Part shown: in pieces, positions 1 to 64,000 of the stretch
Position numbering within the stretch: the stretch's first letter is position 1
How the letters are laid out: each line of letters starts with the position of its first letter
Assembly: GCF_028657945.1 (NCBI RefSeq)
Contig: NZ_CP059693.1
Coordinates: 2,356,001 to 2,420,000, forward strand
Length of the DNA: 64,000 nucleotides
Origin: Thalassomonas haliotis
Lineage (GTDB): Bacteria; Pseudomonadota; Gammaproteobacteria; Enterobacterales; Alteromonadaceae
Reading direction: 5' to 3'
Notes under the pieces: model-generated
Database searches by the model: none
Told to the model about the DNA's origin: nothing
Seen by the model: only the letters and a program-made list of their open reading frames with translations
Translations under genes and position numbers: made by a program

Positions 1-17
1 TTAAACCGTAGTAGCTG

Positions 18-1592
18 TTATTGATAATTCCAATTTAAGGTGACACCGCTATAGGCAGAATAGGCTCTGACACCAATATGCCAGGTACCTGCTCCCGGGT
101 TGGAGAAAGTACAGACTTCGTCATTACCGTATTCGTACGGGCGACAATCCCAGCGGGAAGTGGTTGGTCTGTTGCCTTCATTGACATATAAATCAGCATC
201 ACCCGTCCCGCCTGAAATAGTTACGGTTAATGAACTTACACCTGCTGGCATGTCAAAGGAGAAACGTTTCCAGCCGCTAGATTTGGACAGGTTCTCATGG
301 GTTTCGCCGTCGCCGTCCGGCGGCTCAACGATAGGACCTCCAACATCACATCCCTCTGCGGTAATGGCATCGACAGCGGCTTTGGCCTGGACAATACCGT
401 AACCATAGCTGGTATCGCGTCCTGAGGCGCCTTTGTCTTTAGCCGTCATATTTAATGCATTACGCATTTGCGCTGCGGTACAGGAAGGGTGGTGACTCCA
501 CACCAATGCGGCAACACCGGATACATGCGGGGTTGCCATGGAAGTACCGCTCCAGCTGGCATAACCGCCCGGAATGGTCGAGTTGACACTGACGCCCGGT
601 GCGGCGATTTCTACCTGGCTGTTATATTGTGAAAACGAGGCTTTGTTTTCACTGCTGTCAACGGCGGCAACCGACATAACCGAGTCATAAGAGGCCGGGT
701 AAGACATAGTGCTGTTACCGTCGTTGCCGGCAGCAGCAATAGATAAAACGCCGTTATTGAGCGCAGAGGAGAAGGCATTTGCTTCAGAGTTCATGCTGGC
801 ACCGCCGCCTAAACTCATGCTGATGACACTGGCGCCGGCGGCTTCACATTGTGAAATAGCCGCGATTAAGTCTGAGCCATAAGCCCAGTTGCCGGCGTCA
901 TTAAATACTTTAACGATATGTAAACCCAGTTGACCGCTTGGGTTGACACCAACAACACCTGTGTTGTTGCCGCCTAACGCCGAAATGGTACCGGCAACAT
1001 GGCTGCCGTGGCCATGGCCGTCATTATTCCAGTTGCCGGTATCGTTGCCGTTACCGTCATTATCATCGCCGGTGATACCTGAGCTCATTAAATCTTCATG
1101 GCCCATGTTATAACCGGTGTCGACGATACAAACCTTCTGGTTGCCCGTGGCGGCATCGCTGACCTGATCTGCCTGTACCATAGTGATGCCGTAAGGTGTG
1201 GACTCGGCCAAAACACGTGGGTTATCAAGTATGTAGCGGGGTTGGTCCACTTCCACCATTTCAATTTGATCGTTATTTAATAAGTTGGCGACATCCGACT
1301 GCTTCATTTCAATGGCAACACCATTGATCCTGTCTAAGGTGCGTATGGTTTTCGCGCCATAGCTTTGCATCAGGCTCTGTGCCCCGGCCGCAGACATTTT
1401 ACCGCCGGACATAATCGTGGCGGTATTTTTGAAGGTAACGACATAACGTTCATTTACAACCGCCGGTTTAACATCGCCCGGGCCGTTAAAGGTGGCCTCT
1501 GCCGCTACGCCTGTGTTGATCGATGCCAATACGGCAACGCTGATTGCTCCAAGGGTAAATCCTTTCGCTAGTCCTTTAATATTTTTATTCAT
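18..1592 (-). CDS. Secreted S8 (subtilisin-like) serine peptidase with C-terminal PPC domain
   Basis: Extracellular endoprotease of 524 aa. A Sec signal peptide covers about residues 1–31 (hydrophobic core then GVAAEA). An I9-type propeptide spans about 45–120. The S8 catalytic domain spans about 130–410, with Asp158 (IVDTG), His195 (HGSHVAGT), the oxyanion Asn290 (AAGN) and nucleophile Ser351 (GTSMATPHVSG), so the triad is complete. After a Pro/Asp linker (about 418–430), residues 435–524 form a bacterial pre-peptidase C-terminal (PPC) domain with the typical GDADLYV core; in this family it is usually removed during maturation or aids secretion. It is monocistronic. An inverted repeat lies in its 5' region (1625–1662). 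The family call is certain; the substrate is unknown, probably environmental protein. Confidence 0.96.
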   Translation of the reverse strand: MNKNIKGLAKGFTLGAISVAVLASINTGVAAEATFNGPGDVKPAVVNERYVVTFKNTATIMSGGKMSAAGAQSLMQSYGAKTIRTLDRINGVAIEMKQSDVANLLNNDQIEMVEVDQPRYILDNPRVLAESTPYGITMVQADQVSDAATGNQKVCIVDTGYNMGHEDLMSSGITGDDNDGNGNDTGNWNNDGHGHGSHVAGTISALGGNNTGVVGVNPSGQLGLHIVKVFNDAGNWAYGSDLIAAISQCEAAGASVISMSLGGGASMNSEANAFSSALNNGVLSIAAAGNDGNSTMSYPASYDSVMSVAAVDSSENKASFSQYNSQVEIAAPGVSVNSTIPGGYASWSGTSMATPHVSGVAALVWSHHPSCTAAQMRNALNMTAKDKGASGRDTSYGYGIVQAKAAVDAITAEGCDVGGPIVEPPDGDGETHENLSKSSGWKRFSFDMPAGVSSLTVTISGGTGDADLYVNEGNRPTTSRWDCRPYEYGNDEVCTFSNPGAGTWHIGVRAYSAYSGVTLNWNYQ

Positions 1593-1624
1593 GTTTTTCT
1601 CAATAGTTAGTGATTAAAACTTTA

Positions 1625-1662
1625 TAACCGCCTTAATCCTTTATCTCCTTTAACGGCGGTTA
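1625..1662 (-). promoter_or_regulatory. Inverted repeat in the 5' region of the subtilase gene
   Basis: Arms TAACCGCC (1625–1632) and GGCGGTTA (1655–1662) are perfectly complementary around a 22-nt loop, about 33 nt upstream of the subtilase start codon. It could be a 5'-UTR hairpin or an operator. Seen directly; role inferred. Confidence 0.4.
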
Positions 1663-2033
1663 CAGTGACACTAAGTACAGGCTGTTGAAGCAATAAGGTG
1701 CACGCTTATTTTTCAGCAGGTGCTCGAAAATCACTTAGTAACTAAAAAAGGTAGTCGAGAAAATTAACAGGTCAAATTTTAATTTTCACCTGTAACGTAC
1801 CTTTTGTTCACAAAATAAACAATTCTATTACATTTAAAAGATTAGATTTCCAGCTAAGTCTTTCTTTGAGCTGGTTTTCTTTGATGTGGAGCAAGTTATC
1901 GCTTAGCGGTGAAAATATCTAAAAAAAATGAAAAATATCGCGTTTCGGCAAAGTCGCCGGGGGAAATTAAAAAATAAACCGCTAACTTCTGTATAATGGC
2001 CGTTTTTGTTACCACTGAACATCATTAAAGAAT
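1663..2033. other. Divergent intergenic region between the subtilase and rsuA
   Basis: AT-rich and non-coding. A perfect TATAAT at 1992–1997, 36 bases before the rsuA ATG, is a good -10 element, but no convincing -35 is visible. No other structure recognised. Confidence 0.5.
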
Positions 2034-2729
2034 ATGCGCCTTGATAAATATATTTGTAAAAGTACCGAATTAACGAGAAATGAAGCGAAAAAGCTGTTAA
2101 AAACCGGTTTGGTGACGGTTAATGCTGAGGTGGTCAAAAATGGTGCTTTACAGCTTAGCGACGCTTGCCAGGTAGCGGTTGAAGGCCAGTTATTAACTAA
2201 ACGCTCTGCCCGCTATATCATGATGTTTAAGCCGCTCGATACGATTTGCTCTAATGTTGATGAAGTGCATCCGTCGGTATTACATTTTCTTGATGTCGAT
2301 AAAGCGTTTGACCTGCATATTGCCGGCCGCTTGGATGTCGACACCACAGGTTTAGTGTTGATCACCGATGACGGACAGTGGTCGCATCAAATTACCTCTC
2401 CCCGTAAAGCCTGCCGGAAAAGATACCGGGTATGGCTGGATCAGCCGGTTGCGCCATCGCTAGCCCAAGCATTCGCCCGCGGCGTACAGCTTAAAGGTGA
2501 GTCAACACTTACTCAACCGGCACAAGTAGAAGTGATCACTGAAAAAGAAGTCCTACTGACGATAATGGAAGGCAAGTACCACCAGGTAAAACGTATGTTT
2601 GCTGCCGTGGGCAATCATGTTGTGGGCCTGCACCGGGAAAAAATTGGCGAGATCACTCTGGATGAGCAGCTAGAGCCGGGGCAGTGGCGTTATTTGACCG
2701 AGCAGGAAATTGCTTCAGTGAGCCAGTGA
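2034..2729 (+). CDS. rsuA: 16S rRNA pseudouridine(516) synthase RsuA
   Basis: Isomerises U516 of 16S rRNA to pseudouridine during small-subunit assembly. The 231 aa match the length of E. coli RsuA. The N-terminal S4 RNA-binding domain (about 1–60, starting MRLDKYI) is followed by the RsuA/RluB/E/F catalytic domain. Its signature GRLDVDTTGL places the catalytic aspartate at residue 101. The ATG start lies 36 bases past a TATAAT box. A strong terminator follows directly, so the gene is probably monocistronic. RsuA is favoured over RluE/RluF because of the S4 domain and the length. Confidence 0.93.
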   Translation: MRLDKYICKSTELTRNEAKKLLKTGLVTVNAEVVKNGALQLSDACQVAVEGQLLTKRSARYIMMFKPLDTICSNVDEVHPSVLHFLDVDKAFDLHIAGRLDVDTTGLVLITDDGQWSHQITSPRKACRKRYRVWLDQPVAPSLAQAFARGVQLKGESTLTQPAQVEVITEKEVLLTIMEGKYHQVKRMFAAVGNHVVGLHREKIGEITLDEQLEPGQWRYLTEQEIASVSQ

Positions 2730-2740
2730 AAATAAAGCTT

Positions 2741-2778
2741 AAGCAGCCCGGCACTATTACCGGGCTGCTTGCGTTTTT
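2741..2778. terminator. Bidirectional rho-independent terminator, rsuA / PEP-CTERM gene
   Basis: Eleven-base-pair perfect stem (AAGCAGCCCGG with CCGGGCTGCTT) around an 8-nt loop. A short T-run follows on the + strand and a T-rich tail follows on the - strand. It sits between two convergent genes, and the - strand stop codon overlaps the T-run. Confidence 0.9.
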
Positions 2779-3397
2779 ATGCGCGCTGTCTTTTACGGGA
2801 AAAAGCAAAACCTGCCAACCCCAGGCCGAATAAGGCTAAAGAACCCGGCTCAGGTACCGAGGAAGAAAGTTGGCCGGTAAAGCCGATATTATTAAAGTCG
2901 ACCTGGCCATTGTCGCCGCTTAATACTGCATTGACATACTGGACATTGGACGGGAACGACAGGGCATAATCCTCTGCAGACAGGGCTGTGCTGCCCAGGG
3001 CCGGCATGACGTTTAACAAACTGCCCACCAGGTTATGCCCGGCATCAAAGAAGTTAAAATCAATATTATCTACATCATAACCTTCGCCAAAATAGTTCCA
3101 AAAATGTAAGGTGGTCAGGTTATATTCCATGCCGAAGTCGAAATCGAGTTCGAGCATGCCGCCGTTGATCCAGACATGGGTATTTTGGGCATGACTTTCT
3201 ATGGCCTCGGCAGAAGGGGCATCTATGATACTGGCCAGGGAAGCCGAAGTGGAGCGGTTGGCAAAAGGTTCAGCGGCCATACTGCTGCCCAGTGAAACCG
3301 AGATATTTTCATGGTTCAGGTAAATAGGGGTTGCACCGGCCACCTGGGACAGGCCAGTTAAGGCTAAGGTTAAAGCTGCTAATGTAAATTTGTGCAT
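2777..3397 (-). CDS. PEP-CTERM sorting domain-containing secreted protein
   Basis: 206-aa exported protein of unknown function. It has a signal peptide at about 1–22 (ending VAGA) and a textbook PEP-CTERM tail: the VPEPGSLALFG motif, a hydrophobic helix, then a basic SRKRQRA end. In bacteria with exosortase (EpsH/XrtA) this tail directs processing and export to the surface or exopolysaccharide matrix. The middle (about 25–175) is rich in aromatic, Asp and Asn residues and looks like a beta-sandwich. No exosortase is encoded in this window, so the partner must be elsewhere. Convergent with rsuA. Confidence 0.85.
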   Translation of the reverse strand: MHKFTLAALTLALTGLSQVAGATPIYLNHENISVSLGSSMAAEPFANRSTSASLASIIDAPSAEAIESHAQNTHVWINGGMLELDFDFGMEYNLTTLHFWNYFGEGYDVDNIDFNFFDAGHNLVGSLLNVMPALGSTALSAEDYALSFPSNVQYVNAVLSGDNGQVDFNNIGFTGQLSSSVPEPGSLALFGLGLAGFAFSRKRQRA

Positions 3398-3447
3398 ATT
3401 ATCTCCATCATTATTGTTATTTTGGTTAAGTTGAATTGCTTGTGTGT

Positions 3448-3966
3448 TTAAATCTTACTGGCAACGGGTTCCTGCGCTTTTGTTATTTGCACGCTTTGCT
3501 CTTGCCTGACCGTATGCTCAGCGGCTTTTTCGGTTATTTCATCTATTTGCTGTTGTAAGGCCGCCAGTTGCTCGGCTTTCTGCTCGTCGGTTAAGTTTTC
3601 ATTTGCTGTAACCTTCTGCATCTGCTCTTCAAGTTCCTGCAGTTTTTCCCGGTCCAAGCCGACACGCTGGTCTAAGGTGCCCTGGATTGCTTTGTCCATA
3701 AAGTCTTCGCGGCTGACTTTGGCCGGGGACATGGCTTGTCTGCTGCGCTCGATTGCCTGGTTGCTGGCCAGTGCCTGATATCTGTCTACCGGGTCTTGCT
3801 GATGAGTTTGTCCCCGTGCGGCGGCGCTGGCGGCAGGGGAGATAGTGACACTGTCGTTTTGGCGCTGATGACTATACGCCTGGTTTGCATCGGATAATTT
3901 TTGAAATTGATTCTTGGTATCAGCCCGGCTAGGGGGGGCGTATAAATTTAATCCGTTAACATTCAT
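3448..3966 (-). CDS. Hypothetical protein with C-terminal coiled coil
   Basis: 172 aa, no signal peptide, not assigned to a family. The N-terminal half is polar and probably disordered. It contains a NDSVTISPAA segment of the kind seen near the start of some flagellar or motility-associated proteins in marine gammaproteobacteria. Residues about 110–155 are Glu/Gln/Leu-rich with heptad character (coiled coil). A cytosolic scaffold-like role is possible, but function is unknown. The ATG (MNVNGLN) follows a plausible Shine-Dalgarno. It lies 50 bases upstream of the PEP-CTERM gene on the same strand and could be co-transcribed with it. Confidence 0.7.
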   Translation of the reverse strand: MNVNGLNLYAPPSRADTKNQFQKLSDANQAYSHQRQNDSVTISPAASAAARGQTHQQDPVDRYQALASNQAIERSRQAMSPAKVSREDFMDKAIQGTLDQRVGLDREKLQELEEQMQKVTANENLTDEQKAEQLAALQQQIDEITEKAAEHTVRQEQSVQITKAQEPVASKI

Positions 3967-4252
3967 TATCGTGCGTCCCGGTAAAGTTGTTGTTCCTTTT
4001 ATCTGCTTACTCTATGTAAAGGCAACAATCAGGCCAAAACCGAATAAAGCGCTTCCCCGGTTATTTAAGGTCTTTTGGCCGCTTATTTATTGAAATTACG
4101 GCCAAATTTTGCCGTTTTTTGCCTGTGTGCCTATGGCAGGGGCAAGTTTATGCCGGGAAGGAAGCACAGCTATCATCAGTTAAGGGGGCTTTTGACATTC
4201 TTGGCGGATAAAGGCAAAGTAAGGCCAATTAAAATTATCTAAGTTATTGTCA

Positions 4253-5533
4253 ATGAAAACTTTATCTAAAAATAACCTTAAGCCTTGCTTACCTTTGGCC
4301 ACCAGGGCTGTGCTGACTTCTGCTGTGATGGCATTTACACTGGCGGCTTGTCAAAGCCAGCAAGCGAGCGATGGCAAACGTCATGATATTTCACCGGAAT
4401 CACCACAGATGCAGCAGGCCCGCACTATTGCGCAGAAGTACCTGATTGCCGATACCCATATTGATGTTCCTTACCGGCTTGAAGAGGCATTTGAAGATGT
4501 CAGCGCACACACAGAGCACGGTGATTTTGATTACCCGAGAGCCGTTGACGGCGGTCTAAATGCACCTTTTATGTCTATATATACCCCGGCTGCTTTGGAG
4601 CAAAGCGGCGGCAGTAAAGTGCTGGCGGATAAGTTGATTGATATGGTTGAAGGCATGGTGAAAAACGCTCCGGACAAGTTTGCTCTGGCCTACTCTACCC
4701 GGGAGTTAGAGCAAAACTTTGTCCGCGGTGTGATGTCATTTCCTCTGGGTATGGAAAACGGCAGCCCTATTGAAGGGGACTTGGCGAACTTAAAGCACTT
4801 TTATGACCGCGGTATTCGCTACATCACCCTGACGCATTCGAAAGCCAACCATATTTCCGACTCTTCTTATGACAGCGAACGTCCGGCAGGGGGCTTGACC
4901 GATTTCGGTAAAACCCTGGTAAAGGAAATGAATAATCTTGGGGTTATGGTGGATGTTTCCCATATTTCGGATGAAGCCTTTTACCAGGTGATGGCCGTTT
5001 CCAAGGCGCCGGTGATTGCCTCGCATTCGTCGGCGCGGCATTTCACTCCGGGATTTGAGCGCAATATGGACGATGATATGATTAAGGCGCTGGCGAAAAA
5101 TGGCGGCGTGATCCAGATAAATTTTGGCTCTACTTTTATTTCCCAGGAATCAATAGAGAACTATAACGCTTTTAAGCAGGCAAGAACTGCATACATGGCT
5201 GCCAATGACCTGGCCCAGGACAGCCCGGAAGTTGAAGCTTTCCAGGAAGAATACCGTAAGAAACTTCCTTTTGTGTTTGCAACCTTGGACGATGTGCTGG
5301 ATCATTTTGACCATGTGGTAAATCTGTCGGGTATAGATCATGTTGGTATCGGCTCTGATTATGACGGTGTCGGCGATAGCCTGCCACAAGGACTTAAAGA
5401 TGTGTCAACGTACCCCAATTTAATTGCCGGTTTGCTCAAGCGCGGTTATAGCGAGCAGGATATTGTAAAAATCCTTTCCGGTAACCTCATCCGGGTATGG
5501 AAACAGGTGGAAGCATACGCCGCCAGTCATTAA
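4253..5533 (+). CDS. Membrane dipeptidase (peptidase M19) lipoprotein
   Basis: Zinc dipeptidase of the renal-dipeptidase (M19) family, hydrolysing dipeptides in the periplasm. The ATG at 4253 is preferred over the in-frame TTG at 4247. From it the protein is 426 aa with a lipoprotein signal ending FTLAAC (Cys33). Metal and active-site signatures are in order: DTHID (His69, Asp71), GMENG (Glu168), VDVSHIS (His237), ASHSS (His258) and GIGSDYDG near the C-terminus. All ligands are present, so it should be active. The large catalytic TIM-barrel fills the rest. It stands alone between two intergenic regions. Amino-acid salvage or peptidoglycan-dipeptide recycling are both possible. Confidence 0.93.
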   Translation: MKTLSKNNLKPCLPLATRAVLTSAVMAFTLAACQSQQASDGKRHDISPESPQMQQARTIAQKYLIADTHIDVPYRLEEAFEDVSAHTEHGDFDYPRAVDGGLNAPFMSIYTPAALEQSGGSKVLADKLIDMVEGMVKNAPDKFALAYSTRELEQNFVRGVMSFPLGMENGSPIEGDLANLKHFYDRGIRYITLTHSKANHISDSSYDSERPAGGLTDFGKTLVKEMNNLGVMVDVSHISDEAFYQVMAVSKAPVIASHSSARHFTPGFERNMDDDMIKALAKNGGVIQINFGSTFISQESIENYNAFKQARTAYMAANDLAQDSPEVEAFQEEYRKKLPFVFATLDDVLDHFDHVVNLSGIDHVGIGSDYDGVGDSLPQGLKDVSTYPNLIAGLLKRGYSEQDIVKILSGNLIRVWKQVEAYAASH

Positions 5534-6287
5534 CTCTGTTTTTCCGGCGGGGTACTGTTCTGCTTAACTTTATACATCGTCCAGGGAGGGCTATGCCTGA
5601 TGGCCGGGGAGTTTTGTCAACCCCCGGCAGACTGCAATTGCACTAGCTAATATCACGGCAGTTCGTGCCTGTGGTCATACGGCTGTGTCAACGCCTTCTG
5701 TATTAGCCCTGTTTATTTTGGCCCAGTTCGGGGATGCCGGTTGGGGTGATCAGCCCGTCCAGTCTGTTTTTCTGTTTGCGGGAGCCGTGACGGCTCCGGC
5801 AATGGAAAGGGGGAGGTTCTTGGTTGTAGTGTGTTAATTTCATTGTGTATTTACCAATATTTCATGGTTTTTACAGGGATATTTCAAGTCTGGCCGGAGC
5901 ACTCTCATAAACTGTTATGGTCCGATTTGGACTACTAGTTGTAATAACAGGCCCTAATAAAAAGAAATTGATTAACTTAGCTGAAAAAGCTGCTCAGCTG
6001 GATAATAAAGCCACGCAGAAGGCAGGCGGCGGCCGTGGTGAGGACAAGCTATCGGTGATGATTTGCCCTGCCGGTGGAGATAAAAATTGTAAAACAGTGC
6101 TTTGTCTGCGTTTTTCCTTTTAAAGTGGTGACGTTATTCGTGTAGGGAAGCCGCCTCACCTTTAAGCCGGCTTTTAGCCATATCCTTTTTGGCAAGTATT
6201 TATCCGGGGGATTTCAATTTGCCCGCAAAAAGCTGGTATCTTCGATAGATTTCCCTGATGAAAATAACGAACAATCCCCTTTTTATG
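5534..6287. other. Intergenic region of about 750 bp
   Basis: No convincing gene. A GC-rich hairpin (GGAGCCG, loop TGA, CGGCTCC; 5781–5797) is present without a T-run. A short ORF at 5917–6123 has no good ribosome-binding site and biased composition and was rejected. The downstream gene is on the other strand, so this is the shared 3' region of two convergent genes. Confidence 0.5.
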
Positions 6288-8339
6288 CTAATCAAGTTTT
6301 CCCTGTAATAGCCCTGGCGTGATATTTGCCAGTGCAAATGCCATTTCCATCTGACGGCAAAATTCACTGCCGAGCTTATCGCACTGGGCTAAAGCCCTGT
6401 GCTTGAGAAAGTCAATATCACTGCGGTACAGGTAACGGCTTTTGGGATTGATGCTGTCAAGCACTTGTCTCAGGTCGGTGAGGTACTCATAACTATCAGT
6501 GTCCGAATAAGTGTCCAGCAAACGTGCTTGGTATTCATGTTTTAGTACCGAAGCAGAAGCCCGGTAACTGCCCGTTGCCGAGGCAATATGGTTTTTTAAC
6601 TCCTCCCGGGACAGGGAATTGTTCCCCAGGGCCTGCTCTACTCGCAGCCGGGTGATCTCCAGTGCGCGGACAATCAGTAATGCCGGGGTGATCTTATGGC
6701 TTTCGATAATATCAAAGGCTTTGTCAGCTACGGCCTTGGCCGCTTGTGCTTCCTGGTTATATAAGCGGGCCCGAGCCAAAAACATCAGGTATTCCAAGTG
6801 GCTGTCATTGCCTTCACCGTTAATGAGTTTCGAAATTTCCAGTGCGGTGAGTAGATGTTCAATCGCGCTGGGGTATTGGCCGATCATCAGGTAATGTTCG
6901 CCTAAGTTGCCATGGGTTTGTGCCATCCTCGGATGGTTTTTAGGGTATAGCTTGCTGCGGATATTGTAGGCATCCAGTAAATATTGCTCGCCGCTTTGCC
7001 ATTTCTGGTGGAAGAAAATCAGAATGCGGCCTAATTCTTCCATGGCTGCCGCGGTTTTTTCATGAAGGTGGCCCAGTTTTTCTTTATAGATATGGATAAC
7101 ATTTTGTACCAGCGTGACTTTTTCTTCGCCGTCGAGTAAAAACCAGTTGAGCAGGTATAAGGCATCGGCAATTTCAATGGCATCGGCGGGCAATTCTTCC
7201 CGGTATAGCGCCAGGGCTAACCGGGTATGCTGTTCGCCGTCGTTCATGCTTTCCCGGCGCAGGCAAAAAGGCTCCACGCAATAGAGGTCGCCGCGCCCGG
7301 CAAATAAGTGGGCCTTGGCCAGCAGCAATTTATTGTCCGGGTGGTAGTTTTGGCTCAGCTCCAGGGTATGGCGGGCGACATCGTAGGCTTCCTGGCGGCG
7401 GCGCAGCTTAAGTAAGGTATCTATGGTGGTAAACTTGGTTTCTATATATTCAATGGAGTGTTTGCCATAAACCTGTTCGCTATGCTGCTCGATACGGCCT
7501 ATGATCACCCTGGCTTCTTTATAATCCCCTCCGAGATAATAGAGTTCATACAGCGCCTGCTGCATCCCTTGTTTGGTGGTGGCCGGGCCTGAAAACTCGG
7601 CTATCCGTACCCGGGACTTATCCAACACAGCTTTAAGCAGGGTTTTATTGTTCTTCAGGGTATTGTAATAGCGAAAAACCGTGTCCTGGAAAAACTGTTT
7701 TTCCGCCGACAGTGACTCTAAGCGCAACATTTGATGCTGGTGCTGTGATTGCAACTGGCTGAACTTAAAGTAGAGTAAGAACAAGGCATATAGCAGGACG
7801 GCAGCCAGCAGCCAACTCAGTTGCTGTGATTTGCAGACAAGCAGTTGCCGGGGAAAAGGGAGCAGCTTTTGCTTGTTATGCGTTTTAGCGGGGGGCGTTA
7901 TTTGCTTATCGACAGCAAGCACATCCGTTGGCAATTCTTTATTATCGTCCTGTTTATCCTCCCGGCTCGGGGGGGATGTTTCTTTCCGGTACCGGCAAAT
8001 TTGCGCTGAAAGTTTATAACCTTGTTTGGTGATGGTACTGATCAAGGTCTTAGTATCATCAGCAAAGCAATTGCGTAGTTCCTTGATACTTTGCTTAAGT
8101 ACATTTTCCCCGACATATTTTCCTGACCAGACATGGTCAAAGAAATATTGTGCGGTGACAACATTGCCCTGGCTAAGTATCAGCAGGTTGAGTACATCTG
8201 CGGTTTTGGCCCTGAGTTTGGTTTCTTGTCCTTCCCGGATGACTACCTGGGTAGCACTGTTATAAATCCAGATCTTGTTGATCTGATAGCAGCTATCATT
8301 TTGCCGTAGCAGAGGCTCGTGTGCTGATACTGACATCAA
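6288..8339 (-). CDS. Membrane-anchored winged-helix regulator (ToxR/CadC type) with periplasmic TPR-like domain
   Basis: 683-aa one-component regulator. An OmpR/PhoB-type winged helix occupies about 20–115 (ENVLKQSIKELR recognition region). A charged, Pro-rich linker of about 50 residues follows, and then one transmembrane helix at about 174–193. The remaining roughly 490 residues are alpha-helical with repeated two-helix pairs rich in Ala/Leu/Tyr, typical of TPR/SEL1-like repeats, and lie in the periplasm. The design is that of CadC/ToxR: periplasmic sensing controls DNA binding without phosphorylation. No obvious target gene is adjacent. The start is MMSVSAHE; the second Met may be the true one. 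Confidence 0.82.
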   Translation of the reverse strand: MMSVSAHEPLLRQNDSCYQINKIWIYNSATQVVIREGQETKLRAKTADVLNLLILSQGNVVTAQYFFDHVWSGKYVGENVLKQSIKELRNCFADDTKTLISTITKQGYKLSAQICRYRKETSPPSREDKQDDNKELPTDVLAVDKQITPPAKTHNKQKLLPFPRQLLVCKSQQLSWLLAAVLLYALFLLYFKFSQLQSQHQHQMLRLESLSAEKQFFQDTVFRYYNTLKNNKTLLKAVLDKSRVRIAEFSGPATTKQGMQQALYELYYLGGDYKEARVIIGRIEQHSEQVYGKHSIEYIETKFTTIDTLLKLRRRQEAYDVARHTLELSQNYHPDNKLLLAKAHLFAGRGDLYCVEPFCLRRESMNDGEQHTRLALALYREELPADAIEIADALYLLNWFLLDGEEKVTLVQNVIHIYKEKLGHLHEKTAAAMEELGRILIFFHQKWQSGEQYLLDAYNIRSKLYPKNHPRMAQTHGNLGEHYLMIGQYPSAIEHLLTALEISKLINGEGNDSHLEYLMFLARARLYNQEAQAAKAVADKAFDIIESHKITPALLIVRALEITRLRVEQALGNNSLSREELKNHIASATGSYRASASVLKHEYQARLLDTYSDTDSYEYLTDLRQVLDSINPKSRYLYRSDIDFLKHRALAQCDKLGSEFCRQMEMAFALANITPGLLQGKLD

Positions 8340-8504
8340 TTTCCCTATCCTAGTATAAAAGTCGATTCCCCGATGGTATCACTCTGGTACGACGTCTAGA
8401 CATTACACGGGATAACGGCTTTTTTTCAATCGGGTGTGCTGTGGTTTGATATCAGTAAAGTCAACCACTTAAGGGGTTTTTTCTTTTAAAAGTTGCAGTG
8501 TAGG

Positions 8505-8536
8505 GGGCAAAACCGGATACGGTAATTTTTTACCGG
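8505..8536. repeat. Hairpin upstream of the fldA terminator
   Basis: An inverted repeat CGGTAA … TTACCG separated by a few T residues, just before the fldA terminator. No T-run follows it, so it is not itself a clear terminator. Confidence 0.35.
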
Positions 8537-8539
8537 CCA

Positions 8540-8577
8540 TAAAAAATCCGCTGGCCGGAGCGAACGGATTTTTTTGA
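8540..8577 (-). terminator. Rho-independent terminator of fldA (works in either direction)
   Basis: Stem AAATCCG … CGGATTT flanked by an A-run on one side and a T-run on the other. It lies 40 bases beyond the fldA stop on the - strand. Confidence 0.8.
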
Positions 8578-8616
8578 AACATCTTCCTTAAGCGCTATGC
8601 GCGGGAGCCTGCTACC

Positions 8617-9144
8617 TTAGTCGGCAAGCTCGGCTAAACACATTTCGTCGTAGATTTGTTTTACCCACTGGTCAACGCGCTCTTCGGTTAATTCCGGCTG
8701 ACGGTCTTCATCGATAGTTAATCCGATAAAGGTATTGTCATCAATCAGGCCTTTAGAGGCTTCAAATTCGTAGCCTTCAGTTGGCCAGTGACCTACCAGG
8801 ATGGCGCCTTTGGCTTCAACGATATCACGCAGCGGCCCCATAGCATCGCAGAAGTACTCAGCGTAGTCTTCCTGATCCCCTAAGCCAAAAATCGCCACTA
8901 GTTTATCGGTAAAGTCAATTTCTTCTAAATCAGGTAGAAAGTCATCCCAGTCACATTGGTTTTCACCATAGTACCAGGTAGGAATACCCAGGATCAGTAA
9001 ATCAAATTCTGCTATTTCTTCCTTGGTGCTTTTAGCAATATCTTTTACTTCTACCATTTTTTTACCCAGTTTTTTCTGGATCATTTTGCTAACTGCTTCG
9101 GTATTACCGGTATCACTACCGAAGAACAAACCTACGATTGCCAT
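8617..9144 (-). CDS. fldA: Flavodoxin FldA
   Basis: Long-chain flavodoxin, 175 aa, an FMN electron carrier in the cytosol supplying radical-SAM and reductive enzymes such as IspG/IspH, BioB and methionine synthase reactivation. The FMN phosphate loop GSDTGNTE is at about 9–16. The isoalloxazine-binding aromatic loops are visible (PTWYYGE and the GLGDQEDYAEYF region), and the roughly 20-residue insertion typical of long-chain flavodoxins is present. It is the last gene of a unit reading ybfF–DUF2788–ybfE–fldA on the - strand, a conserved arrangement in marine gammaproteobacteria. No fur gene follows it here, unlike enterics. Confidence 0.97.
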   Translation of the reverse strand: MAIVGLFFGSDTGNTEAVSKMIQKKLGKKMVEVKDIAKSTKEEIAEFDLLILGIPTWYYGENQCDWDDFLPDLEEIDFTDKLVAIFGLGDQEDYAEYFCDAMGPLRDIVEAKGAILVGHWPTEGYEFEASKGLIDDNTFIGLTIDEDRQPELTEERVDQWVKQIYDEMCLAELAD

Positions 9145-9172
9145 GAAACTCTAACCTTTTACTCAATTAAAT

Positions 9173-9454
9173 TTAATTCTGTGATGCCGCCAGTGATGCT
9201 ATCAACAGCGACTCAATCAACTCACCCCGACTGATCTGCTCAGCTTTGGCCCGTTGATCCAATTGTTCAAACAAAGTGTGATGAATTTTAAATTCAACCC
9301 GTTTTAAGCCATTACTTCTGTCACGTTTGACTTGATTACGTTTGTTGATCTTGATTTGCACATTACGCGGGAGAGGGTTCGTTTTCGGACGACCCGGGCG
9401 TTTTTCATCACTGAACAAATCAATAGTGGTTAAATCTGTTGCTTCTTTTGCCAT
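9173..9454 (-). CDS. ybfE: YbfE, small ribbon-helix-helix-like protein (LexA-regulated in E. coli)
   Basis: 93 aa, recognisable by the conserved LFSDEKRPGRPKTNPL segment near the N-terminus (an AT-hook-like RPGRPK core) and the NKRNQ/KRD basic block. A C-terminal helix pair (SRGELIESLL) resembles a CopG/RHH fold. It is therefore probably a DNA-binding protein. In E. coli the orthologue is in the LexA regulon, but I did not find a canonical CTGT-N8-ACAG box immediately upstream here. It sits between DUF2788 (10 bp away) and fldA (28 bp away), consistent with co-transcription. Confidence 0.88.
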   Translation of the reverse strand: MAKEATDLTTIDLFSDEKRPGRPKTNPLPRNVQIKINKRNQVKRDRSNGLKRVEFKIHHTLFEQLDQRAKAEQISRGELIESLLIASLAASQN

Positions 9455-9464
9455 ATTATTTTAT

Positions 9465-9686
9465 TTAGCCAACGCCCTGACTTTCCCAGACAAACTGGAT
9501 AACGCCTTTGGCGATAAAACCTGCACAACCTAAAAATAAGACAAAATAAACGACATACCGTCCATTTTTAGGCACATTATTTTTTTTCATGACATCATGG
9601 ATAGATAACCCAATGAAAATAAATATAAAAGCAAAGAATAAATTAAGGCCAACCGCCTCAATTACTTCGAAATATTCCGCTAGCAT
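9465..9686 (-). CDS. DUF2788 small membrane protein
   Basis: 73 aa with two transmembrane helices (about 14–32 and 46–64) joined by a short basic, polar loop (HDVMKKNNVPKNGR). Size, hydropathy and position between ybfF and ybfE match the DUF2788 family found at this locus in related bacteria. Function unknown. Confidence 0.75.
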   Translation of the reverse strand: MLAEYFEVIEAVGLNLFFAFIFIFIGLSIHDVMKKNNVPKNGRYVVYFVLFLGCAGFIAKGVIQFVWESQGVG

Positions 9687-9743
9687 ACTTTTACCCTAAA
9701 AAAAACTGGCCGCACTATAGCATACTGACACAAGGCAATCGAC

Positions 9744-10508
9744 TTAACTTTGTAAAAAATCCCCGACTATTTTATTAAAGATGCTGGTTTTTTCAGCATG
9801 TAACCAATGTCCCGCCCCCTGAATGATTTTTGCCTGGCTGCCTGGGTATAATTTCTGGATAATCTCCCTGTGCTCGGCCCGGATATAATCCGAGTCGCCT
9901 CCTTTAATAAACAGGGTCTTACCCTGATATTGTCCCTGTCCCTGATAGCCTTTCATTATTTGCGGATAACAGGCAGCAATATAATCGAGATGACATTTAA
10001 AATGTAATTTTCCGTCTGAAATGGCTAAATTTCTTAATAAAAATTGACGTACCCCAAGGTTATCGACATATCGGGCTAACTGTTCGTCGGCTTCTTTACG
10101 TTTGCTGATAGCCGTTAAATCAATGGACTGCAAGCCCTGGATGATGTGTTGGTGGTGCGCCGGATAAGCCACCGGGGCAATATCTGCCACTATCAGTTTT
10201 GATACCCGCTCAGGCGAGGTTAACGCCACTTCCATGGCGATTTTTCCTCCCATGGAATGCCCCAAAATAGCGGTTTCGTTTATGCCCAGGTGATCAAGCA
10301 GGTCGATGACATCTTGTGCCATGGTGCTATATTCCATCTCCCGTTCATGAAAAGAGCTGCCATGGTTGCGTACATCCATGCTGGTGACCCGGTATTGTCC
10401 GGCCAGACCTTTGGCGACCATGTTTAAATTTTCCATCGAGCCGAACAGGCCATGGATAAGCAGCACGTCAGGGCCGGTGCCATTTTGCTGATAATTAACT
10501 AACTTCAC
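9744..10508 (-). CDS. ybfF: Alpha/beta-hydrolase esterase YbfF
   Basis: Serine esterase acting on short-chain acyl and acyl-CoA-like esters in the cytosol. I place the start at a GTG (10508) preceded by GGGG. This gives 254 aa, the exact E. coli YbfF length, and begins VKLVNYQQ, aligning with the family N-terminus. A longer in-frame extension to 10598 (30 extra residues) lacks family character. Motifs: oxyanion HGLFGSMENL, nucleophile elbow GHSMGGK, and the catalytic His in GAGHWLHAEKT near the C-terminus. It is the first gene of the - strand unit toward fldA and diverges from seqA. Confidence 0.92.
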   Translation of the reverse strand: MKLVNYQQNGTGPDVLLIHGLFGSMENLNMVAKGLAGQYRVTSMDVRNHGSSFHEREMEYSTMAQDVIDLLDHLGINETAILGHSMGGKIAMEVALTSPERVSKLIVADIAPVAYPAHHQHIIQGLQSIDLTAISKRKEADEQLARYVDNLGVRQFLLRNLAISDGKLHFKCHLDYIAACYPQIMKGYQGQGQYQGKTLFIKGGDSDYIRAEHREIIQKLYPGSQAKIIQGAGHWLHAEKTSIFNKIVGDFLQS

Positions 10509-10656
10509 GTAAACCCCACATACTAGCTCTATGAGTACCTTGTTTATATAGGCGGGAATTGTGCTTTTTTTTTGCCGAGGTTGCAATTCCCGGGGCAATA
10601 AGATTAACCAAAAGTTAGCGAAGAAAATTGTAAACTAATGCCATTCCCCTATAGAG

Positions 10657-10680
10657 ACTTGCCTTTAAGGCAAGTATAAT
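10657..10680 (+). promoter_or_regulatory. seqA promoter: perfect palindrome abutting a TATAAT -10
   Basis: A 19-bp palindrome with 9-bp arms (ACTTGCCTT, one centre base, AAGGCAAGT; 10657–10675) runs directly into TATAAT (10675–10680). The start codon of seqA is 34 bases further on. No good -35 lies at 16–18 bp, so the palindrome may be an operator or activator site. Sequence observed; regulation inferred. Confidence 0.55.
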
Positions 10681-10713
10681 CCCGGGGCGATTAAATCTTT
10701 TGCAGGGTAGTTA

Positions 10714-11367
10714 ATGAAAAACATAGAGATAGATGAAGAGCTTTATCAATATATTGCCACCAACACACAATTTATTGGTGAAAGTGCCTCATCGATTTTA
10801 CGGCGTTTATTATCTTTAGAGAGCAGTGAGCAAACAACTGCCGCAGGCAATGAAGCAAATGTTGCCGACAATCAGCAGCAAAGCACACAGCAAAAAAATA
10901 CACAGGGCGCAAAAAACAAAGTTGAAGCCAAGGCCGAAACCAAAACGAAAAAAGCGGATCTGGATGTTAGCGTTGCCGGTAGCGAAAAAGCCGTTGAGAA
11001 AAAGCCTCAGCCAGTAGCAGTTAACGGCAATGAAACCGTTTTTAATTATATTAATAAAGAAGAGTTGGGTATGCAGCGTGGCGCGGTTGGCCGCTTCTTA
11101 TTGATTTTAGCAGCACTATATCGGGTACATCCGCAGCAGTTTTCCCTGGTCAGGGATATCCGAGGCCGGGACCGTTTGTATTTTTCCGATAACGAGTCAG
11201 ATCTCAGCGCCAGCGGCAGCAGCACTAAACCCAGACAGATCCCGGACAGTCCTTACTGGGTGATCACCAACTCCAATACCACACGTAAGAAAATGATGTT
11301 AACGGAAGTTGCCGTTTCTTTGGGTTACGGGGAAAGTGACGCCGAAAAAATTCGCGAATTATTATAA
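10714..11367 (+). CDS. seqA: SeqA, negative modulator of replication initiation
   Basis: Binds hemimethylated GATC behind forks and at oriC, sequestering the origin from DnaA. 217 aa versus 181 in E. coli. The N-terminal oligomerisation domain (about 1–35, [14 protein letters not shown]) and the C-terminal DNA-binding domain (about 105–217, ending [13 protein letters not shown]) are both clear. The extra length lies in a Gln/Lys/Ala/Glu-rich disordered linker (about 38–100). It is followed by pgm after 20 bp, the conserved seqA–pgm pair. Its presence implies Dam methylation in this organism. Confidence 0.96.
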
Positions 11368-11387
11368 TTGCCGGTTAAGGACAGCAA

Positions 11388-13034
11388 ATGACAGTGCATC
11401 AGCATGCCGGAAAACCCGCCAGGCCCGAAGACAGGATCAACATTGCCCGTTTGATCAGTGATTATTTCCTGAAAACTCCGGATGTGAATATCCCGGAGCA
11501 GCAGGTGAGTTTTGGCACTTCAGGCCACAGGGGCAGCGCCGCGAAGTTAAGTTTTAATGAAGCCCATATCCAGGCGATTTGCCAGGCGGTGGCCGAGTAC
11601 CGCCAGCAGGCGGGTTACCAGGGGCCGTTATTTTTGGGCAAAGATACCCATGCCTTGTCAGAGCCTGCTTTTGCCAGTGCTATTTCGGTGTTGATTGCCA
11701 ACCAGGTACCTGTGGTTATCCAGGCCGATGAAGGTTTTACCCCGACGCCGGTGATCTCCCGTTTAATTATCAGCCATAACCGGAAAAACCGGGCGCAGGC
11801 GGATGGCTTGATTATTACTCCGTCACATAATCCACCCGGTGACGGCGGTATTAAATATAATCCTCCCCATGGCGGCCCTGCCGAAGGTGAGGTCACAAAA
11901 CAAATACAGCAGCGTGCGAATGAGCTGTTAAGCAATAAGCTTGCTGATGTCCGTAGCTTAGACTATGCCCAGGCCTTAACGTCTTCCTTATTGGGCAAAC
12001 AAGACTTTATTGACTTTTATGTGAGTGAACTTGAGCAAGTCATCGATATGGAAGCCATTGCCAAATCCGGTCTGATCTTAGGGGTCGATCCCTTAGGCGG
12101 CTCAGGCATTCATTACTGGCCGGTGATTGCCAAAAAATACGGCATTAATATCGAAGTGGTCAATCAGGTGGTTGATGCCAGCTTTGCCTTTATGCCGTTA
12201 GATAAAGACGGCAAAATCCGCATGGATTGTTCATCGCCTTATGCCATGGCGGGGCTTATCGACATGAAAGATAAGTTTGATGTTGCCGTCGGCAATGATC
12301 CCGACTTTGACCGTCACGGCATAGTGACCCAAAGCGGAGGGTTGATGAACCCTAACCATTATCTGGCGGTGGCTATTCATTATCTGCTTACTCACAGGCA
12401 ATGGCCAAAAGAGTGCAAAATTGGCAAAACCCTGGTATCAAGTTCATTGATTGACCGTCTGGCGGCGCATATACAACGTCCGTTGGCGGAAGTACCTGTA
12501 GGCTTTAAATGGTTTGTCGACGGTTTACATGACAGCAGTTATGCCTTTGGCGGCGAAGAAAGCGCCGGTGCTGCTTTTATTGCCCGCGACGGCAGCTGCT
12601 GGACCACAGATAAAGACGGTTTTATCATGACCTTGCTCGCGGCAGAAATTCTTGCGGTAACCGGCAAAGACCCTTACCAGTATTATCTGGAACTGGCACA
12701 AAAGTTAGGTGAGCCTTGTTACGGCAGGGTAGAGGCTGTAGCCAGTATGGCGCAGAAGCAAGTGTTAACCTCTCTTGGCGCCGACGATATTCAGGCGGAT
12801 ATGTTAGCCGGAGAAAAGATAAAACAAGTACTCACCCATGCCCCGGGTAACCAGGCGGCCATAGGTGGCTTAAAGGTGGTCACTGAAAACGGTTGGTTTG
12901 CCGCCCGTCCTTCCGGCACGGAAGAAATTTATAAAATCTACGCGGAAAGTTTTGTCGATCAGCAGCATTTGCAAACCATTATCAAAGAAGCACAACAGAT
13001 TGTCAGTCAGGCCTTTTCTCAGGCTGGTTTGTAA
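11388..13034 (+). CDS. pgm: Phosphoglucomutase (alpha-D-glucose phosphate-specific)
   Basis: Interconverts glucose-1-P and glucose-6-P, linking glycogen and surface-sugar synthesis to glycolysis. 548 aa, full length for the Pgm family. The phosphoserine loop TPSHNPPGDGG puts the active serine at residue 146, as in E. coli. The metal site DPDFDRHG, the sugar-binding GGEESAG and the C-terminal phosphate-binding RPSGTEEIYK are all intact. Co-directional with seqA. A strong terminator follows. Confidence 0.97.
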   Translation: MTVHQHAGKPARPEDRINIARLISDYFLKTPDVNIPEQQVSFGTSGHRGSAAKLSFNEAHIQAICQAVAEYRQQAGYQGPLFLGKDTHALSEPAFASAISVLIANQVPVVIQADEGFTPTPVISRLIISHNRKNRAQADGLIITPSHNPPGDGGIKYNPPHGGPAEGEVTKQIQQRANELLSNKLADVRSLDYAQALTSSLLGKQDFIDFYVSELEQVIDMEAIAKSGLILGVDPLGGSGIHYWPVIAKKYGINIEVVNQVVDASFAFMPLDKDGKIRMDCSSPYAMAGLIDMKDKFDVAVGNDPDFDRHGIVTQSGGLMNPNHYLAVAIHYLLTHRQWPKECKIGKTLVSSSLIDRLAAHIQRPLAEVPVGFKWFVDGLHDSSYAFGGEESAGAAFIARDGSCWTTDKDGFIMTLLAAEILAVTGKDPYQYYLELAQKLGEPCYGRVEAVASMAQKQVLTSLGADDIQADMLAGEKIKQVLTHAPGNQAAIGGLKVVTENGWFAARPSGTEEIYKIYAESFVDQQHLQTIIKEAQQIVSQAFSQAGL

Positions 13035-13048
13035 TTTTCTGTCTTGTA

Positions 13049-13081
13049 TAAAAAACCGTAGCTTTTTGGCTGCGGTTTTTT
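13049..13081 (+). terminator. Rho-independent terminator of seqA–pgm
   Basis: Nine-base-pair stem (AACCGTAGC with GCTGCGGTT), small T-rich loop and T6 tail, 15 bases past the pgm stop. Confidence 0.88.
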
Positions 13082-13182
13082 ATGCTCAGGAGATACGGTC
13101 AACTGACCGGTTCCTATGTAAGTTAAGTGGTTGTTCCCCGCAGGCAATGCAGTGATGAAAGCAAACCTGCTGAAAATATTCC

Positions 13183-14199
13183 CTACCCCTGAGGCTGACT
13201 TTCGGTACAACGGTCATAATTTTCCCCGGTGCAATAATGAAAATCCAGGTAGTACAAGTCCTTCGCAGGTTTCTGGTCATATACCAGGTATTGATAGAGT
13301 AGCTTGGCGCCGAGGCGGCCCATTTCATAGGGACGCTGGCCGATATTAATGGTGGATAAGCCTTGTTTCAGGGCTTTTAGCTGAACCTGTTCGGTATCCG
13401 CCGAAATGATAATGGCTTCTTTTGTTGATATTTTTTCTTTATAGCGGCTGATGCGGCTCAGGTAATCAGGAGAGAACTGGGCGAAGCCGGCCACTGCGAT
13501 ATTAATCACTCTTTGTTTCTTTTCTAACATAAATGCTAATTGGTTAACCGCATGATCCCGTTTACCCAGGGAATAGAGCGGACAGCGATCCAGTTCAACC
13601 CAGTTTTCATTATCTTTGAGGCGCTCGGATGACTTGCCTTGCGATAATGCCAGGCGAACCCCTTTGATGCGCTCATTTAAGTTAGGTGTGGTTTGGTGGC
13701 CGGAGTGAATACAAACCTGTAGCGGTTGCTCCTGGTTGCCTTGCTTGGACTCAAGCAGCTTCCTGGCATAATTACCCAAAGCCATACCAAAGTCCCGGTT
13801 ATTGGTACCGACATAAGCCTGTCGGTAGAATTGATGCTTGGGCAGTAGATCTGAGTCAAAGGTAAATACCGGAATATTGGCTAAATAGGCTCTTTTGAGC
13901 ACGGCTTGTGCCAGATGGTTGGAGTCGGTCACTGAGATTAATAATCCGTCAATGCCTTGATGGATAAGTTCTTCGACCACCAGGGCCTGGCTACGTGGAT
14001 CCTGATAATCCATCGGGCCATCATAAATACATTCCAGTTTAGGATGTTCACGGGAAAATGCTTTACAGCCCTGATAGGATTGTTGATAAAAACTGTCATT
14101 TTTGGTTTTACCGATAATGGCTATTTTAATGGGATTATCGGTATTTGCCTGCACGATAAACAGAGGTAAATAAAACAAAAACAAGGTTAGGAGCTTCAT
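13183..14199 (-). CDS. Periplasmic sugar-binding-like protein (Peripla_BP_4 type)
   Basis: 338 aa with a signal peptide at about 1–18 (FYLPLFIVQA) and two Rossmann-like lobes of the type I periplasmic-binding fold. The first strand is IKIAIIGKTKNDSFYQQSY, followed by GIDGLLISVTDSN and a FTFDSD hinge/ligand segment. These are features of the ribose/galactose-binding group. No ABC permease or ATPase is nearby, so it is probably not a transporter subunit. Its divergent partner is a chemoreceptor, and in related systems solitary binding proteins present ligand to a sensor. Extra cysteines near the C-terminus suggest a disulfide. Ligand unknown. Confidence 0.8.
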   Translation of the reverse strand: MKLLTLFLFYLPLFIVQANTDNPIKIAIIGKTKNDSFYQQSYQGCKAFSREHPKLECIYDGPMDYQDPRSQALVVEELIHQGIDGLLISVTDSNHLAQAVLKRAYLANIPVFTFDSDLLPKHQFYRQAYVGTNNRDFGMALGNYARKLLESKQGNQEQPLQVCIHSGHQTTPNLNERIKGVRLALSQGKSSERLKDNENWVELDRCPLYSLGKRDHAVNQLAFMLEKKQRVINIAVAGFAQFSPDYLSRISRYKEKISTKEAIIISADTEQVQLKALKQGLSTINIGQRPYEMGRLGAKLLYQYLVYDQKPAKDLYYLDFHYCTGENYDRCTESQPQG

Positions 14200-14436
14200 G
14201 AAATCGGGTTACTCTGGCTCCCGGTTACGGCTAACAAGGAAACTGCAAAAGATAGTTAAGGATAATTTCTAACTTAATAATTTTCCAAGTGCAATAGTGA
14301 ATTGTTATTTTTGAGTATAAAGAATGTAAAGAAACAACAAACGATAAGATGATGTAAAAAAGTGAGTCAGGTTGTTGTCTTTTGTTGATCTGAAGCAACC
14401 TTTACTTGAAAAGATTTCATCTTGGCAGGTAATTTG

Positions 14437-14464
14437 TTGACATGGTTGACAAAATCTTTAATAT
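14437..14464 (+). promoter_or_regulatory. Promoter of the chemoreceptor transcript
   Basis: TTGACA (14437–14442), 16-bp spacer, TAATAT (14459–14464). A predicted start near 14470 places the riboswitch-like element at the very 5' end of the RNA. A second TTGACA overlaps at 14446–14451. Confidence 0.6.
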
Positions 14465-14470
14465 CCGCCG

Positions 14471-14550
14471 CGAAAAAGGCAAGGTGTCTGAAAAGATGCT
14501 CACGCAAAACTACCGGCCTAATGGGAAACCTATGGCGGCGGAGCTACCAT
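14471..14550 (+). promoter_or_regulatory. Probable cyclic-di-GMP-I (GEMM) riboswitch upstream of chemoreceptor
   Basis: The element reads in GEMM order. GGCAA near the 5' end is followed by a short stem capped by GAAAA (14490–14494 region), then the conserved ACGCAAA (14502–14508). Next come CCGGCCTAA and a distal TATGG, which together form an 11-nt GNRA tetraloop receptor (CCTAA … TATGG), and a closing GGAGCTACC. A promoter lies directly upstream, and the next gene on this strand encodes a methyl-accepting chemotaxis protein, a common GEMM target. The closing P1 pairing is weaker than consensus, so a variant ligand specificity is possible. No clear expression-platform terminator is seen. Confidence 0.68.
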
Positions 14551-14878
14551 GATATAGAATTTTTTTATCAAGTTATATGCTGCAGTTACAGTTGAGTTGC
14601 GGTATGACTCCTTCCGCTATTACGACATTGTCTTTCACTTTTTTGCTTGTTTGTTCTCTACAGTTTTTGTCCTTTTCTGCTTTTGCTAGGCAATCTTCAG
14701 TTCAGTAGCATCACTGTCGCTTCTCTTGGTTAAGGCTGGTGAAAATGTGCTGCAGATTATTGAAATGCCTGTAAGCCATTGGCTTTTAGATGTTGCCGTT
14801 ATCGGTATGACTTTATTTGGTTAGTAATCATTAACAACAATTGTCATGCGCTGCATGAAATACAACAGGATCTGGATT
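14551..14878 (+). other. Long leader between riboswitch-like element and chemoreceptor
   Basis: About 330 nt of apparent 5'-UTR with no convincing ORF. It could contain the expression platform, but I cannot define a terminator or anti-terminator by eye. Confidence 0.4.
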
Positions 14879-16864
14879 ATGAATGTCTTTCATCGATTGA
14901 AATTTAAGCACAAACTTTTTTTACTGATTTTGGTACCTTTGCTTGGCTTTTTATATTTCAGTCTTAGCCATTTAGTTGAAGTTAATCATAAACTGGACAC
15001 AGTGAATGATATACAGCAGTTATTGTCTGTCACCGTGAAAAATAATGCGTTGGTGCATGAGCTGCAAAAAGAACGGGGTATGACGGCCATTGTTATTGGC
15101 AGTCAGGGCAAGAAATTTACTCATCAGCTTAAAGAGCAACGTCAAAGAACTGATCAGGTACATGCCGACCTTTCCCGGGGATTAAAGGACTTTCGCAGTG
15201 ACAACGCTAACATCAATGAGATCATTGCCGAGATCAACAATGATATCGAGCAATTAGAGCAAGTCAGGGCAAGCATTAATAACCTGAATATCACCATGGG
15301 AGAGGCGATAGCCTACTACACGAAATTAAACAGTGAAATTTTAGAGTTGACCGGCTTTTTTATCAGCATGAGTCCAAAGGAAACCGTGCGTTTGGCGATC
15401 AGTTATTATAATTTTCTTGAAGCTAAAGAAAGGGCTGGTATTGAGCGGGCCGTGGTCAGCGGCGGCTTTTCTGCCGGTGCCTTTACCCGGGAGAGCTTTC
15501 AAAAGTTTATTCGTTTAAACGCGATGCAAGCAACTTATCTGCAACAGTTTTTACTGAACAGTCCGCAGGGGGTAAAAAAGGATTATCAGCAAAAAATGCA
15601 ACAAGCATCCGTCCAGCAAGTAATTAAGTACCGCAAGCAAGTTACCGACAAAGGCCCACAGGGACCTTTTACTGTTGATGCTCAATCCTGGTTCAGAGCT
15701 GCCACCGAACGGATCAATTTATTTAAGCAGGTTGAAGATAACATCTCAGCAAGTTTTATCGAGCAAGTTAAGCGGCTGTCCAGTCGTGCCAACAATACCC
15801 TGATAATCACGGTATTGGTGCTGTTGTGCTCGGTCTCTCTGACGCTGTTTATTGCCGGTATTATTTTAAAAAATTTACTTAAACAACTTAAGTTGTTAAC
15901 GAACACCATTACCAGTGTCAGGGACCATCATGATTTAACCGCGCGCGTGAGTGTGATCAGTGCCGATGAGCTGGGACAACTGGCCCATGCCCTTAATGAA
16001 ACCTTAGTGACTTTCTCCGGCGCCGTTGAACAAATCAGCTCAAGCAGCATAGAGTTATCGGCATCTGCCGAGCAGTCGGCTACGACAGTGGAAAAAAATG
16101 CCCTGAGTTTGCAGCACCAGCAAAATGAAACCGCCCAGGTGGCTACGGCAATCGAAGAGATGTCGGTGTCTGTCCAGGAAGTGGCAAGAAACACTGCTAC
16201 AGCGATGACTGCGGCGCGCCAGGCGAATGAACAGGCGTTCAATAGTCAACAGGTGGTAAGTGACTCTTTACATACTATCAATACCCTGGCAGGGGAAGTC
16301 AGCGAAATCGGTGGGTTAATTTCTGGCTTGCATACTACCAGCGGTACGATTGCCGGGGTGATTGATGTCATTAAAGGGGTCGCCGAACAAACGAACCTGC
16401 TTGCCCTTAATGCCGCGATTGAAGCGGCCAGGGCAGGGGAGCAGGGGCGTGGTTTCGCCGTGGTTGCCGATGAAGTCAGGACGCTGGCGCAGCGCACCCA
16501 GGAATCAACGGTAGAAATTGAAAACATTATCCAGCAACTTCAGCATGAAGCCGGTAATGCCTTCACGGTTATCGAGGGCTCACAGGTCAGGGCGCAGGAG
16601 ACGGTGAAAGACACCAATAAAATTGAGTTGTCATTAACCGAAATCGTGACTTCTATTTCCGATATCAATGCCATGGTTGAGCAGATTGCCGTTGCCGCCG
16701 AAGAGCAGGTGAATGTGACTGATGAAATTAACCAAAATATCAGCGATATAGATAACAAGTCTCAGGAAGTGACCATAGGGGCTAAAGAGGTCTCGGATGT
16801 GGCGTCGAGTCAGGTATTGCTGGCCAATAACTTGCAAGATTTAGCGGCAAAATTTGCCATCTGA
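14879..16864 (+). CDS. Methyl-accepting chemotaxis protein with NIT sensor domain
   Basis: Chemoreceptor. The ATG at 14879 is chosen because an AGGA lies 8–10 bases upstream; an in-frame ATG at 14846 would add 11 residues. TM1 is at about 10–32. The periplasmic helical nitrate/nitrite-sensing-like (NIT) domain spans about 40–290, with its [15 protein letters not shown] signature. TM2 is at about 300–325, followed by HAMP and the cytoplasmic signalling hairpin with the [16 protein letters not shown] tip. Family knowledge links NIT domains to nitrate/nitrite or other small ligands. A divergent periplasmic binding protein and an upstream GEMM-like riboswitch suggest dual control by an external ligand and c-di-GMP. 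Confidence 0.93.
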
Positions 16865-16871
16865 TTTTTGT

Positions 16872-16910
16872 AAAAGGCAAGCAATGAATGCTGGAAATGC
16901 TTGCCTTTAG
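16872..16910. terminator. Bidirectional terminator between chemoreceptor and response regulator
   Basis: Stem AAAGGCAAGC … GCTTGCCTTT with a 16-nt loop. It is followed by T-rich sequence in both directions and lies between convergent genes. Confidence 0.7.
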
Positions 16911-16939
16911 TTCTTATGTTCTTTTGAGTACTGTTGCGG

Positions 16940-17701
16940 TTATCTTATCAGTAAGTATCCCTTGCCGCGGATGGTTTTTATGATGGCGGCTGCCTCATCC
17001 GATAATTTATGCCTTAGCTGAGAAATAATAATATCAATGAAGCGGCTGACCCCATCGTATTCATAGCCTTTTATCTGTTCAAATAAAAAGTTTCTAGAGA
17101 CGATTTCACCGGCATGTTGGGCCAGGATCAATAGCAGTTCATATTCCGGAGTGCTTAAATGGAGTTCTTTTTCCTGGAAATAGACGATACGGTTGGCGAC
17201 ATGAATGTGGATATCGCCTGCGGTGAGCATGTCTTGTGTTGAAGCGGCTGCTTCGCCAGTGGTGTTGTTTTGCTCTGTTATCGGGGGGTCATTGTCAGTG
17301 TTTTTTTGCTGAGCGTTTTTATATTCAATTTCTTCGATACGGCGTAATAAGGCGCGAATGCGCGCCAGCAGTATTCTTGGCTCTATCGGTTTTTTAACAT
17401 AGTCATCGGCTCCTAGCTCCAGGCCAACGACTTGATCTATGGCTTCATCGGATGCGGTCAGCATCAGCAATGGACCCGGATATTGGTTTCTGACCGCACG
17501 GCATATGCTAAAACCGTCTCTTCCGGGTAGGTTAAGGTCGAGAATAACCAGGGCGGGTTGTTCATTGATGATTTGATCTACGGCATCTAAGCCATTGTCA
17601 ATGATATTGGTGACAAATCCTTGAGCATTTAAGTATTCACTCACCAGCAATGCCAGGTCCTGATCGTCTTCCACTACTAATATTTGTTTTTTTTCGCTCA
17701 T
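16940..17701 (-). CDS. OmpR-family response regulator
   Basis: 253 aa from MSEKKQ (17701); an upstream in-frame extension to 17755 looks non-native. The receiver domain carries the phosphoacceptor Asp55 (LVILDLNLPG), the acidic pair EDD at 11–13 and the switch Lys in YVKKPIEP. A long low-complexity linker (about 125–165, Asn/Thr/Glu-rich) precedes a winged-helix effector domain (about 165–253). The receiver resembles RstA. It lies 127 bp downstream of the acidic-repeat gene and is the third gene of the unit started by the histidine kinase. Two-component genes are normally adjacent; here an unrelated gene separates them. Confidence 0.93.
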   Translation of the reverse strand: MSEKKQILVVEDDQDLALLVSEYLNAQGFVTNIIDNGLDAVDQIINEQPALVILDLNLPGRDGFSICRAVRNQYPGPLLMLTASDEAIDQVVGLELGADDYVKKPIEPRILLARIRALLRRIEEIEYKNAQQKNTDNDPPITEQNNTTGEAAASTQDMLTAGDIHIHVANRIVYFQEKELHLSTPEYELLLILAQHAGEIVSRNFLFEQIKGYEYDGVSRFIDIIISQLRHKLSDEAAAIIKTIRGKGYLLIR

Positions 17702-17828
17702 AAAGTGTCTCGGGTAATATTGATGTTTTAATTTTGAGACTTGATAAATCCTCAAATGAATAAAACATTAATTTCCCTGAATTTTTACCTTTAAAAGCGA
17801 ATATAGCAAGCAGAGATTGCTTTTCTTG

Positions 17829-19226
17829 CTATGGTTCATGCTCCTCGAATTCTTCGTCCGTGAAGTCTTCTTCGAACTCTTCTTCTCCGAATTCTTCCTC
17901 AGGCGCTTCTTCTTCGAACTCCTCTTCTTCGAATTCTTCCTCAGGCTCCTCTTCTTCGAATTCCTCTTCTTCGAATTCCTCTTCTTCGAATTCTTCCTCA
18001 GGCGCTTCTTCTTCGAATTCCTCTTCTTCGAATTCTTCCTCAGGCTCCTCTTCTTCGAATTCCTCTTCTTCGAATTCTTCCTCAGGCGCTTCTTCTTCGA
18101 ATTCCTCTTCTTCGAATTCTTCCTCAGGCGCTTCTTCTTCGAACTCCTCTTCCTCGAATTCTTCCTCAGGCGCTTCTTCTTCGAACTCCTCTTCCTCGAA
18201 TTCTTCCTCAGGCGCTTCTTCTTCGAACTCCTCTTCCTCGAATTCTTCCTCAGGCTCCTCTTCTTCTAAGTCGTCTTCTTCGAATTCCTCTTCTTCAAAG
18301 TCGTCTTCTTCAAAATCGTCTTCTTCGAATTCCTCTTCTTCTAAGTCACCTTCTTCGAATTCCTCTTCTTCGAATTCCTCTTCTTCTAAGTCACCTTCTT
18401 CAAAATCGCCTTCTTCAAAGTCACCTTCTTCAAAGTCACCTTCTTCAAAATCGCCTTCTTCAAAATCGTCTTCTTCGAATTCCTCTTCTTCTAAGTCACC
18501 TTCTTCTAAGTCACCTTCTTCAAAGTCACCTTCTTCAAAGTCGCCTTCTTCAAAATCGCCTTCTTCAAAGTCACCTTCTTCAAAATCGCCTTCTTCAAAG
18601 TCGCCTTCTTCAAAATCGCCTTCTTCAAAATCGCCTTCTTCAAAATCGCCTTCTTCAAAATCGCCTTCTTCAAAGTCGCCTTCTTCAAAGTCGCCTTCTT
18701 CATTTTCGTAGAACTCTTCTTCTTCAAGTTCTTCGTTAGATAAATCCTCCTCAAGCTCTTCTTCTAAGAATTCATCTTCTTCGAACTCTGCTTCTAGGAA
18801 TTCATCTTCTTCGGGTTCTTCCTCCAACTCTTCCTCCAAGGATTCATTTTCTTCGTGTTCCTCTTCGAGTTCTTCCTCTAATTTCTCGTCAGAGTCATCA
18901 CCTTCGTCCGAACTGCTCTCAAGAAAAATGATCTCATTAAGGTAATCAGTTTCTAAGCTGAGTTCCTCCTCTTCATTGCCCGGCTCTTCGTCAGGCTCTT
19001 CGCTATACTCTTTGTTAGACAAGTCATCCGGCTCGTCATCTATCGGGTAAGTGATTCCCGTTGAGGAATCACCGGATTCTATGGCAATGAGTTCATTAAG
19101 CAGCTCCAGTTCACTGAGCATGTCCCGCTCGTTAGCCATAGCGACGTTATAGCTAAAAAGAGCAGTAAACAAACAGGCAATAGCTGTTTTGTTATACTTA
19201 TGTTCGACTTTTGTCGAAGCTCTCAT
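17829..19226 (-). CDS. Exported, extremely Glu-rich low-complexity repeat protein between kinase and regulator
   Basis: 465 aa. A Sec signal peptide (about 1–31, hydrophobic core then AMA before NERD) predicts export. After a mixed acidic region (32–180), the central part is a run of pentapeptides of the form EE-xx-F/L (about a dozen EEGDF copies, then EEGDL, EEEEF and EEDDF variants). The C-terminal part is a 14-residue repeat built on EEEEFEEEAPEEEF. There are almost no basic residues after the signal peptide. Its ATG overlaps the kinase stop (ATGA), so the two are translationally coupled. Register GDFEE matches the pentapeptide-repeat consensus (small, D/N, L/F, x, x), so a quadrilateral beta-helix bearing carboxylate ladders is conceivable. 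Binding of divalent cations or cationic peptides is inferred. I do not recognise a family. Confidence 0.85.
   Translation of the reverse strand: MRASTKVEHKYNKTAIACLFTALFSYNVAMANERDMLSELELLNELIAIESGDSSTGITYPIDDEPDDLSNKEYSEEPDEEPGNEEEELSLETDYLNEIIFLESSSDEGDDSDEKLEEELEEEHEENESLEEELEEEPEEDEFLEAEFEEDEFLEEELEEDLSNEELEEEEFYENEEGDFEEGDFEEGDFEEGDFEEGDFEEGDFEEGDFEEGDFEEGDFEEGDFEEGDFEEGDFEEGDLEEGDLEEEEFEEDDFEEGDFEEGDFEEGDFEEGDFEEGDLEEEEFEEEEFEEGDLEEEEFEEDDFEEDDFEEEEFEEDDLEEEEPEEEFEEEEFEEEAPEEEFEEEEFEEEAPEEEFEEEEFEEEAPEEEFEEEEFEEEAPEEEFEEEEFEEEEPEEEFEEEEFEEEAPEEEFEEEEFEEEEFEEEEPEEEFEEEEFEEEAPEEEFGEEEFEEDFTDEEFEEHEP
17880..18290 (-). repeat. 42-bp tandem repeat array coding 14-residue acidic unit
   Basis: Nearly identical 42-bp copies (14 codons, alternating AP and EP variants) within the 3' half of the acidic gene. 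Phase is preserved, so copy-number change would keep the frame. Confidence 0.85.
18400..18705 (-). repeat. 15-bp tandem repeat array coding EEGDF
   Basis: Many almost perfect 15-bp units on the - strand. They differ mainly at wobble positions (tca/tcg, aag/aaa), indicating recent expansion plus drift. Confidence 0.85.
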
Positions 19227-20896
19227 TCCGGCTTCTCCACCGAGCCTGGAGCTAAAGCACTTTTTGCCAGGTCATTTTCCGATAAGGTTTTCTTTGCTTC
19301 TGTCCCTAAAGAGGAAGATGCCGGATCTCTGGCAGGCAAGTGCTCGGCACATAAACAATGGAATTTAAAGTTGGCACCTCCTAAAGAACTGGCCTCAACC
19401 CAGACTTTTGCCTGGTTCAACAGGGCAATACGCGACACTATCGCCAGGCCTAAGCCGTAACCCTTGATCTTCTTATTGCGGCTGCTGTCGAGTCGGGTAA
19501 AAGGTTCAAAAATTCGTTCCCTGTCTGCCTGGGGAACACCGGCGCCATCATCTTCGACGCTGATGCAAAATCCCTGCTTGGTTTGCTCCAGCATAACATC
19601 AACACGACTATTGGCATGTTTACCGGCATTGCTGATCAGGTTCTGTAATAACCGGTCAACATCATCGACATGACAATAACCGGTAATATTATCTTGTTTT
19701 TTAAGGGTAAAGTTGATGTGGGAGTAGGGGAGTTTCGCCAAATCCAATACTGAGGTCAGCAGTTCATCAATATTGACCAGGCTGCGCTTATAGTCTGCCG
19801 GATCAATATCAAGTTTATACAGGCACAGCATCTCATCAATCAGGGTTTCAAGCTGGTCGATATCCCGGCTGATGCCGATAACTTTTTCATCCAGCTGTGA
19901 TTTTACCGCTTCGCTGTTATCGGCTTGCTCTACCTCGTCACAGGCATCGGATAAAATCTGCAACCGAAAGCGGATCCTGGCTATCGGTGTGCGTAACTCG
20001 TGAGAAACCGCCTGGGTAATTTCTTTCTGATGCTGCAGCAACTGCTCAATTCTGCTGGCCATTTCATTCACTTTAATGCCCAGCTGGGTGATGACATCGT
20101 TGCCTTTGATCGGCACCCGGTTTTTGATCTTTTTCGGACCAAACTCACCTACAATACGGTTCACTACATTAAGGCGGTATTCCAGGCGGTACACCAGGAA
20201 GTAGACCACCAGGGAAGTGATCAGCAGGCAGATGGAGATCAGGATCACCAGTAACTTTGTGGTCAGCGGCTCGAACTTATTGATCACGCCAACATGCAGA
20301 ATTTTATTTTGCTTGGTTTTTACATACACAGAATAACCGACATCCTGACTCAGTGAACTCACCACCACTTCCCCTTTATTGAGGCGAATTTTCTGCTGGG
20401 AATCCAGGTTAAGCTTATGCTTATTGATAAAGGTGACGGGGAACGAAAACAGCTTTTGTAATTTTTGTAATTCCTGCTCCTGATCACTGTCTTTTACCCG
20501 GGCTAATTCGTTGAGGATCAACAGGGCAATGGCGCGTAATTGCTGCTCGCCGATGTGATCTAAGGCAATGGAGATTTCCTGGTTTAAATGGGTCATGGCA
20601 ATATTGAGTTTGCCTTCACCGGCTATGGTTAACCGCCAGGGATCTTTTACCACTTTGTTTAAGGTGGTAATGGACGGATTAAGGCCGGTCATTTTCCCGA
20701 CCAGGGATAACCAGCGCTCTTTGTTCTTGTCTTGCTGTCTGTTATAACCTTCTGATATCAGTACCAGGCTGCCTTGCAGCACCGACTGGCTATAAGAGGA
20801 TAAGCGGCTTTGCAAATTCACCTGGTAGGTGGCGTAAACCCCCGCAATAGACACCAGGATGGCGAGAAAAATACCGCTATAAATACGAACAAACAT
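19223..20896 (-). CDS. Sensor histidine kinase (RstB/EnvZ-like)
   Basis: 557 aa inner-membrane kinase. TM1 is at about 5–24, a periplasmic sensor region of about 185 residues follows, and TM2 is at about 212–235. A HAMP linker leads to HisKA with phosphoacceptor His299 (AVSHELRTPIARI). The HATPase domain has N box LLQNLISNAGKHA, G1 EDDGAGVP and G2 KGYGLGLAIV. All catalytic boxes are intact. The architecture is RstB-like. A C-terminal extension of about 40 residues (Ala/Ser/Glu-rich) follows the ATPase domain. It is the first gene of a - strand unit (kinase, acidic repeat protein, response regulator) and diverges from the TG/ATP-grasp operon with about 290 bp between. Confidence 0.94.
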   Translation of the reverse strand: MFVRIYSGIFLAILVSIAGVYATYQVNLQSRLSSYSQSVLQGSLVLISEGYNRQQDKNKERWLSLVGKMTGLNPSITTLNKVVKDPWRLTIAGEGKLNIAMTHLNQEISIALDHIGEQQLRAIALLILNELARVKDSDQEQELQKLQKLFSFPVTFINKHKLNLDSQQKIRLNKGEVVVSSLSQDVGYSVYVKTKQNKILHVGVINKFEPLTTKLLVILISICLLITSLVVYFLVYRLEYRLNVVNRIVGEFGPKKIKNRVPIKGNDVITQLGIKVNEMASRIEQLLQHQKEITQAVSHELRTPIARIRFRLQILSDACDEVEQADNSEAVKSQLDEKVIGISRDIDQLETLIDEMLCLYKLDIDPADYKRSLVNIDELLTSVLDLAKLPYSHINFTLKKQDNITGYCHVDDVDRLLQNLISNAGKHANSRVDVMLEQTKQGFCISVEDDGAGVPQADRERIFEPFTRLDSSRNKKIKGYGLGLAIVSRIALLNQAKVWVEASSLGGANFKFHCLCAEHLPARDPASSSLGTEAKKTLSENDLAKSALAPGSVEKPE

Positions 20897-21186
20897 AAAT
20901 CCGGATCACCTTCAAAAAACGAAATTAACAAGCTGGTCCAAAATCCATGGAATAGCTGTTGGTAGGATACCTGAACTACTGTATCTTAATCGCCTTTTTT
21001 CTGCAAAAAGCCAGGGGGCAAAGTAGCGCTATCTCCTTTATTCTTCCCCACTTGAAGGGGAAAAAAGCAGTATTTGCCAACAAGTCCCTACATAGCCGAA
21101 CAAAACCATAACAATAGTCTCACTGAGTAAGGGGGTTATTTTACCGATAATAAAGTCTGTGTTTTTTACTTGGCAGACCCTTTGAA
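20897..21186. other. Divergent intergenic region between the two-component unit and the TG/ATP-grasp operon
   Basis: About 290 bp carrying both promoters. No palindrome or direct repeat strong enough to name as the regulator's box could be picked out by eye. There is no coding potential. Confidence 0.4.
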
Positions 21187-23628
21187 ATGAGCATGAGAAT
21201 GCAGACCCGCACGGGCAAGATTTTAACAGCAGAAAAACTCCTTATTTTGAGTGCCGTTATCTGTTTTTGTCTTTTGTATTACCAGGGAGATAAGCGTACC
21301 GGTTGGATAACGCCTACTACCTTGTACAGTTATGATCTGTCCATGGCGTTTAAATCCACAGTACAAGGGGTGAAGGTTTCTACCTATTTACCGCAAACCA
21401 GCGCCCGGCAGCAAGTGATCAGTGAGTCTGTCGATGCTCCCCATATGGATCTTTCCCGTACCTACTCCATTGCCGGGCAACTGGGGGTATGGCAGGGAGA
21501 GGGGCAGGCGGACAGCATTCATTATCAGGCGAAAATAAAAACCACGCCGGTTAAATACAATTTATTGCCCGATAGTGAAATTGAACCTAACCAGGATGAA
21601 AGTTATAGCGATTATTTGCAGGAAACCGCGGCAATTGCGGTAAATCATCCCGAGATAGATGCCCTGTGGCAGGAGATCAAACCGAAAAATGCCAACAATC
21701 TGCAGCAATCCTTGCAGGCGATTTATGATTATACCTCCGGGCTGGAGACGCTGCCCTTTAAAGGCACTACCAGTTCGTTAACCGCGCTAAGGCTTGGCGC
21801 CGCCAGTTGTAACGGTAAAAGCCGGTTATTTGTTTCCCTGGTGCGCAGTTTAGACATACCCGCCCGTCTGGTGGGAGGTGTGGTACTTAATGAAGTTAAA
21901 AAGCGCACTTCCCATCAATGGGTTGAAGTATTTGTTCAGGGTTATTGGCTCCCCTTTGATCCCACCAATGGCTATTTTGCCGAGCTGCCCGGCCATTACC
22001 TGGAGTTATACCGGGGAGATCAGTCGCTGTTTAAGCATACCGCCAATATCCAATTTGATTATCAATTTTCAAGTGCTGAAAACCGGGTTGCCCCGGGGTT
22101 ATATTTCAACAGTTATCAGCAGGCGGGCGATACCATCAACCTGGCAAAATTGTTCAAACCGTTTCATGTAAGCGAGCAAACCATAGCGATCTTTTTGTTA
22201 TTTCCGCTGTGCGCTTTGCTCACGACTTTCTTCAGGAACCTGGTGGGCCTGCAAACCTTTGGTGTTTTTGTGCCTATGCTGGTGGCGATCACTTGTACCT
22301 ATAGTGGTTTACTGAGCGGCTTGCTTGGTGTGTTGCTGGTAGTGTTAGTGGCATTTAGCACCTTGATTGTGCTGGAAAAAGCCAGGCTCTTGGTGATCCC
22401 CCGCCTGGCGGCCACTATGACGGTAATTACCATTTTTGTGTTGCTGGTGTTTTACTTTCTCCCCGGCAGGCATGCCATGAATACCGGTGCTTTTGCCCTT
22501 TTTCCCGTGGTGATCATCAGTTTTATCGCCGAAAAACTTACCCAGCTCAGCAGTGAGCGCGACTGGCAGGGATTACTGTCCCGCTCTGCAGGTACTTTGG
22601 TGGTGGTCACTGTGTGTTACGCGTTTTTGCAATCTATTTACCTGCAAAGTATTTTTACCCTTTATCCCGAAGCCCTGCTGATTGTCCTGGCGCTGCAAAT
22701 CGGTATTGGCCGCTGGAACGGTATCCGTTTAAGTGAGTTGATCCGTTTTAATCGTTTGTTGAAAAAAGACGAAGCCGTGATCGGCATTAACGAACGTAAC
22801 CGGGAAATTGTTTACCGTTTGAATAACGCCAAAGACCTGCTGTTGGCGGCAGATAAGTTAAAAACCAAGCAACTGCTGGCAAAACACAACATAGCCGTTC
22901 CCGGCACCGTGTTCTCCTGCCGGTCTCACAGCCAGGTTGGGCAGCTTGATGCGATACTGGCCCAGCATCATGAATTTGTGATCAAGCCTAATTGCGGCAG
23001 CCAGGGCAACGGTATCGTAGTGATCACCGCCCGGGAAGGAGATAGCTATACTTCTGCCGGCGGCAAATGCTGGACCGTACAGATGCTTAAAGATCATGTC
23101 AGCGACATTATCAGCGGCAGCTTTTCCCAGCATGGCGAGCAGGACATTGCCTACATCGAACCCCTGATCAAGCAAGACAGTCAGCTGCAAACCTTGGCTT
23201 CTGGAGGGCTGGCGGATATTCGCGTGATAGTGGCCAACAAGGTTGTTATTGCCGCCATGTTGCGTTTGCCAACGGCAAAATCCCAGGGCAAGGCCAATTT
23301 ACATCAGGGAGCCATAGGCGCCAGTGTCTGCCTGGAAACCGGTAAATTAACCCATGCCAGTTTGCAGGGAAAAACCCTGAGCCATCACCCGGATACCGGG
23401 GTTAAGCTCGCCGGGTTTGCTTTGCCTTACTGGCCAGAAATTTTGGATATGAGCCGGGCATGTGCCCATGCCATGCCGCTTGGTTATTTGGGGGTGGATA
23501 TCTGTATTGACCAGCGGCAAGGGCCGCAGGTATTGGAAGTTAATGGCCGCCCAGGATTAGAAATTCAGAATGTGCAGCAAAAAAGCTTAACCCGTGAACA
23601 CTTTTACCCTTTGGTGGAACCCGTATGA
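21187..23628 (+). CDS. Fusion of transglutaminase-like/7TM membrane protein and RimK-like ATP-grasp ligase
   Basis: 813 aa. TM1 is at about 15–33. An extracytoplasmic region then leads to a transglutaminase-like core (about 175–275) in which Cys208 (ASCNGKSRLF), His243 (TSHQWVEVF) and Asp258 (PFDPTNG) occupy the papain-like triad positions. Several TM helices follow (about 332–510, the 7TM_transglut region). The cytoplasmic C-terminus (about 525–813) is an ATP-grasp fold with a FVIKPNCGSQGNGI nucleotide loop and an LEVNGRPGLEIQN metal site (Glu784, Asn786). In other gammaproteobacteria these are usually two genes (7TM_transglut and ATPgrasp_ST, 'alpha-L-glutamate ligase-like'). Here they are one polypeptide. 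The exact substrate is unknown; carboxylate–amine ligation is the family chemistry. The stop overlaps the next ATG. Confidence 0.88.
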   Translation: MSMRMQTRTGKILTAEKLLILSAVICFCLLYYQGDKRTGWITPTTLYSYDLSMAFKSTVQGVKVSTYLPQTSARQQVISESVDAPHMDLSRTYSIAGQLGVWQGEGQADSIHYQAKIKTTPVKYNLLPDSEIEPNQDESYSDYLQETAAIAVNHPEIDALWQEIKPKNANNLQQSLQAIYDYTSGLETLPFKGTTSSLTALRLGAASCNGKSRLFVSLVRSLDIPARLVGGVVLNEVKKRTSHQWVEVFVQGYWLPFDPTNGYFAELPGHYLELYRGDQSLFKHTANIQFDYQFSSAENRVAPGLYFNSYQQAGDTINLAKLFKPFHVSEQTIAIFLLFPLCALLTTFFRNLVGLQTFGVFVPMLVAITCTYSGLLSGLLGVLLVVLVAFSTLIVLEKARLLVIPRLAATMTVITIFVLLVFYFLPGRHAMNTGAFALFPVVIISFIAEKLTQLSSERDWQGLLSRSAGTLVVVTVCYAFLQSIYLQSIFTLYPEALLIVLALQIGIGRWNGIRLSELIRFNRLLKKDEAVIGINERNREIVYRLNNAKDLLLAADKLKTKQLLAKHNIAVPGTVFSCRSHSQVGQLDAILAQHHEFVIKPNCGSQGNGIVVITAREGDSYTSAGGKCWTVQMLKDHVSDIISGSFSQHGEQDIAYIEPLIKQDSQLQTLASGGLADIRVIVANKVVIAAMLRLPTAKSQGKANLHQGAIGASVCLETGKLTHASLQGKTLSHHPDTGVKLAGFALPYWPEILDMSRACAHAMPLGYLGVDICIDQRQGPQVLEVNGRPGLEIQNVQQKSLTREHFYPLVEPV

Positions 23629-25565
23629 AAAATGCCATTTTACCCAGTGTGATCTTTCTGGCCGCCGCCAGCGTGCTTTTTTACCTGGAATACCAGTCAC
23701 AGCATAGCGCTGAAGTTGTGCAAGTTGTTGCGGTGGCGGCGATAGAAAAGGAAAACTTTGAGTTGGTCGGCAGCAATGAGCCTGTGTCTTTGTTGCTTCA
23801 AGAGGCAAAAGGGCAGGTTTCTTCGACTGATAAGGATAGGGCGGAAAAAGCGCAGCAGTTTCTCTGGTTAAAGGGCATAAGTTCGCCGGCCGAACTTTAT
23901 GCCAGCAATCAGTGGCAAGCATTGACGCAAACAAAACAGCAGCTGGCCCGCCTGATATTGGCCAAAGAGGCGATAACCAATAAAAATCCGGTATTGGCGC
24001 TTGAAATGCTGGCTAAGATGCCGACAAAACAATTACATGCCATTAGCGCCGGCTTTTATCTGGCGCTGGCCTATGCCCGTACCGGAGATAAAGCGCAGGC
24101 GATCGCCAGCTATCAAAGTGTGCTGGAGCATGACCCCTCACATCAGGGAGCGGCAATTAATCTAGGTTTGCTGTTTAAAGAAAAGCAGGATTATGCACAG
24201 GCCATTCCCGTATTGGAGCATGCGGTTAACATCAGCCGCGGCACTAAACTGGCAAAAGCCCATGCGATACTGGCGGCGTGTCTTTATCAGCAACAGCAGT
24301 ACCAAAGGGCTTTGGGCCATTACCGAACTTCGATTGAGTACCGTCCCGATCACCCGGGTACCTGGCTGGGGCTGGCAAAAACTCAGGAAAAGCTGCATCT
24401 GCCCTATCAGCAAGTGTTTACCACATTTACAAGAACGGCAAAATTAAATGCCAAACACTATAAGCCGTGGACTGAGTTGGGTCGGTTTCAGCTGGAAAAC
24501 CTCGATTTTTCCGGTGCTGTGCTCTCCCTGAATAAAGCGCTGGAGTTGTCGCCTTTTAACCTTAGCGCCACCCGGGCGCTGGCATGGGCGACTTTTGAAG
24601 CAGGACAAGAGAAAAAAGCGGCGCAATTGTGGCGCTACCTGGCCAAGAATGAAAAAGTAAAAGCCCGGCGTAAACTGGCCCGGCATATGTTAGTCCTGTT
24701 AACCGAAGATCATGAGGCAAGTGCGGTGATCCTGACAGATCTTGAGCAAACCTTGCTTGGCAAGTCACTCAAGAACAGCTTACGGTCCCAGTATGCTTAT
24801 GCCTGGTATTTAGCTCAGCTGATAACAACAGAGCCGAAGCAGGCGATGCCACAACGGACAAGGCTTTTAGGGGAAGAGGGCAAGCAGGAGGGCGCAAAAA
24901 ATACCGACCGCTTCCGTTTTCGCCAGCTTTACCGCTTGGCGCTGCAACAGGAAAAGCGCCAGGAGTTTCAGCAGGCGTTAGCGACTTTAGCCCGGCTGCA
25001 AAAAAGCAACTTGTATGCTTACCCGTTATTGAAAAAGCTCAGCCGCTTGCATTATGGCTTAGGGCAGTTATCACAGGCCAACCAATATGCCGAGCAGGCA
25101 CTGGCATATACGCCCAATGACAGGACGCTATTGCTGCATAAAATAACACTTGATATCGAGCGCGGACATTTTAAACCGGCGCAAAAAAGGCTGAATAAGT
25201 TAGCCCTTTCGGGGGATGGGGAGAGTGACCTTATAGCCTTGTATGCTAAACTAGCCTGGCAACAAAGGGATTGGGAGAATGCCTTAACCTATTATCGGCA
25301 GTTACTAAGGCTAGAGCTGGATAATGAAGCGGCTCATTATCACCTGGCACAAATTTTTCTGGAAAAAGGGGAATCGCCAAAAGCTATCGAACATTTAACG
25401 ACTTTACTGTCGATAAATTCCGGCGCCATAGATGCCCGGTTATTACTGGCACAAATTTATTGTCAGCAAGATGATTTAACAACATGTCACCGGGAAGCCG
25501 CTAAGGTACTGAAACTGGTGCCGACAAACGAACAAGCCCAAAACCTGGTTAACCATTTAATTTAA
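23625..25565 (+). CDS. Membrane-anchored tetratricopeptide-repeat protein
   Basis: 646 aa. An N-terminal signal anchor (about 5–22) is followed by a periplasmic helical solenoid. Many TPR motifs are visible (for example ALAYARTGDKAQAIASYQSV, the HPGTWLGLAKTQEKL region, and a C-terminal block ending KLVPTNEQAQN). It begins within the stop codon of the preceding ATP-grasp fusion (ATGA), so translation is coupled. The barrel gene starts 10 bp after it. A periplasmic scaffold between the inner-membrane enzyme and the outer-membrane barrel is a reasonable inference. Confidence 0.86.
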   Translation: MKNAILPSVIFLAAASVLFYLEYQSQHSAEVVQVVAVAAIEKENFELVGSNEPVSLLLQEAKGQVSSTDKDRAEKAQQFLWLKGISSPAELYASNQWQALTQTKQQLARLILAKEAITNKNPVLALEMLAKMPTKQLHAISAGFYLALAYARTGDKAQAIASYQSVLEHDPSHQGAAINLGLLFKEKQDYAQAIPVLEHAVNISRGTKLAKAHAILAACLYQQQQYQRALGHYRTSIEYRPDHPGTWLGLAKTQEKLHLPYQQVFTTFTRTAKLNAKHYKPWTELGRFQLENLDFSGAVLSLNKALELSPFNLSATRALAWATFEAGQEKKAAQLWRYLAKNEKVKARRKLARHMLVLLTEDHEASAVILTDLEQTLLGKSLKNSLRSQYAYAWYLAQLITTEPKQAMPQRTRLLGEEGKQEGAKNTDRFRFRQLYRLALQQEKRQEFQQALATLARLQKSNLYAYPLLKKLSRLHYGLGQLSQANQYAEQALAYTPNDRTLLLHKITLDIERGHFKPAQKRLNKLALSGDGESDLIALYAKLAWQQRDWENALTYYRQLLRLELDNEAAHYHLAQIFLEKGESPKAIEHLTTLLSINSGAIDARLLLAQIYCQQDDLTTCHREAAKVLKLVPTNEQAQNLVNHLI

Positions 25566-25575
25566 AAGGGAAGAT

Positions 25576-26712
25576 ATGAAACAAACTAACTTTATCAGTA
25601 CGCTGGTGGTGGTTGCGCAAAGTTTAGTGATACCTGTTGCCTATTCCAGTGTCGAACTCACCCTGGGGGGCGGTAGCGATAACAATGCCTTCAGGCTCGC
25701 CGATAAATTCGATCCCCGGTCGGGACAATTTTATAAAACGACTTTTTCCTACAGGGATAAATTTGATAATGGTCTTTATGTCAATCTTAAAGCGACCAAG
25801 ACCGGCTTTGAATCGAAAATGGAAAATGCCGAAAGCGATAAACAGGATCTTAAACTGGGTTTCCGTCACACTTTTGATAACAGCAACAAGTTTAATTTTG
25901 CCGTTTCCGGCAGCAATTACGATAAAACCTATATCAGCCGGACAACCGGCAAGGTCGGGACATCCGGCGGTAAAGAAATTGCAGACAGGTATGATAACCG
26001 CTGGTGGCGTCTGCAATCTGACTATAGTTTTAACCTCAACGAGAAACATAGCCTTAACCTGTTTGCCGAGTTGCTTAGCAAGGATTATGAAGAGGTTGAC
26101 GGTTCAGACTCATTATCTAACCTGGACTACAAGCAGCTGGGTACCGGTTTACGCTGGTTTTATAAACCCGCGAAAAACTGGCGTCTGGAAACCTCTTTTC
26201 GCTACCGGGAGCGTGAATATGATGATAAAAGAGCCCGGGATAACGAGGGCAGGAGCATAGAAAACTCCGAGCTGAGTTACGATTATTACCGCGCCCTGGT
26301 TTCAGGCATCTGGAGTATCAATAAACATCACCGCCTGGTGTTAAGGGCCTACCGGGAAGACCTGGAAGATAACTACAGCGGTTATTACGACCGTGAAACC
26401 GTGAATATCTCCCTGAACTGGCGCTATCGCTGGGATAAAAACAATACCTTGAATACCCGGTTGCAGTACATAGATTACCGCAATGCCAATGACCTGGCCC
26501 AGGATGAAAGTGAGCAGGATGAAGATGAAAATAACTCGGTCGATAACCAGGGCACGGTATTCTCCATCAATTACCAGCGCTTGTTATGGAAAAACAAGGA
26601 CTATAAAGTGAACGGCTATGTCAAAACCAGCTGGTATAACTATGATGCGCCAAGGGATATCTACCAGTATCAGCGCAGCATTGTCGAACTGGGGGCGAGT
26701 GTGAAGTTTTAA
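25576..26712 (+). CDS. Outer-membrane beta-barrel protein
   Basis: 378 aa. A signal peptide is at about 1–24 (VVVAQSLVIPVAYS). The rest consists of alternating amphipathic strands (YVNLKATKTGF, WWRLQSDYSFNL, NWRLETSFRYRER and similar) separated by Asp/Asn-rich turns. It ends in an aromatic/hydrophobic C-terminal strand (GASVKF) with terminal Phe, the BAM recognition signal. It resembles DUF560/surface-porin-like barrels but I cannot name a family. It is the third and last gene of the operon and is followed by a strong terminator. Confidence 0.8.
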   Translation: MKQTNFISTLVVVAQSLVIPVAYSSVELTLGGGSDNNAFRLADKFDPRSGQFYKTTFSYRDKFDNGLYVNLKATKTGFESKMENAESDKQDLKLGFRHTFDNSNKFNFAVSGSNYDKTYISRTTGKVGTSGGKEIADRYDNRWWRLQSDYSFNLNEKHSLNLFAELLSKDYEEVDGSDSLSNLDYKQLGTGLRWFYKPAKNWRLETSFRYREREYDDKRARDNEGRSIENSELSYDYYRALVSGIWSINKHHRLVLRAYREDLEDNYSGYYDRETVNISLNWRYRWDKNNTLNTRLQYIDYRNANDLAQDESEQDEDENNSVDNQGTVFSINYQRLLWKNKDYKVNGYVKTSWYNYDAPRDIYQYQRSIVELGASVKF

Positions 26713-26752
26713 CCGGCATTTTTTCGTGAGCGGTTAACGGCCCGGGACCATT

Positions 26753-26806
26753 GAAAATGGCTTTGCGCAGGAGGTAATTTGTCCTGCGCCAAGGCCATTT
26801 TTGTTT
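26753..26806 (+). terminator. Rho-independent terminator of the TG/ATP-grasp–TPR–barrel operon
   Basis: Long stem (AAAATGGC and TGCGCAGGA with TCCTGCGCCA and GGCCATTTT) followed by T-rich sequence. Confidence 0.85.
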
Positions 26807-26985
26807 GTTTTGTTGTTCCGCTACAGGGGGAAATAAAATGTCTCTACATCTTTTGCCTGCTTATCGGTTAGGTGCTCTGACGCCCTGGGCTGCAACCTTT
26901 TATGTTAAACTGCCACAGTTCGATCGGTATCGAAGCAAGTTAAATTGACGGTGTTACCCTGTCTTAAAAAACAGGAGTTATCACC

Positions 26986-27675
26986 ATGAAGTCCCAGAGC
27001 GCTTGCTTAACCGAATATTTAAACAACCATTTCTACACCCGTTCACAATTATTAACCCGGGCAAAGTTAGAAGAGAGCAGCTTTGAGCGCTTACAGGCTA
27101 ACAAGATCATGCCCGCCGCTTCATACCGGCTGAAAACCGCCATAGCGCTGGACTCTTTTTTCGGCAGGCACCACCTGGAAGAAGAAAGTCAATATTATGC
27201 CAAGGGGTATGTGAGCTGGCTGCAATATCTGTCCGGGCTGGAAGCAGGGCAAGGCCGTGAGCATGAGATACAAGCCACTGTTTTTGCTGATTTTAGTACC
27301 AGGTATCAAACAAGGCTGGCGACCTTGGCAACACAAGGCTTTCATTTGCCAATAATGGACAATAAGGCGCATTTGCATGTTTTACTCCTGTCAGAGTGGC
27401 AACATTTTTTAAGCGGCACCTATGGCTTATGTACCCGCTCGGGGTTGCCGGAAGATATTGCTGCCAAGGAGCTGGCGCTTGTTATGATAAAAACCATAGT
27501 GGGCGAAGGACTCGAACGGGATGTTGCCGCACTGACGCCGGGGTTAAGCAAACAATTAAAGCAGGTGGTGGATTTACTCGACCAGGTGAGCAGTGCCTTT
27601 GCTCCCCACGAAGTCAAACTCAGCTCTCGCGAGTTATATATCAACCGGGTGCGGCTAAAATATCGCCTCAGCTAA
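26986..27675 (+). CDS. DUF6058-like protein (possible natural-product-associated family)
   Basis: 229 aa cytosolic protein, mostly alpha-helical. The N-terminus (about 8–55) reads like a helix-turn-helix (HFYTRSQLLTRAKLEESSF then MPAASYRL). This is characteristic, to my recollection, of the DUF6058 'natural product biosynthesis' family. The remainder is helical with no recognised catalytic motif. The start follows a good ACAGGAG. It is monocistronic and has no obvious biosynthetic partner beside it. Family assignment is tentative and no function is proposed. Confidence 0.5.
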   Translation: MKSQSACLTEYLNNHFYTRSQLLTRAKLEESSFERLQANKIMPAASYRLKTAIALDSFFGRHHLEEESQYYAKGYVSWLQYLSGLEAGQGREHEIQATVFADFSTRYQTRLATLATQGFHLPIMDNKAHLHVLLLSEWQHFLSGTYGLCTRSGLPEDIAAKELALVMIKTIVGEGLERDVAALTPGLSKQLKQVVDLLDQVSSAFAPHEVKLSSRELYINRVRLKYRLS

Positions 27676-27705
27676 GCGGTATTTTCAGCGGCGCCCGGCG
27701 TACCG

Positions 27706-28137
27706 TCAGAGGGTATTGATCTGAATATCATCGGGGAAAGGGTGGCCGCTGCCCTGATCTAAATATTGTTTCAGGCTTAACATAAAGGTCGCCCACTTCA
27801 TCGAGCACAGGGCATAAAATCCGGATTCATCTTGCCAGTTCAGGTGCTGAAAATAAATGGCGCTTTCTCCTTCATCTTTTACGGTGAATTTTATTTCTGT
27901 GCCCAGCCACTGTTCATGACCGGCGATGCATTGCCAGTGTACGCTGTGATCTGTCACTGACAGTACTTTCATGTCAGGACCCTGGCCATGAAAGCGAAAA
28001 GCTAAAGTGCCGCCTTCCCCCGGATCGCCGCTGACATCCCAGGTCCACCATCCGGCCAGGCCTTCAAGGGTATCAAGGGCTGCCATAACTTTTTCTTTGC
28101 CGGCCTTAACGCCTATTTTTAATGCGATATTACTCAT
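27706..28137 (-). CDS. SRPBCC (AHSA1-like) domain protein
   Basis: 143 aa, a single START/Bet v1-like fold of the AHSA1 group. The N-terminal strand IALKIGVKAGKEKVMAAL and the GLAGWWTWDVSGDPGEGG turn are typical, as is the C-terminal long helix (SMKWATFMLSLKQYL). These small cytosolic proteins bind hydrophobic ligands or assist polyketide/stress proteins, and the ligand is unknown here. It diverges from an ArsR–SRPBCC pair of the same superfamily, suggesting a shared regulatory region. Confidence 0.85.
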   Translation of the reverse strand: MSNIALKIGVKAGKEKVMAALDTLEGLAGWWTWDVSGDPGEGGTLAFRFHGQGPDMKVLSVTDHSVHWQCIAGHEQWLGTEIKFTVKDEGESAIYFQHLNWQDESGFYALCSMKWATFMLSLKQYLDQGSGHPFPDDIQINTL

Positions 28138-28305
28138 GAGCTTTCTCCTGATGCATGTCTTTATGAGCTTTACCTTTACATAGTTTAGAGAAAATATACC
28201 GGGTTACTATCTGAATGCAGATTATTTTTAAATTTAATTATCTTACTGAATTATAGGGTTAAATTTCTTTGTTGTTTCTTTTTTACTTGGCTATACTTTC
28301 CAACT

Positions 28306-28668
28306 ATGGAAAGTAAAAAACGATTAGATCTGATTTTTTCTGCCTTGGCAGACAGCCGGCGCCGGGAAATGCTGGAGCAGCTGTGCGAGGGCAAGAAATC
28401 TGTCGGTGAACTGGCAAGCTTATTTGATTTAAGCCTGGGGGCAATATCTAAACATGTTTCCCTGCTGGAAAGCGCCGATATTATTTATAAAACCAAGCAG
28501 GGGCGTACCGTGTATTGCCATATGAATGTTGATATCTGGCAGGAAGTGTCCGCTTATATCAGTATGCAGGCCAGCTTCTGGCACAACCGCTTAAATGAAC
28601 TGGAAGACTTTGTGCTGAACAAGGCCGGCAGCAAAAGCGCTATTGATAACAATAAGGAGTTGCCATGA
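28306..28668 (+). CDS. ArsR-family transcriptional repressor
   Basis: 120-aa winged-helix regulator (about 5–85: IFSALADSRRREMLEQL, then SVGELASLFDLSLGAISKH as the recognition helix). No metal-binding ELCVC motif is present, so it is the non-metal type normally coupled to SRPBCC/AHSA1 genes. It overlaps the next gene by 4 bp (ATGA). A TATACT-like -10 lies about 15 bases before the ATG. Confidence 0.92.
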   Translation: MESKKRLDLIFSALADSRRREMLEQLCEGKKSVGELASLFDLSLGAISKHVSLLESADIIYKTKQGRTVYCHMNVDIWQEVSAYISMQASFWHNRLNELEDFVLNKAGSKSAIDNNKELP

Positions 28669-29102
28669 AGGCCGGTGAGTTAGTGATTAAAAAAGTGTTT
28701 AACTGTTCTAAAAGGGAATTGTTTGATGCCTGGTCTCAGGTGGGTTTGCTGTCGAAGTGGTTTTTTGCCGCGCCGCAAAAATATAAAGACTCCAGGGTGC
28801 GCAGCAATTTTACCGTCAACGGTGAATATTCACTTACCATGTTTTTTGAAGATGGTTCAGAGGCCTCAATCTGGGGGCATTACCAGGAAATTACCCGCTA
28901 CTCGGCAATTGTGATGTCCTGGAATTCAGCGATTGCCAAAGACAGCAAGGTTGAACTTGGCTTTAGCGAACTCTCTGCCAACCGGGCGCAACTTATCCTC
29001 AGGCATACATTATTTCCTGATGAAGCATCCAGAGCGGCCCACCAGCAGGGATGGTCGGCATGTCTGGCGAATCTTGAAAAGCTATTCGATGAAAGGGAAT
29101 AA
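28665..29102 (+). CDS. SRPBCC/AHSA1 domain protein, partner of ArsR regulator
   Basis: 145 aa, beginning LVIKKVFNCSKRELFDAWS with a WFFAAPQ turn, the usual AHSA1 start. It ends in a helix around GWSACLANLEKLF. Translationally coupled to the ArsR gene, a very common bacterial pairing. Ligand unknown. Confidence 0.9.
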   Translation: MKAGELVIKKVFNCSKRELFDAWSQVGLLSKWFFAAPQKYKDSRVRSNFTVNGEYSLTMFFEDGSEASIWGHYQEITRYSAIVMSWNSAIAKDSKVELGFSELSANRAQLILRHTLFPDEASRAAHQQGWSACLANLEKLFDERE

Positions 29103-29220
29103 TTATTCACAGCCCAGGCCGAATAAGGCCTCAACAAAGCTTCAATAACAGAATAACACACGATTTTATGATAAATTTCGGGTACACTAATGCGCTTATT
29201 TGATCAGGAGAGTATGCCGA

Positions 29221-30297
29221 ATGAAGTCATCGTTACAGCAAGAATTACAAACCACCGGGGATTTTCTCGCCTTAACCCGGGCAAATGAATGGTCAATTGA
29301 CAGCGACTTTTCATTTGAAGTGAGCTGCAAAAAAACGCAGGCCAAAAGCAAGGTCAGCGTACTAGACACCGGCATCATCGTTTTTGAACCTTTAGATCAT
29401 GTTTCCAGTAAAGATATTGTTTTATCCTGTGCGGTACACGGCAATGAAACCGCGCCGATTGAAATTTGCACCGACTTAGTCAAACAGCTGATCTTGGGTG
29501 ATTTACACCTGCAGGAGCGGGTCTTGTTTTTATTCGGCAACCCGGCGGCGATTAATATCGGCAAGCGTTTTGTTGAAGAAAACCTTAACCGTTTATTCTC
29601 CGGCGCCCACTCTTTACCCCAGGGAGATGAGACCGGGCTGGTTAACAAAGAGCGTCACCGGGCATTGGCATTAGAAAATGCCGTGCGGGACTTTTTCACG
29701 CAAGGCAGTGACATTTCAGCTGAGCGCCAGCGCTATCATTATGACTTACATACCGCTATTCGCGGCTCTAAAAATGACAAGTTTGCCGTTTACCCGTTCA
29801 GGCATGGCCAGCCGTGGAAAAAAGAGCAGTTACAATTTATGCTTGCCTGTGGCGTTAATACCATCTTGCTTAGCCATTCGCCAACCACGACTTTTAGCTA
29901 CTTCTCGTCAAACGAATTCGGCGCCGATGCCTTTACCGTGGAATTAGGCAAAGTCAGGCCTTTTGGTGAAAATGATATGGCCAATTTTGCCGGTGTCACC
30001 CAGACCCTGATCCGGTTTATCAGTGGCGAAGATTTGCAGTTAACAGACTACAACAGCGGTGATTTCAGTATTTTTGAGATTTACCAGACCATTAACCGCG
30101 AGCAAGAAAACTTTACCCTGCATTTTGCCGATGATGTAGAGAACTTCACCGACTTTCCACAAGGTTATCTGCTGGCAACCGATGGTGATATCGAGCACAG
30201 GGTGAAAAAGGCGGGCGAGGCGATTATTTTCCCCAATGCGGGGGTTGCTATCGGTCAGCGGGCGTTATTGACAGTCATCTCCACTGATATCGACTAA
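29221..30297 (+). CDS. astE: Succinylglutamate desuccinylase AstE
   Basis: Last step of the arginine succinyltransferase (AST) pathway: N-succinylglutamate to glutamate and succinate. From the ATG at 29221 (after CAGGAGA; an in-frame TTG at 29200 is less likely) it is 358 aa, slightly longer than the E. coli enzyme (322). Zinc ligands His73 and Glu76 in AVHGNETAPIEI and the third ligand in YDLHTAIRGSK are intact. The other ast genes are not in this window, so it is unlinked here. Confidence 0.93.
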   Translation: MKSSLQQELQTTGDFLALTRANEWSIDSDFSFEVSCKKTQAKSKVSVLDTGIIVFEPLDHVSSKDIVLSCAVHGNETAPIEICTDLVKQLILGDLHLQERVLFLFGNPAAINIGKRFVEENLNRLFSGAHSLPQGDETGLVNKERHRALALENAVRDFFTQGSDISAERQRYHYDLHTAIRGSKNDKFAVYPFRHGQPWKKEQLQFMLACGVNTILLSHSPTTTFSYFSSNEFGADAFTVELGKVRPFGENDMANFAGVTQTLIRFISGEDLQLTDYNSGDFSIFEIYQTINREQENFTLHFADDVENFTDFPQGYLLATDGDIEHRVKKAGEAIIFPNAGVAIGQRALLTVISTDID

Positions 30298-30305
30298 TGT
30301 CTTTA

Positions 30306-30349
30306 TTGCCTGCTTGGCATTTCTTAATGTTAAGCAGGCAAAGCTTTTT
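30306..30349 (+). terminator. Rho-independent terminator of astE
   Basis: Perfect 10-bp stem TTGCCTGCTT / AAGCAGGCAA with a 16-nt loop and a T5 tail, beginning 9 bases past the stop. Confidence 0.85.
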
Positions 30350-30501
30350 CTACCCCTAATTAAAGACATATAATACAGTAGCTTGCCTTTTCTTTTACTC
30401 TGTTTTATACCTATCGGTAAAAAATAGTTGAAATATTTTTTGTTATTTCCATGTCCCAATAAGTTCATCAAAGGTTTAACTTATTTTAGGTATAATGGAA
30501 T

Positions 30502-31515
30502 ATGCCCACCAGAGAACTTCATTATTTCAACGATCTAGAATTTCCCACTACACATATTACTATCTTGTACCGCTGGCTGCTGCTGCAAGGTTACCATGAG
30601 CAAGACTTGCTGCTGGGCTTGCCCCGGTTGCAAAGCATATTCGACGATGCCGACGCCAAGCTGGCGTTCTCTTTACAAAAGCAATTTATGAGCAATGCCA
30701 TTGAACTTACCGGGAACGATATGCTTGGTTATGAGCTTGGCCGCTATATTGGCGAACATTCTTTTGGCTTAATGGGCTATGCGGTTAAATGCTCACCAAC
30801 CTTGGACAAGGCCCTGGACACCCTAAGCCGGTATTTTTCATTGAGAAACAGTCTATTTGAAGTGAATAAACTGGTGCTGGAAAAAGAATGCATATTAAAA
30901 ATTGATGAAGCGGTCGAATTTGCAGAACTCAGGCCATTTCTGTTCCAGATGTTTATCTGTGCCAATATCAGTCTGCTTAAGGGGAGCGGCGGTTTTCTCT
31001 CGTCGGCGATAAAATCTATCCGGCTTACCTTTAGTAAACCCAAAGGCTGGAGTAAGGCGCTATTCCCGCATATTAAGGTTTTTTTCGATGCCGAATTCAA
31101 CGGTATTGTTTTTCATCGCAGTGAACTTCATACCCGGATCGCCTCAGATGATCCCGTTACCCTGCAAAACCTGACCGAGTATTTTGAACTTAAACTGTCA
31201 GCCATGCCCAGAAGTAACTTCATTACCCGGGTGCGGCAAACCCTGGCCAGGCAAACCAAACCGGAGGCGAGCCAAAATGATATTGCAACTGCGATGGGGC
31301 TTTCACCCCGGACATTACGCCGTAAATTAAAAGAACTGGATATCACCTATAAAGATATTCTTAATGAAGTGCGCACGGAAAAAGCCATTCGGCTGCTGCA
31401 AAACAGCGATTTGCGTATCTACCAGGTTTGCGAATTAATGGGTTATAACAATTTATCCAACTTTCGACGGGCATTTAAAATGTGGACCGGGAAAACGTTT
31501 AAAGATTTCAGGTAG
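30502..31515 (+). CDS. AraC-family transcriptional regulator
   Basis: 337 aa. The N-terminal ligand domain (about 15–200) is of the arabinose-binding-like type common in Pseudomonas/Vibrio OruR-type regulators (GNDMLGYELGRYI, then SFGLMGYAVKCSPTLDKAL). The C-terminal double helix-turn-helix has the hallmark second HTH (VCELMGYNNLSNFRRAFKMW) ending at the C-terminus. It is monocistronic; target and inducer are unknown. Confidence 0.92.
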   Translation: MPTRELHYFNDLEFPTTHITILYRWLLLQGYHEQDLLLGLPRLQSIFDDADAKLAFSLQKQFMSNAIELTGNDMLGYELGRYIGEHSFGLMGYAVKCSPTLDKALDTLSRYFSLRNSLFEVNKLVLEKECILKIDEAVEFAELRPFLFQMFICANISLLKGSGGFLSSAIKSIRLTFSKPKGWSKALFPHIKVFFDAEFNGIVFHRSELHTRIASDDPVTLQNLTEYFELKLSAMPRSNFITRVRQTLARQTKPEASQNDIATAMGLSPRTLRRKLKELDITYKDILNEVRTEKAIRLLQNSDLRIYQVCELMGYNNLSNFRRAFKMWTGKTFKDFR

Positions 31516-31886
31516 GTAAGCTCTCCTGAAATATGTGGCCTAAGCCAAGAAAATTAATTGCTGAACGCTATATGCCGTCGGCGCGAACGGGTATTTAATT
31601 TACATAGAGGTTGTTAGCCTGTTAAAAGAACCTTTTGCGCAGCCGTGGCATGCCGGCAGCTTCCGAAAACGGTTATCTATGCCTTTATAGCACAGATATT
31701 TATGTGCGTGCTTGCATATCGGGGCAGAGCTTACAGGGAGTTAACGCCTGCTATTGAAGATGAGGAAATAGATGTATAAAGTCAGCCTGAAAAGGGGGAA
31801 AAATATCGCTTCAAGTGCTTTGTATTGCCGCTGTCAGAGTAAAGTCGCTTGAGAAAGCCGGGCTGGCCGGGACATTTATTGCTAAA
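31516..31886. other. Intergenic region with no recognised gene
   Basis: About 370 bp between the AraC gene and the convergent PEP-CTERM-like gene. No good ORF; nothing recognised apart from the terminator at its end. Confidence 0.4.
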
Positions 31887-31910
31887 AGCCCGGTTTACTC
31901 TAACCGGGCT
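31887..31910 (-). terminator. Hairpin terminator of the PEP-CTERM-like gene
   Basis: Perfect 9-bp stem AGCCCGGTT / AACCGGGCT with TTTT after it on the - strand, about 40 bases past the stop codon. Confidence 0.65.
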
Positions 31911-31951
31911 AACCAGGTGGCAATAATGCGTCACCCTTGGGTCAAACCTCT

Positions 31952-32512
31952 TTAGTTATTTGGGCCTCCATTGTCATTGAACTGCCGGTGTTTCAAGCGT
32001 ATGCGAGCTAACAAAAGCAAAGTCAGGGTGAGACAGCTCAGGGGGTCAGGTTCAGGTATCTCGGTATGTAAAGACCAACTGCCGGAAATACCAAAGTCAA
32101 CGTTGGGCAATATCGGGCCTCCCCCGGTATTCCATACTCCGTCGGTAAAGTTGTTAAATACGGCAACACCGCCAAAGATGGTATTGACATGTGTTAGCGA
32201 AGGTCCGCTAAACACAGGTAAAGCCCCGGACCAAAAGCCTAACGCTAAATCCCCCGGGATGGTGTACGAACCACTTGATGAAACATAGCTCCATGAAATA
32301 ACCTCACCTGTATTTACCGCGGTTCCCGGCGTGTAGGTATCTACCAGCTCCAATACCCCGGTAGCAAAGCCGGTACATCGGCCGGTACATTCACCGGTCC
32401 AGTTGTAGATAATGCTGGCGTTGGCTTTTACGGCGCCAAGGCTGCACAATACCAGACATAGGATGACGAGAGCTTTTTGCACATATGGCTTTATCGATGC
32501 GAACATATTCAT
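31952..32512 (-). CDS. Secreted protein with a degenerate PEP-CTERM tail
   Basis: 186 aa from the ATG at 32512, which has a near-perfect GGAGGAAT ribosome-binding site. An upstream in-frame extension to 32623 is rejected. A signal peptide covers about 1–29 (LVILCLVLCSLGAVKANA). The mature part is Gly/Ser/Thr-rich with a disulfide-like CTGRC, suggesting a beta-sandwich. The C-terminus has EIPEPDPLS, a hydrophobic helix and a basic RIRLKHRQ stretch, i.e. PEP-CTERM architecture. It differs from the classical tail by a second PEP-like DP, and about 8 extra residues follow the basic cluster. Function unknown. Confidence 0.72.
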   Translation of the reverse strand: MNMFASIKPYVQKALVILCLVLCSLGAVKANASIIYNWTGECTGRCTGFATGVLELVDTYTPGTAVNTGEVISWSYVSSSGSYTIPGDLALGFWSGALPVFSGPSLTHVNTIFGGVAVFNNFTDGVWNTGGGPILPNVDFGISGSWSLHTEIPEPDPLSCLTLTLLLLARIRLKHRQFNDNGGPNN

Positions 32513-33130
32513 TCCTCCATAGATAATTGCTGCCAAACTGCTTATAAAGGTTGAAAAGAAATATTCTGCAACTTTAGCAGACGACATGGTAGTAAAGCGC
32601 AGAACACGGTTTGAGCAGGTCAATAGGTTAATTGCGGTGTAGTGGAAAATTACCCTTATTAAGCATCACCTGCCAGGCAGTAGAGGCCATGCCATATGAT
32701 CCTGCCAGAATATAACCGACAGGCTGTCAACTGCAGGCGCAGTAAAGCACTGCTAGGTACAGGCAACAATATTTATGCCTATTTAATAAAGATATTGTGA
32801 TTCATCAGTTTCTCTGTGCTGTGAAATGCTAGCCGGGCTAAATTGTAAAGCTTTTTGACATCGGGGTTATGAGCAGGGTAAGGAAGTTAGCATTAAGGTT
32901 ATCTATCGGGGATTAGAGGCGGCCAAGTTTCCCCTGACGCAGAGTGCGACAAAAAAGAAGATTGCCTGGATCTCCTATGCATGGAAAAGTCGTTGCGATT
33001 GTTATTGCCTTGCCAGCCGGAACATGGCTTCTTTGGCACCTTTATAACTAGCTGTTAACGATTAAAATCATTTTTACCTAAAATGACTTTTATTGGCCTT
33101 GAAAGTGTCTGTTTTTATTGCCCCGGCTCA
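32513..33130. other. Long intergenic region upstream of the di-heme peroxidase
   Basis: Over 600 bp with no convincing gene on either strand. A small - strand ORF at 33152–33379 overlaps the peroxidase start and was rejected. Confidence 0.4.
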
Positions 33131-33233
33131 CCGATAGTATCAAAGGTATTATTATGATGACTTTCTATCGGACCCTAGTGCCGGATAACCGGGCCTGTGT
33201 ATGCCCGGCGAGCTCTCCGATTGAAAACTATCG
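33131..33233 (+). promoter_or_regulatory. Structured leader with mutually exclusive helices upstream of the di-heme peroxidase
   Basis: CTATCGG (33165–33171) can pair with the upstream CCGATAG (33131–33137). Its overlapping ATCGGA (33167–33172) can instead pair with the downstream TCCGAT (33216–33221). Between them lies a perfect CCGGGC/GCCCGG hairpin (33189–33194 / 33203–33208). A second copy of CTATCG is at 33228–33233. Competing stems suggest a switch-like RNA or protein-binding leader about 65 nt before the ATG. No known riboswitch class recognised. Confidence 0.45.
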
Positions 33234-33296
33234 TATGTTATTTCCTTTAGGCATAGAGGCAATTTATTTAACAGCACTTTAGTAGCGGAGAATACT

Positions 33297-34667
33297 ATGA
33301 TGTTTTCAACATTAAAAAAATCAACGACCTTGATAGCATTGGCTATAGGCACTATCGCCGTTGGTACAGCACAGGCCAACAGTTATAGTACTGACTATTA
33401 TTTACGGTTAAAACTACAACATTACAATGTGAACCCGGTGACGCCGCCTGCCACGCAACCGGCAGCTATGGTTGAATTAGGGCGTAATCTTTTTTTTGAA
33501 AAAGAAATTTCCGGGCGGCGCAATATGTCCTGCTCTACTTGCCACAGCCCGGTGCTTGGCTCTGCCGATGCCCAAAGCCAATCCCGGGGGCAGGGGGCGA
33601 TAGGTTTAGGGCCGAGCAGACGTAAAAATGGCGATGAATTCTTCCAATTTTTGCCCCGAAATACCTTAAGTTTATGGAACCGGGGAGTTGCCGGTTGGGA
33701 TACTATGTTTTGGGATGGCCGCTTAGGCGGTACTGCTGCAACCGGTTTCTTCTCTCCCGCCGGTGCCGACACCCCGCAAAACTTCAGCAATGCCCTGGCG
33801 GCATTTTCGATTATTCCGGTGACACCGGATGAAGAGATGCGCGGCTTTCCCGATCAGCCAGACGTATTCGGACAGCCGAATGAAATGGCAGCACTGACCA
33901 ATGATGATTTTGCCCAAATTTGGCCGTTAGTGACCGCGCGGGTGGTGAATAATGACGGCTATAATGATTTGCTCAGCGCTGCCTTTCCCGGCATCAGGGA
34001 TGAGGATATCGATATTACCCATCTTGCCGAAGCGTTAGGGGCCTTTATGACCGATGAGTTCACGGCGTTAAATTCTCCTTTTGACCGCTATCTGGCCGGT
34101 GATAATAATGCGCTTTCTGAAGATGCTAAAAAAGGCGCGTTATTATTTTATGGCCGGGCAAATTGTGCCAGCTGTCACAGCGGCGGCCTGCAAACCGACT
34201 TTGATTTCCACAATATTGCCGCGCCGCAGGTAGGTACCGGCAGAGGGGAGGCTGCGCCATTAGACTTAGGACGTGGTGCCATCACCAATAACCCGCAGGA
34301 TAACTTTAAGTTCCGTACGCCTTCGTTGCGTAATATTGAGCTGGAAGCGCCTTATTTTCATAACGGGGCATTTGCCAAGTTAGAAGATGCCGTGCGCCAC
34401 CATCTTGATCCCAAGGCTTCTTTGGCCAGCTATGACGATAGCCAGGTTGAGCCTGAGCATGTCGGGACATTCCAGGATGATTTGACAACAATATTTAGCT
34501 TATGGTCAACAGTCTCCCCCAGGCTTGAGATCACGGGTGAGCCGTTAAATGATGATGAGGTTGACAATCTGATGGCTTTTTTATCGGCACTTACCGATCC
34601 GTCGTCGCTGAATATGCTTGATGCCGTGCCGGATAAATTACCGAGCGGTTTGACTTTGGCAGATTAA
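33297..34667 (+). CDS. Di-heme cytochrome c peroxidase (CcpA/MauG family)
   Basis: 456 aa periplasmic enzyme. The signal peptide is at about 1–27 (ending TAQA). Two heme c attachment motifs are present, MSCSTCHSP (Cys79–His83) in the N-terminal domain and NCASCHSG (Cys290–His294) in the C-terminal domain. The KFRTPSLRNIELEAPYFHNG segment carries the distal ligand region typical of bacterial di-heme peroxidases. It reduces H2O2 with cytochrome c/cupredoxin electrons, or acts as a MauG-like oxidase; family members vary. Two consecutive Met codons begin the ORF. It is monocistronic, with an unusual structured leader. Confidence 0.92.
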   Translation: MMFSTLKKSTTLIALAIGTIAVGTAQANSYSTDYYLRLKLQHYNVNPVTPPATQPAAMVELGRNLFFEKEISGRRNMSCSTCHSPVLGSADAQSQSRGQGAIGLGPSRRKNGDEFFQFLPRNTLSLWNRGVAGWDTMFWDGRLGGTAATGFFSPAGADTPQNFSNALAAFSIIPVTPDEEMRGFPDQPDVFGQPNEMAALTNDDFAQIWPLVTARVVNNDGYNDLLSAAFPGIRDEDIDITHLAEALGAFMTDEFTALNSPFDRYLAGDNNALSEDAKKGALLFYGRANCASCHSGGLQTDFDFHNIAAPQVGTGRGEAAPLDLGRGAITNNPQDNFKFRTPSLRNIELEAPYFHNGAFAKLEDAVRHHLDPKASLASYDDSQVEPEHVGTFQDDLTTIFSLWSTVSPRLEITGEPLNDDEVDNLMAFLSALTDPSSLNMLDAVPDKLPSGLTLAD

Positions 34668-34752
34668 TTCTCTTGCTCACCGGGCGGGATTAAGGTGATT
34701 GCCGTTTAATTTGCTATTTAGCCATCAAGCAAAGTAGGTGTGTATGTTATCA

Positions 34753-34785
34753 GCTAAAGATATCCTGTTATTTGATATCTTTAGC
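34753..34785 (-). terminator. Long perfect hairpin 3' of the RiPP-like gene
   Basis: Twelve-base-pair perfect stem GCTAAAGATATC / GATATCTTTAGC with a 9-nt loop, 19 bases past the stop of the 60-aa peptide gene. No T-run, so it may stabilise or process the transcript rather than terminate it. Confidence 0.55.
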
Positions 34786-34803
34786 ATTACCGTTAAGTTT
34801 TAT

Positions 34804-34986
34804 CTATACGCAGGTATTGTCGGTTGCTACAGAAAAGCATGCGTATGGACCATTTGATTTATGACAACCACAGGTCCAGGTATTAAAAGCGTCAGCACCA
34901 CCGACTTGTGGCGTCATTGCCACAGGTAATACATTTTGATCTTTGGTTAAATTTTTAAGTTTCTTTTTATTTAATTTAATTTTCAT
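34804..34986 (-). CDS. Candidate RiPP (lanthipeptide-like) precursor peptide
   Basis: 60 aa with a good AGGAAAG ribosome-binding site. The leader-like N-terminus is Lys/Asn/Leu-rich (KIKLNKKKLKNLTKDQ), followed by a LPVAMTPQVGGA stretch with a double-glycine cleavage motif at about 29–30. The core of about 29 residues contains four Cys and several Ser/Thr (TWTCGCHKSNG then ACFSVATDNTC). Leaders ending in TPxVGG precede lanthipeptide-like cores in other marine bacteria (family knowledge, not checked). No lanthionine synthetase, peptidase or transporter is in the window, so it is an orphan or acts with distant enzymes. The four Cys could alternatively form disulfides. Confidence 0.65.
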   Translation of the reverse strand: MKIKLNKKKLKNLTKDQNVLPVAMTPQVGGADAFNTWTCGCHKSNGPYACFSVATDNTCV

Positions 34987-35099
34987 TGATCTTTCCTTTT
35001 AAATGACAGCAATAAATTATGCTGGTCATAAGCTACTACATTCCATCTTACCTGTAAAATACTTGTTAATTAATGGTAGTCAAAATGATGATGTTTTAT

Positions 35100-35591
35100 T
35101 TATAGCTTGCCGCTATATATTCTTCGCACGGCGCTTTTACCGACAACGGGAACAACATCGGTTCCGCTACAGGTTTGGTTGTTGACCAATGCCGTGACAT
35201 CACAATGCTTCTCCCCCTGTTTCTCTATGCAAAATTCAAAACGGGTGCGGGTTTTTACCGGGACAGAGATGATGTTTTTTTTCAGTTGTGGCCAGTTCCA
35301 GCGGATCAGGGCAGATTTGGCCTGCCTGGCAAAATACCGGTTGCTTGACTCCAGCACCTTGATATCTTCTATCTGGTTATCCGGGGTGATCACATATTCT
35401 AAGGTGGTACAGCCATCTTCATCGGCCTTGGCACTTTCAAGAGGGTATAAAGGTTCTACCCGTTTTAATGGCTGCCATTTATTGGTTAACAGCTCGGCTT
35501 CGGTTAGCGGTAAATTTGTGTGGTTTGGTGCTGTACTGTTACAAGCAGTTAAAGCGAATAAGCAGAGTAAAGTTATAACATGATGTTTCAT
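35100..35591 (-). CDS. Lipoprotein with TonB C-terminal-like domain
   Basis: 163 aa. A lipoprotein signal ends LTAC (Cys17). Residues about 45–130 show the TonB-C fold signature: RVEPLYPLESAKADEDGC, a VEYVI-like strand, the NQIEDIKVLESS turn, and FARQAKSALIRWNWPQ. The C-terminal tail has three more cysteines. There is no proline-rich TonB spacer or TM helix, so it is not an energy transducer itself. It more resembles the small TonB-C lipoproteins of unknown role. It lies 113 bp upstream of the RiPP-like gene on the same strand. Confidence 0.78.
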   Translation of the reverse strand: MKHHVITLLCLFALTACNSTAPNHTNLPLTEAELLTNKWQPLKRVEPLYPLESAKADEDGCTTLEYVITPDNQIEDIKVLESSNRYFARQAKSALIRWNWPQLKKNIISVPVKTRTRFEFCIEKQGEKHCDVTALVNNQTCSGTDVVPVVGKSAVRRIYSGKL

Positions 35592-35651
35592 AAGTTAACG
35601 TCCTTGTAGCAATTATAAAAAGTTAATTAATCGCTATTTGATAATATTTAT

Positions 35652-35845
35652 TCACTTGCTTGATATTTTCTTGGTCAGTGAATCACGACACTTTTTTAGC
35701 AATTTATCCAGTTGTTTATTCTGCTTTTTATCAGGTTTTTCATCGGCTAAGTCATCGCCGGTGTCTTTAAACTGTAAACTTAACTGCTCAGACTGACGCT
35801 GTAAATCTTAGTGCTTTTCTTTGCTAATGCTTGAATATCAGTTTA
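35652..35845 (-). pseudogene. Decayed gene fragment (C-terminal remnant with frameshift)
   Basis: Reading the - strand, about 50 codons of protein-like, charged sequence end at a TGA (35652–35654): LQRQSEQLSLQFKDTGD, then KPDKKQNKQLDKLLKKC. Upstream, a second frame continues in similar style (TDIQALAKKSTK), but a one-base shift and stops break it. This looks like the tail of a lost gene. Family not recognised. Confidence 0.4.
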
Positions 35846-35908
35846 CGTAAAGGTAAAGTGCTGGGCGATTATTACATGACAACAAGCTAGAATTCGAGTG
35901 CTGCTAAA

Positions 35909-35945
35909 GACTGCTGTCTAAGGACTGTTGTCTAAGGACTATAAT
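35909..35945 (+). promoter_or_regulatory. Tandem 14-bp repeats abutting a TATAAT box upstream of bkd
   Basis: Two copies of GACTG(C/T)TGTCTAAG (35909–35922, 35923–35936) and a partial third run straight into TATAAT (35940–35945). No consensus -35 is visible. The repeats may be regulator sites. The bkdA1 ATG is about 65 bases downstream. Confidence 0.45.
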
Positions 35946-36008
35946 ACAAGCAGCTAGATTTAAGGACAACTCACCTTGCCCGGCAAGGCTTATAATAAAG
36001 AGAATGTT

Positions 36009-37190
36009 ATGAACACTGAGATATATAACGAAGGGCCGGTGGTACACAAGCCTGTTTTTATTGACGGTCATTCAGTTGAAATTCCAATCCTCAAAGTATT
36101 ACAACAAGATGGCACCCTGTATCCGGGGGCAGAATTACCCGAAATCGACCAGGCATTAGCCACTAAAGTATATAAAACTTTGGCTTTTCACCGGGTTTTG
36201 GATGAACGTATGGTAGCGGCCCAGCGTCAGGGACGGGTCAGCTTCTATATGGCGGCACTGGGTGAAGAAGCCACCAGTGTCGGCGGTGCGGCGGCATTAA
36301 AAGATCAGGATATGATCATGGCCCAGTACCGCGAGCAGGGCGCTTTGATGTTCCGTGGTTTTTCCACTGAGCAGTTTATGAACCAGATGTTCAGCAATGA
36401 AAAAGATCTGGGTAAAGGGCGTCAGATGCCGATCCACTACGGCAGTAATGAACTTAATTACATGACCATTTCTTCTCCTTTAGGCACCCAGATCCCGCAA
36501 GCATCGGGTTATGCCTATGGTCAGAAATTGCAAGGTTTAGACGCTGTTACTATTTGTTATTTTGGTGAAGGCGCCGCATCCGAAGGCGACTTCCACGCCG
36601 GTTTGAATATGGCGGCGGTACATAAAGCGCCGGTTATATTCTTCTGCCGTAACAACGGTTATGCCATTTCTACCCCGTCCGATGAACAATATGTTGGTAA
36701 CGGAATCGCGTCGCGCGGTGTCGGCTACGGCATTAAAACCATTCGTATCGACGGTAACGATATCCTGGCGGTAATGAAAGCGGTGCAACTGGCCCGTGAA
36801 TACGCGCTTAAAGAAAGCGCACCTGTGATCATCGAAGCCATGTCTTATCGTTTAGGCGCGCATTCTACCTCAGATGACCCGTCCGGCTACCGTACCCGTG
36901 AAGAAGAAGCGAAATGGCAGGCCCATGATCCTATTCTACGCATGAAGAACTGGATGTTGGCGCAAGAATGGTGGGATGAAGCCCAGGAAGAAACCTTGTT
37001 TGAAGGGTTACGTGAAGAAGTATTGGCTGCGGTAAAAGTGGCTGAGAAAATCGCTAAACCTGAATTACAAGAAATGGTTACTGATGTTTACGATACTGTG
37101 CCCAAGCATTTACAAGATCAATTGGATGCGCTGGCTGAGCATATCAAGAAATATCCCGATGCTTATCCTGTCACTTCAGGGAGATTATAA
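36009..37190 (+). CDS. bkdA1: Branched-chain 2-oxoacid dehydrogenase E1 alpha
   Basis: Thiamine-diphosphate-dependent decarboxylase subunit acting on the 2-oxo acids of Val, Leu and Ile. It feeds branched acyl-CoA to catabolism or to iso-fatty-acid synthesis. The ATG at 36009 is chosen over an in-frame TTG at 35976. It is 393 aa with the ThDP motif [15 protein letters not shown] … NNGYAISTP and the phosphorylation-loop-like [16 protein letters not shown]. It is first in a tight three-gene operon (2-bp gap to the beta subunit). Confidence 0.96.
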
Positions 37191-37192
37191 TT

Positions 37193-38170
37193 ATGGCGCA
37201 AATGAATTTATTACAAGCAATTAATAATGCGCTTGATATTGCAATGGCGGATAACGATCGCGCCCTTTGTTTTGGTGAAGACGTTGGTCATTTTGGCGGC
37301 GTATTCCGTGCCACCAGCGGTTTGCAGGACAAATACGGCAAAGAACGCTGTTTTAATACCCCGTTAACCGAGCAGGGCATTATCGGTTTTGCCAACGGTC
37401 TGGCGGCCCAGGGCAGTGTACCGATTGCCGAAATCCAGTTTGCCGATTATATTTTCCCGGCATTTGATCAAATCGTCAACGAATCGGCCAAGTTCCGTTA
37501 CCGCAGTGGTAATGAATTTGATGTCGGTAACTTAACCATTCGCAGCCCGTACGGCGGCGGTATTGCCGGTGGTTTATACCACAGCCAGTCGCCGGAAGCC
37601 TACTTTACCCATACCCCGGGTTTGAAAGTAGTCGTTCCCCGTAACCCGTATCAGGCCAAAGGTTTGTTGCTGGCGTCTATCCGTGACGATAACCCGGTGA
37701 TCTTTTTCGAACCTAAGCGTTTATACCGCGCCTCTATCGGCGAAGTACCGGAAGAAGATTACCAATTGCCATTAGGTAAAGCCGACGTAGTTACCACAGG
37801 TGACGACATCACCTTGCTTGCCTGGGGCGCACAAATGGAAATCATGGAAAAAGCAGCGGAAATGGCCTCTGCCGACGGTATTTCCTGTGAAGTAATTGAC
37901 CTTAGATCCATTTTGCCCTGGGACGTGGAAACCATCGCCAACTCGGTAATGAAAACAGGACGTTTGGTGATCAGCCATGAAGCTCCAATCACCAGTGGGT
38001 TCGCCGGTGAAATTGCCGCCACCATTCAGCAGGAATGTTTCTTACACTTAGAATCGCCGATTGAACGTGTGTGTGGCCTGGATACCCCGTATCCGCTGGC
38101 GCAGGAAAAGGAATATATTCCAGATCACTTAAAAGTATACGAAGCCGTAAAACGCAGCATCAATTACTAG
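37193..38170 (+). CDS. bkdA2: Branched-chain 2-oxoacid dehydrogenase E1 beta
   Basis: 325 aa. It supplies the second half of the E1 heterotetramer active site. Recognisable segments are [49 protein letters not shown] and a C-terminal [17 protein letters not shown]. It is full length, 2 bp after E1 alpha and 10 bp before E2. Confidence 0.97.
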
Positions 38171-38180
38171 GATTATCAGC

Positions 38181-39776
38181 ATGAGCATTGATTTTATATT
38201 ACCCGATATCGGCGAAGGTATCGTTGAATGTGAACTGGTTGAATGGCTGGTAAATGAAGGGGATATTATCGAAGAAGATCAGCCGGTCGCTGATGTGATG
38301 ACAGATAAAGCCCTGGTACAAATTCCGGCAATGCACGCCGGCAAGGTCGACAAGCTGTATTACAGCAAAGGCGACATTGCCAAGGTACACGCGCCTTTAT
38401 TTGCCATGACCCCTGAAGGCAGCGCAGATGAAGCAACGCCTGCACCTGCACAAGAGGCAATACCCGAAGCTGCTCCTGCTCCGGTAGCTGCGGCAGCGGC
38501 AAACGGCGTCAGCAATGTTGAAGATTTTATCTTACCGGATATCGGTGAAGGCATAGTGGAATGTGAGCTGGTGGAATGGCTGGTAGCAGAAGGCGATATC
38601 ATTGAAGAAGATCAGGCAGTAGCCGATGTGATGACAGACAAAGCCCTGGTGCAGATCCCCGCCATGCACGCCGGTAAAGTGGTTAAGCTTTATTACAACA
38701 AAGGTGACATTGCCAAAGTGCATTCGCCCTTGTTTGCTATTGAAGTGGCAGGCGGCGTAGCAACACCCGCTGCCGCACCTGTTGCAGCAGCATCAGCCCA
38801 GGCGCCTGCTACACAAGCTCCTGCGCCTGTGCAAGCGGCTGCAGCCGCTAGCGGTGAAGCCAAGAAAACGGTTAACGGCAAAGCCCTTGCCAGCCCGGCG
38901 GTCAGACGTATCGCCCGCGAGCTTAATGTTAACATTCATGAAATTCCCGGCAGCGGTAAAAAAGGCCGGGTGTATAAAGACGATGTTATTGCCTTTAAAG
39001 AAGGCGCCGCTGCTCAGGCCCCTGCGGCGAAAACTACGGCGGTAACAAGCCCGCTGGTTCCTGCACAAGGTAGCGTAAAAGTTGAGCCTATCCGCGGTAT
39101 TAAGGCGGCGATGGCTAAAGCGATGACAGAGTCGGTATCGACCATTCCTCACTTTACCTATTGTGAAGAAATCGATATGACCAATTTAATCAAACTGCGC
39201 GGCGAGCTTAAAGAAGTGTATGCCAAGCAGGACATTAAATTGACCATGATGCCGTTTTTTATGAAGGCAATGTCGCTGGCATTAAAACAGTTCCCGGTGA
39301 TCAACTCGCAAGTGAATGCCGATTGCACCGAGATCAGCTATTTCAGCGATCACAACATCGGTATGGCGGTTGACTCGAAAGTAGGTTTGTTAGTACCGAA
39401 TGTTAAACAGGTCCAAAGCAAGTCTATTTTAGACCTGGCCAAAGACATCAGCCGGTTAACGCAAGCTGCCCGTGACGGCCGTGTTGCTGGCGACGATTTA
39501 AAAGGCGGTACTATTACCATCTCGAATATCGGCGCTATCGGCGGTACGGTTGCTACCCCAATTATCAATAAACCGGAAGCGGCTATCGTCGCTTTAGGTA
39601 AACTGCAAAAACTGCCAAGGTTCAATGATAAAGGTGAAGTGGAAGCCCGCTCGATTATGCAGGTGAGCTGGTCTGGCGACCACAGGATTATTGACGGCGG
39701 CTCTATCGCCCGTTTCAATAATTTGTGGAAGTCGTTCCTGGAAGAGCCTGCCAATATGCTGGTGCATATGAGCTAA
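38181..39776 (+). CDS. bkdB: Dihydrolipoyl acyltransferase E2 of branched-chain 2-oxoacid dehydrogenase
   Basis: 531 aa. Two nearly identical lipoyl domains (about 1–80 and 113–190) have lipoyl-lysines at 43 and 153, an exact 110-residue internal duplication. Ala/Pro-rich linkers separate them from a peripheral subunit-binding domain (about 232–270) and the catalytic acyltransferase (about 300–531). The catalytic domain carries the HxxxDG motif (SGDHRIIDGG). E3 (lipoamide dehydrogenase) is not in this cluster and must be shared. Two lipoyl domains are more than the single domain usual for Bkd E2. Confidence 0.96.
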   Translation: MSIDFILPDIGEGIVECELVEWLVNEGDIIEEDQPVADVMTDKALVQIPAMHAGKVDKLYYSKGDIAKVHAPLFAMTPEGSADEATPAPAQEAIPEAAPAPVAAAAANGVSNVEDFILPDIGEGIVECELVEWLVAEGDIIEEDQAVADVMTDKALVQIPAMHAGKVVKLYYNKGDIAKVHSPLFAIEVAGGVATPAAAPVAAASAQAPATQAPAPVQAAAAASGEAKKTVNGKALASPAVRRIARELNVNIHEIPGSGKKGRVYKDDVIAFKEGAAAQAPAAKTTAVTSPLVPAQGSVKVEPIRGIKAAMAKAMTESVSTIPHFTYCEEIDMTNLIKLRGELKEVYAKQDIKLTMMPFFMKAMSLALKQFPVINSQVNADCTEISYFSDHNIGMAVDSKVGLLVPNVKQVQSKSILDLAKDISRLTQAARDGRVAGDDLKGGTITISNIGAIGGTVATPIINKPEAAIVALGKLQKLPRFNDKGEVEARSIMQVSWSGDHRIIDGGSIARFNNLWKSFLEEPANMLVHMS

Positions 39777-39798
39777 GTACTCATTTTCAGTCTCAGAG

Positions 39799-39822
39799 AA
39801 ACCCGCTTCGGCGGGTTTTTGG
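39799..39822 (+). terminator. Rho-independent terminator of the bkd operon
   Basis: AAACCCGC, TTCG tetraloop, GCGGGTTTTT, 22 bases past the E2 stop. Confidence 0.92.
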
Positions 39823-40072
39823 TTTCTGGCGACAAAAATCTGCATGTATTTTTATGAAATTAAATGACCTGGATAATTTATTCAATCGTTGAATATCCCG
39901 CCTTTCTCATAAGTTCGAGGGAGGATTTTTAATCTCAATTCTTATAATAACCTTCATTGCTTTTTATCGGCAATATCCGTTAGGGGGACGGCATTTACTG
40001 GAGGGTTAACAGTTGATTTTTTGGTTAATGCTTATCAATAACATCCATTTTATATGATTCATGAGGTTTATT

Positions 40073-41296
40073 ATGGGATTTGAAAATAAGGGTTGGAAAA
40101 AAAAGGGTGAAAAGCAAGGAGGTGCAAGGGGCGCCGGAGAATTGGGAGGTGTCTATATAAATGAGGCGACAGGAAAAGAGGCCCTGATAAAAAAAGATTC
40201 GGAATCGGTAAATTTTGATATCGCTGAATATATGTGTTCTAAAGTCTTTGAAGCCGTTGCGCCGGGAAGCGGGGCTAAGGTCGAGTTTATAGTGCCTGAT
40301 GGAGAAGTGGCCAAAAAAGATAATATCTATGTCATATCAGAGTTCTTTGCCGATTATAATGATATGTACAAGGATATGGACAAAAAATTGCACTCAGATG
40401 CGGCGAGTAAGATCGCCCGAAAAGATGGCAGACCTATGTTTATGGGTACCAGGGAGTGGTTGAATAATACTTTAACAAAAGCTTTTCGAGTTAGAAATTA
40501 TCGTGATTTTGATAAAATCGCACCTCTTTCTCTGCTTGTGGGCGACTTTGACATTCACCCGGGAAACATAGGTGTAGTTGGTGATGAGGATAAGGGGGAG
40601 GGTCTTAAGCTGGTCAGAATAGATTTTGGTTGGGGGTTTGCCAACCTGGAAGGGGATGTTCACCCTCATAATAGATCTAAACACTTGCCAGGAGCAGGAC
40701 CTACGAATCATTATCTGGAATTTCCGGAGTTAGAGAAAACAAATGAGTTCTTCTTTCAGGGCTTATACCGGGCGGGTACGGTTGATCTGACCCAAGTACT
40801 TTCAGACGCATTTGATACAGTGGTTACTTTTTACCATGATGTAAGGAAAGATAAAGACGGTAATGTGATTCCTTTCCGCGTTGATGATAAGAACAACGCA
40901 GATGAGATTGTTTTAAATTGGGGGAGGCACGCCTTTAAGCAATCGAAAGAAACCTTTAAAGGTAAAAAAAATGCAGACATTAAAAAAGATGTATTGGGAA
41001 TGATGAAATTTAGACAACGATCTTTATTGATTTATGCCCTGCAAATCAAGCTTGGACAGCTTATCGATACTAAGGGGGGCTATATAAATACAGCTGCCGC
41101 TGAGATAGATTTATACGCGCGTGATCCCTTGTTACGCGAGGCGATGATAGAAATGGAAAGGAACAAAGAACATCGAAAAGTCCGATTTCAACGTAAGGCA
41201 GTTAAAGAAAGCGTGTTGTTGACCGTTATCAACAAGGCATTGAAAAATACGAAAAACCTCCCTGCTTCAGATTATGGTGAAGAGTCTAAATTCTAA
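40073..41296 (+). CDS. PI3K/PI4K- or HipA-like kinase fold protein
   Basis: 407 aa from the ATG at 40073 (GAGG upstream; an ATG 12 bases earlier is possible). An N-terminal Gly-rich segment and a GKEALIKKDSE strand give candidate ATP-binding lysines (Lys40/41). The catalytic loop is GDFDIHPGNIG (about 157–167), matching the D-x-H-x-x-N arrangement of PI3/PI4-kinases and HipA relatives. The metal motif IDFGWGF (Asp184) follows. The C-terminal roughly 200 residues are helical and highly charged. No signal peptide. Base composition is more AT-rich than its neighbours. Similar folds occur among intracellular-pathogen effectors and HipA-type kinases. The substrate (lipid or protein) cannot be told. 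A SET-domain gene follows after 53 bp. Confidence 0.75.
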   Translation: MGFENKGWKKKGEKQGGARGAGELGGVYINEATGKEALIKKDSESVNFDIAEYMCSKVFEAVAPGSGAKVEFIVPDGEVAKKDNIYVISEFFADYNDMYKDMDKKLHSDAASKIARKDGRPMFMGTREWLNNTLTKAFRVRNYRDFDKIAPLSLLVGDFDIHPGNIGVVGDEDKGEGLKLVRIDFGWGFANLEGDVHPHNRSKHLPGAGPTNHYLEFPELEKTNEFFFQGLYRAGTVDLTQVLSDAFDTVVTFYHDVRKDKDGNVIPFRVDDKNNADEIVLNWGRHAFKQSKETFKGKKNADIKKDVLGMMKFRQRSLLIYALQIKLGQLIDTKGGYINTAAAEIDLYARDPLLREAMIEMERNKEHRKVRFQRKAVKESVLLTVINKALKNTKNLPASDYGEESKF

Positions 41297-41349
41297 CCAT
41301 ATCCCTTAAATCTATCAATTAGTGCCAGGGATGGTGCTTGGTATCTATT

Positions 41350-42615
41350 ATGAACCCATATATCCCTTTGAGAAACTGGCTTACGGGCCAAGGTGCTATT
41401 TTAACGGATATCGTTATCAGGCAAGAAGAACCGTTTAACAGGCATCTTGAAGCCGACAGGACTTTTGTGGCACAAGAGTCGCTGATGCAGCTGCCTTTAT
41501 CTTGTATTATCACTGCGCCACTGGCACAAGATACCCTCAATGCGCAAGGGGTAAGTGAGGGATATCATCTGACACCAAGCATGATGTTAAGCTTATTTTT
41601 ATTACTGCAAAAAAATACCCCACATTCTAAATGGCTGCCCTATATTGAGGCTCTGCCGGATAATCATCCCGGACATCCGCTTTTTTGGTCTGAGACGGAA
41701 ATAAATGCCTTGGCAGGCAGTAAAGCCGCCGATCATTTATCCTATAAAAAATGCAAGTTACGACAAGATTATAACCGCTTTTTTTATGATAACCCCTTTG
41801 GCTTTGAGCCTGGTTTTGAATTATTTCTGTGGGCCTGGGTTTGTGTAGAAAGCCGCAACTTTACCCTGAATATTCAAGGTGAAAAAACACTTTGCTTATT
41901 GCCTTTTGTCGACATGGCCAACCATGATCCCGAGTTGGGATTTTGCTGGCGCTTTGATGAAAAAAGCCAGTGTTGCCAGATATTTTCTGCAACCGATATG
42001 GCTCCCGGACAACAGATATTTTGCGATTACGGCAAGAAGTCCAACAGCCGCATGTTGATTCATTACGGTTTTATTCCCGAGCAAAACGGCCAGGATGAAG
42101 TTGAGCTGGCATTTGATGATGTAGTGCATCTGTTGATGTTGCAAGGCAAGCTGCAGCAAGCACCCGCAGATATTGCTTACCCCCTTAGCCTGAGTGTCGG
42201 CGATGAGAAAAAATTTACAGCCCTGATGGATTTTTTCCGCGGCCTGAAAAACCTTCACGGGCAAAGTGACATTAGCAAAGAATGTTCGGGATTGGCACTG
42301 CTTAAATGCATCTGCCAGGCCCGGTTGCAAGGTTACGCCACGACTTTGCAGCAAGATGAAGCTGTGCTTGAAGCCCAAAAGGGCGACCTGAGTGGGTCAA
42401 TGAAAAATATCCTAAGGCTTCATATTTCAGAGAAGCGGATCTATCAGAACTATATTGATATGGCAGATGTTGCCAGTGAGTTATTGCAACAGGACATTAA
42501 GTGGCAAGATGACAAAAGCCGACTTGCCTATCGTCATTTTTATCAATATGTAGAAGACACCATTATCCCGTTAACTGAACAAGCTCAGATAACGGCCAAT
42601 AGCTGTTATCCATAA
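41350..42615 (+). CDS. SET-domain protein of the SETD3/RuBisCO-LSMT type
   Basis: 421 aa from the ATG at 41350. It is a split SET domain of the eukaryotic-like LSMT/SETD3 group, with an N-terminal SET part (about 10–60) and an inserted iSET helical region (about 75–170). The SAM/substrate core is LLPFVDMANHDP (about 184–194) and a DYGKKSNSRMLIHYGFIP tail motif (about 226–243, catalytic Tyr region). A helical Rubis-subs-bind-like C-terminal domain spans about 250–420. Family members methylate lysine or, for SETD3, actin histidine; the substrate here is unknown. No signal peptide. Likely co-transcribed with the kinase gene upstream. Confidence 0.85.
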   Translation: MNPYIPLRNWLTGQGAILTDIVIRQEEPFNRHLEADRTFVAQESLMQLPLSCIITAPLAQDTLNAQGVSEGYHLTPSMMLSLFLLLQKNTPHSKWLPYIEALPDNHPGHPLFWSETEINALAGSKAADHLSYKKCKLRQDYNRFFYDNPFGFEPGFELFLWAWVCVESRNFTLNIQGEKTLCLLPFVDMANHDPELGFCWRFDEKSQCCQIFSATDMAPGQQIFCDYGKKSNSRMLIHYGFIPEQNGQDEVELAFDDVVHLLMLQGKLQQAPADIAYPLSLSVGDEKKFTALMDFFRGLKNLHGQSDISKECSGLALLKCICQARLQGYATTLQQDEAVLEAQKGDLSGSMKNILRLHISEKRIYQNYIDMADVASELLQQDIKWQDDKSRLAYRHFYQYVEDTIIPLTEQAQITANSCYP

Positions 42616-42715
42616 ACAGCAAGCGGCAGGATCGGGTGCTGCTATCTTATTTTGAGCAAATTATCATTAAGGGCATATTGCCGGCAGAGCAATAAGTTGT
42701 AGCCAGGTTATTATC

Positions 42716-42729
42716 TTGATCTTAATCAA
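42716..42729. promoter_or_regulatory. Perfect FNR/DNR-type box
   Basis: TTGATCTTAATCAA, a 14-bp palindrome matching TTGAT-N4-ATCAA exactly, in the 315-bp region upstream of the RHH/beta-propeller genes. A Crp/Fnr regulator is encoded 2 kb downstream. Site observed; control inferred. Confidence 0.65.
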
Positions 42730-42764
42730 ATAATAACCCTACATTGACTAATTGTTCTTCCTTA

Positions 42765-42779
42765 TGTGACTAAGTCACA
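42765..42779. promoter_or_regulatory. TGTGAC-N3-GTCACA palindrome (first copy)
   Basis: A 15-bp perfect palindrome 36 bp after the FNR-type box. A near-identical copy with the same left flank (ATTATGTGAC / TTATGTGAC) is at 47898–47912, upstream of the DUF2892 gene. Probably an operator for one regulator. Confidence 0.55.
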
Positions 42780-42930
42780 GAAGTCTTTTACCAATAACCG
42801 CACACTCTTTTGGCAATTTGATAGCAAGTAAATAATTCTCACTATCAGTAGCTATTTAGCCCTGGTTTTTACTTATATCCGGCTTTAACCGCCTTAAAGC
42901 TGCTCACAATTTATATATGGAGGTAATCTT

Positions 42931-43143
42931 GTGTCTGGCAACCTGACGATTCAACTTAACCCTGATCTTAATCACCAGCTGGAAAAACTGGCCCGGGCCA
43001 AACACAGCCCGGTGGCATTTTTGGTAGAAGAAGCCATCAATAATTTCGTCAAAATTAACCTGAATCAACTCCAGGAGCAGTCCCGGGCGGGAGAGCAGGA
43101 TAAATGCTCTGACGTCGATTTCTTTCTAGGGGCGCATATTTAA
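42931..43143 (+). CDS. Ribbon-helix-helix (CopG-like) protein
   Basis: 70 aa beginning at GTG with a GGAGG ribosome-binding site. The N-terminal strand LTIQLNPDLNHQLEKLA and the helix pair SPVAFLVEEAINNFV are the RHH fold of CopG-type DNA-binding proteins. No toxin gene is adjacent, so it is not an evident toxin–antitoxin pair. It lies 43 bp upstream of the beta-propeller gene and is likely in the same transcript. Confidence 0.75.
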   Translation: MSGNLTIQLNPDLNHQLEKLARAKHSPVAFLVEEAINNFVKINLNQLQEQSRAGEQDKCSDVDFFLGAHI

Positions 43144-43186
43144 CCTCTTTTATTTTTAACTTGAAGTAAGCATACAAGGAACCTTA

Positions 43187-44467
43187 ATGAAAAATAAACG
43201 CACATACCTTAACTCGTTGCTGCTGGCAGTAAGTTTGTCTATGGCAGGGGGGGCGTCAAGTGTAGCGGCAACAGACGTCGTCACGGATGTTATTGCGGAT
43301 GAGAGTGATTTTGAAATAGTTGCCTATTACGGTGATAAACTTGAGGATCGTGTGGTCGTGGTTGATGTTAACAACATGACCTTAAAAAGCGCCAATGCCA
43401 CCTATGGTACAGACCCTTACCCGGTGGATAAAGCAGGCGATCTGGACAAGGTTTATGCCGTCACCCGCGGCAGTAACTCCATGGATGTTATCGACTCGCA
43501 AACCTTTGAGCAAATCGGTTTAGTAGAATTACCCCATTACCCGCGCTCGGCAGAAGCCTATAATGCGCACATGCGTTTGCAGCTGGTAACCGGCGCCGAC
43601 AAACCTATGGCCAGCTTGATTGATATCGACACCGATACCGTTGTCGCCTCGGTGGGGGAAAATATTGTTTATGAAGCCAACGGCGATTATGGTGGCAGCA
43701 ATGCTACCGGACATCCGTTCTGGTTTTCTAAGAGAAAGTTTGCCCTGATTGACCGCCCGAACCGCACTATCCATGTATACAAAGTGCGTTTAAAAAGAAA
43801 CGGCGAATATAAAGTGACTGAATTAAGCTCAATTACTACCCCTACCGCGGTACATCACCTGATTCAGGGGGAAAGACAACGTATCTTTTATGCCTTAGCC
43901 GAAGGCTCGGCGCAAAACAATTACGCGCCGCTGGTGATCAAATACAAGCTGAAAAAAGGCGTGTTAACCGAATTGGCACAAACCTCCCTGGCACAAGACT
44001 CGGTTGAAATTATGGGCAGCCATCACGCCAATATGCACCCGGACGGGCAACACATGTATATCGGCTCCACCGAAGGCAAATTATATGTGCTTGATACCGA
44101 AACCATGACCATAGTTAAAACCATCGAAGTAGGTCTGGGGACAGGGCATACCACCTTTGCGCCGGACAGAAACCTGGCGATAATCACCAATCATAAAGAT
44201 ACTTTTGTTTCGGTCATTGATACCAGCACTCACAGCCTGATCAAAAATGTCACCGTAAGCGGGGCCCAGCAAAACGGCACTATTTTACAGTCTCATACCA
44301 GCTTGATTTCACCTGACATGAATTACTTTTATGCCTTTGCTAGCGATAACGGCATTTTCTTTGAACTTGACTTAAATACCCTGGAAGTAAGCCGTACCCT
44401 GGAAACCGGCGGCACCCCTTTACAAGGCGTCTTCTTATGTGACGGCCAAAGCTGCTCAGGCATGTAA
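43187..44467 (+). CDS. Exported YncE-like beta-propeller protein
   Basis: 426 aa, signal peptide at about 1–29. Repeated strand–turn units (VVDVNNMTL, DVIDSQTFEQIG, LYVLDTETMTIVKTIEVG, VSVIDTSTHSLIKNVTVS) give a seven-bladed propeller of the YncE/cytochrome-d1 superfamily. Several His residues sit in conserved-looking loops (AVHHLIQGE, GSHHANMHPDG, GTGHTTFAPD, LQSHTS), suggesting a metal or heme site. A short C-terminal CDGQSC could form a disulfide. It lies downstream of an FNR-type box and upstream of a Crp/Fnr regulator gene. No exact function known to me. Confidence 0.78.
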   Translation: MKNKRTYLNSLLLAVSLSMAGGASSVAATDVVTDVIADESDFEIVAYYGDKLEDRVVVVDVNNMTLKSANATYGTDPYPVDKAGDLDKVYAVTRGSNSMDVIDSQTFEQIGLVELPHYPRSAEAYNAHMRLQLVTGADKPMASLIDIDTDTVVASVGENIVYEANGDYGGSNATGHPFWFSKRKFALIDRPNRTIHVYKVRLKRNGEYKVTELSSITTPTAVHHLIQGERQRIFYALAEGSAQNNYAPLVIKYKLKKGVLTELAQTSLAQDSVEIMGSHHANMHPDGQHMYIGSTEGKLYVLDTETMTIVKTIEVGLGTGHTTFAPDRNLAIITNHKDTFVSVIDTSTHSLIKNVTVSGAQQNGTILQSHTSLISPDMNYFYAFASDNGIFFELDLNTLEVSRTLETGGTPLQGVFLCDGQSCSGM

Positions 44468-44556
44468 AACATCACAGATTTGTTGCCTGCAGGGATGAGC
44501 CTTTGACATGACAAGGGCATGTACCCGGGGGCGGGTACCCCATTTTCTCGCTATAC

Positions 44557-44579
44557 GCCGCCAAAAAATAGCGGCGTTA
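44557..44579. repeat. GC-rich hairpin 3' of the beta-propeller gene
   Basis: ACGCCGC … GCGGCGT stem with an A-rich loop; no T-run. Possible 3' processing or weak terminator. Confidence 0.35.
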
Positions 44580-44647
44580 ACTTTGATTGAAAATAATAAT
44601 TGTATGCTTGTTCTCAATTATTATATCCCCAGCTAAAGCCAGGCAAG

Positions 44648-44661
44648 TTAACGGCTTAACA
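44648..44661. promoter_or_regulatory. Palindrome GTTAA-N4-TTAAC upstream of the Crp/Fnr gene
   Basis: Fourteen-base palindrome with FNR-like spacing, 45 bases before the regulator's ATG. Possible autoregulatory site. Only the symmetry is observed. Confidence 0.35.
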
Positions 44662-44705
44662 GCAGACTTATTAATTTATCTCATTAATGTTAGCGTGGAC
44701 TCTTT

Positions 44706-45305
44706 ATGAACAAGATACCTTGCGTAGTGAATGAATACGACACCATTCATTTAAATGCGCGCCATAAAGTGTTTGATCAGGGACAGAAATGCAGCAACTA
44801 CATCGTTGTGACCTCCGGCATGGTAAAAGTCTATACCCGTTCAAACGAAGGCAAAGAATTAGTACTATACCGGATACAGCCGGGGGAAATATGCGTACTG
44901 ACCACATCATGTTTAATGGGCTATAGCCACTATCCCGCTGAAGCGGTTACCGAAACCGCAGTTACTGCCCGGGTGATCCCCCGCCGCGACTTTGAACAGC
45001 TTGTTGGTGAGTCACCAGCTTTTCGTGAATTTGTGTTTCAAAACTTCAGCCAGCGCCTGGTCGATTTAATGTCACAATTGGAATTCATTGCCCTGGAAAG
45101 TGTCGGCTACCGTCTGAATAAGTACCTGTATAAAAATGCCAACCAGGATAACCGTATTATTGCCACTCACCAGGAAATTTCTACCGAAATAGGCTCGGCT
45201 CGGGAAGTGGTCAGTCGGCATTTAAAGGCTCTGGAAAAACAGCAGGCGATCGTATTGCACCGCGGCTCTATTGAATTAATTGATCCGCAGGTGTTGTTAA
45301 ATTAA
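44706..45305 (+). CDS. Crp/Fnr-family transcriptional regulator
   Basis: 199 aa. The N-terminal cyclic-nucleotide-binding-like beta-roll (about 15–115) has a cysteine pair in EICVLTTSCLM (Cys63, Cys69) plus Cys6 and Cys29. There is no FNR-type N-terminal 4Fe-4S cluster spacing. A dimerisation helix (about 115–140) follows. The C-terminal winged helix has recognition segment EIGSAREVVSRHLKALE. This CVLTT-SC subtype is often found beside DUF2892/rhodanese or nitrogen-oxide genes; a thiol, NO or persulfide signal is inferred. Likely targets in the window are the genes carrying the FNR-type box and the TGTGAC palindromes. Confidence 0.88.
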   Translation: MNKIPCVVNEYDTIHLNARHKVFDQGQKCSNYIVVTSGMVKVYTRSNEGKELVLYRIQPGEICVLTTSCLMGYSHYPAEAVTETAVTARVIPRRDFEQLVGESPAFREFVFQNFSQRLVDLMSQLEFIALESVGYRLNKYLYKNANQDNRIIATHQEISTEIGSAREVVSRHLKALEKQQAIVLHRGSIELIDPQVLLN

Positions 45306-45424
45306 CTTCAATACAGTGGACTGTTCATCATGAAAAGCAGTGATAAACCCTTTTATTTTACCCTTATCTCCAGCCCTTAAATTATAAGGGCTGAATTTTA
45401 TCTTTAATGGGGAGGTGGACGAGA

Positions 45425-45640
45425 ATGAAATCAATAATATGGAAAGAATACTTGAAAAAGGATGGCTTAAATATTTGCAGTTGGGAAGGTCTTGAAAAAG
45501 AAGAAAACGAGATAGGTTTCACGTTATTTGAAACATTAAAGCAAATGATGATGAAGCATGGAGGGCAATCGCCAGAGAATTTGCTTCCTAAATTTCCCAG
45601 GGGTAAAAGTATGTCAATTGAATGTCTTTATCATGCTTAG
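45425..45640 (+). CDS. Small hypothetical protein
   Basis: 71 aa from the ATG at 45425, preceded by GGGGAGGTGG, an excellent ribosome-binding site. The protein is charged, soluble and without a recognised domain (WKEYLKKDGLNICSWEG, then helical FETLKQMMMKHGG). The good ribosome-binding site is the main support. Confidence 0.45.
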   Translation: MKSIIWKEYLKKDGLNICSWEGLEKEENEIGFTLFETLKQMMMKHGGQSPENLLPKFPRGKSMSIECLYHA

Positions 45641-45909
45641 CAAGTGTTGACTATGCTTTTGTAACAGGTTCTTTGATTTAAATCCCCCAGGCCCCCTTTT
45701 TACTATGTCACAATATAGCCGTACAGAGCGTATAGTGCGTTACACAGTGCTTTCCTAGTCTGATCAAAGAGTCTGAACAAACCTATAATCACAGAAAACT
45801 AACGATATAAATATAGCGGAAATTAATCACTGGTGTATAATTTTTAATCATGTATGTTGTTTAGAATCAATAATTTAGAGGGCGAAAAATCCCGAAGTCA
45901 CTTTAGGAA
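45641..45909. other. Intergenic region before the BspA-like lipoprotein
   Basis: About 270 bp, AT-rich, probably the lipoprotein promoter. Nothing else recognised. Confidence 0.3.
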
Positions 45910-47373
45910 ATGGATATAGTTATGTGGATACTACAAAAACCAATCAGGGTATTATTTGGCAGTACGTTATTGCTTCTAACCGCCTGCGGAGGAGGGAGAA
46001 ATTCCGAGAATATAGAATTAGATACAACTCCCCCGGTTATTACCCTTCATGGTGACAGCACCATGACCTTGGCTCTCGGAAGAAGTTATAGTGAGCCAGG
46101 GGCAAATGCTAACGATGATGAAGATGGCGTTGTTGAGGTTGTCATTTCAGGCGCTATTGATACCAGTACTTTAGGTCATTACACCCTTACTTATACCGCA
46201 ACTGACACTGCGGGCAATAGCGCAAGTATAACCCGTGATATTATTATTGCGGCCCCCAGACCTTTTATCACCACGTGGGAAACCAATGTCAACGGTAAAG
46301 CCTTTTCAGACGATAATCAAATTATGATAGATACTGATGGCACGGGATATGACTATCAGGTCGACTGGGGTGACGGCACCGTTGATGAACATGTTACCGG
46401 TGATATCGTACATACTTACGCTACAGAAGGTACCTATACCGTCACAATAAACGGCAGTTTCCCTCAACTTTATTTTGAAGCACCTATTGACGAATACTAT
46501 AACCTTTATAGCAGTGACCACAACAAACTACGTTCAATAGAGCAATGGGGCGATATTCAGTGGCGTTCAATGCATCGCGCTTTTGCAGGCTGTAAATCCC
46601 TGATAAGTAATGCAACGGATAAACCTGATTTGTCAAATGTGAGTGACATGAGGTCCATGTTTGAAGGGGCTGAAGTACTTAATCAGGACCTAAGCAGCTG
46701 GGATGTTTCGAATGTTACGGATATGAGCAACATGTTCTATCTTGCCAAGGCCTTCAATCAAGACCTGGGCAGCTGGGATGTATCAAATGTTACGGATATG
46801 AGCGACATGTTCTTTCTTGCCCAGGCCTTCAATCAAAACCTGGGCAGCTGGAATGTATCGAATGTCACAAATATGAGCGGCATGTTCCATCATGCCAGAG
46901 CCTACAATCAAGATCTGAACAGCTGGGATGTTTCAAATGTCACGGATATGGGCGCTATGTTCTCTATGGCCGAGGTCTTTAATCAGGATCTAAGCAGCTG
47001 GGATGTATCGAAAGTCACGGATATGGGCGCTATGTTCTTTGAGGCCAAGGTCTTTAATCAGGATCTAAGCAACTGGGATGTATCGAATGTCCTGTCTATG
47101 CACACCATGTTCTCGGGTACCACGAATTTCAATCAGGACCTGAGCAGTTGGGATGTATCAAATGCCACGAATATGTTCTGGATGTTTAAGGGAGTAACGC
47201 TTTCAACAGAGAACTATGACGCATTACTGATAGGTTGGCTTAACCTTCCTTTGCAGCACGATGTTGCTTTTCACGGTGGCGACAGTCAATATTCAAATTC
47301 AGCGCAAAGCGCCAGAGATGTTCTCACGTATAGCTATGGGTGGGAGATAACCGATGGCGGTGTTGCCAATTAA
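45910..47373 (+). CDS. Surface lipoprotein with Ig-like domain and BspA/DUF285 repeats
   Basis: 487 aa, with a good AGGAA site before the ATG. A lipoprotein signal ends LLTACGGG (Cys26). Residues about 36–115 form a DUF5011/HYR-like Ig domain (TPPVITLHGDS, then DTSTLGHYTLTYTATDTAGN). Residues about 120–190 are a PKD-like domain (VDWGDGTVDEHV). From about 210 to 430 there are eight or so 25-residue DUF285/BspA repeats of the pattern FNQDL-SWDVSNVTDM-MF. DUF285 repeats are known from Mycoplasma and gut bacteria surface proteins and bind host or matrix proteins. An adhesin role is inferred. Confidence 0.88.
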   Translation: MDIVMWILQKPIRVLFGSTLLLLTACGGGRNSENIELDTTPPVITLHGDSTMTLALGRSYSEPGANANDDEDGVVEVVISGAIDTSTLGHYTLTYTATDTAGNSASITRDIIIAAPRPFITTWETNVNGKAFSDDNQIMIDTDGTGYDYQVDWGDGTVDEHVTGDIVHTYATEGTYTVTINGSFPQLYFEAPIDEYYNLYSSDHNKLRSIEQWGDIQWRSMHRAFAGCKSLISNATDKPDLSNVSDMRSMFEGAEVLNQDLSSWDVSNVTDMSNMFYLAKAFNQDLGSWDVSNVTDMSDMFFLAQAFNQNLGSWNVSNVTNMSGMFHHARAYNQDLNSWDVSNVTDMGAMFSMAEVFNQDLSSWDVSKVTDMGAMFFEAKVFNQDLSNWDVSNVLSMHTMFSGTTNFNQDLSSWDVSNATNMFWMFKGVTLSTENYDALLIGWLNLPLQHDVAFHGGDSQYSNSAQSARDVLTYSYGWEITDGGVAN

Positions 47374-47431
47374 GTTGACCATGCAAAATGTGAATGTTCA
47401 GGCACCGTTTCTTAATCGTACCGACTGAGGA

Positions 47432-47465
47432 GGCAGATATTGGGGGGCAATCCCCAATATCTGCC
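47432..47465. repeat. Perfect 14-bp inverted repeat
   Basis: GGCAGATATTGGGG (47432–47445) and CCCCAATATCTGCC (47452–47465) around a 6-nt loop, about 60 bases past the lipoprotein stop. No T-run follows, so it is a terminator without tail, a REP-like element or a protein site. Confidence 0.55.
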
Positions 47466-47619
47466 CTGCATTATTTGCTGTCCGCTGTTGGACCCTTAAA
47501 TAAGCGAAGTGCGTATTCCAAATTGAGTGCAGATAATGTCTGGAAAATGGCTGTCTGATTGCCTTAACCCCCGTATAGTCTCTGCCTGCAGGGCTTTTTT
47601 TATTCACTGTTCTGGCAGC

Positions 47620-47853
47620 TTATTGCTTCATAATGTTAGCCGGGTCACTTATGAGAGTTGGGAAAAGGGCAAAAGTGAGCCTAAAATGAACCAGTCTTAT
47701 GCTCTGCAAGCTTATTGCCAGATCAATCTCTCACCTATATTTAACCGCTTTGATGAGCTCAAAAAAGAATTCGACCGGTATAAAACGCTTGTCGATGACA
47801 ACCAAATCAGCTTAGAGCATCAGCAAGGAAAAACCACCTTAACGGGGAGCTAG
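47620..47853 (+). pseudogene. Remnant of an HTH-type regulator
   Basis: An open frame with no credible start. It contains an XRE-like helix-turn-helix segment (NVSRVTYESWEKGKSEPKMN) followed by a helical tail (FNRFDELKKEFDRYKTLV). The 5' half runs into unrelated sequence, so this is probably a truncated gene rather than an active one. A start at 47527 would give 108 aa, but its first 30 residues look non-native. Confidence 0.45.
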
Positions 47854-47897
47854 AAATTCCTTGCCTGACAAAAGTCGATAAATTATTTGAATATTAT

Positions 47898-47912
47898 GTG
47901 ACGATGTCACTG
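47898..47912. promoter_or_regulatory. TGTGAC-N3-GTCACT palindrome (second copy)
   Basis: Same architecture and flank as the copy at 42765–42779, here 62 bases before the DUF2892 ATG. Supports a shared regulator for the two loci. Confidence 0.55.
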
Positions 47913-47973
47913 AGATTCATTTTTTACCGGCATAAAATCGCTTTGAGTTAAACAAAACAACAGGTTGATTATT

Positions 47974-48165
47974 ATGAACAAAAATGAAGGCTTTATTGAC
48001 CGTACACTGCGCATTATTCTAGGACTGCTTTTATTGGCGATGGTTTTTATCGGGCCGCAGACATTTTGGGGTTATGTTGGTTTGATCCCGCTCGTTACCG
48101 GTTTAGTGGGTTTTTGCCCGCTTTATAAAATTTTCGGTTTTAGTAGCTGCCCGCTTAAAAGTTAA
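47974..48165 (+). CDS. DUF2892 small membrane protein
   Basis: 66 aa if started at 47965, or a 3-residue shorter form from a later codon; the listed start marks MNKNEG-region uncertainty. It has two hydrophobic helices (LRIILGLLLLAMVFI and WGYVGLIPLVTGLVGF) and a CPLYKIFGFSSCPL tail. This matches the DUF2892 family, the membrane part of YgaP-type rhodaneses. The tail cysteines recall sulfur-handling proteins. A regulatory palindrome lies just upstream. Confidence 0.82.
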   Translation: MNKNEGFIDRTLRIILGLLLLAMVFIGPQTFWGYVGLIPLVTGLVGFCPLYKIFGFSSCPLKS

Positions 48166-48192
48166 CCTTTCCTAGCAATCATCTTTCAGGTG

Positions 48193-48218
48193 AAAGCCGG
48201 GGGCAATGTTCCGGCTTT
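48193..48218 (+). terminator. Hairpin terminator of the DUF2892 gene
   Basis: Perfect 8-bp stem AAAGCCGG / CCGGCTTT followed by weakly T-rich sequence. Confidence 0.55.
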
Positions 48219-48334
48219 GGCCGTTTGTTTTTATCTTCTTTGTTGGTGTTTTTAACGCTTTAATCAAAACTATACTTAGCTTTTAGCATATGGCCAATTG
48301 TCGGTCTTGATACCCGTTTAAGTGAGAGCTGGTT

Positions 48335-49129
48335 ATGGCAAAGGTGAATGAAAACTCCTCTACCGGCGGGAAAGCCGGGCTGAGGGATAAAACCTTATGG
48401 GACTGGCTGGATCTCCTGGTTATTCCCGCCGTGCTTACCTTTGGTTTGCTCTGGTTTGATTTAGCCGAAAGCGAGCGCACCCGCAATGCCGTGGCCAAAC
48501 GGGCGGAAATTGAGTTGGATGTTGCCAGGGGGCAGGCCCGGGAAAGGGCACTGCAAATGTACCTGGATAAAATGTCGACCCTGTTGCTGGAGCACGGCTT
48601 AAAAACTTCTGCCCGGCGGGATGAAGTACGCAGCCTGGCCCGCGCCCGCACCTTAACCGTACTCAGTCAGCTTGACGGCAGGCGCAAGGGCTATTTGCTG
48701 CGTTTTTTGTATGAGGCCGGGCTGATCTCTGCTGCCGATCCTGTGCTTACTTTGGGCGGTGGTATTCTCGGGGAAAGCTCGGTTGATGAAACCGTACTTA
48801 GCCGGGCCGATCTCACCGGTGCGGTGCTTAGCCGGTTATTTTTATCCGGCGGCTATTTGACCCGGGTGCATTTGATTGCTGCGGATTTGCATGGCTCAAA
48901 CCTGAATAAGGCCAATCTTGTTGGCACGGACTTGCGTGATGCTGATATCAGCAATGCCAGCCTAAAAGGGGCTAAACTGGCCAATGCCGATTTGCGCGGA
49001 GCCAATCTTAAAGGCGCTGATTTTAGCAGGGCCAACCTGCGTGGTGCTAAGGTGACTGCCGGGCAATTGTCGCAGGTAAAATCCCTGGCCGGTGCCACCT
49101 TACCCGACGGCAGCCAAGCCGATGAGTAG
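48335..49129 (+). CDS. Membrane-anchored pentapeptide-repeat protein
   Basis: 264 aa. An N-terminal hydrophobic helix (about 26–47, WLDLLVIPAVLTFGLLWFDL) is followed by a charged helical segment (about 48–130). About 20 pentapeptide repeats of the A(D/N)LxG type then span about 155–245 (ADLHGSNLNKANLVGTDLRD and continuation), forming a right-handed quadrilateral beta-helix. Function unknown. Some family members mimic DNA, others are scaffolds, and the membrane anchor favours a scaffold. Monocistronic. Confidence 0.88.
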   Translation: MAKVNENSSTGGKAGLRDKTLWDWLDLLVIPAVLTFGLLWFDLAESERTRNAVAKRAEIELDVARGQARERALQMYLDKMSTLLLEHGLKTSARRDEVRSLARARTLTVLSQLDGRRKGYLLRFLYEAGLISAADPVLTLGGGILGESSVDETVLSRADLTGAVLSRLFLSGGYLTRVHLIAADLHGSNLNKANLVGTDLRDADISNASLKGAKLANADLRGANLKGADFSRANLRGAKVTAGQLSQVKSLAGATLPDGSQADE

Positions 49130-49373
49130 TGCTTTTAATCTGCTGTTTGTTGCCGCACTGCTTAAGTAATGCTTTGTTGTTACTGACTTTATATGGCGAA
49201 CCTACCCCAGGTCAATTTCCTTTTTGTTGAATAAAAAAACAATTTAACTGAATACGTATGCAGTGTGTGTTCATCCTTTTCTGCTGTCTCTATATTAGAT
49301 TAAGCCGCACTCTGGCGGCAAAAATAAATATAAAAATCATATACATTTAATGACAACGGACGGTGATAAAACA

Positions 49374-51194
49374 ATGATAAGAAAAATGATCTTAGCCATA
49401 GCGGTAGGGGCTGCCGCCAGCAGTGCTGCGACACAGGCGGCGACCGAGCAGGACAAGGCAAGCAGCGCCATTCTATTACAGGGCTTTCACTGGCATTCCC
49501 ATAAAACTAACTGGTATGACACCATTAAAAACCAGGCAGACAACGTTGCCGGTTTGGGGGTTAGCCATGTCTGGTTTCCGCCCGCGTCCGATGCGGCATC
49601 GGATGAAGGCTACCTGCCGCGTCAGCTGAATGTGCTGGACTCTAACTATGGCAGCGAGCAGGCTTTAACCGCGGCAATTTCTGCCTTAAAGGGTAAAGGC
49701 ATCAGTGCGGTGGCCGATGTGGTGGTTAATCACAGGGTTGGCACATTAGACTGGGCGGACTTTACCAATCCTACCTGGGGTAGCTGGGCGGTGACCTGTG
49801 ATGATGAATGGGTCGGTGCCACCGGAGATTGCGATACCGGCGGCGGTTATGCCGCTGCCAGGGATCTTAACCATGTTAATGGTACGGTGCAGGCAGATAT
49901 AGTTACCTGGATCAACACCCGCTTAAAAGGCGTGGGGTTTGAAGGCATACGTTACGATTATTCCAAAGGTTACGATCCCTATTATGCCGGTATGTATTCC
50001 CGCGAGGTTGGCTCGAATTTTTGTGTCGGGGAAGTGTGGACAGATTTAAATTATGACAATGTTGATGCCCACCGTCAGTTGCTGATGAATTATATTAACG
50101 GCACCAGCGGCGAATGCGGTGTGTTTGACTTTACCACCAAGGGCCTGCTCAACAAGGCCCTGGAAAGCAATGAATACTGGCGTTTGGCCAACAACGGCAG
50201 TCCGGCCGGCGGCATCGGCTGGTGGGGGCAGAAAATGGTGACCTTTGTCGATAACCATGATACCGGGCCGAGTGAAAGTTGCGGCAGCGGCCAGCAACAC
50301 TGGTCGGTTCCCTGCGACAAGGTGATGCAGGGGTATGCCTATATCCTGACCCATCCGGGTATCCCGACGATTTACTGGGCCCATGCTTTTGACTGGAACC
50401 TGTATGACGACATTAAAGTGCTGGCGGATATCCGCAAGCAGCAGGGGCTGACTTCCACTTCGGCTGTGTCAGTCCAGGCGGCGGAAACGGGTTTATATGC
50501 TGCGATCATCGACAATAAGGTGGCGGTTAAAATTGGCGGAAACAACTGGAGTCCCAGTGGCTCAGGCTGGCAACTGGCTGCCAGTGGTTCGGATTACGCG
50601 GTGTGGACCTTAGGCGGGGACAACAGTGAAAAAGAGCGTACCGTGGTGTTTATATACGGAGAAACGGCATCGGGGCAGGATATGTTTATTCGCGGCGGTA
50701 TCGACCATGATTATGCCGCGGCGAACCTGGGGTTAAGCTGCACCGAAGCCAACAAGTTATGTGCGCTGCCGATCAGTCATAATAACTTACTTAATGCCAC
50801 CACGGCGCCCTGGAAAAACAACGACAACTACCTTGACTGGTATGGCATTGAAAACGGCCAGGGAGCAGGCGCCGAGGGCACGGCGGCCGACTGGACCACG
50901 AATGTCTGGTCAAGCAGCTGGGGTACGAAAATGACGGTTGCGGTCAATGGTTTCGGTGAAGAGCCGTTAAATAACTATGGCGATCATTACTGGATGCTGG
51001 ACGTGCAAATGGATTGCAGTAAAACCGTTAACGGCTGGTTTGAACTGAAAACCTATATCAGCAACGGCCCCGGTTGGGAAGCGGATGTCAGCCAGGCCGG
51101 CACCCCTTATGCCAGCGGCAATCATTTTGCCCAGTGCGGTAAAATCAATGTGTTTCGCCGCGGTGAAGCCGGTGCCGAGTTTGATAACTTTTAG
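49374..51194 (+). CDS. Secreted alpha-amylase (GH13)
   Basis: Hydrolyses starch and related alpha-1,4-glucans outside the cell. The ATG at 49374 is preferred because [15 protein letters not shown] starts a clean signal peptide (about 1–22). An ATG at 49350 would prepend 8 polar residues. It has 606 aa. GH13 regions: ADVVVNH (about 114–120), [10 protein letters not shown] (nucleophile Asp195), VGEVWTD (acid/base Glu220), FVDNHDT (stabiliser Asp296). The catalytic barrel resembles maltotetraose-forming and plant-type amylases. A C-terminal beta-rich module of about 190 residues (from about 415) may bind starch or assist secretion. A terminator follows. Confidence 0.94.
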
Positions 51195-51259
51195 CATTGC
51201 GGGTGATCGGACAGGGTAATTCTCCCATTATTTTGCCGGGCAAGCTGTAAGGCCTAAGC

Positions 51260-51287
51260 AAAGGGCTGAGTACATCAGCCCTTTTTT
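51260..51287 (+). terminator. Rho-independent terminator of the amylase gene
   Basis: Perfect 9-bp stem AAGGGCTGA / TCAGCCCTT with a 5-nt loop and T-run. Confidence 0.9.
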
Positions 51288-51374
51288 ATACAGGATGTAT
51301 TTATCCTGCGATGGCAGGAAGCCAGGGAGTAGGGTTTATACAGGATGTATTTATCCTGCGATGGCAGGAAGCCA
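51285..51374. repeat. Two direct copies of a 40-bp intergenic repeat
   Basis: Identical 40-bp units at 51285–51324 and 51335–51374 separated by 10 bp. Each contains small inverted repeats (CAGGAT…ATCCTG and CCTG…CAGG). The TACAGGATGTAT core resembles the start of the 51-bp repeat at 63.7 kb, suggesting one repeat family. Confidence 0.85.
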
Positions 51375-51405
51375 AGATCTTAAACGGTGTCGTCAACAAA
51401 GCCGG

Positions 51406-52419
51406 TTATGGCGATATAGACCAGCGTCTGTAAGCCTTATAAAGGCTGCTGCTATCATGAAAACATAATTGCTGACATTGCTGTTCAACGGTTAAATTAT
51501 TTTCGATCCCCCATTGCGCTTTGCGCTTTCTGATCTTATCCAGTAATTCGCTAAAACTTGTCTGCTCAGCTTTGAGTTTACGGTATAGGGTAGAGCGGCT
51601 CATATGCAGCTGCTCACAAACATTTTGCTGTTGACAATAACGGAGCAAGTCAGAAGCTAATAAAGCGTTTATTTGTTCCGACAGGCTTTTTTTAGCCGAC
51701 AGGCGGTGCAAGAGAGTTTTTGCCCGCTCACCAATCACTTGCTTTAGGTATGGGTTGGCATGGGCGAGCGGTAATCTCATGGCTTCACTGGAAAATACAA
51801 GACAATTCGACTCGGCATTAAATATTATTTTTTTACCAAAAACCTTATGGTAACTATCGCAGTGCTCAGGGCATGCATAAGCAAATTCGGCGCGGATCAC
51901 TGTGACAGGAGAACCACAAAAATAACCTGCCCAGGCCAGTAAGGCCGACATACTCCGCTCTATTGCTGCCACGGGATAGTCGTTATCGAGAAATTTAAAG
52001 CTCAGTACGTGGTTGTTTTTTTGTCTCGATAAACTCCAACTTTCTGAAGGGTTTAATAACATGATATGACGATTAAAAATGTCGAATGCTTCTGCAAGGG
52101 TACCCGCCTGAGAAATCCAGTTAGCCAGGATACCTTTGGCTTTATGATTAACCGTGCCGCCTATTTTTAAACCAAAACCTGCTTGGCCTGTTTGTAAAGC
52201 TTTATGCTCTGCCAGCAACCATAAGCTAAGCAAATATGTCTCAGGTAATCGCTGCTCTTGCAGCAGTTCAGCGGCCGGCTCTAACAGGAGATTGTCGGTG
52301 AAATACTGGCGCAGTTGGGGAGCAATTAACTGAATATCTTGCAGCACTATGATTTTTAACGCCAATAACTGATGTGCCAGGTCAAGCACGGCAATGGCTG
52401 ATACAGACTTTTTTGACAT
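51406..52419 (-). CDS. AraC-family transcriptional regulator
   Basis: 337 aa. The N-terminal domain (about 20–200) is of the OruR/arabinose-binding-like type. The C-terminal double HTH (about 235–337) has CEQLHMSRSTLYRKLKAE and a divergent second HTH (LCFHDSSSLYKAYRRW). It diverges from the PPOX-type gene, so that gene is its likely target. Inducer unknown. Confidence 0.9.
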   Translation of the reverse strand: MSKKSVSAIAVLDLAHQLLALKIIVLQDIQLIAPQLRQYFTDNLLLEPAAELLQEQRLPETYLLSLWLLAEHKALQTGQAGFGLKIGGTVNHKAKGILANWISQAGTLAEAFDIFNRHIMLLNPSESWSLSRQKNNHVLSFKFLDNDYPVAAIERSMSALLAWAGYFCGSPVTVIRAEFAYACPEHCDSYHKVFGKKIIFNAESNCLVFSSEAMRLPLAHANPYLKQVIGERAKTLLHRLSAKKSLSEQINALLASDLLRYCQQQNVCEQLHMSRSTLYRKLKAEQTSFSELLDKIRKRKAQWGIENNLTVEQQCQQLCFHDSSSLYKAYRRWSISP

Positions 52420-52581
52420 GTTTTTACTGTTTTTGTTGATAACGAGCCAACTTTATTTGCAGATACTGGCAAGGTTTTTATTAAATTGACACAAAAAGCC
52501 GAAAAGTTGAAGCCCCGGGACATAACTTAAGTAAAACAATGCCTTTAAGATAAACAGACATCAATTAACCGGAAGCTTCTC

Positions 52582-53658
52582 ATGTCATTTACCCTGGATA
52601 TTTGCAATGAACAAGATTTAAGAAAAATTATCCCGGCTTATCATCAACGCATGGACAGGCGCATTCAGAGCAGGTTAGAGCGCTATTGTCTGGAATATAT
52701 AGGCCATGCGGCACTCGTTTGCATTGCTTTTGCTCATCCGTCTTTGGGTTATTATTATGTCGCGTTAAACGATAAGACTTTGTTATCTGTTACCCCCGAA
52801 GCCCTGAATATTTCCGTGCCGGTAAAGCCCTGCCAGCCAACATTTAGTGATGGGCAGCTCATCAGGCTGTTGGCTGAGTGCAATGCCTGCAGCCTCTACT
52901 TTTTTATTCCCGGTATTGGTCATGGCTTGCGCATAAATGCGTTTGCCGAGCAAAATGAGCAAATAAACTCAGATGAAAGCAAGCATATAATAAAATTCAA
53001 TGTGCTCAGCGCTTATTTTCAATGCTCGCGGGCCGCTGTCAGAGCGGGTTTGTGGGAGACAGTGCAAATAGCGGATATTCAAAAAAAATCTTTCGCCGCC
53101 ACTGACACTGTTACACTCACTGATGATGCTATAGAGATGATCGCTTTAGCGCCTTATTTATTACTGCTGAGCCGAAATGAACAGCAAACCACCGAACTTT
53201 CTCCCCGTGGCGGTCAAGCTGGCTTTGTAAAAGTATATGATAACCACACTTTGCTGATGCCTGAGTGGCCGGGGAATAAGGTTGCCATTAGCTTACGTAA
53301 TATTCTTAAGCAAAAATCAGTGTCGCTGTCTTTTATTATCCCGGGTTGTGAGTTCACTTTAACCGTGCAGGGAGAGGCGAGCTTAACATCTGATAGCCGG
53401 GTATTGTCTGGCATGGCAATAAAAAACAAAGCGCCTTTGCTGGCCATTGCCGTTTTGATTAAGCAAGTAACGATTCAGCAAGAGGCAAGCTTAAGCAGTG
53501 CCTTGTTATGGCAAGCGGCTAACCATAAAGATGCCAGGCAGCTGAGTGCGTTTTCCAAGGTCATGGCTGAGCATATTAATGGCAAAGGATTGTTGGGTAA
53601 AGCATCACGTCCTTTGGTTGATTCAGTGATTCGTCATGATTTAAAAAACTTATATTAG
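52582..53658 (+). CDS. Tandem-barrel PPOX-type (pyridoxamine-phosphate-oxidase-like) protein
   Basis: 358 aa, cytosolic. The C-terminal barrel (about 190–300) has family-typical segments: TTELSPRGGQAGFVKV, LLMPEWPGNK, LRNILKQKSVSLSFIIPG. The N-terminal half (about 35–125) looks like a degenerate copy of the same fold (ALVCIAFAHPSLGYYYV, SLYFFIPGIGHGLRINAFAE), so the protein is a tandem split barrel. FMN or another flavin/heme cofactor is usual; whether the first copy binds is doubtful. A C-terminal helical tail follows. Divergent AraC regulator upstream. Confidence 0.72.
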   Translation: MSFTLDICNEQDLRKIIPAYHQRMDRRIQSRLERYCLEYIGHAALVCIAFAHPSLGYYYVALNDKTLLSVTPEALNISVPVKPCQPTFSDGQLIRLLAECNACSLYFFIPGIGHGLRINAFAEQNEQINSDESKHIIKFNVLSAYFQCSRAAVRAGLWETVQIADIQKKSFAATDTVTLTDDAIEMIALAPYLLLLSRNEQQTTELSPRGGQAGFVKVYDNHTLLMPEWPGNKVAISLRNILKQKSVSLSFIIPGCEFTLTVQGEASLTSDSRVLSGMAIKNKAPLLAIAVLIKQVTIQQEASLSSALLWQAANHKDARQLSAFSKVMAEHINGKGLLGKASRPLVDSVIRHDLKNLY

Positions 53659-54077
53659 GCCCCGTTTACCTTTGGCCGCGGCTGATTTTTTGGGCTGTGT
53701 TTCCATTTTTCTGCCAGGAGACATGAAAAAAACGCTCAAAAATCTTAATTCCCTGTAAAGATAAACAGGCCCCAGGGGGTAATGTCAGTATTAAATTTTG
53801 GCTAGCCAATGCTGTTATGTGTGTAGGCGTGAAAGTGATCGGGTGAATGCCGTGGTGAGATTCTTTGCGTTAATTAAAAATTGGCTTTATTTCCGTCGCT
53901 CAATAGCTCTCGATTGAGGAAGTGAAATCAGCTATATTCGGATACATTAAAGTTTTTTATAACCGCGGATACAGGCATTCGGCAGTGGGCTATGTAAAAC
54001 CGGACTAAGCCCGGAAGAATTTTAGCGTATAAATAACGTTTGTTTTTGTCGGTTACAGCAATGCCATAGGATAATTT
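53659..54077. other. Intergenic region of about 420 bp
   Basis: No gene, repeat or terminator recognised with confidence. Confidence 0.4.
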
Positions 54078-54503
54078 ATGCATAGTTTTAGAGTACTCGT
54101 GCTGTTACTGATATTTATGCCCGACGTTCAGTCCCATGAACGAACGCCAACAAACATTAATACCGTTGAGCGGTTTGTTGCTGCCTTTAATGCGCATGAC
54201 AGCAATGCTATGGCAAATTTTGTTGCTGATGATATTGAGTGGTTAAGCATTGCGGGCAAGCAGGTAGGACTTGAGGCTAAAGGTAAGGATAATCTTATTG
54301 CGAGTATGGATTCTTATTTTAAATCTTGCCCGACATGTCGCTCTGAACTTGCCGAGGTGCTGGCTACGACTAGCAGAGTAAGTGCCATTGAGATTGCCAG
54401 CTGGCAGGGGACAAGCGGTCGCAAATCACAAAGGGCTATTTCTGTATATGAATTTTCGAATGGGGTGATCACCCGCGTGTATTATTTTCCAGCAGAGAAG
54501 TAG
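54078..54503 (+). CDS. Exported NTF2-like (SnoaL) protein
   Basis: 141 aa. A signal peptide is at about 1–19 (LVLLLIFMPDVQS). The remainder is one NTF2-like cone fold: NTVERFVAAFNAHDSNAMANFVADDIEW, then SMDSYFKSCPTCRSE and VYEFSNGVITRVYYF. The fold binds small hydrophobic ligands or has isomerase/hydrolase activity in relatives. No catalytic residue identified, and two Cys in a CPTC motif may form a disulfide. Monocistronic. Confidence 0.85.
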   Translation: MHSFRVLVLLLIFMPDVQSHERTPTNINTVERFVAAFNAHDSNAMANFVADDIEWLSIAGKQVGLEAKGKDNLIASMDSYFKSCPTCRSELAEVLATTSRVSAIEIASWQGTSGRKSQRAISVYEFSNGVITRVYYFPAEK

Positions 54504-54873
54504 CTTGGCGTATTATCAGCGCATATTATGGAAAACTTTCATTGTGCTGTAATTGTGCTGTAATTTTGCGTAAATGCGGGTGTTGTCTCTCAGAGTTATC
54601 TAGAATGAGCTTCCTGATTTAAAATGTATAAGATCAGCTGTGAACGGATACCGTTTACCAGTACCGGGCATAAGCCCGGAGCTTACTTCCAATAAACAAA
54701 TCAGGGGGCAAAAGAGCAAAGAATAAGATTTATTTCAATCTTTGCTGGATTTATCGTCATTTACGGTGAAATATCACCAAGGACCATTGCCTCTGTATCC
54801 GACAAGCTATAAGATAAATTTTTTTAGATGTATATAGACATCCCAATTTACTTATGTAGGAAGTTGTCCCCTT
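54504..54873. other. Intergenic region upstream of minC
   Basis: About 370 bp. It contains an 11-bp direct repeat (ATTGTGCTGTA twice, about 54539–54561). Probably carries the min operon promoter; nothing else recognised. Confidence 0.35.
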
Positions 54874-55638
54874 ATGGCTGATGCCACTGTTGAATTTAAA
54901 GGTACAAGCTTTACCCTTTCTGTTTTACATCTGAAAACCATCGAACTTAGCGATATCCGCCGGGATCTGGAAGCTAAAATAGCCCAGGCGCCGGACTTTT
55001 TTCATCTGGTGCCTTTGGCGGTCAATATTGACCAGCTCGACAGCGATAGCAAGATTGACTACCAGGCCATTAAAAACCTGGTGCAAGCATTACATTTTAA
55101 TTTTGTTGGTTTTACCGGCGTTGTTGCCGCAGAACAAAAACAAGCTATTCGCGCACTTGGTTTGTCTTTTATTAATGCCGCGAAATCAGCGCCGAGAAAA
55201 GCGGTTGCCGCCAAGGCGGAAAATACCGCCGATAGTGCAGAAAACAACCCGCGTGAAGAAAAAGCCAATAGCAGTGAAGCGGTAGCCGCACAGGCTCCCC
55301 ATACCAGCGTGTTCAGCGACAAGGTTCACCGCGGCCAGGTACGCTCAGGGCAGCAGTTATACGCTAAAGATCAGAACCTGGTGATCATCGGCTCGGTGTC
55401 TGCCGGGGCGGAAGTGATTGCCGACGGTAATATTCATATTTACGGCGCCCTGCGCGGTCGGGCCATTGCCGGTGCCAAGGGACATCATCAGGCGCAAATT
55501 TATTGCCAAAATCTGGAAGCCGAGTTGGTGTCCATCAACGGCAACTATTGGCTGAGTGAATCAATGGAGCAGGACTGGGGTTATCCCGCCTATATATATT
55601 TGACCGACACCGAGCTGGCGTCGTCAAAACTCGTTTAA
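54874..55638 (+). CDS. minC: Septum site-determining protein MinC
   Basis: Inhibits FtsZ ring assembly away from midcell when recruited to the membrane by MinD. 254 aa. The N-terminal FtsZ-binding domain spans about 1–105, followed by an Ala/Glu-rich linker (about 112–145). The C-terminal MinD-binding beta-helix (about 150–250) shows RSGQQLYAKDQNLVIIGSVS, GAEVIADGNIHIYGAL and GRAIAGAKG. First of minCDE. Confidence 0.97.
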   Translation: MADATVEFKGTSFTLSVLHLKTIELSDIRRDLEAKIAQAPDFFHLVPLAVNIDQLDSDSKIDYQAIKNLVQALHFNFVGFTGVVAAEQKQAIRALGLSFINAAKSAPRKAVAAKAENTADSAENNPREEKANSSEAVAAQAPHTSVFSDKVHRGQVRSGQQLYAKDQNLVIIGSVSAGAEVIADGNIHIYGALRGRAIAGAKGHHQAQIYCQNLEAELVSINGNYWLSESMEQDWGYPAYIYLTDTELASSKLV

Positions 55639-55662
55639 TTTTTGATAGAGGAAGTGCGTTTT

Positions 55663-56472
55663 ATGGCACGAGTAATTGTAGTAACTTCAGGAAAAGGCGG
55701 GGTTGGTAAAACAACTTCCAGTGCCGCAATCGGCGTGGGTCTGGCGTTAAAAGGCCATAAAGTGGTATTGATTGACTTTGATATCGGCCTGCGTAATCTG
55801 GACTTAATTATGGGCTGTGAACGTCGTGTGGTTTATGACTTTGTTAATGTTATCAATGGTGAAGCCACGCTAAACCAGGCGTTGATCAAAGACAAACGTG
55901 TCGATACCTTATCTATCCTGCCTGCTTCGCAAACCCGGGATAAAGATGCCCTGAATAAAGAAAATGTCGGCAAGGTGCTTGAAGAGTTAGGCGAGAACTT
56001 TGATTATATTATCTGTGATTCACCGGCGGGTATTGAAGCCGGCGCCATGATGGCGCTTTATTATGCCGATGAAGCCATAGTAACCACCAACCCGGAAGTT
56101 TCTTCGGTACGTGACTCGGACCGCATTTTAGGCATGTTATCGAGCCGCTCTCGCCGCGCCGAACTTGGCCTGGAGCCGATTAAGGAACATTTGCTGTTAA
56201 CCCGGTATTCCCCTAAGCGGGTTACCGAAGGGGAAATGCTCAGTGTGGAAGATGTCGAGGAAATTCTTGCCATTCCGCTGCTGGGGGTTATTCCTGAGTC
56301 CCAGGCGGTGCTTAAGGCGTCCAATGCCGGTGAGCCGGTAATATTCGATACTGAAAGTGATGCCGGTCAGGCCTATCAGGATGCGGTTGATCGTATCCTG
56401 GGGGAAACGGTTGATTTCAGGTTCTTAAACGAACAGAAAAAAGGCATCTTCAGCCGGTTATTCGGGGGTTAA
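55663..56472 (+). CDS. minD: Septum site-determining ATPase MinD
   Basis: Membrane-associated Walker ATPase that oscillates with MinE and recruits MinC. The ATG at 55663 follows a GAGGAAG site; an in-frame upstream extension is rejected. It has 269 aa. The deviant Walker A GKGGVGKTT is at about 10–18, switch I/II segments follow, and the amphipathic membrane-targeting helix is at the C-terminus (KKGIFSRLFGG). MinE follows 1 bp after the stop. Confidence 0.98.
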   Translation: MARVIVVTSGKGGVGKTTSSAAIGVGLALKGHKVVLIDFDIGLRNLDLIMGCERRVVYDFVNVINGEATLNQALIKDKRVDTLSILPASQTRDKDALNKENVGKVLEELGENFDYIICDSPAGIEAGAMMALYYADEAIVTTNPEVSSVRDSDRILGMLSSRSRRAELGLEPIKEHLLLTRYSPKRVTEGEMLSVEDVEEILAIPLLGVIPESQAVLKASNAGEPVIFDTESDAGQAYQDAVDRILGETVDFRFLNEQKKGIFSRLFGG

Positions 56473-56473
56473 T

Positions 56474-56752
56474 ATGGCATTACTGGATTACTTTTTACGC
56501 TCTAAAGAAAAGCAGACCAAAACAGCTTCCAAGGCGAAAGAGCGGTTGCAGATCATTGTTGCCCATGAGCGCAATCAAAGAAATAAGCAGCCGGATTATT
56601 TGCCCCAGTTAACGGAAGATTTGCTGGCGGTGCTGCGCAAATATATCCCGGTATCGGAAAACAGTTTATCGGTGAATGTCGATAAAAAAGACGGCGATTT
56701 AAACGTGCTGGAGCTTAATATTGAGCTTCAGGATGAAAACGGCAGCAAATAA
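56474..56752 (+). CDS. minE: Cell division topological specificity factor MinE
   Basis: 92 aa. The N-terminal membrane/MinD-interacting part has LLDYFLRSKEKQTKTASKAKERLQ. The dimerisation domain follows with DYLPQLTEDLLAVLRKYI. MinE stimulates MinD ATPase and restricts MinCD to the poles. Last of minCDE. Confidence 0.97.
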   Translation: MALLDYFLRSKEKQTKTASKAKERLQIIVAHERNQRNKQPDYLPQLTEDLLAVLRKYIPVSENSLSVNVDKKDGDLNVLELNIELQDENGSK

Positions 56753-56806
56753 CGGCCTATAGAGCCTTTAGCGTGAGCTAAGCTGTTTTTTAAGCGCTAT
56801 ATTATT

Positions 56807-56841
56807 AAGGCATTGACTTAGCTGGGTCAGTGCCTTTTTTT
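56807..56841 (+). terminator. Rho-independent terminator of minCDE
   Basis: Eleven-base-pair stem AAGGCATTGAC / GTCAGTGCCTT (one G–T pair), 8-nt loop, T7 tail. Confidence 0.9.
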
Positions 56842-56892
56842 ACTGGATTTTTTTCAGAAGAATAAAGACGTATTTTTCAAGGGGAAACAACA

Positions 56893-57330
56893 ATGGATGA
56901 ATTTTTAAAAGCGGCAATTGAAGAGGCTGAGCATGGCTGGCAGGAAGGCGGCATTCCTATCGGCTCGGTATTGGTACATGACGGCAAGATTATCGGCCGG
57001 GGCCATAACCGCAGGATACAAAAAGGCAGCACCATTTTACACGGGGAAATGGATGCGCTGGAAAATGCCGGGCGGTTAAGTGCATCTGTGTATCAAAACA
57101 GCACCCTTTATACTACGCTCTCTCCCTGTGCCATGTGCTCGGGTACCATTTTGCTTTACGGTATCCCCCATGTGGTGATTGCCGAAAATGTCAACTTCAC
57201 CGGCGAAGAGGAATTACTTAAATCTCGCGGGGTAAAACTCGACATTATTCAGGATGATTACACCATCAAGATGATGGCGAATTTTATCAAAGAAAACCCA
57301 AAGTTATGGAATGAAGATATCGGCGAATAA
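56893..57330 (+). CDS. Fungal-type (FCY1-like) cytosine deaminase family protein
   Basis: 145-aa zinc hydrolase of the CDA fold. Zinc site: His50 and catalytic Glu52 in LHGEMDALENAGR, Cys79 and Cys82 in SPCAMCSG. The sequence is much closer to yeast FCY1 than to bacterial TadA or CodA. It shares the YTTLSPC, LYGIPHVVIAENVNF and C-terminal NPKLWNEDIGE segments. It likely deaminates cytosine to uracil, for pyrimidine salvage. Monocistronic. Confidence 0.88.
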   Translation: MDEFLKAAIEEAEHGWQEGGIPIGSVLVHDGKIIGRGHNRRIQKGSTILHGEMDALENAGRLSASVYQNSTLYTTLSPCAMCSGTILLYGIPHVVIAENVNFTGEEELLKSRGVKLDIIQDDYTIKMMANFIKENPKLWNEDIGE

Positions 57331-57942
57331 CACCTTCCCGGCGAAGCTCCAGCTGTTAGTCTCTGTTGGGGCTGACGGTCTTCGGGGGATTTGCGCTTGG
57401 CATCTCTAGCGGTAAGTAAATGGTAAGGGGGGGGTCCTTCATCGTTGCAAGCTGTTATAGCTGTCCCTTCATTGTCGTCAATAACTTGGAATATAAAACA
57501 GCTTACCTCCATGAGCTAAAGTCAAATGTGCCACCCGGCACCTCAATTGTTGTTTCATCGACAAAAGATAGCAAACTTTCCTGCTTTTTGGTTTATGTTC
57601 AATGGCTGGTTATCGTATGGCCTCTTAAGCAGGGAGAGCATGTTTTCTTTTTACTTCATCTGAAAATACTTGAGACGAACAATAATTCAGTTAATTTTTT
57701 TTAAGCAGAAAGCGTATACCTATAACGCTGAAGTTATAGGTTTTATCCATATGCCTTTATCGGGCGAACTAAGTTTCCTGGAAAATTTTTTATAAAGTTT
57801 TTGGATTTTTTGAGATCTCTTTTCTAATCTTTAAAAACCTCTTCTGGTCGGTCCACTGACCAGTAAGGCTGTATTCACAGTTATTTGCGTTACTCAAAGT
57901 AACAGCACTTCGCCGTATCTCTAAACAAAAAGGAGCATTAAA
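57331..57942. other. Intergenic region upstream of the RHS-like locus
   Basis: About 610 bp. A perfect 8-bp AT-rich hairpin (CCTATAAC … GTTATAGG, 57719–57740) and a small CTGGTC/GACCAG inverted repeat (57844–57864 region) are visible. A 94-aa ORF at 57420–57704 has no ribosome-binding site and was rejected. Confidence 0.4.
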
Positions 57943-59037
57943 TTGCGATTATATTCAGTAATTCCTTTGTTTTTTGTTTTTACTTCGAACTCTGTACAGG
58001 CCCAAACCACATATTGTTTTGGCTCCTTGTGTCAACAAACCTTGTCTACCCCTGAAGAGCAGATGAAATCTGCTGCCCAGCCTTTGGGTGACAAACTCAC
58101 TTATGACTATACCCTGGGCGGGGAGTTTTATGACGTGAGGTATTATAAAGTTCCCGATGCCTCATCTTTTGGCACAGGTACAGAAATTCATAATGATTTG
58201 CCCGACTATAGCAAGAGTGGCAGTTCGGCTTGCTATAAAAATTTGTCAATCAATTCAGGTTCCTGGGAATTTATAGAGTGGGATGCCACAAGTAAAGGCA
58301 CCATATCCGGAAAATATGAGCAAAATGTCTCTGTGAGTGTCACTTATGGGCTTTATGAACCTTTCACTGATACCTGTGCCATGAAAAACTTCACTTATGG
58401 CCATGTCTTTAGAAAGTATCAGCATTATGAGTGTGAGGGGGGCTACAACATAGATTATGGCGGAAGCGGCGAAGGTGACATCCCGGTTTGCAAATCGCAG
58501 CTCACCGGTTTTTTACAGGAATATGAATGTCACGCCCCTTTTACCTTTGAGCAGTCAAGCCGGGAGTGTGTCAAGTATTGCCCGCCAAGCGCCTCTTTGC
58601 TGGATTTACAACTAGGCCTTTGCAAGGCTCCCCCGGGGGAAAAAGATCCTAAAATATGCGCCGCAACCGTCGGCAATCCAATCCAAACCGGTACAGGTGA
58701 AAAAGTACAGCCCCAAGCGCCGGATTACAGCGGCAGCGGTTTATTTCCGCTGCGTTTCGCCCGCAACTATAAAAGTTTACGCGCCCCGGAAGCGGCTAAA
58801 CCCCCGGTGAATGTAGCCGGTGAAGGCTCCAGCTGGACCCGGTATGTTCAAGGGAAAGGTTATTCGGGGGCGTCGGTGTCCAATTGGCTATATGAACCCA
58901 GTCAGGGGGTTATCCCGCCGGTAGGGTATAAACAGTGGATGCACAGTTATCAATTATCCCTGGTGCCTTATCCCGATGAAAGTAAACTGGTGTTGCTTCG
59001 CCCTGATGGTGAAAAACGTTATTTACTTCATCTGTAA
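57943..59037 (+). CDS. N-terminal part of an RHS-family surface protein (frameshifted)
   Basis: 364 aa. The TTG start is supported by an AGGAG at the right distance and a Sec signal peptide (VIPLFFVFTSNSVQA). A Cys-rich domain (about 25–235) of unknown type leads to a DUF6531/RHS N-terminal segment (GNPIQTGTGEKVQPQAPDY, then LFPLRFARNYKSL). It ends abruptly after LLRPDGEKRYLLHL. The downstream ORF continues the RHS-style sequence in another frame. Adding one A to the A5 run at 59012–59016 would restore GEKTLFTSS… and join them. It is therefore the 5' part of one long gene or a disrupted gene. Confidence 0.75.
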   Translation: MRLYSVIPLFFVFTSNSVQAQTTYCFGSLCQQTLSTPEEQMKSAAQPLGDKLTYDYTLGGEFYDVRYYKVPDASSFGTGTEIHNDLPDYSKSGSSACYKNLSINSGSWEFIEWDATSKGTISGKYEQNVSVSVTYGLYEPFTDTCAMKNFTYGHVFRKYQHYECEGGYNIDYGGSGEGDIPVCKSQLTGFLQEYECHAPFTFEQSSRECVKYCPPSASLLDLQLGLCKAPPGEKDPKICAATVGNPIQTGTGEKVQPQAPDYSGSGLFPLRFARNYKSLRAPEAAKPPVNVAGEGSSWTRYVQGKGYSGASVSNWLYEPSQGVIPPVGYKQWMHSYQLSLVPYPDESKLVLLRPDGEKRYLLHL

Positions 59038-59057
59038 CCGGCGACACCACCTGGTCG

Positions 59058-62000
59058 GTGAAGGACGGGTTGTTGGCCCAGCCGGTAACGGTAAGTAGCG
59101 GCGCCACCTTAACCCTGGCAGCTGGTGCTGTTATTGCCGGCGTCGCCAACAGTAAGCTGATTATTAGTGACGGCGCCAAACTGGTGATTGCCGGTACGGT
59201 TGAAGATCCTGTGATCTTAACCGGACAGGGACAAAGCCCGGGAAGCTGGCATGGCCTTAATATTATCGGGGAACGCGCAGACGGCAGCGATATTCAAATT
59301 AACCATGCGTTGATCGAATATGCCAACTACGGGGTAAAATTCGAGCAAGGGGCTAAGGGAGATATCAGGCATACCGAAATACGTGATAATACCTATGGTG
59401 TTTACTATAACGGTAAACGCACCGGGGGCAGTGTCAGCCAGTCGCGGCTGTATAAGAATCAGTACGGGGTTTATGTGCATGGCGGCAACAGCTATTTAGC
59501 AGAGCATCCAACCCCGGTGATCACCGACAGCAGTTTGTATGACAATAGCCGCTTTAATTATTACAGCCGGTATTTCTATGACGGCGATAAAAGAGTATTA
59601 GACGCCAGAAATAACTGGTGGGGTACCAGCGACCTTGCAGCGATTGCCGCGAAAATTTATGACCTGGTGGAATATGCCAACAGCCCCTCGGTGAATTTTT
59701 CCGGCGTGCTTGGCGAGGATGGCGGCGCAGCTGCGGCCAATACCATCTACAGCGCATCTGTTATCAGTGATACCACCTGGTCTGACAGCAATGCTATTTT
59801 GGCCCAGCCGGTGAATGTCAGCAATGGCGCAACCCTGACTTTGGCCCCCGGCGCTTTCATTGCCGGGGCTGCAAGCAGCAAAATTATCGTTAATGACGGC
59901 GCAAAACTCATTATTGCAGGAACGGCAGATTCACCGGTGATTTTAACCGGGCAGGGGCAAAGTGCGGGTAGCTGGCACGGCATTCAAATATTTGGCGAAC
60001 GCAGTGACAGCAGTGATATTGACATCGAACATGCGCAAATCGAATATGCCGCTTTTGGGGTGAAATTCGAACAGGGAGCCAAAGGGGATATCAGTAACAG
60101 TGTTTTACGCAGCAACAGTTACGGCGTTTATTATCACGGCAAGCGCACCGGCGGTACCCTGAGCCAGAGCCAATTATACGATAACCAATATGGCGTATAT
60201 GTGCACGGGGGCAATAGCCATAAAGCAGACCACCCAACCCCAGAGGTAACCGCCAGCAGTTTATATAACAACACGGCCTACAACTATTACAGCCGTTATT
60301 TTTACGATGCCGGCAGCGCCACTTTACATGCCACGAATAACTGGTGGGGCACGGCAGATTTTGCCGCCATTGCCGCAAAAGTTTATGATAACGCTGACTA
60401 TCATCAAAGCCCTTTGGTGAACTATAGCCAGATGCTCCAGGCCGAAAACGGCACAGTAGTGCCCGGTACGCATCTTTTGGGAAATATCAGCGGGGAAGTG
60501 CGCTGGCAAAGCGGCGATGCCCTGGTGCTGGCAAATACCCAGGTACAAGCGGGCGGACACCTGATTATCGAAGCCGGCAGTGAGATCAAATTTACCGGCA
60601 ACGGCCGGCTGAGTGTCAACAAAAACGGCCGTTTGACCATTCTCGGTGAAAAAGACTCTCCCGTAGTCTTAACCTCGGCGCAAGTAACGCCAACGCCCGG
60701 TGACTGGCAAGGCATAAGAGTCAACGCAGAAAGCGGGACGGTGATGATATCCCATGCGATGATTGAATATGCCGATAAAGGTTTATATCTGTCGGGAAAA
60801 AAAGCACAGGCGCAAGTAACCGAGAGTCAAATACGCCGTAACAATTACGGGATTTATATTAACGGTGCCAATGCGCCGTTAGCGGAGCATCCCGTGCCGG
60901 TGATCACCAACAATGTTATTAGCGAAAACCAAAATTACAACTACTACACCCAGGCCTTTGGCAGCGGCAGTCGCCGCACTTTAAATGCCAGGGGGAACTT
61001 CTGGGGCAGCGCGGATACCGCTGCTATAGCTCAGGGCATTTTTGATCATGGTGATAACAGCACTTTACCTGTGGTCGACTTTGGCTTTGCCAGAAGCAGC
61101 ACACAGAGCATGATAATTGCCAATGCCGGAGAAGACATGCTGACTTTTTCCACCCTGGATACCGGCTTGTTCGGCAGTGGCAGCAGCAATGAAGCCATTA
61201 GCGCTTATAGCTGGCAGCAATATCTTGGCACTGCAGTGACTTTGCACAATACAGCTACAGCGAATGCGAATTTCACCGCACCGGATACCGAGGATGAGCA
61301 GCTATTATCCTTCATTTTTACGGTTACTGATGCCAATAAAGTCTCGGCAACGGACAAGCTGGATGTGGTGGTAAAAGCCCTTGCTGAATATAACCAGCCG
61401 CCCGTGGTCGCTAAGTCACAAGAACTGCTGGTGAGCAGCGGTGAAAGTGTCTCGGTGAGCTTGGCCGCTTGGGACAGTGATAAGGATATTTTAACTTACC
61501 GCTGGCAGCAGCGTAGTGGTCAAAGCGTGACTTTAACCCACGCAGAAACAGATACCCTGACCTTTACCCCGCCGGTAACGGTTAAAAATGAGGTTTACAG
61601 CTTTTCCCTAACGGTCTCTGACGGGCAATATAGTGTAGAGCGTGAGGTTTTAGTGGCGGTAAAAGCCGGAGAAAGCGCTTCAGGAGTCTATTATTATCAT
61701 AATGACCATTTAGGGACGCCGCAACGGATGACGGATCGCAATGCCAATCTTGTCTGGCAAGCCAATTATACGCCGTTTGGAAAAGCAAATATTGTGGTTG
61801 AAACCGTGACCAATAATATTCGTTTCCCGGGGCAGTATTATGATCAGGAAAGCGGATTGCATTACAACTACTTTAGGGATTACGATCCCGAATTGGGAAG
61901 GTACATTCAGTCTGACCCGATTGGCTTGGCAGGTGGAATTAATACTTACGGGTATGTTGATGGGAATCCTTTGATTTGGATTGACCCATACGGGTTAACA

Positions 62001-62318
62001 GCTGAACCCTCTACTCAAATAAAAATAGGAGGTCGCCCTATGACTATTGAAGGTCCATATAAAGCCCCCAATGGATTAGTTGATAAATTGGGGTATGTAG
62101 CCGTTAGCAAATTAGTTGTCGAAAAGTATTCATTGAAGATCCTAAAGGTTAACCCTGTAACTGGTGCTTTAACTGCAAACCCTATAGGGTTATTCATATT
62201 TGCTATGACAGGTGGACCGGGACTAGCTAAATGCCAAGGGCTGTATTGTGATAACAATAGTGATGGCTTTGCTGATTATTTCTTTGAAAATGGAGAGCAA
62301 TGTGTAAATGCAAACTAG
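59058..62318 (+). CDS. RHS-core protein with beta-helix repeats and variable C-terminus (3' part of frameshifted gene)
   Basis: 1086 aa, open from about 59020; the GTG at 59058 is formal and probably not a real start. It has three right-handed beta-helix units, two of about 235 aa and nearly identical (about 1–235, 236–470) and a diverged third (about 471–680), each with NNWWG/GNFWG signatures. Two PKD/cadherin-like domains follow (about 684–772, 777–869). The RHS repeat-associated core (about 877–977) shows HNDHLGTPQRMTD, QYYDQESGLHYNYFRDYDP and DPIGLAGGINTYGYVDGNP. The last ~108 residues are a unique C-terminus with an EF-hand-like DNNSDGFADYF and several Cys, the usual place for a toxin. 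Classic YD repeats are absent. Confidence 0.82.
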   Translation: MKDGLLAQPVTVSSGATLTLAAGAVIAGVANSKLIISDGAKLVIAGTVEDPVILTGQGQSPGSWHGLNIIGERADGSDIQINHALIEYANYGVKFEQGAKGDIRHTEIRDNTYGVYYNGKRTGGSVSQSRLYKNQYGVYVHGGNSYLAEHPTPVITDSSLYDNSRFNYYSRYFYDGDKRVLDARNNWWGTSDLAAIAAKIYDLVEYANSPSVNFSGVLGEDGGAAAANTIYSASVISDTTWSDSNAILAQPVNVSNGATLTLAPGAFIAGAASSKIIVNDGAKLIIAGTADSPVILTGQGQSAGSWHGIQIFGERSDSSDIDIEHAQIEYAAFGVKFEQGAKGDISNSVLRSNSYGVYYHGKRTGGTLSQSQLYDNQYGVYVHGGNSHKADHPTPEVTASSLYNNTAYNYYSRYFYDAGSATLHATNNWWGTADFAAIAAKVYDNADYHQSPLVNYSQMLQAENGTVVPGTHLLGNISGEVRWQSGDALVLANTQVQAGGHLIIEAGSEIKFTGNGRLSVNKNGRLTILGEKDSPVVLTSAQVTPTPGDWQGIRVNAESGTVMISHAMIEYADKGLYLSGKKAQAQVTESQIRRNNYGIYINGANAPLAEHPVPVITNNVISENQNYNYYTQAFGSGSRRTLNARGNFWGSADTAAIAQGIFDHGDNSTLPVVDFGFARSSTQSMIIANAGEDMLTFSTLDTGLFGSGSSNEAISAYSWQQYLGTAVTLHNTATANANFTAPDTEDEQLLSFIFTVTDANKVSATDKLDVVVKALAEYNQPPVVAKSQELLVSSGESVSVSLAAWDSDKDILTYRWQQRSGQSVTLTHAETDTLTFTPPVTVKNEVYSFSLTVSDGQYSVEREVLVAVKAGESASGVYYYHNDHLGTPQRMTDRNANLVWQANYTPFGKANIVVETVTNNIRFPGQYYDQESGLHYNYFRDYDPELGRYIQSDPIGLAGGINTYGYVDGNPLIWIDPYGLTAEPSTQIKIGGRPMTIEGPYKAPNGLVDKLGYVAVSKLVVEKYSLKILKVNPVTGALTANPIGLFIFAMTGGPGLAKCQGLYCDNNSDGFADYFFENGEQCVNAN

Positions 62319-62574
62319 CACATCAATTTTTTTTAATAAATACATGAAAGGGATTGCATTAATCCCCATTCATTTAATGCTTGCTCTTTTGATTGCAAAG
62401 CTTCCTATTGTCATTTGGTTGGTGGCAATAATTGCCATATTGGTGATTACCGATAAGCTCTACAACCTCGCTTTTTCTAGGGAGGATTCATCCCATAAGG
62501 AAAAATCATTGATATATGTGGGAATTATTGCTTCTCAATTTGGATTAATAATTTTGATATTTAGTATCCAATAA
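62308..62574 (+). CDS. Small membrane protein, candidate immunity protein
   Basis: 88 aa overlapping the end of the RHS ORF by 11 bp, with GGAG upstream of its ATG. It has three hydrophobic helices (GIALIPIHLMLALLIAKL, VIWLVAIIAILVI, YVGIIASQFGLIILIF). Position and overlap are those of immunity genes for RHS C-terminal toxins. The membrane nature would suit a toxin acting on the membrane or in the periplasm. Inference from context only. Confidence 0.6.
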   Translation: MQTSTSIFFNKYMKGIALIPIHLMLALLIAKLPIVIWLVAIIAILVITDKLYNLAFSREDSSHKEKSLIYVGIIASQFGLIILIFSIQ

Positions 62575-62607
62575 TTATTCAGCGCACCTTGTGAGCATTT
62601 CTTAATC

Positions 62608-62630
62608 TAAGGGTCCAGGATTTGGGCCCT
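62608..62630 (+). terminator. Hairpin after the candidate immunity gene
   Basis: AAGGGTCC … GGGCCCTT (one wobble) followed by TCTC; weak terminator. Confidence 0.4.
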
Positions 62631-62732
62631 TTCTCAATGCTTTGGGGTGGCAATGGTATATCATTTGGTGGGTGAATAAATTCATATAGAAGAATAGTGA
62701 TTAACTTCAATCAAACTTTTTTTGAATCCAAT

Positions 62733-62756
62733 GCCTCGCTAACCGGGGCTTTTTTA
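62733..62756 (+). terminator. Rho-independent terminator
   Basis: Six-base-pair GC stem GCCTCG / CGGGGC (one G–T) with a T6 tail. Likely ends the RHS/immunity transcript. Confidence 0.65.
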
Positions 62757-62861
62757 GTCTAGCTTAGTTTCTTATTTTGTGAATTTTAAAACAGGCAATA
62801 AAATGGCAATTTTTAACTGGTAGTCGTGGCAAATTTACATTGGTGCAGGTGGCAAGGTTAG

Positions 62862-63311
62862 AGCGGAATTTACACTCGTTGTAGCGACGATAAAAACCAG
62901 GAATATTATGTGCATGTTCTGGTGCCCGGGGCGCCCGTGATTGACTGGCAGGCCAATGTTGAGCCGCCTGGTGAATTTATCCATAACAGTCACTCCTATG
63001 GTTATCACAGTGCCTATCATATCAGCAGTTTGTTAAGCGTGAATAACCAAAATAATGCCGGTTTTTGTTATACCGAGGCCAATCGGGGAGTTGAGTTGGG
63101 GTTATTCCATGGCCTGCCGGGTAAAGGCCAATTCCATAGCGATGTCTTTGTTGTGAATGACGAGATCGACAATTCAGGCAGGCCTCAACCTATGATTTAC
63201 CAGGTGATAGAATGTGAAAATGCCTCAGGTAAAACCCGGGCGGTGAAAGTTTGGGAGTTGGTGAATGAAGAGGGTATTAACCTTATTCGTGATGAAATCA
63301 TTGTCAAGTAG
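62862..63311 (+). CDS. 5'-truncated orphan ORF of unknown function
   Basis: Open frame from 62862 with protein-like content before the only usable start (GTG at 62910, 133 aa). It encodes SGIYTRCSDDKNQEYYVHVL, VIDWQANVEPPGEF and a C-terminal VKVWELVNEEGINLIRDEI. It contains three cysteines and many aromatic residues. It follows the RHS/immunity pair. It may be a displaced RHS-linked fragment or a gene that has lost its start. Family not recognised. Confidence 0.5.
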   Translation, partial: SGIYTRCSDDKNQEYYVHVLVPGAPVIDWQANVEPPGEFIHNSHSYGYHSAYHISSLLSVNNQNNAGFCYTEANRGVELGLFHGLPGKGQFHSDVFVVNDEIDNSGRPQPMIYQVIECENASGKTRAVKVWELVNEEGINLIRDEIIVK

Positions 63312-63508
63312 GCTTGCCTTGGTTACAGCGTATAAGTACTAATATTTTTTATCGGCAAGCATTGTGCTGTGGCTTGTCTGGCTAGTATATGTTCAATGCA
63401 TATAACTTCCCCGGTAAAATCGATGCATTCCTCCTTTATTTAATCGCTGTTTAGCTGGAATTTTCCAGGTATTAATAACGGCAGCAGAGAGTTTTTTTTC
63501 ACCCAAAT

Positions 63509-63536
63509 AAAAAAACGCCCTGCCATTGGCAGAGCG
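63509..63536 (-). terminator. Rho-independent terminator on the - strand
   Basis: CGCTCTGCC, ATT-type loop, GGCAGGGCG then T7 on the - strand. It has no clear gene immediately upstream on that strand except the repeat array, so it may end a small RNA or a gene beyond the window. Confidence 0.6.
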
Positions 63537-63580
63537 GGTATCGATATGTCCATTTCGACAAATAGCGTCCAAATGGCAGC

Positions 63581-63640
63581 GACTTAAGGGTGCACTAAAA
63601 ATATTAAAAAAGGACCTGTTTAATATTTTTACCTTAAGTC
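63581..63640. repeat. Interrupted long inverted repeat
   Basis: Right arm TAATATTTTTACCTTAAGTC (63621–63640). The left arm has GACTTAAGG (63581–63589) and AAAAATATTA (63597–63606) separated by a 7-nt insertion. Confidence 0.65.
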
Positions 63641-63736
63641 ACCGCAATCCAGGGATAGAAACAATGAAGTAAATTTCAAAGCAAGGACAGGATAAGCCAA
63701 AAGTGTGAAGAAAATATGACATATCAATAATTTTAT

Positions 63737-63889
63737 ATACAGGAAGTATGGTATGCCGCGGCAGCACGGACGCTTATGAGCGGTGAGATACAGGAAGTAT
63801 GGTATGCCGCGGCAGCACGGACGCTTATGAGCGGTGAGATACAGGAAGTATGGTATGCCGCGGCAGCACGGATGCTTATGAGCGGCGAG
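63737..63889. repeat. Three tandem copies of a 51-bp repeat
   Basis: Units at 63737–63787, 63788–63838 and 63839–63889. The first two are identical and the third differs by two transitions; a fourth begins and breaks off. There are no spacers, so it is not CRISPR. The ATACAGGAAGTAT core resembles the 40-bp repeat at 51.3 kb. Confidence 0.9.
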
Positions 63890-64000
63890 ATACATAGCAG
63901 TATTTCATCGTCGCGTTGGCCTTACTTAAAATTTTCCTGGTTCTGCCCTTGTTGTTGTCGTGATAAATGTGTAATTTGCTTTGATATCTGCAGGATGAAA

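Follow-up and report, generated by a model that had tools for sequence, protein, structure and literature searches.

Association of an exported acidic repeat protein, encoded between an RstB-like kinase and an RstA-like regulator, with a transglutaminase–7TM–ATP-grasp fusion operon in Thalassomonas haliotis

In Thalassomonas haliotis, an exported and extremely acidic repeat protein, here called X, is encoded between an RstB-like sensor histidine kinase and an RstA-like response regulator, and across an intergenic region lies a divergent operon for a transglutaminase–7TM–ATP-grasp fusion, a TPR protein and an outer-membrane β-barrel. The conclusion best supported by sequence comparison is that X belongs with this regulated fusion machine, the association being one of co-occurrence. 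Beyond that, it is possible, and we put it forward tentatively, that X is a polyanionic accessory to a machine which, under regulation, makes and exports a polymer of the polyglutamate type; there it would serve as a ribosomally made mimic of the product that reports to the kinase. Comparison shows that X lies beside an RstAB-like system and the fusion operon and that its tail retains its charge though the sequence is exchanged; we infer the product and the mechanism. The locus lies in a stretch of 64,000 nucleotides (the window) from a genome assembled as one 6.45 Mb contig, and its genes are arranged as follows.

16940..17701, - strand: RstA-like OmpR-family response regulator, 253 aa (Response_reg and Trans_reg_C above cut-off)
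17829..19226, - strand: X, exported acidic repeat protein, 465 aa (frame open in four of four genus genomes)
19223..20896, - strand: RstB-like sensor histidine kinase, 557 aa (HisKA and HATPase_c above cut-off)
20897..21186, no strand: divergent intergenic region between the kinase and fusion operons (with blocks conserved across all four genomes of the genus)
21187..23628, + strand: transglutaminase–7TM–ATP-grasp fusion, 813 aa, a fused relative of RloB and RloC (PF01841, PF14402, PF14397 and PF08443 above cut-off)
23625..25565, + strand: TPR protein, 646 aa, with an N-terminal membrane segment (by eye) and a net charge of +17
25576..26712, + strand: outer-membrane β-barrel, 378 aa, 16 strands (model pLDDT 90.6)

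The order of kinase, acidic protein and regulator on the - strand, as well as the coordinates, agree with an earlier sequence-only reading of this DNA. That reading had also stated that the ATG of X overlaps the stop codon of the kinase, and the two genes do share ATGA at 19223–19226, likewise in the three other members of the genus. The start of the regulator was taken as the ATG at 17701, giving 253 aa, in place of the TTG in the list of open reading frames. The kinase has a 196-residue sensor between two hydrophobic segments; its best NCBIfam model is RstB (235.3 bits; cut-off 478), followed by CpxA as the second best, and the regulator scores 210.8 bits with the RstA model (cut-off 330). 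A consensus scan found no terminator-like site between kinase, X and regulator. The E. coli RstA box, with up to 3 mismatches allowed, had no match in 20897..21186, and across the whole window its matches were fewer than in most shuffles.

Searched at E ≤ 1e-60, the kinase was found in 4 of 59 genomes (its own included), all from one genus, and all four have the same kinase–X–regulator order and the same divergent operon. A search of homologous loci for this layout had been proposed along with the first reading; it found the layout kept in the four genus genomes and also beyond the genus. An acidic frame that was missing or shifted in close relatives would, according to the same reading, have spoken against the proposal, yet X is open in all four genomes, with lengths of 465, 511, 523 and 553 aa. 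The dN/dS of its first 52 codons ranges from 0.05 to 0.34 over six pairs, against 0.07–0.10 for the kinase. Judged from these open frames and the low N-terminal dN/dS, the X reading frame is not a chance frame.

X contains 227 Glu and 45 Asp among its 465 residues (49% Glu, 10% Asp) and seven Lys plus Arg, with a charge of about -265 and a longest Glu run of four. The earlier description of it as mostly Glu corresponds to this share of 49%; the signal peptide that had been noticed fits residues 1–31. Three parts of the protein can be distinguished.

19134..19226, - strand: signal peptide of X, residues 1–31, Sec type, ending in AMA before NE (by eye and hydropathy)
18915..19133, - strand: conserved mature N-terminus with two leucine/acidic motifs, SELELLNELIAIES and LSLETDYLNEIIFLES (alignment, dN/dS)
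17845..18702, - strand: acidic repeat tail of EEGDF and EEEEF/EEEEP/EEEAP units (TRF arrays, composition)

Alignment within the genus shows conservation of the signal peptide, the first 52 residues and a second short motif, and the repeats vary in unit and number even inside the genus. Related N-terminal motifs were seen by eye in kinase-linked X proteins of other families. The N-terminal motif is degenerate as judged by eye, which counts against the product-mimic reading. At E up to 0.01 the sole Pfam match of X is Pentapeptide_4, with 35.8 bits against a gathering score of 38, and residues 1–114 gave no Pfam match at E up to 1. A pentapeptide-repeat fold was rejected, given the score below cut-off and the different repeats in other genera. 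On the strand opposite the X repeats lie long open reading frames that seem to result from the repetition itself.

The two-component layout described in the sequence-only reading is borne out, but that reading lacked the divergent fusion operon, the feature of the locus that says most about function. The fusion and TPR genes overlap by 4 nt. Against TIGR02291, the model of RloC-type alpha-L-glutamate ligase-like proteins, the fusion scores 257.1 bits and does not reach the cut-off of 314.2, although the domain is clearly related; against NF052267 (RloB family) it scores 105.7 bits, far under the cut-off of 900. Foldseek matched its model (pLDDT 84.4) to the putative cysteine protease 3isr, with a TM score of 0.72 by target length, and to RimK, titled poly-alpha-L-glutamate synthetase in the PDB. 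The transglutaminase residues Cys208, His243 and Asp258 are kept across the genus, unlike in the split RloB-type proteins L056 and L057. Among 51 full-length fusions (52 minus one with unknown residues, some rows being one genome twice), Cys and His are kept in 50 and Asp in 35, a count for Cys and His that is biased by the presence of that Cys or His in the patterns of the locus scan; the fusions found without those patterns, namely those of four Thalassomonas, Marinifaba and G037 and three g38 fusions, keep both residues as well. The transglutaminase domain of the fusion is not of the inactive type expected of an Rlo system. The fold matches of the barrel model are generic (porin, FhaC/CdiB, PelB and AlgE-like); Slam is not among the barrel fold matches listed, which is uninformative, and for the TPR–barrel proteins of related loci, compared with Slam (type XI secretion), the TPR_Slam model gave 21.5 bits in L123 and 14.5 bits in L089 against a cut-off of 35.2, with no match in L147, L084 or L132.

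How might such a machine and X work together? In the cytosol, the ATP-grasp end of the fusion would build a chain resembling poly-alpha-glutamate; the membrane part would hand it on, the periplasmic transglutaminase domain would trim or attach it, and the TPR protein and the barrel would carry it outward. X, one step further from the data, would be a ribosomally made mimic of this chain. Its acid tail might compete for the basic periplasmic sites used by the product, and its conserved N-terminal helix might contact the kinase, in which case free X could tell the kinase how far the machine is occupied, and the regulator could then adjust the divergent operon. A product-mimic would explain why charge and N-terminus are conserved and why the start of X overlaps the stop codon of the kinase. 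The more specific idea, that the kinase senses occupancy of the export line through competition between the product and a ribosomally encoded, essentially sequence-free polyanion partner, is doubtful. If true, this would make X a signalling partner of an uncommon kind, in which the charge is conserved and the sequence is not.

The association of X with the machine was followed in a scan of named genomes, which confirmed 189 fusion loci; 80 of them were analysed, all selected through their similarity to the fusion. Fusion loci span many marine Gammaproteobacteria, together with Alphaproteobacteria, Bacteroidota and others, and a profile search found the barrel in 51 of the 80. A complete kinase ORF, counted from 150 aa upwards, is present in nine of the 80 (L096, L097, L099, L100, L121, L123, L132, L136 and L147), and in all nine an exported acidic ORF lies directly downstream of the kinase; six of these ORFs are complete, the form to which the acidic-ORF tally is confined, and three are cut by a contig end (L099, L100, L121). 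To this extent, the suggestion in the first reading that X is a periplasmic accessory sensor fits. With at least 3 kb available upstream of the fusion, an acid tail is present in 6 of 6 kinase loci and in 0 of 50 others (Fisher value 3e-8, which ignores the kinship of the loci); the remaining three of the nine kinase loci have less than 3 kb upstream and fall outside this count. X therefore looks more regulatory than like a required substrate. A caveat to the regulatory reading is that those 50 genomes might carry a gene for such an acidic protein at another site.

Four loci in which no kinase was found, L103, L108, L131 and L167, contain acid windows, all with less than 3 kb upstream, and the short cut tail of L121 failed the 40-residue acid window. 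The contigs of L099, L100, L103, L108, L121 and L131 break within the repeats. The available sequence of L103 and L108 opens within an acid tail; a response regulator (Pfam) comes next, and after it, in the same orientation, the fusion, a gene in the TPR position and the barrel. In L183, X follows the kinase and the contig ends within X. In total, 15 genomes have an acid X linked to a kinase or regulator, counting the window, G001, G002 and G712. Pooled counts contain duplicates: L109 is L047, L097 is G003, L136 is L091/G320, and L124, L125, L126 and L129 are g38 genomes. X overlaps the kinase gene by 4 nt in L123 and L147, by 8 nt in L132 and by 1 nt in L096, and in Marinifaba a 5-nt gap separates them. 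In L123, L132 and L147 an extra gene of 458–553 aa separates X from the regulator; it reads as a barrel by eye, and in L123 alone it has a TPR match above cut-off.

Two polyacids stand without a kinase. The one of L131 (Maricaulis) is exported and adjoins a sigma-70 family sigma factor (above cut-off), in a locus that also has a weakly RseA-like protein (RseA_N, 23.8 bits against 24); that of L167 (Polyangia) is an Asp-rich, lipoprotein-like exported polyacid. The N-terminal leucine motif is absent from both by eye. Bacteroidota loci that by eye resemble a sigma/anti-sigma type show no acid tail, L150 having been inspected whole. L131 and L167 indicate that X is not tied to the kinase alone, and they are what one would expect if X were an acceptor or substrate, with the transglutaminase joining the polymer to X or cutting X and the kinase merely co-encoded. 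The transglutaminase residues kept in the genus and the resemblance of the acid tails to the presumed product are in line with this as well. An acceptor, however, should be needed wherever the machine exists, so the 50 kinase-less loci lacking a tail count against such a role, subject to the caveat given above; moreover, export of X, presumably through Sec, would leave the cytosolic ligase little chance to meet it. We consider an acceptor role rather unlikely, and retain X as a product-mimic reporting to the kinase as our preferred reading.

A class-wide search with the kinase in 369 genomes gave matches in six, namely its own, G004 (type C), G712 (acid X), G426, G580 and G689. No X was seen in the last three, and G426 and G580 have a regulator directly upstream; the order search around G712 covered four genomes. 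In a kinase tree of 27 rows with a midpoint root, 12 of 13 X-linked kinases cluster with a support of 96/96 and L123 falls outside, the detail being unsure given three long branches and the deletion of unknown residues from the L132 kinase.

All 13 kinase-linked X proteins examined have a signal peptide (hydropathy and eye) and most have a short leucine-rich acidic motif. Ten of their tails contain 0–1% Lys plus Arg and two contain 2–3%, whereas the short cut tail of L121 has 7%. The tail units differ among genera and families: EEGDF/EEEEF in Thalassomonas, EEELED in Marinifaba, EEEED/PSEEEE in Kangiellaceae, ELEDE in Saccharospirillaceae, DELDD/DELGD in Oleispira, EEEEP in Pseudomaricurvus and GDE in G712. 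L108 has EDEEIEEQEELDEDEEELEE units, the tail of L147 (Bermanella) is an Asp-rich acid run of 55 residues, and that of L100 (Spongiibacteraceae) has a Glu run of at least 47. Since distant relatives keep an acidic protein but with unrelated repeats, the charge seems to matter more than the sequence. The charge of the kinase sensor does not track X, being -6 to +8 in acid-X loci and -8 to +13 in others, and the TPR protein is no more basic in kinase loci (mean +11, n = 11) than elsewhere (mean +15, n = 33, including L103 and L108). Direct electrostatic pairing of X with the kinase sensor, the TPR protein or the barrel found no support in the charge comparisons, which gave no trend.

A charge conserved without sequence, at about -265 in the window, would equally suit a periplasmic fixed-charge osmolyte or Ca/Mg buffer under two-component control, and the Rlo paper of 2025 reports that in Pseudomonas low osmolarity prevents growth of a triple rloA mutant (PMC12239564). 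However, an osmolyte acting in bulk would presumably require strong expression, and such a role leaves the link to kinase and machine, the conserved N-terminus and the start/stop overlap without explanation; we regard it as unlikely. That X serves as a decoy which binds cationic antimicrobial peptides or other basic toxins is very improbable: a polyanion exported to the periplasm or beyond could act in this way, but nothing of the kind was found in the seven neighbouring proteins scanned. Cation buffer and decoy had both been offered in the sequence-only reading, and they are minor alternatives that do not account for the link to this machine and this kinase. Least probable of all is a drifting, functionless low-complexity expansion behind a functional N-terminus, for although repeat number and unit change within the genus, the tails of kinase- or regulator-linked fusion loci are all acidic with little or no Lys/Arg in several families, and they combine Glu or Asp with several spacer residues where drift would be expected to yield other compositions.

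The kinase family also occurs without the fusion. The same genome encodes a second kinase of the family with 32% identity, in a locus of kinase, 182-aa exported protein (25% Asp plus Glu), larger barrel-type protein, small exported protein and regulator, divergent from a gene for a trypsin-like protease. A family-wide search with the sensor matched 16 of 147 genomes; of 14 loci examined from it, one is the acid-X locus of Marinifaba, two (L087 and L088) are cut by contig ends near the kinase and uncounted, and 11 are usable. Each of these 11, or 12 together with L013, has a small exported protein between the kinase and a TPR- or barrel-type gene. Its share of Asp plus Glu is 11–28% in the 12 loci, as taken from longest ORFs of which some start too early, against 40–64% in complete fusion-linked X. 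A trypsin gene is adjacent in 10 of the 12 (Pfam above cut-off in all ten), and L093 and L094 have none in the sequence stretch examined. The mild proteins in this slot suggest that an exported slot protein is general in the family, and that extreme acidity accompanies the fusion machine. The layout first read from the sequence is conserved, but this wider family with a mildly acidic or non-acidic middle protein had been missed.

Several known systems resemble parts of the locus. A CpxP-type protein is a small exported periplasmic partner encoded with an envelope-stress kinase; X is likewise exported and encoded alongside its kinase, for which CpxA is the second-best model, but it differs in having no Pfam family match and a polyanionic repeat tail. 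In the synthase-dependent export of exopolymers (AlgK/AlgE, PgaA, PelBC), an inner-membrane synthase works with a periplasmic TPR protein and an outer-membrane barrel. Here an amino-acid ligase takes the place of the glycosyltransferase, and the match of the barrel is generic. RstAB of Enterobacteria provides the best curated models for both kinase and regulator; different from it, the present proteins score far under the cut-offs, the kinase gene comes first, an extra gene intervenes, and a fusion operon is divergent. Among the matches listed from the open-licence literature, most of them judged by title and start of the abstract, none describes the layout, in keeping with the first reading, which knew of no such system; of these matches, two papers bear on the locus, one on Rlo (PMC12239564) and one on vesicle production (PMC12096838).

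The closest relative of the fusion machine is the retropepsin-like osmotic stress tolerance (Rlo) operon, rloABC of Pseudomonas aeruginosa, which shares with it a 7TM protein with a periplasmic transglutaminase fold, an ATP-grasp alpha-L-glutamate-ligase-like protein, an envelope setting and a link to polyglutamate (PMC12239564). According to that paper, RloA cleaves polyglutamate in vitro (reporters with 8 or 10 Glu are cut, those with 6 or fewer are not), and deletion of rloB or rloC rescues the low-osmolarity growth of the triple protease mutant. In contrast to Rlo, the two parts are here fused into one protein with Cys-His(-Asp) kept, no secreted RloA adjoins, TPR and barrel genes are added, and a two-component system is divergent, with an exported polyacid. 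In Shewanella vesiculosa, loss of an inactive-transglutaminase–7TM gene is reported to raise vesicle production (PMC12096838). The Rlo paper also reports that zero periplasmic or extracellular proteins with at least 8 Glu were found in the P. aeruginosa proteome and that RloA left the acidic loop of the CprS kinase uncut; its authors held genome-encoded acidic stretches to be unlikely substrates and left substrate and product open (PMC12239564). Exported acidic proteins beside a fused RloB/RloC relative, in several families, provide named organisms for that open question.

Could X simply be a substrate of an RloA? Its longest Glu run in the window is 4, against the 8 needed by RloA of Pseudomonas (PMC12239564). 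A retropepsin was not found in 6 of 12 X-bearing genomes (drafts included, L123 left out, G001 and G003 rated 100% complete), and for these six, as far as they are complete, X as a plain RloA substrate is ruled out. The genome of the window has one retropepsin, which is RimB-like, lacks a signal peptide by eye and lies beside an ATP-grasp-like ORF.

Within the organism's own genome, there is a paralogous locus in which the kinase gene is followed in turn by those for an exported, mildly acidic protein, a barrel-type protein, a small exported protein and the regulator; a trypsin-like protease is encoded divergently from this locus. The C-terminal part of this protease carries GDDDQ/GDDDW repeats. 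Small exported proteins adjoin other trypsin-type kinase loci (those with an adjacent trypsin gene and no transglutaminase-7TM-ATP-grasp fusion) as well, including the following:

L013 (C1:1370000-1388000), 4208-9221 and 9738-11213: the paralogous kinase locus
L013, 4987-5376: its small exported protein
L089, 9207-9614: small exported protein
L084, 5546-5893: small exported protein

Common to these small proteins are an RR-x-PHK-type motif and a stretch reading 'NGCT'. No Pfam match over the cut-off was obtained for the two tested, and they are possibly protease inhibitors.

Exported polyacids and acidic stretches were also noted at further fusion loci.

L131 (Maricaulis MAG), 1-669 (-) with 419-4147 (+): polyacid and fusion locus
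L167 (Polyangia MAG), 2-373 (-): lipoprotein-like ORF rich in Asp, which runs divergently to the fusion gene and is incomplete at the contig end
L051 (Kangiella), 5340-7448: TPR protein of the fusion operon

At L131, the fusion operon follows genes for a sigma factor and for a protein weakly resembling RseA, and the divergently encoded exported polyGlu protein is cut by the contig end. The Kangiella TPR protein has acidic stretches at its C-terminus and after its membrane segment; a separate barrel was not found at L048, L124, L125, L126 and L129. Since contig ends fall inside the acidic tails at eight loci (L099, L100, L121, L103, L108, L131, L167 and L183), draft genomes probably under-represent acidic-tail proteins.

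Further repeats and ORFs were noted in the window itself.

46681-47175: tandem repeats of 75 nt; the NQDLSSWDVSNVTDMSDMFYLAKAF-like units that they encode appear to resemble BspA/DUF285 surface repeats
17860-18711 (+) and 17817-18269 (+): on the strand opposite the acidic repeats, long ORFs rich in Ser or in Phe/Leu, which look like by-products of repeat composition
63737-63894: 51-nt tandem repeat in three nearly identical copies
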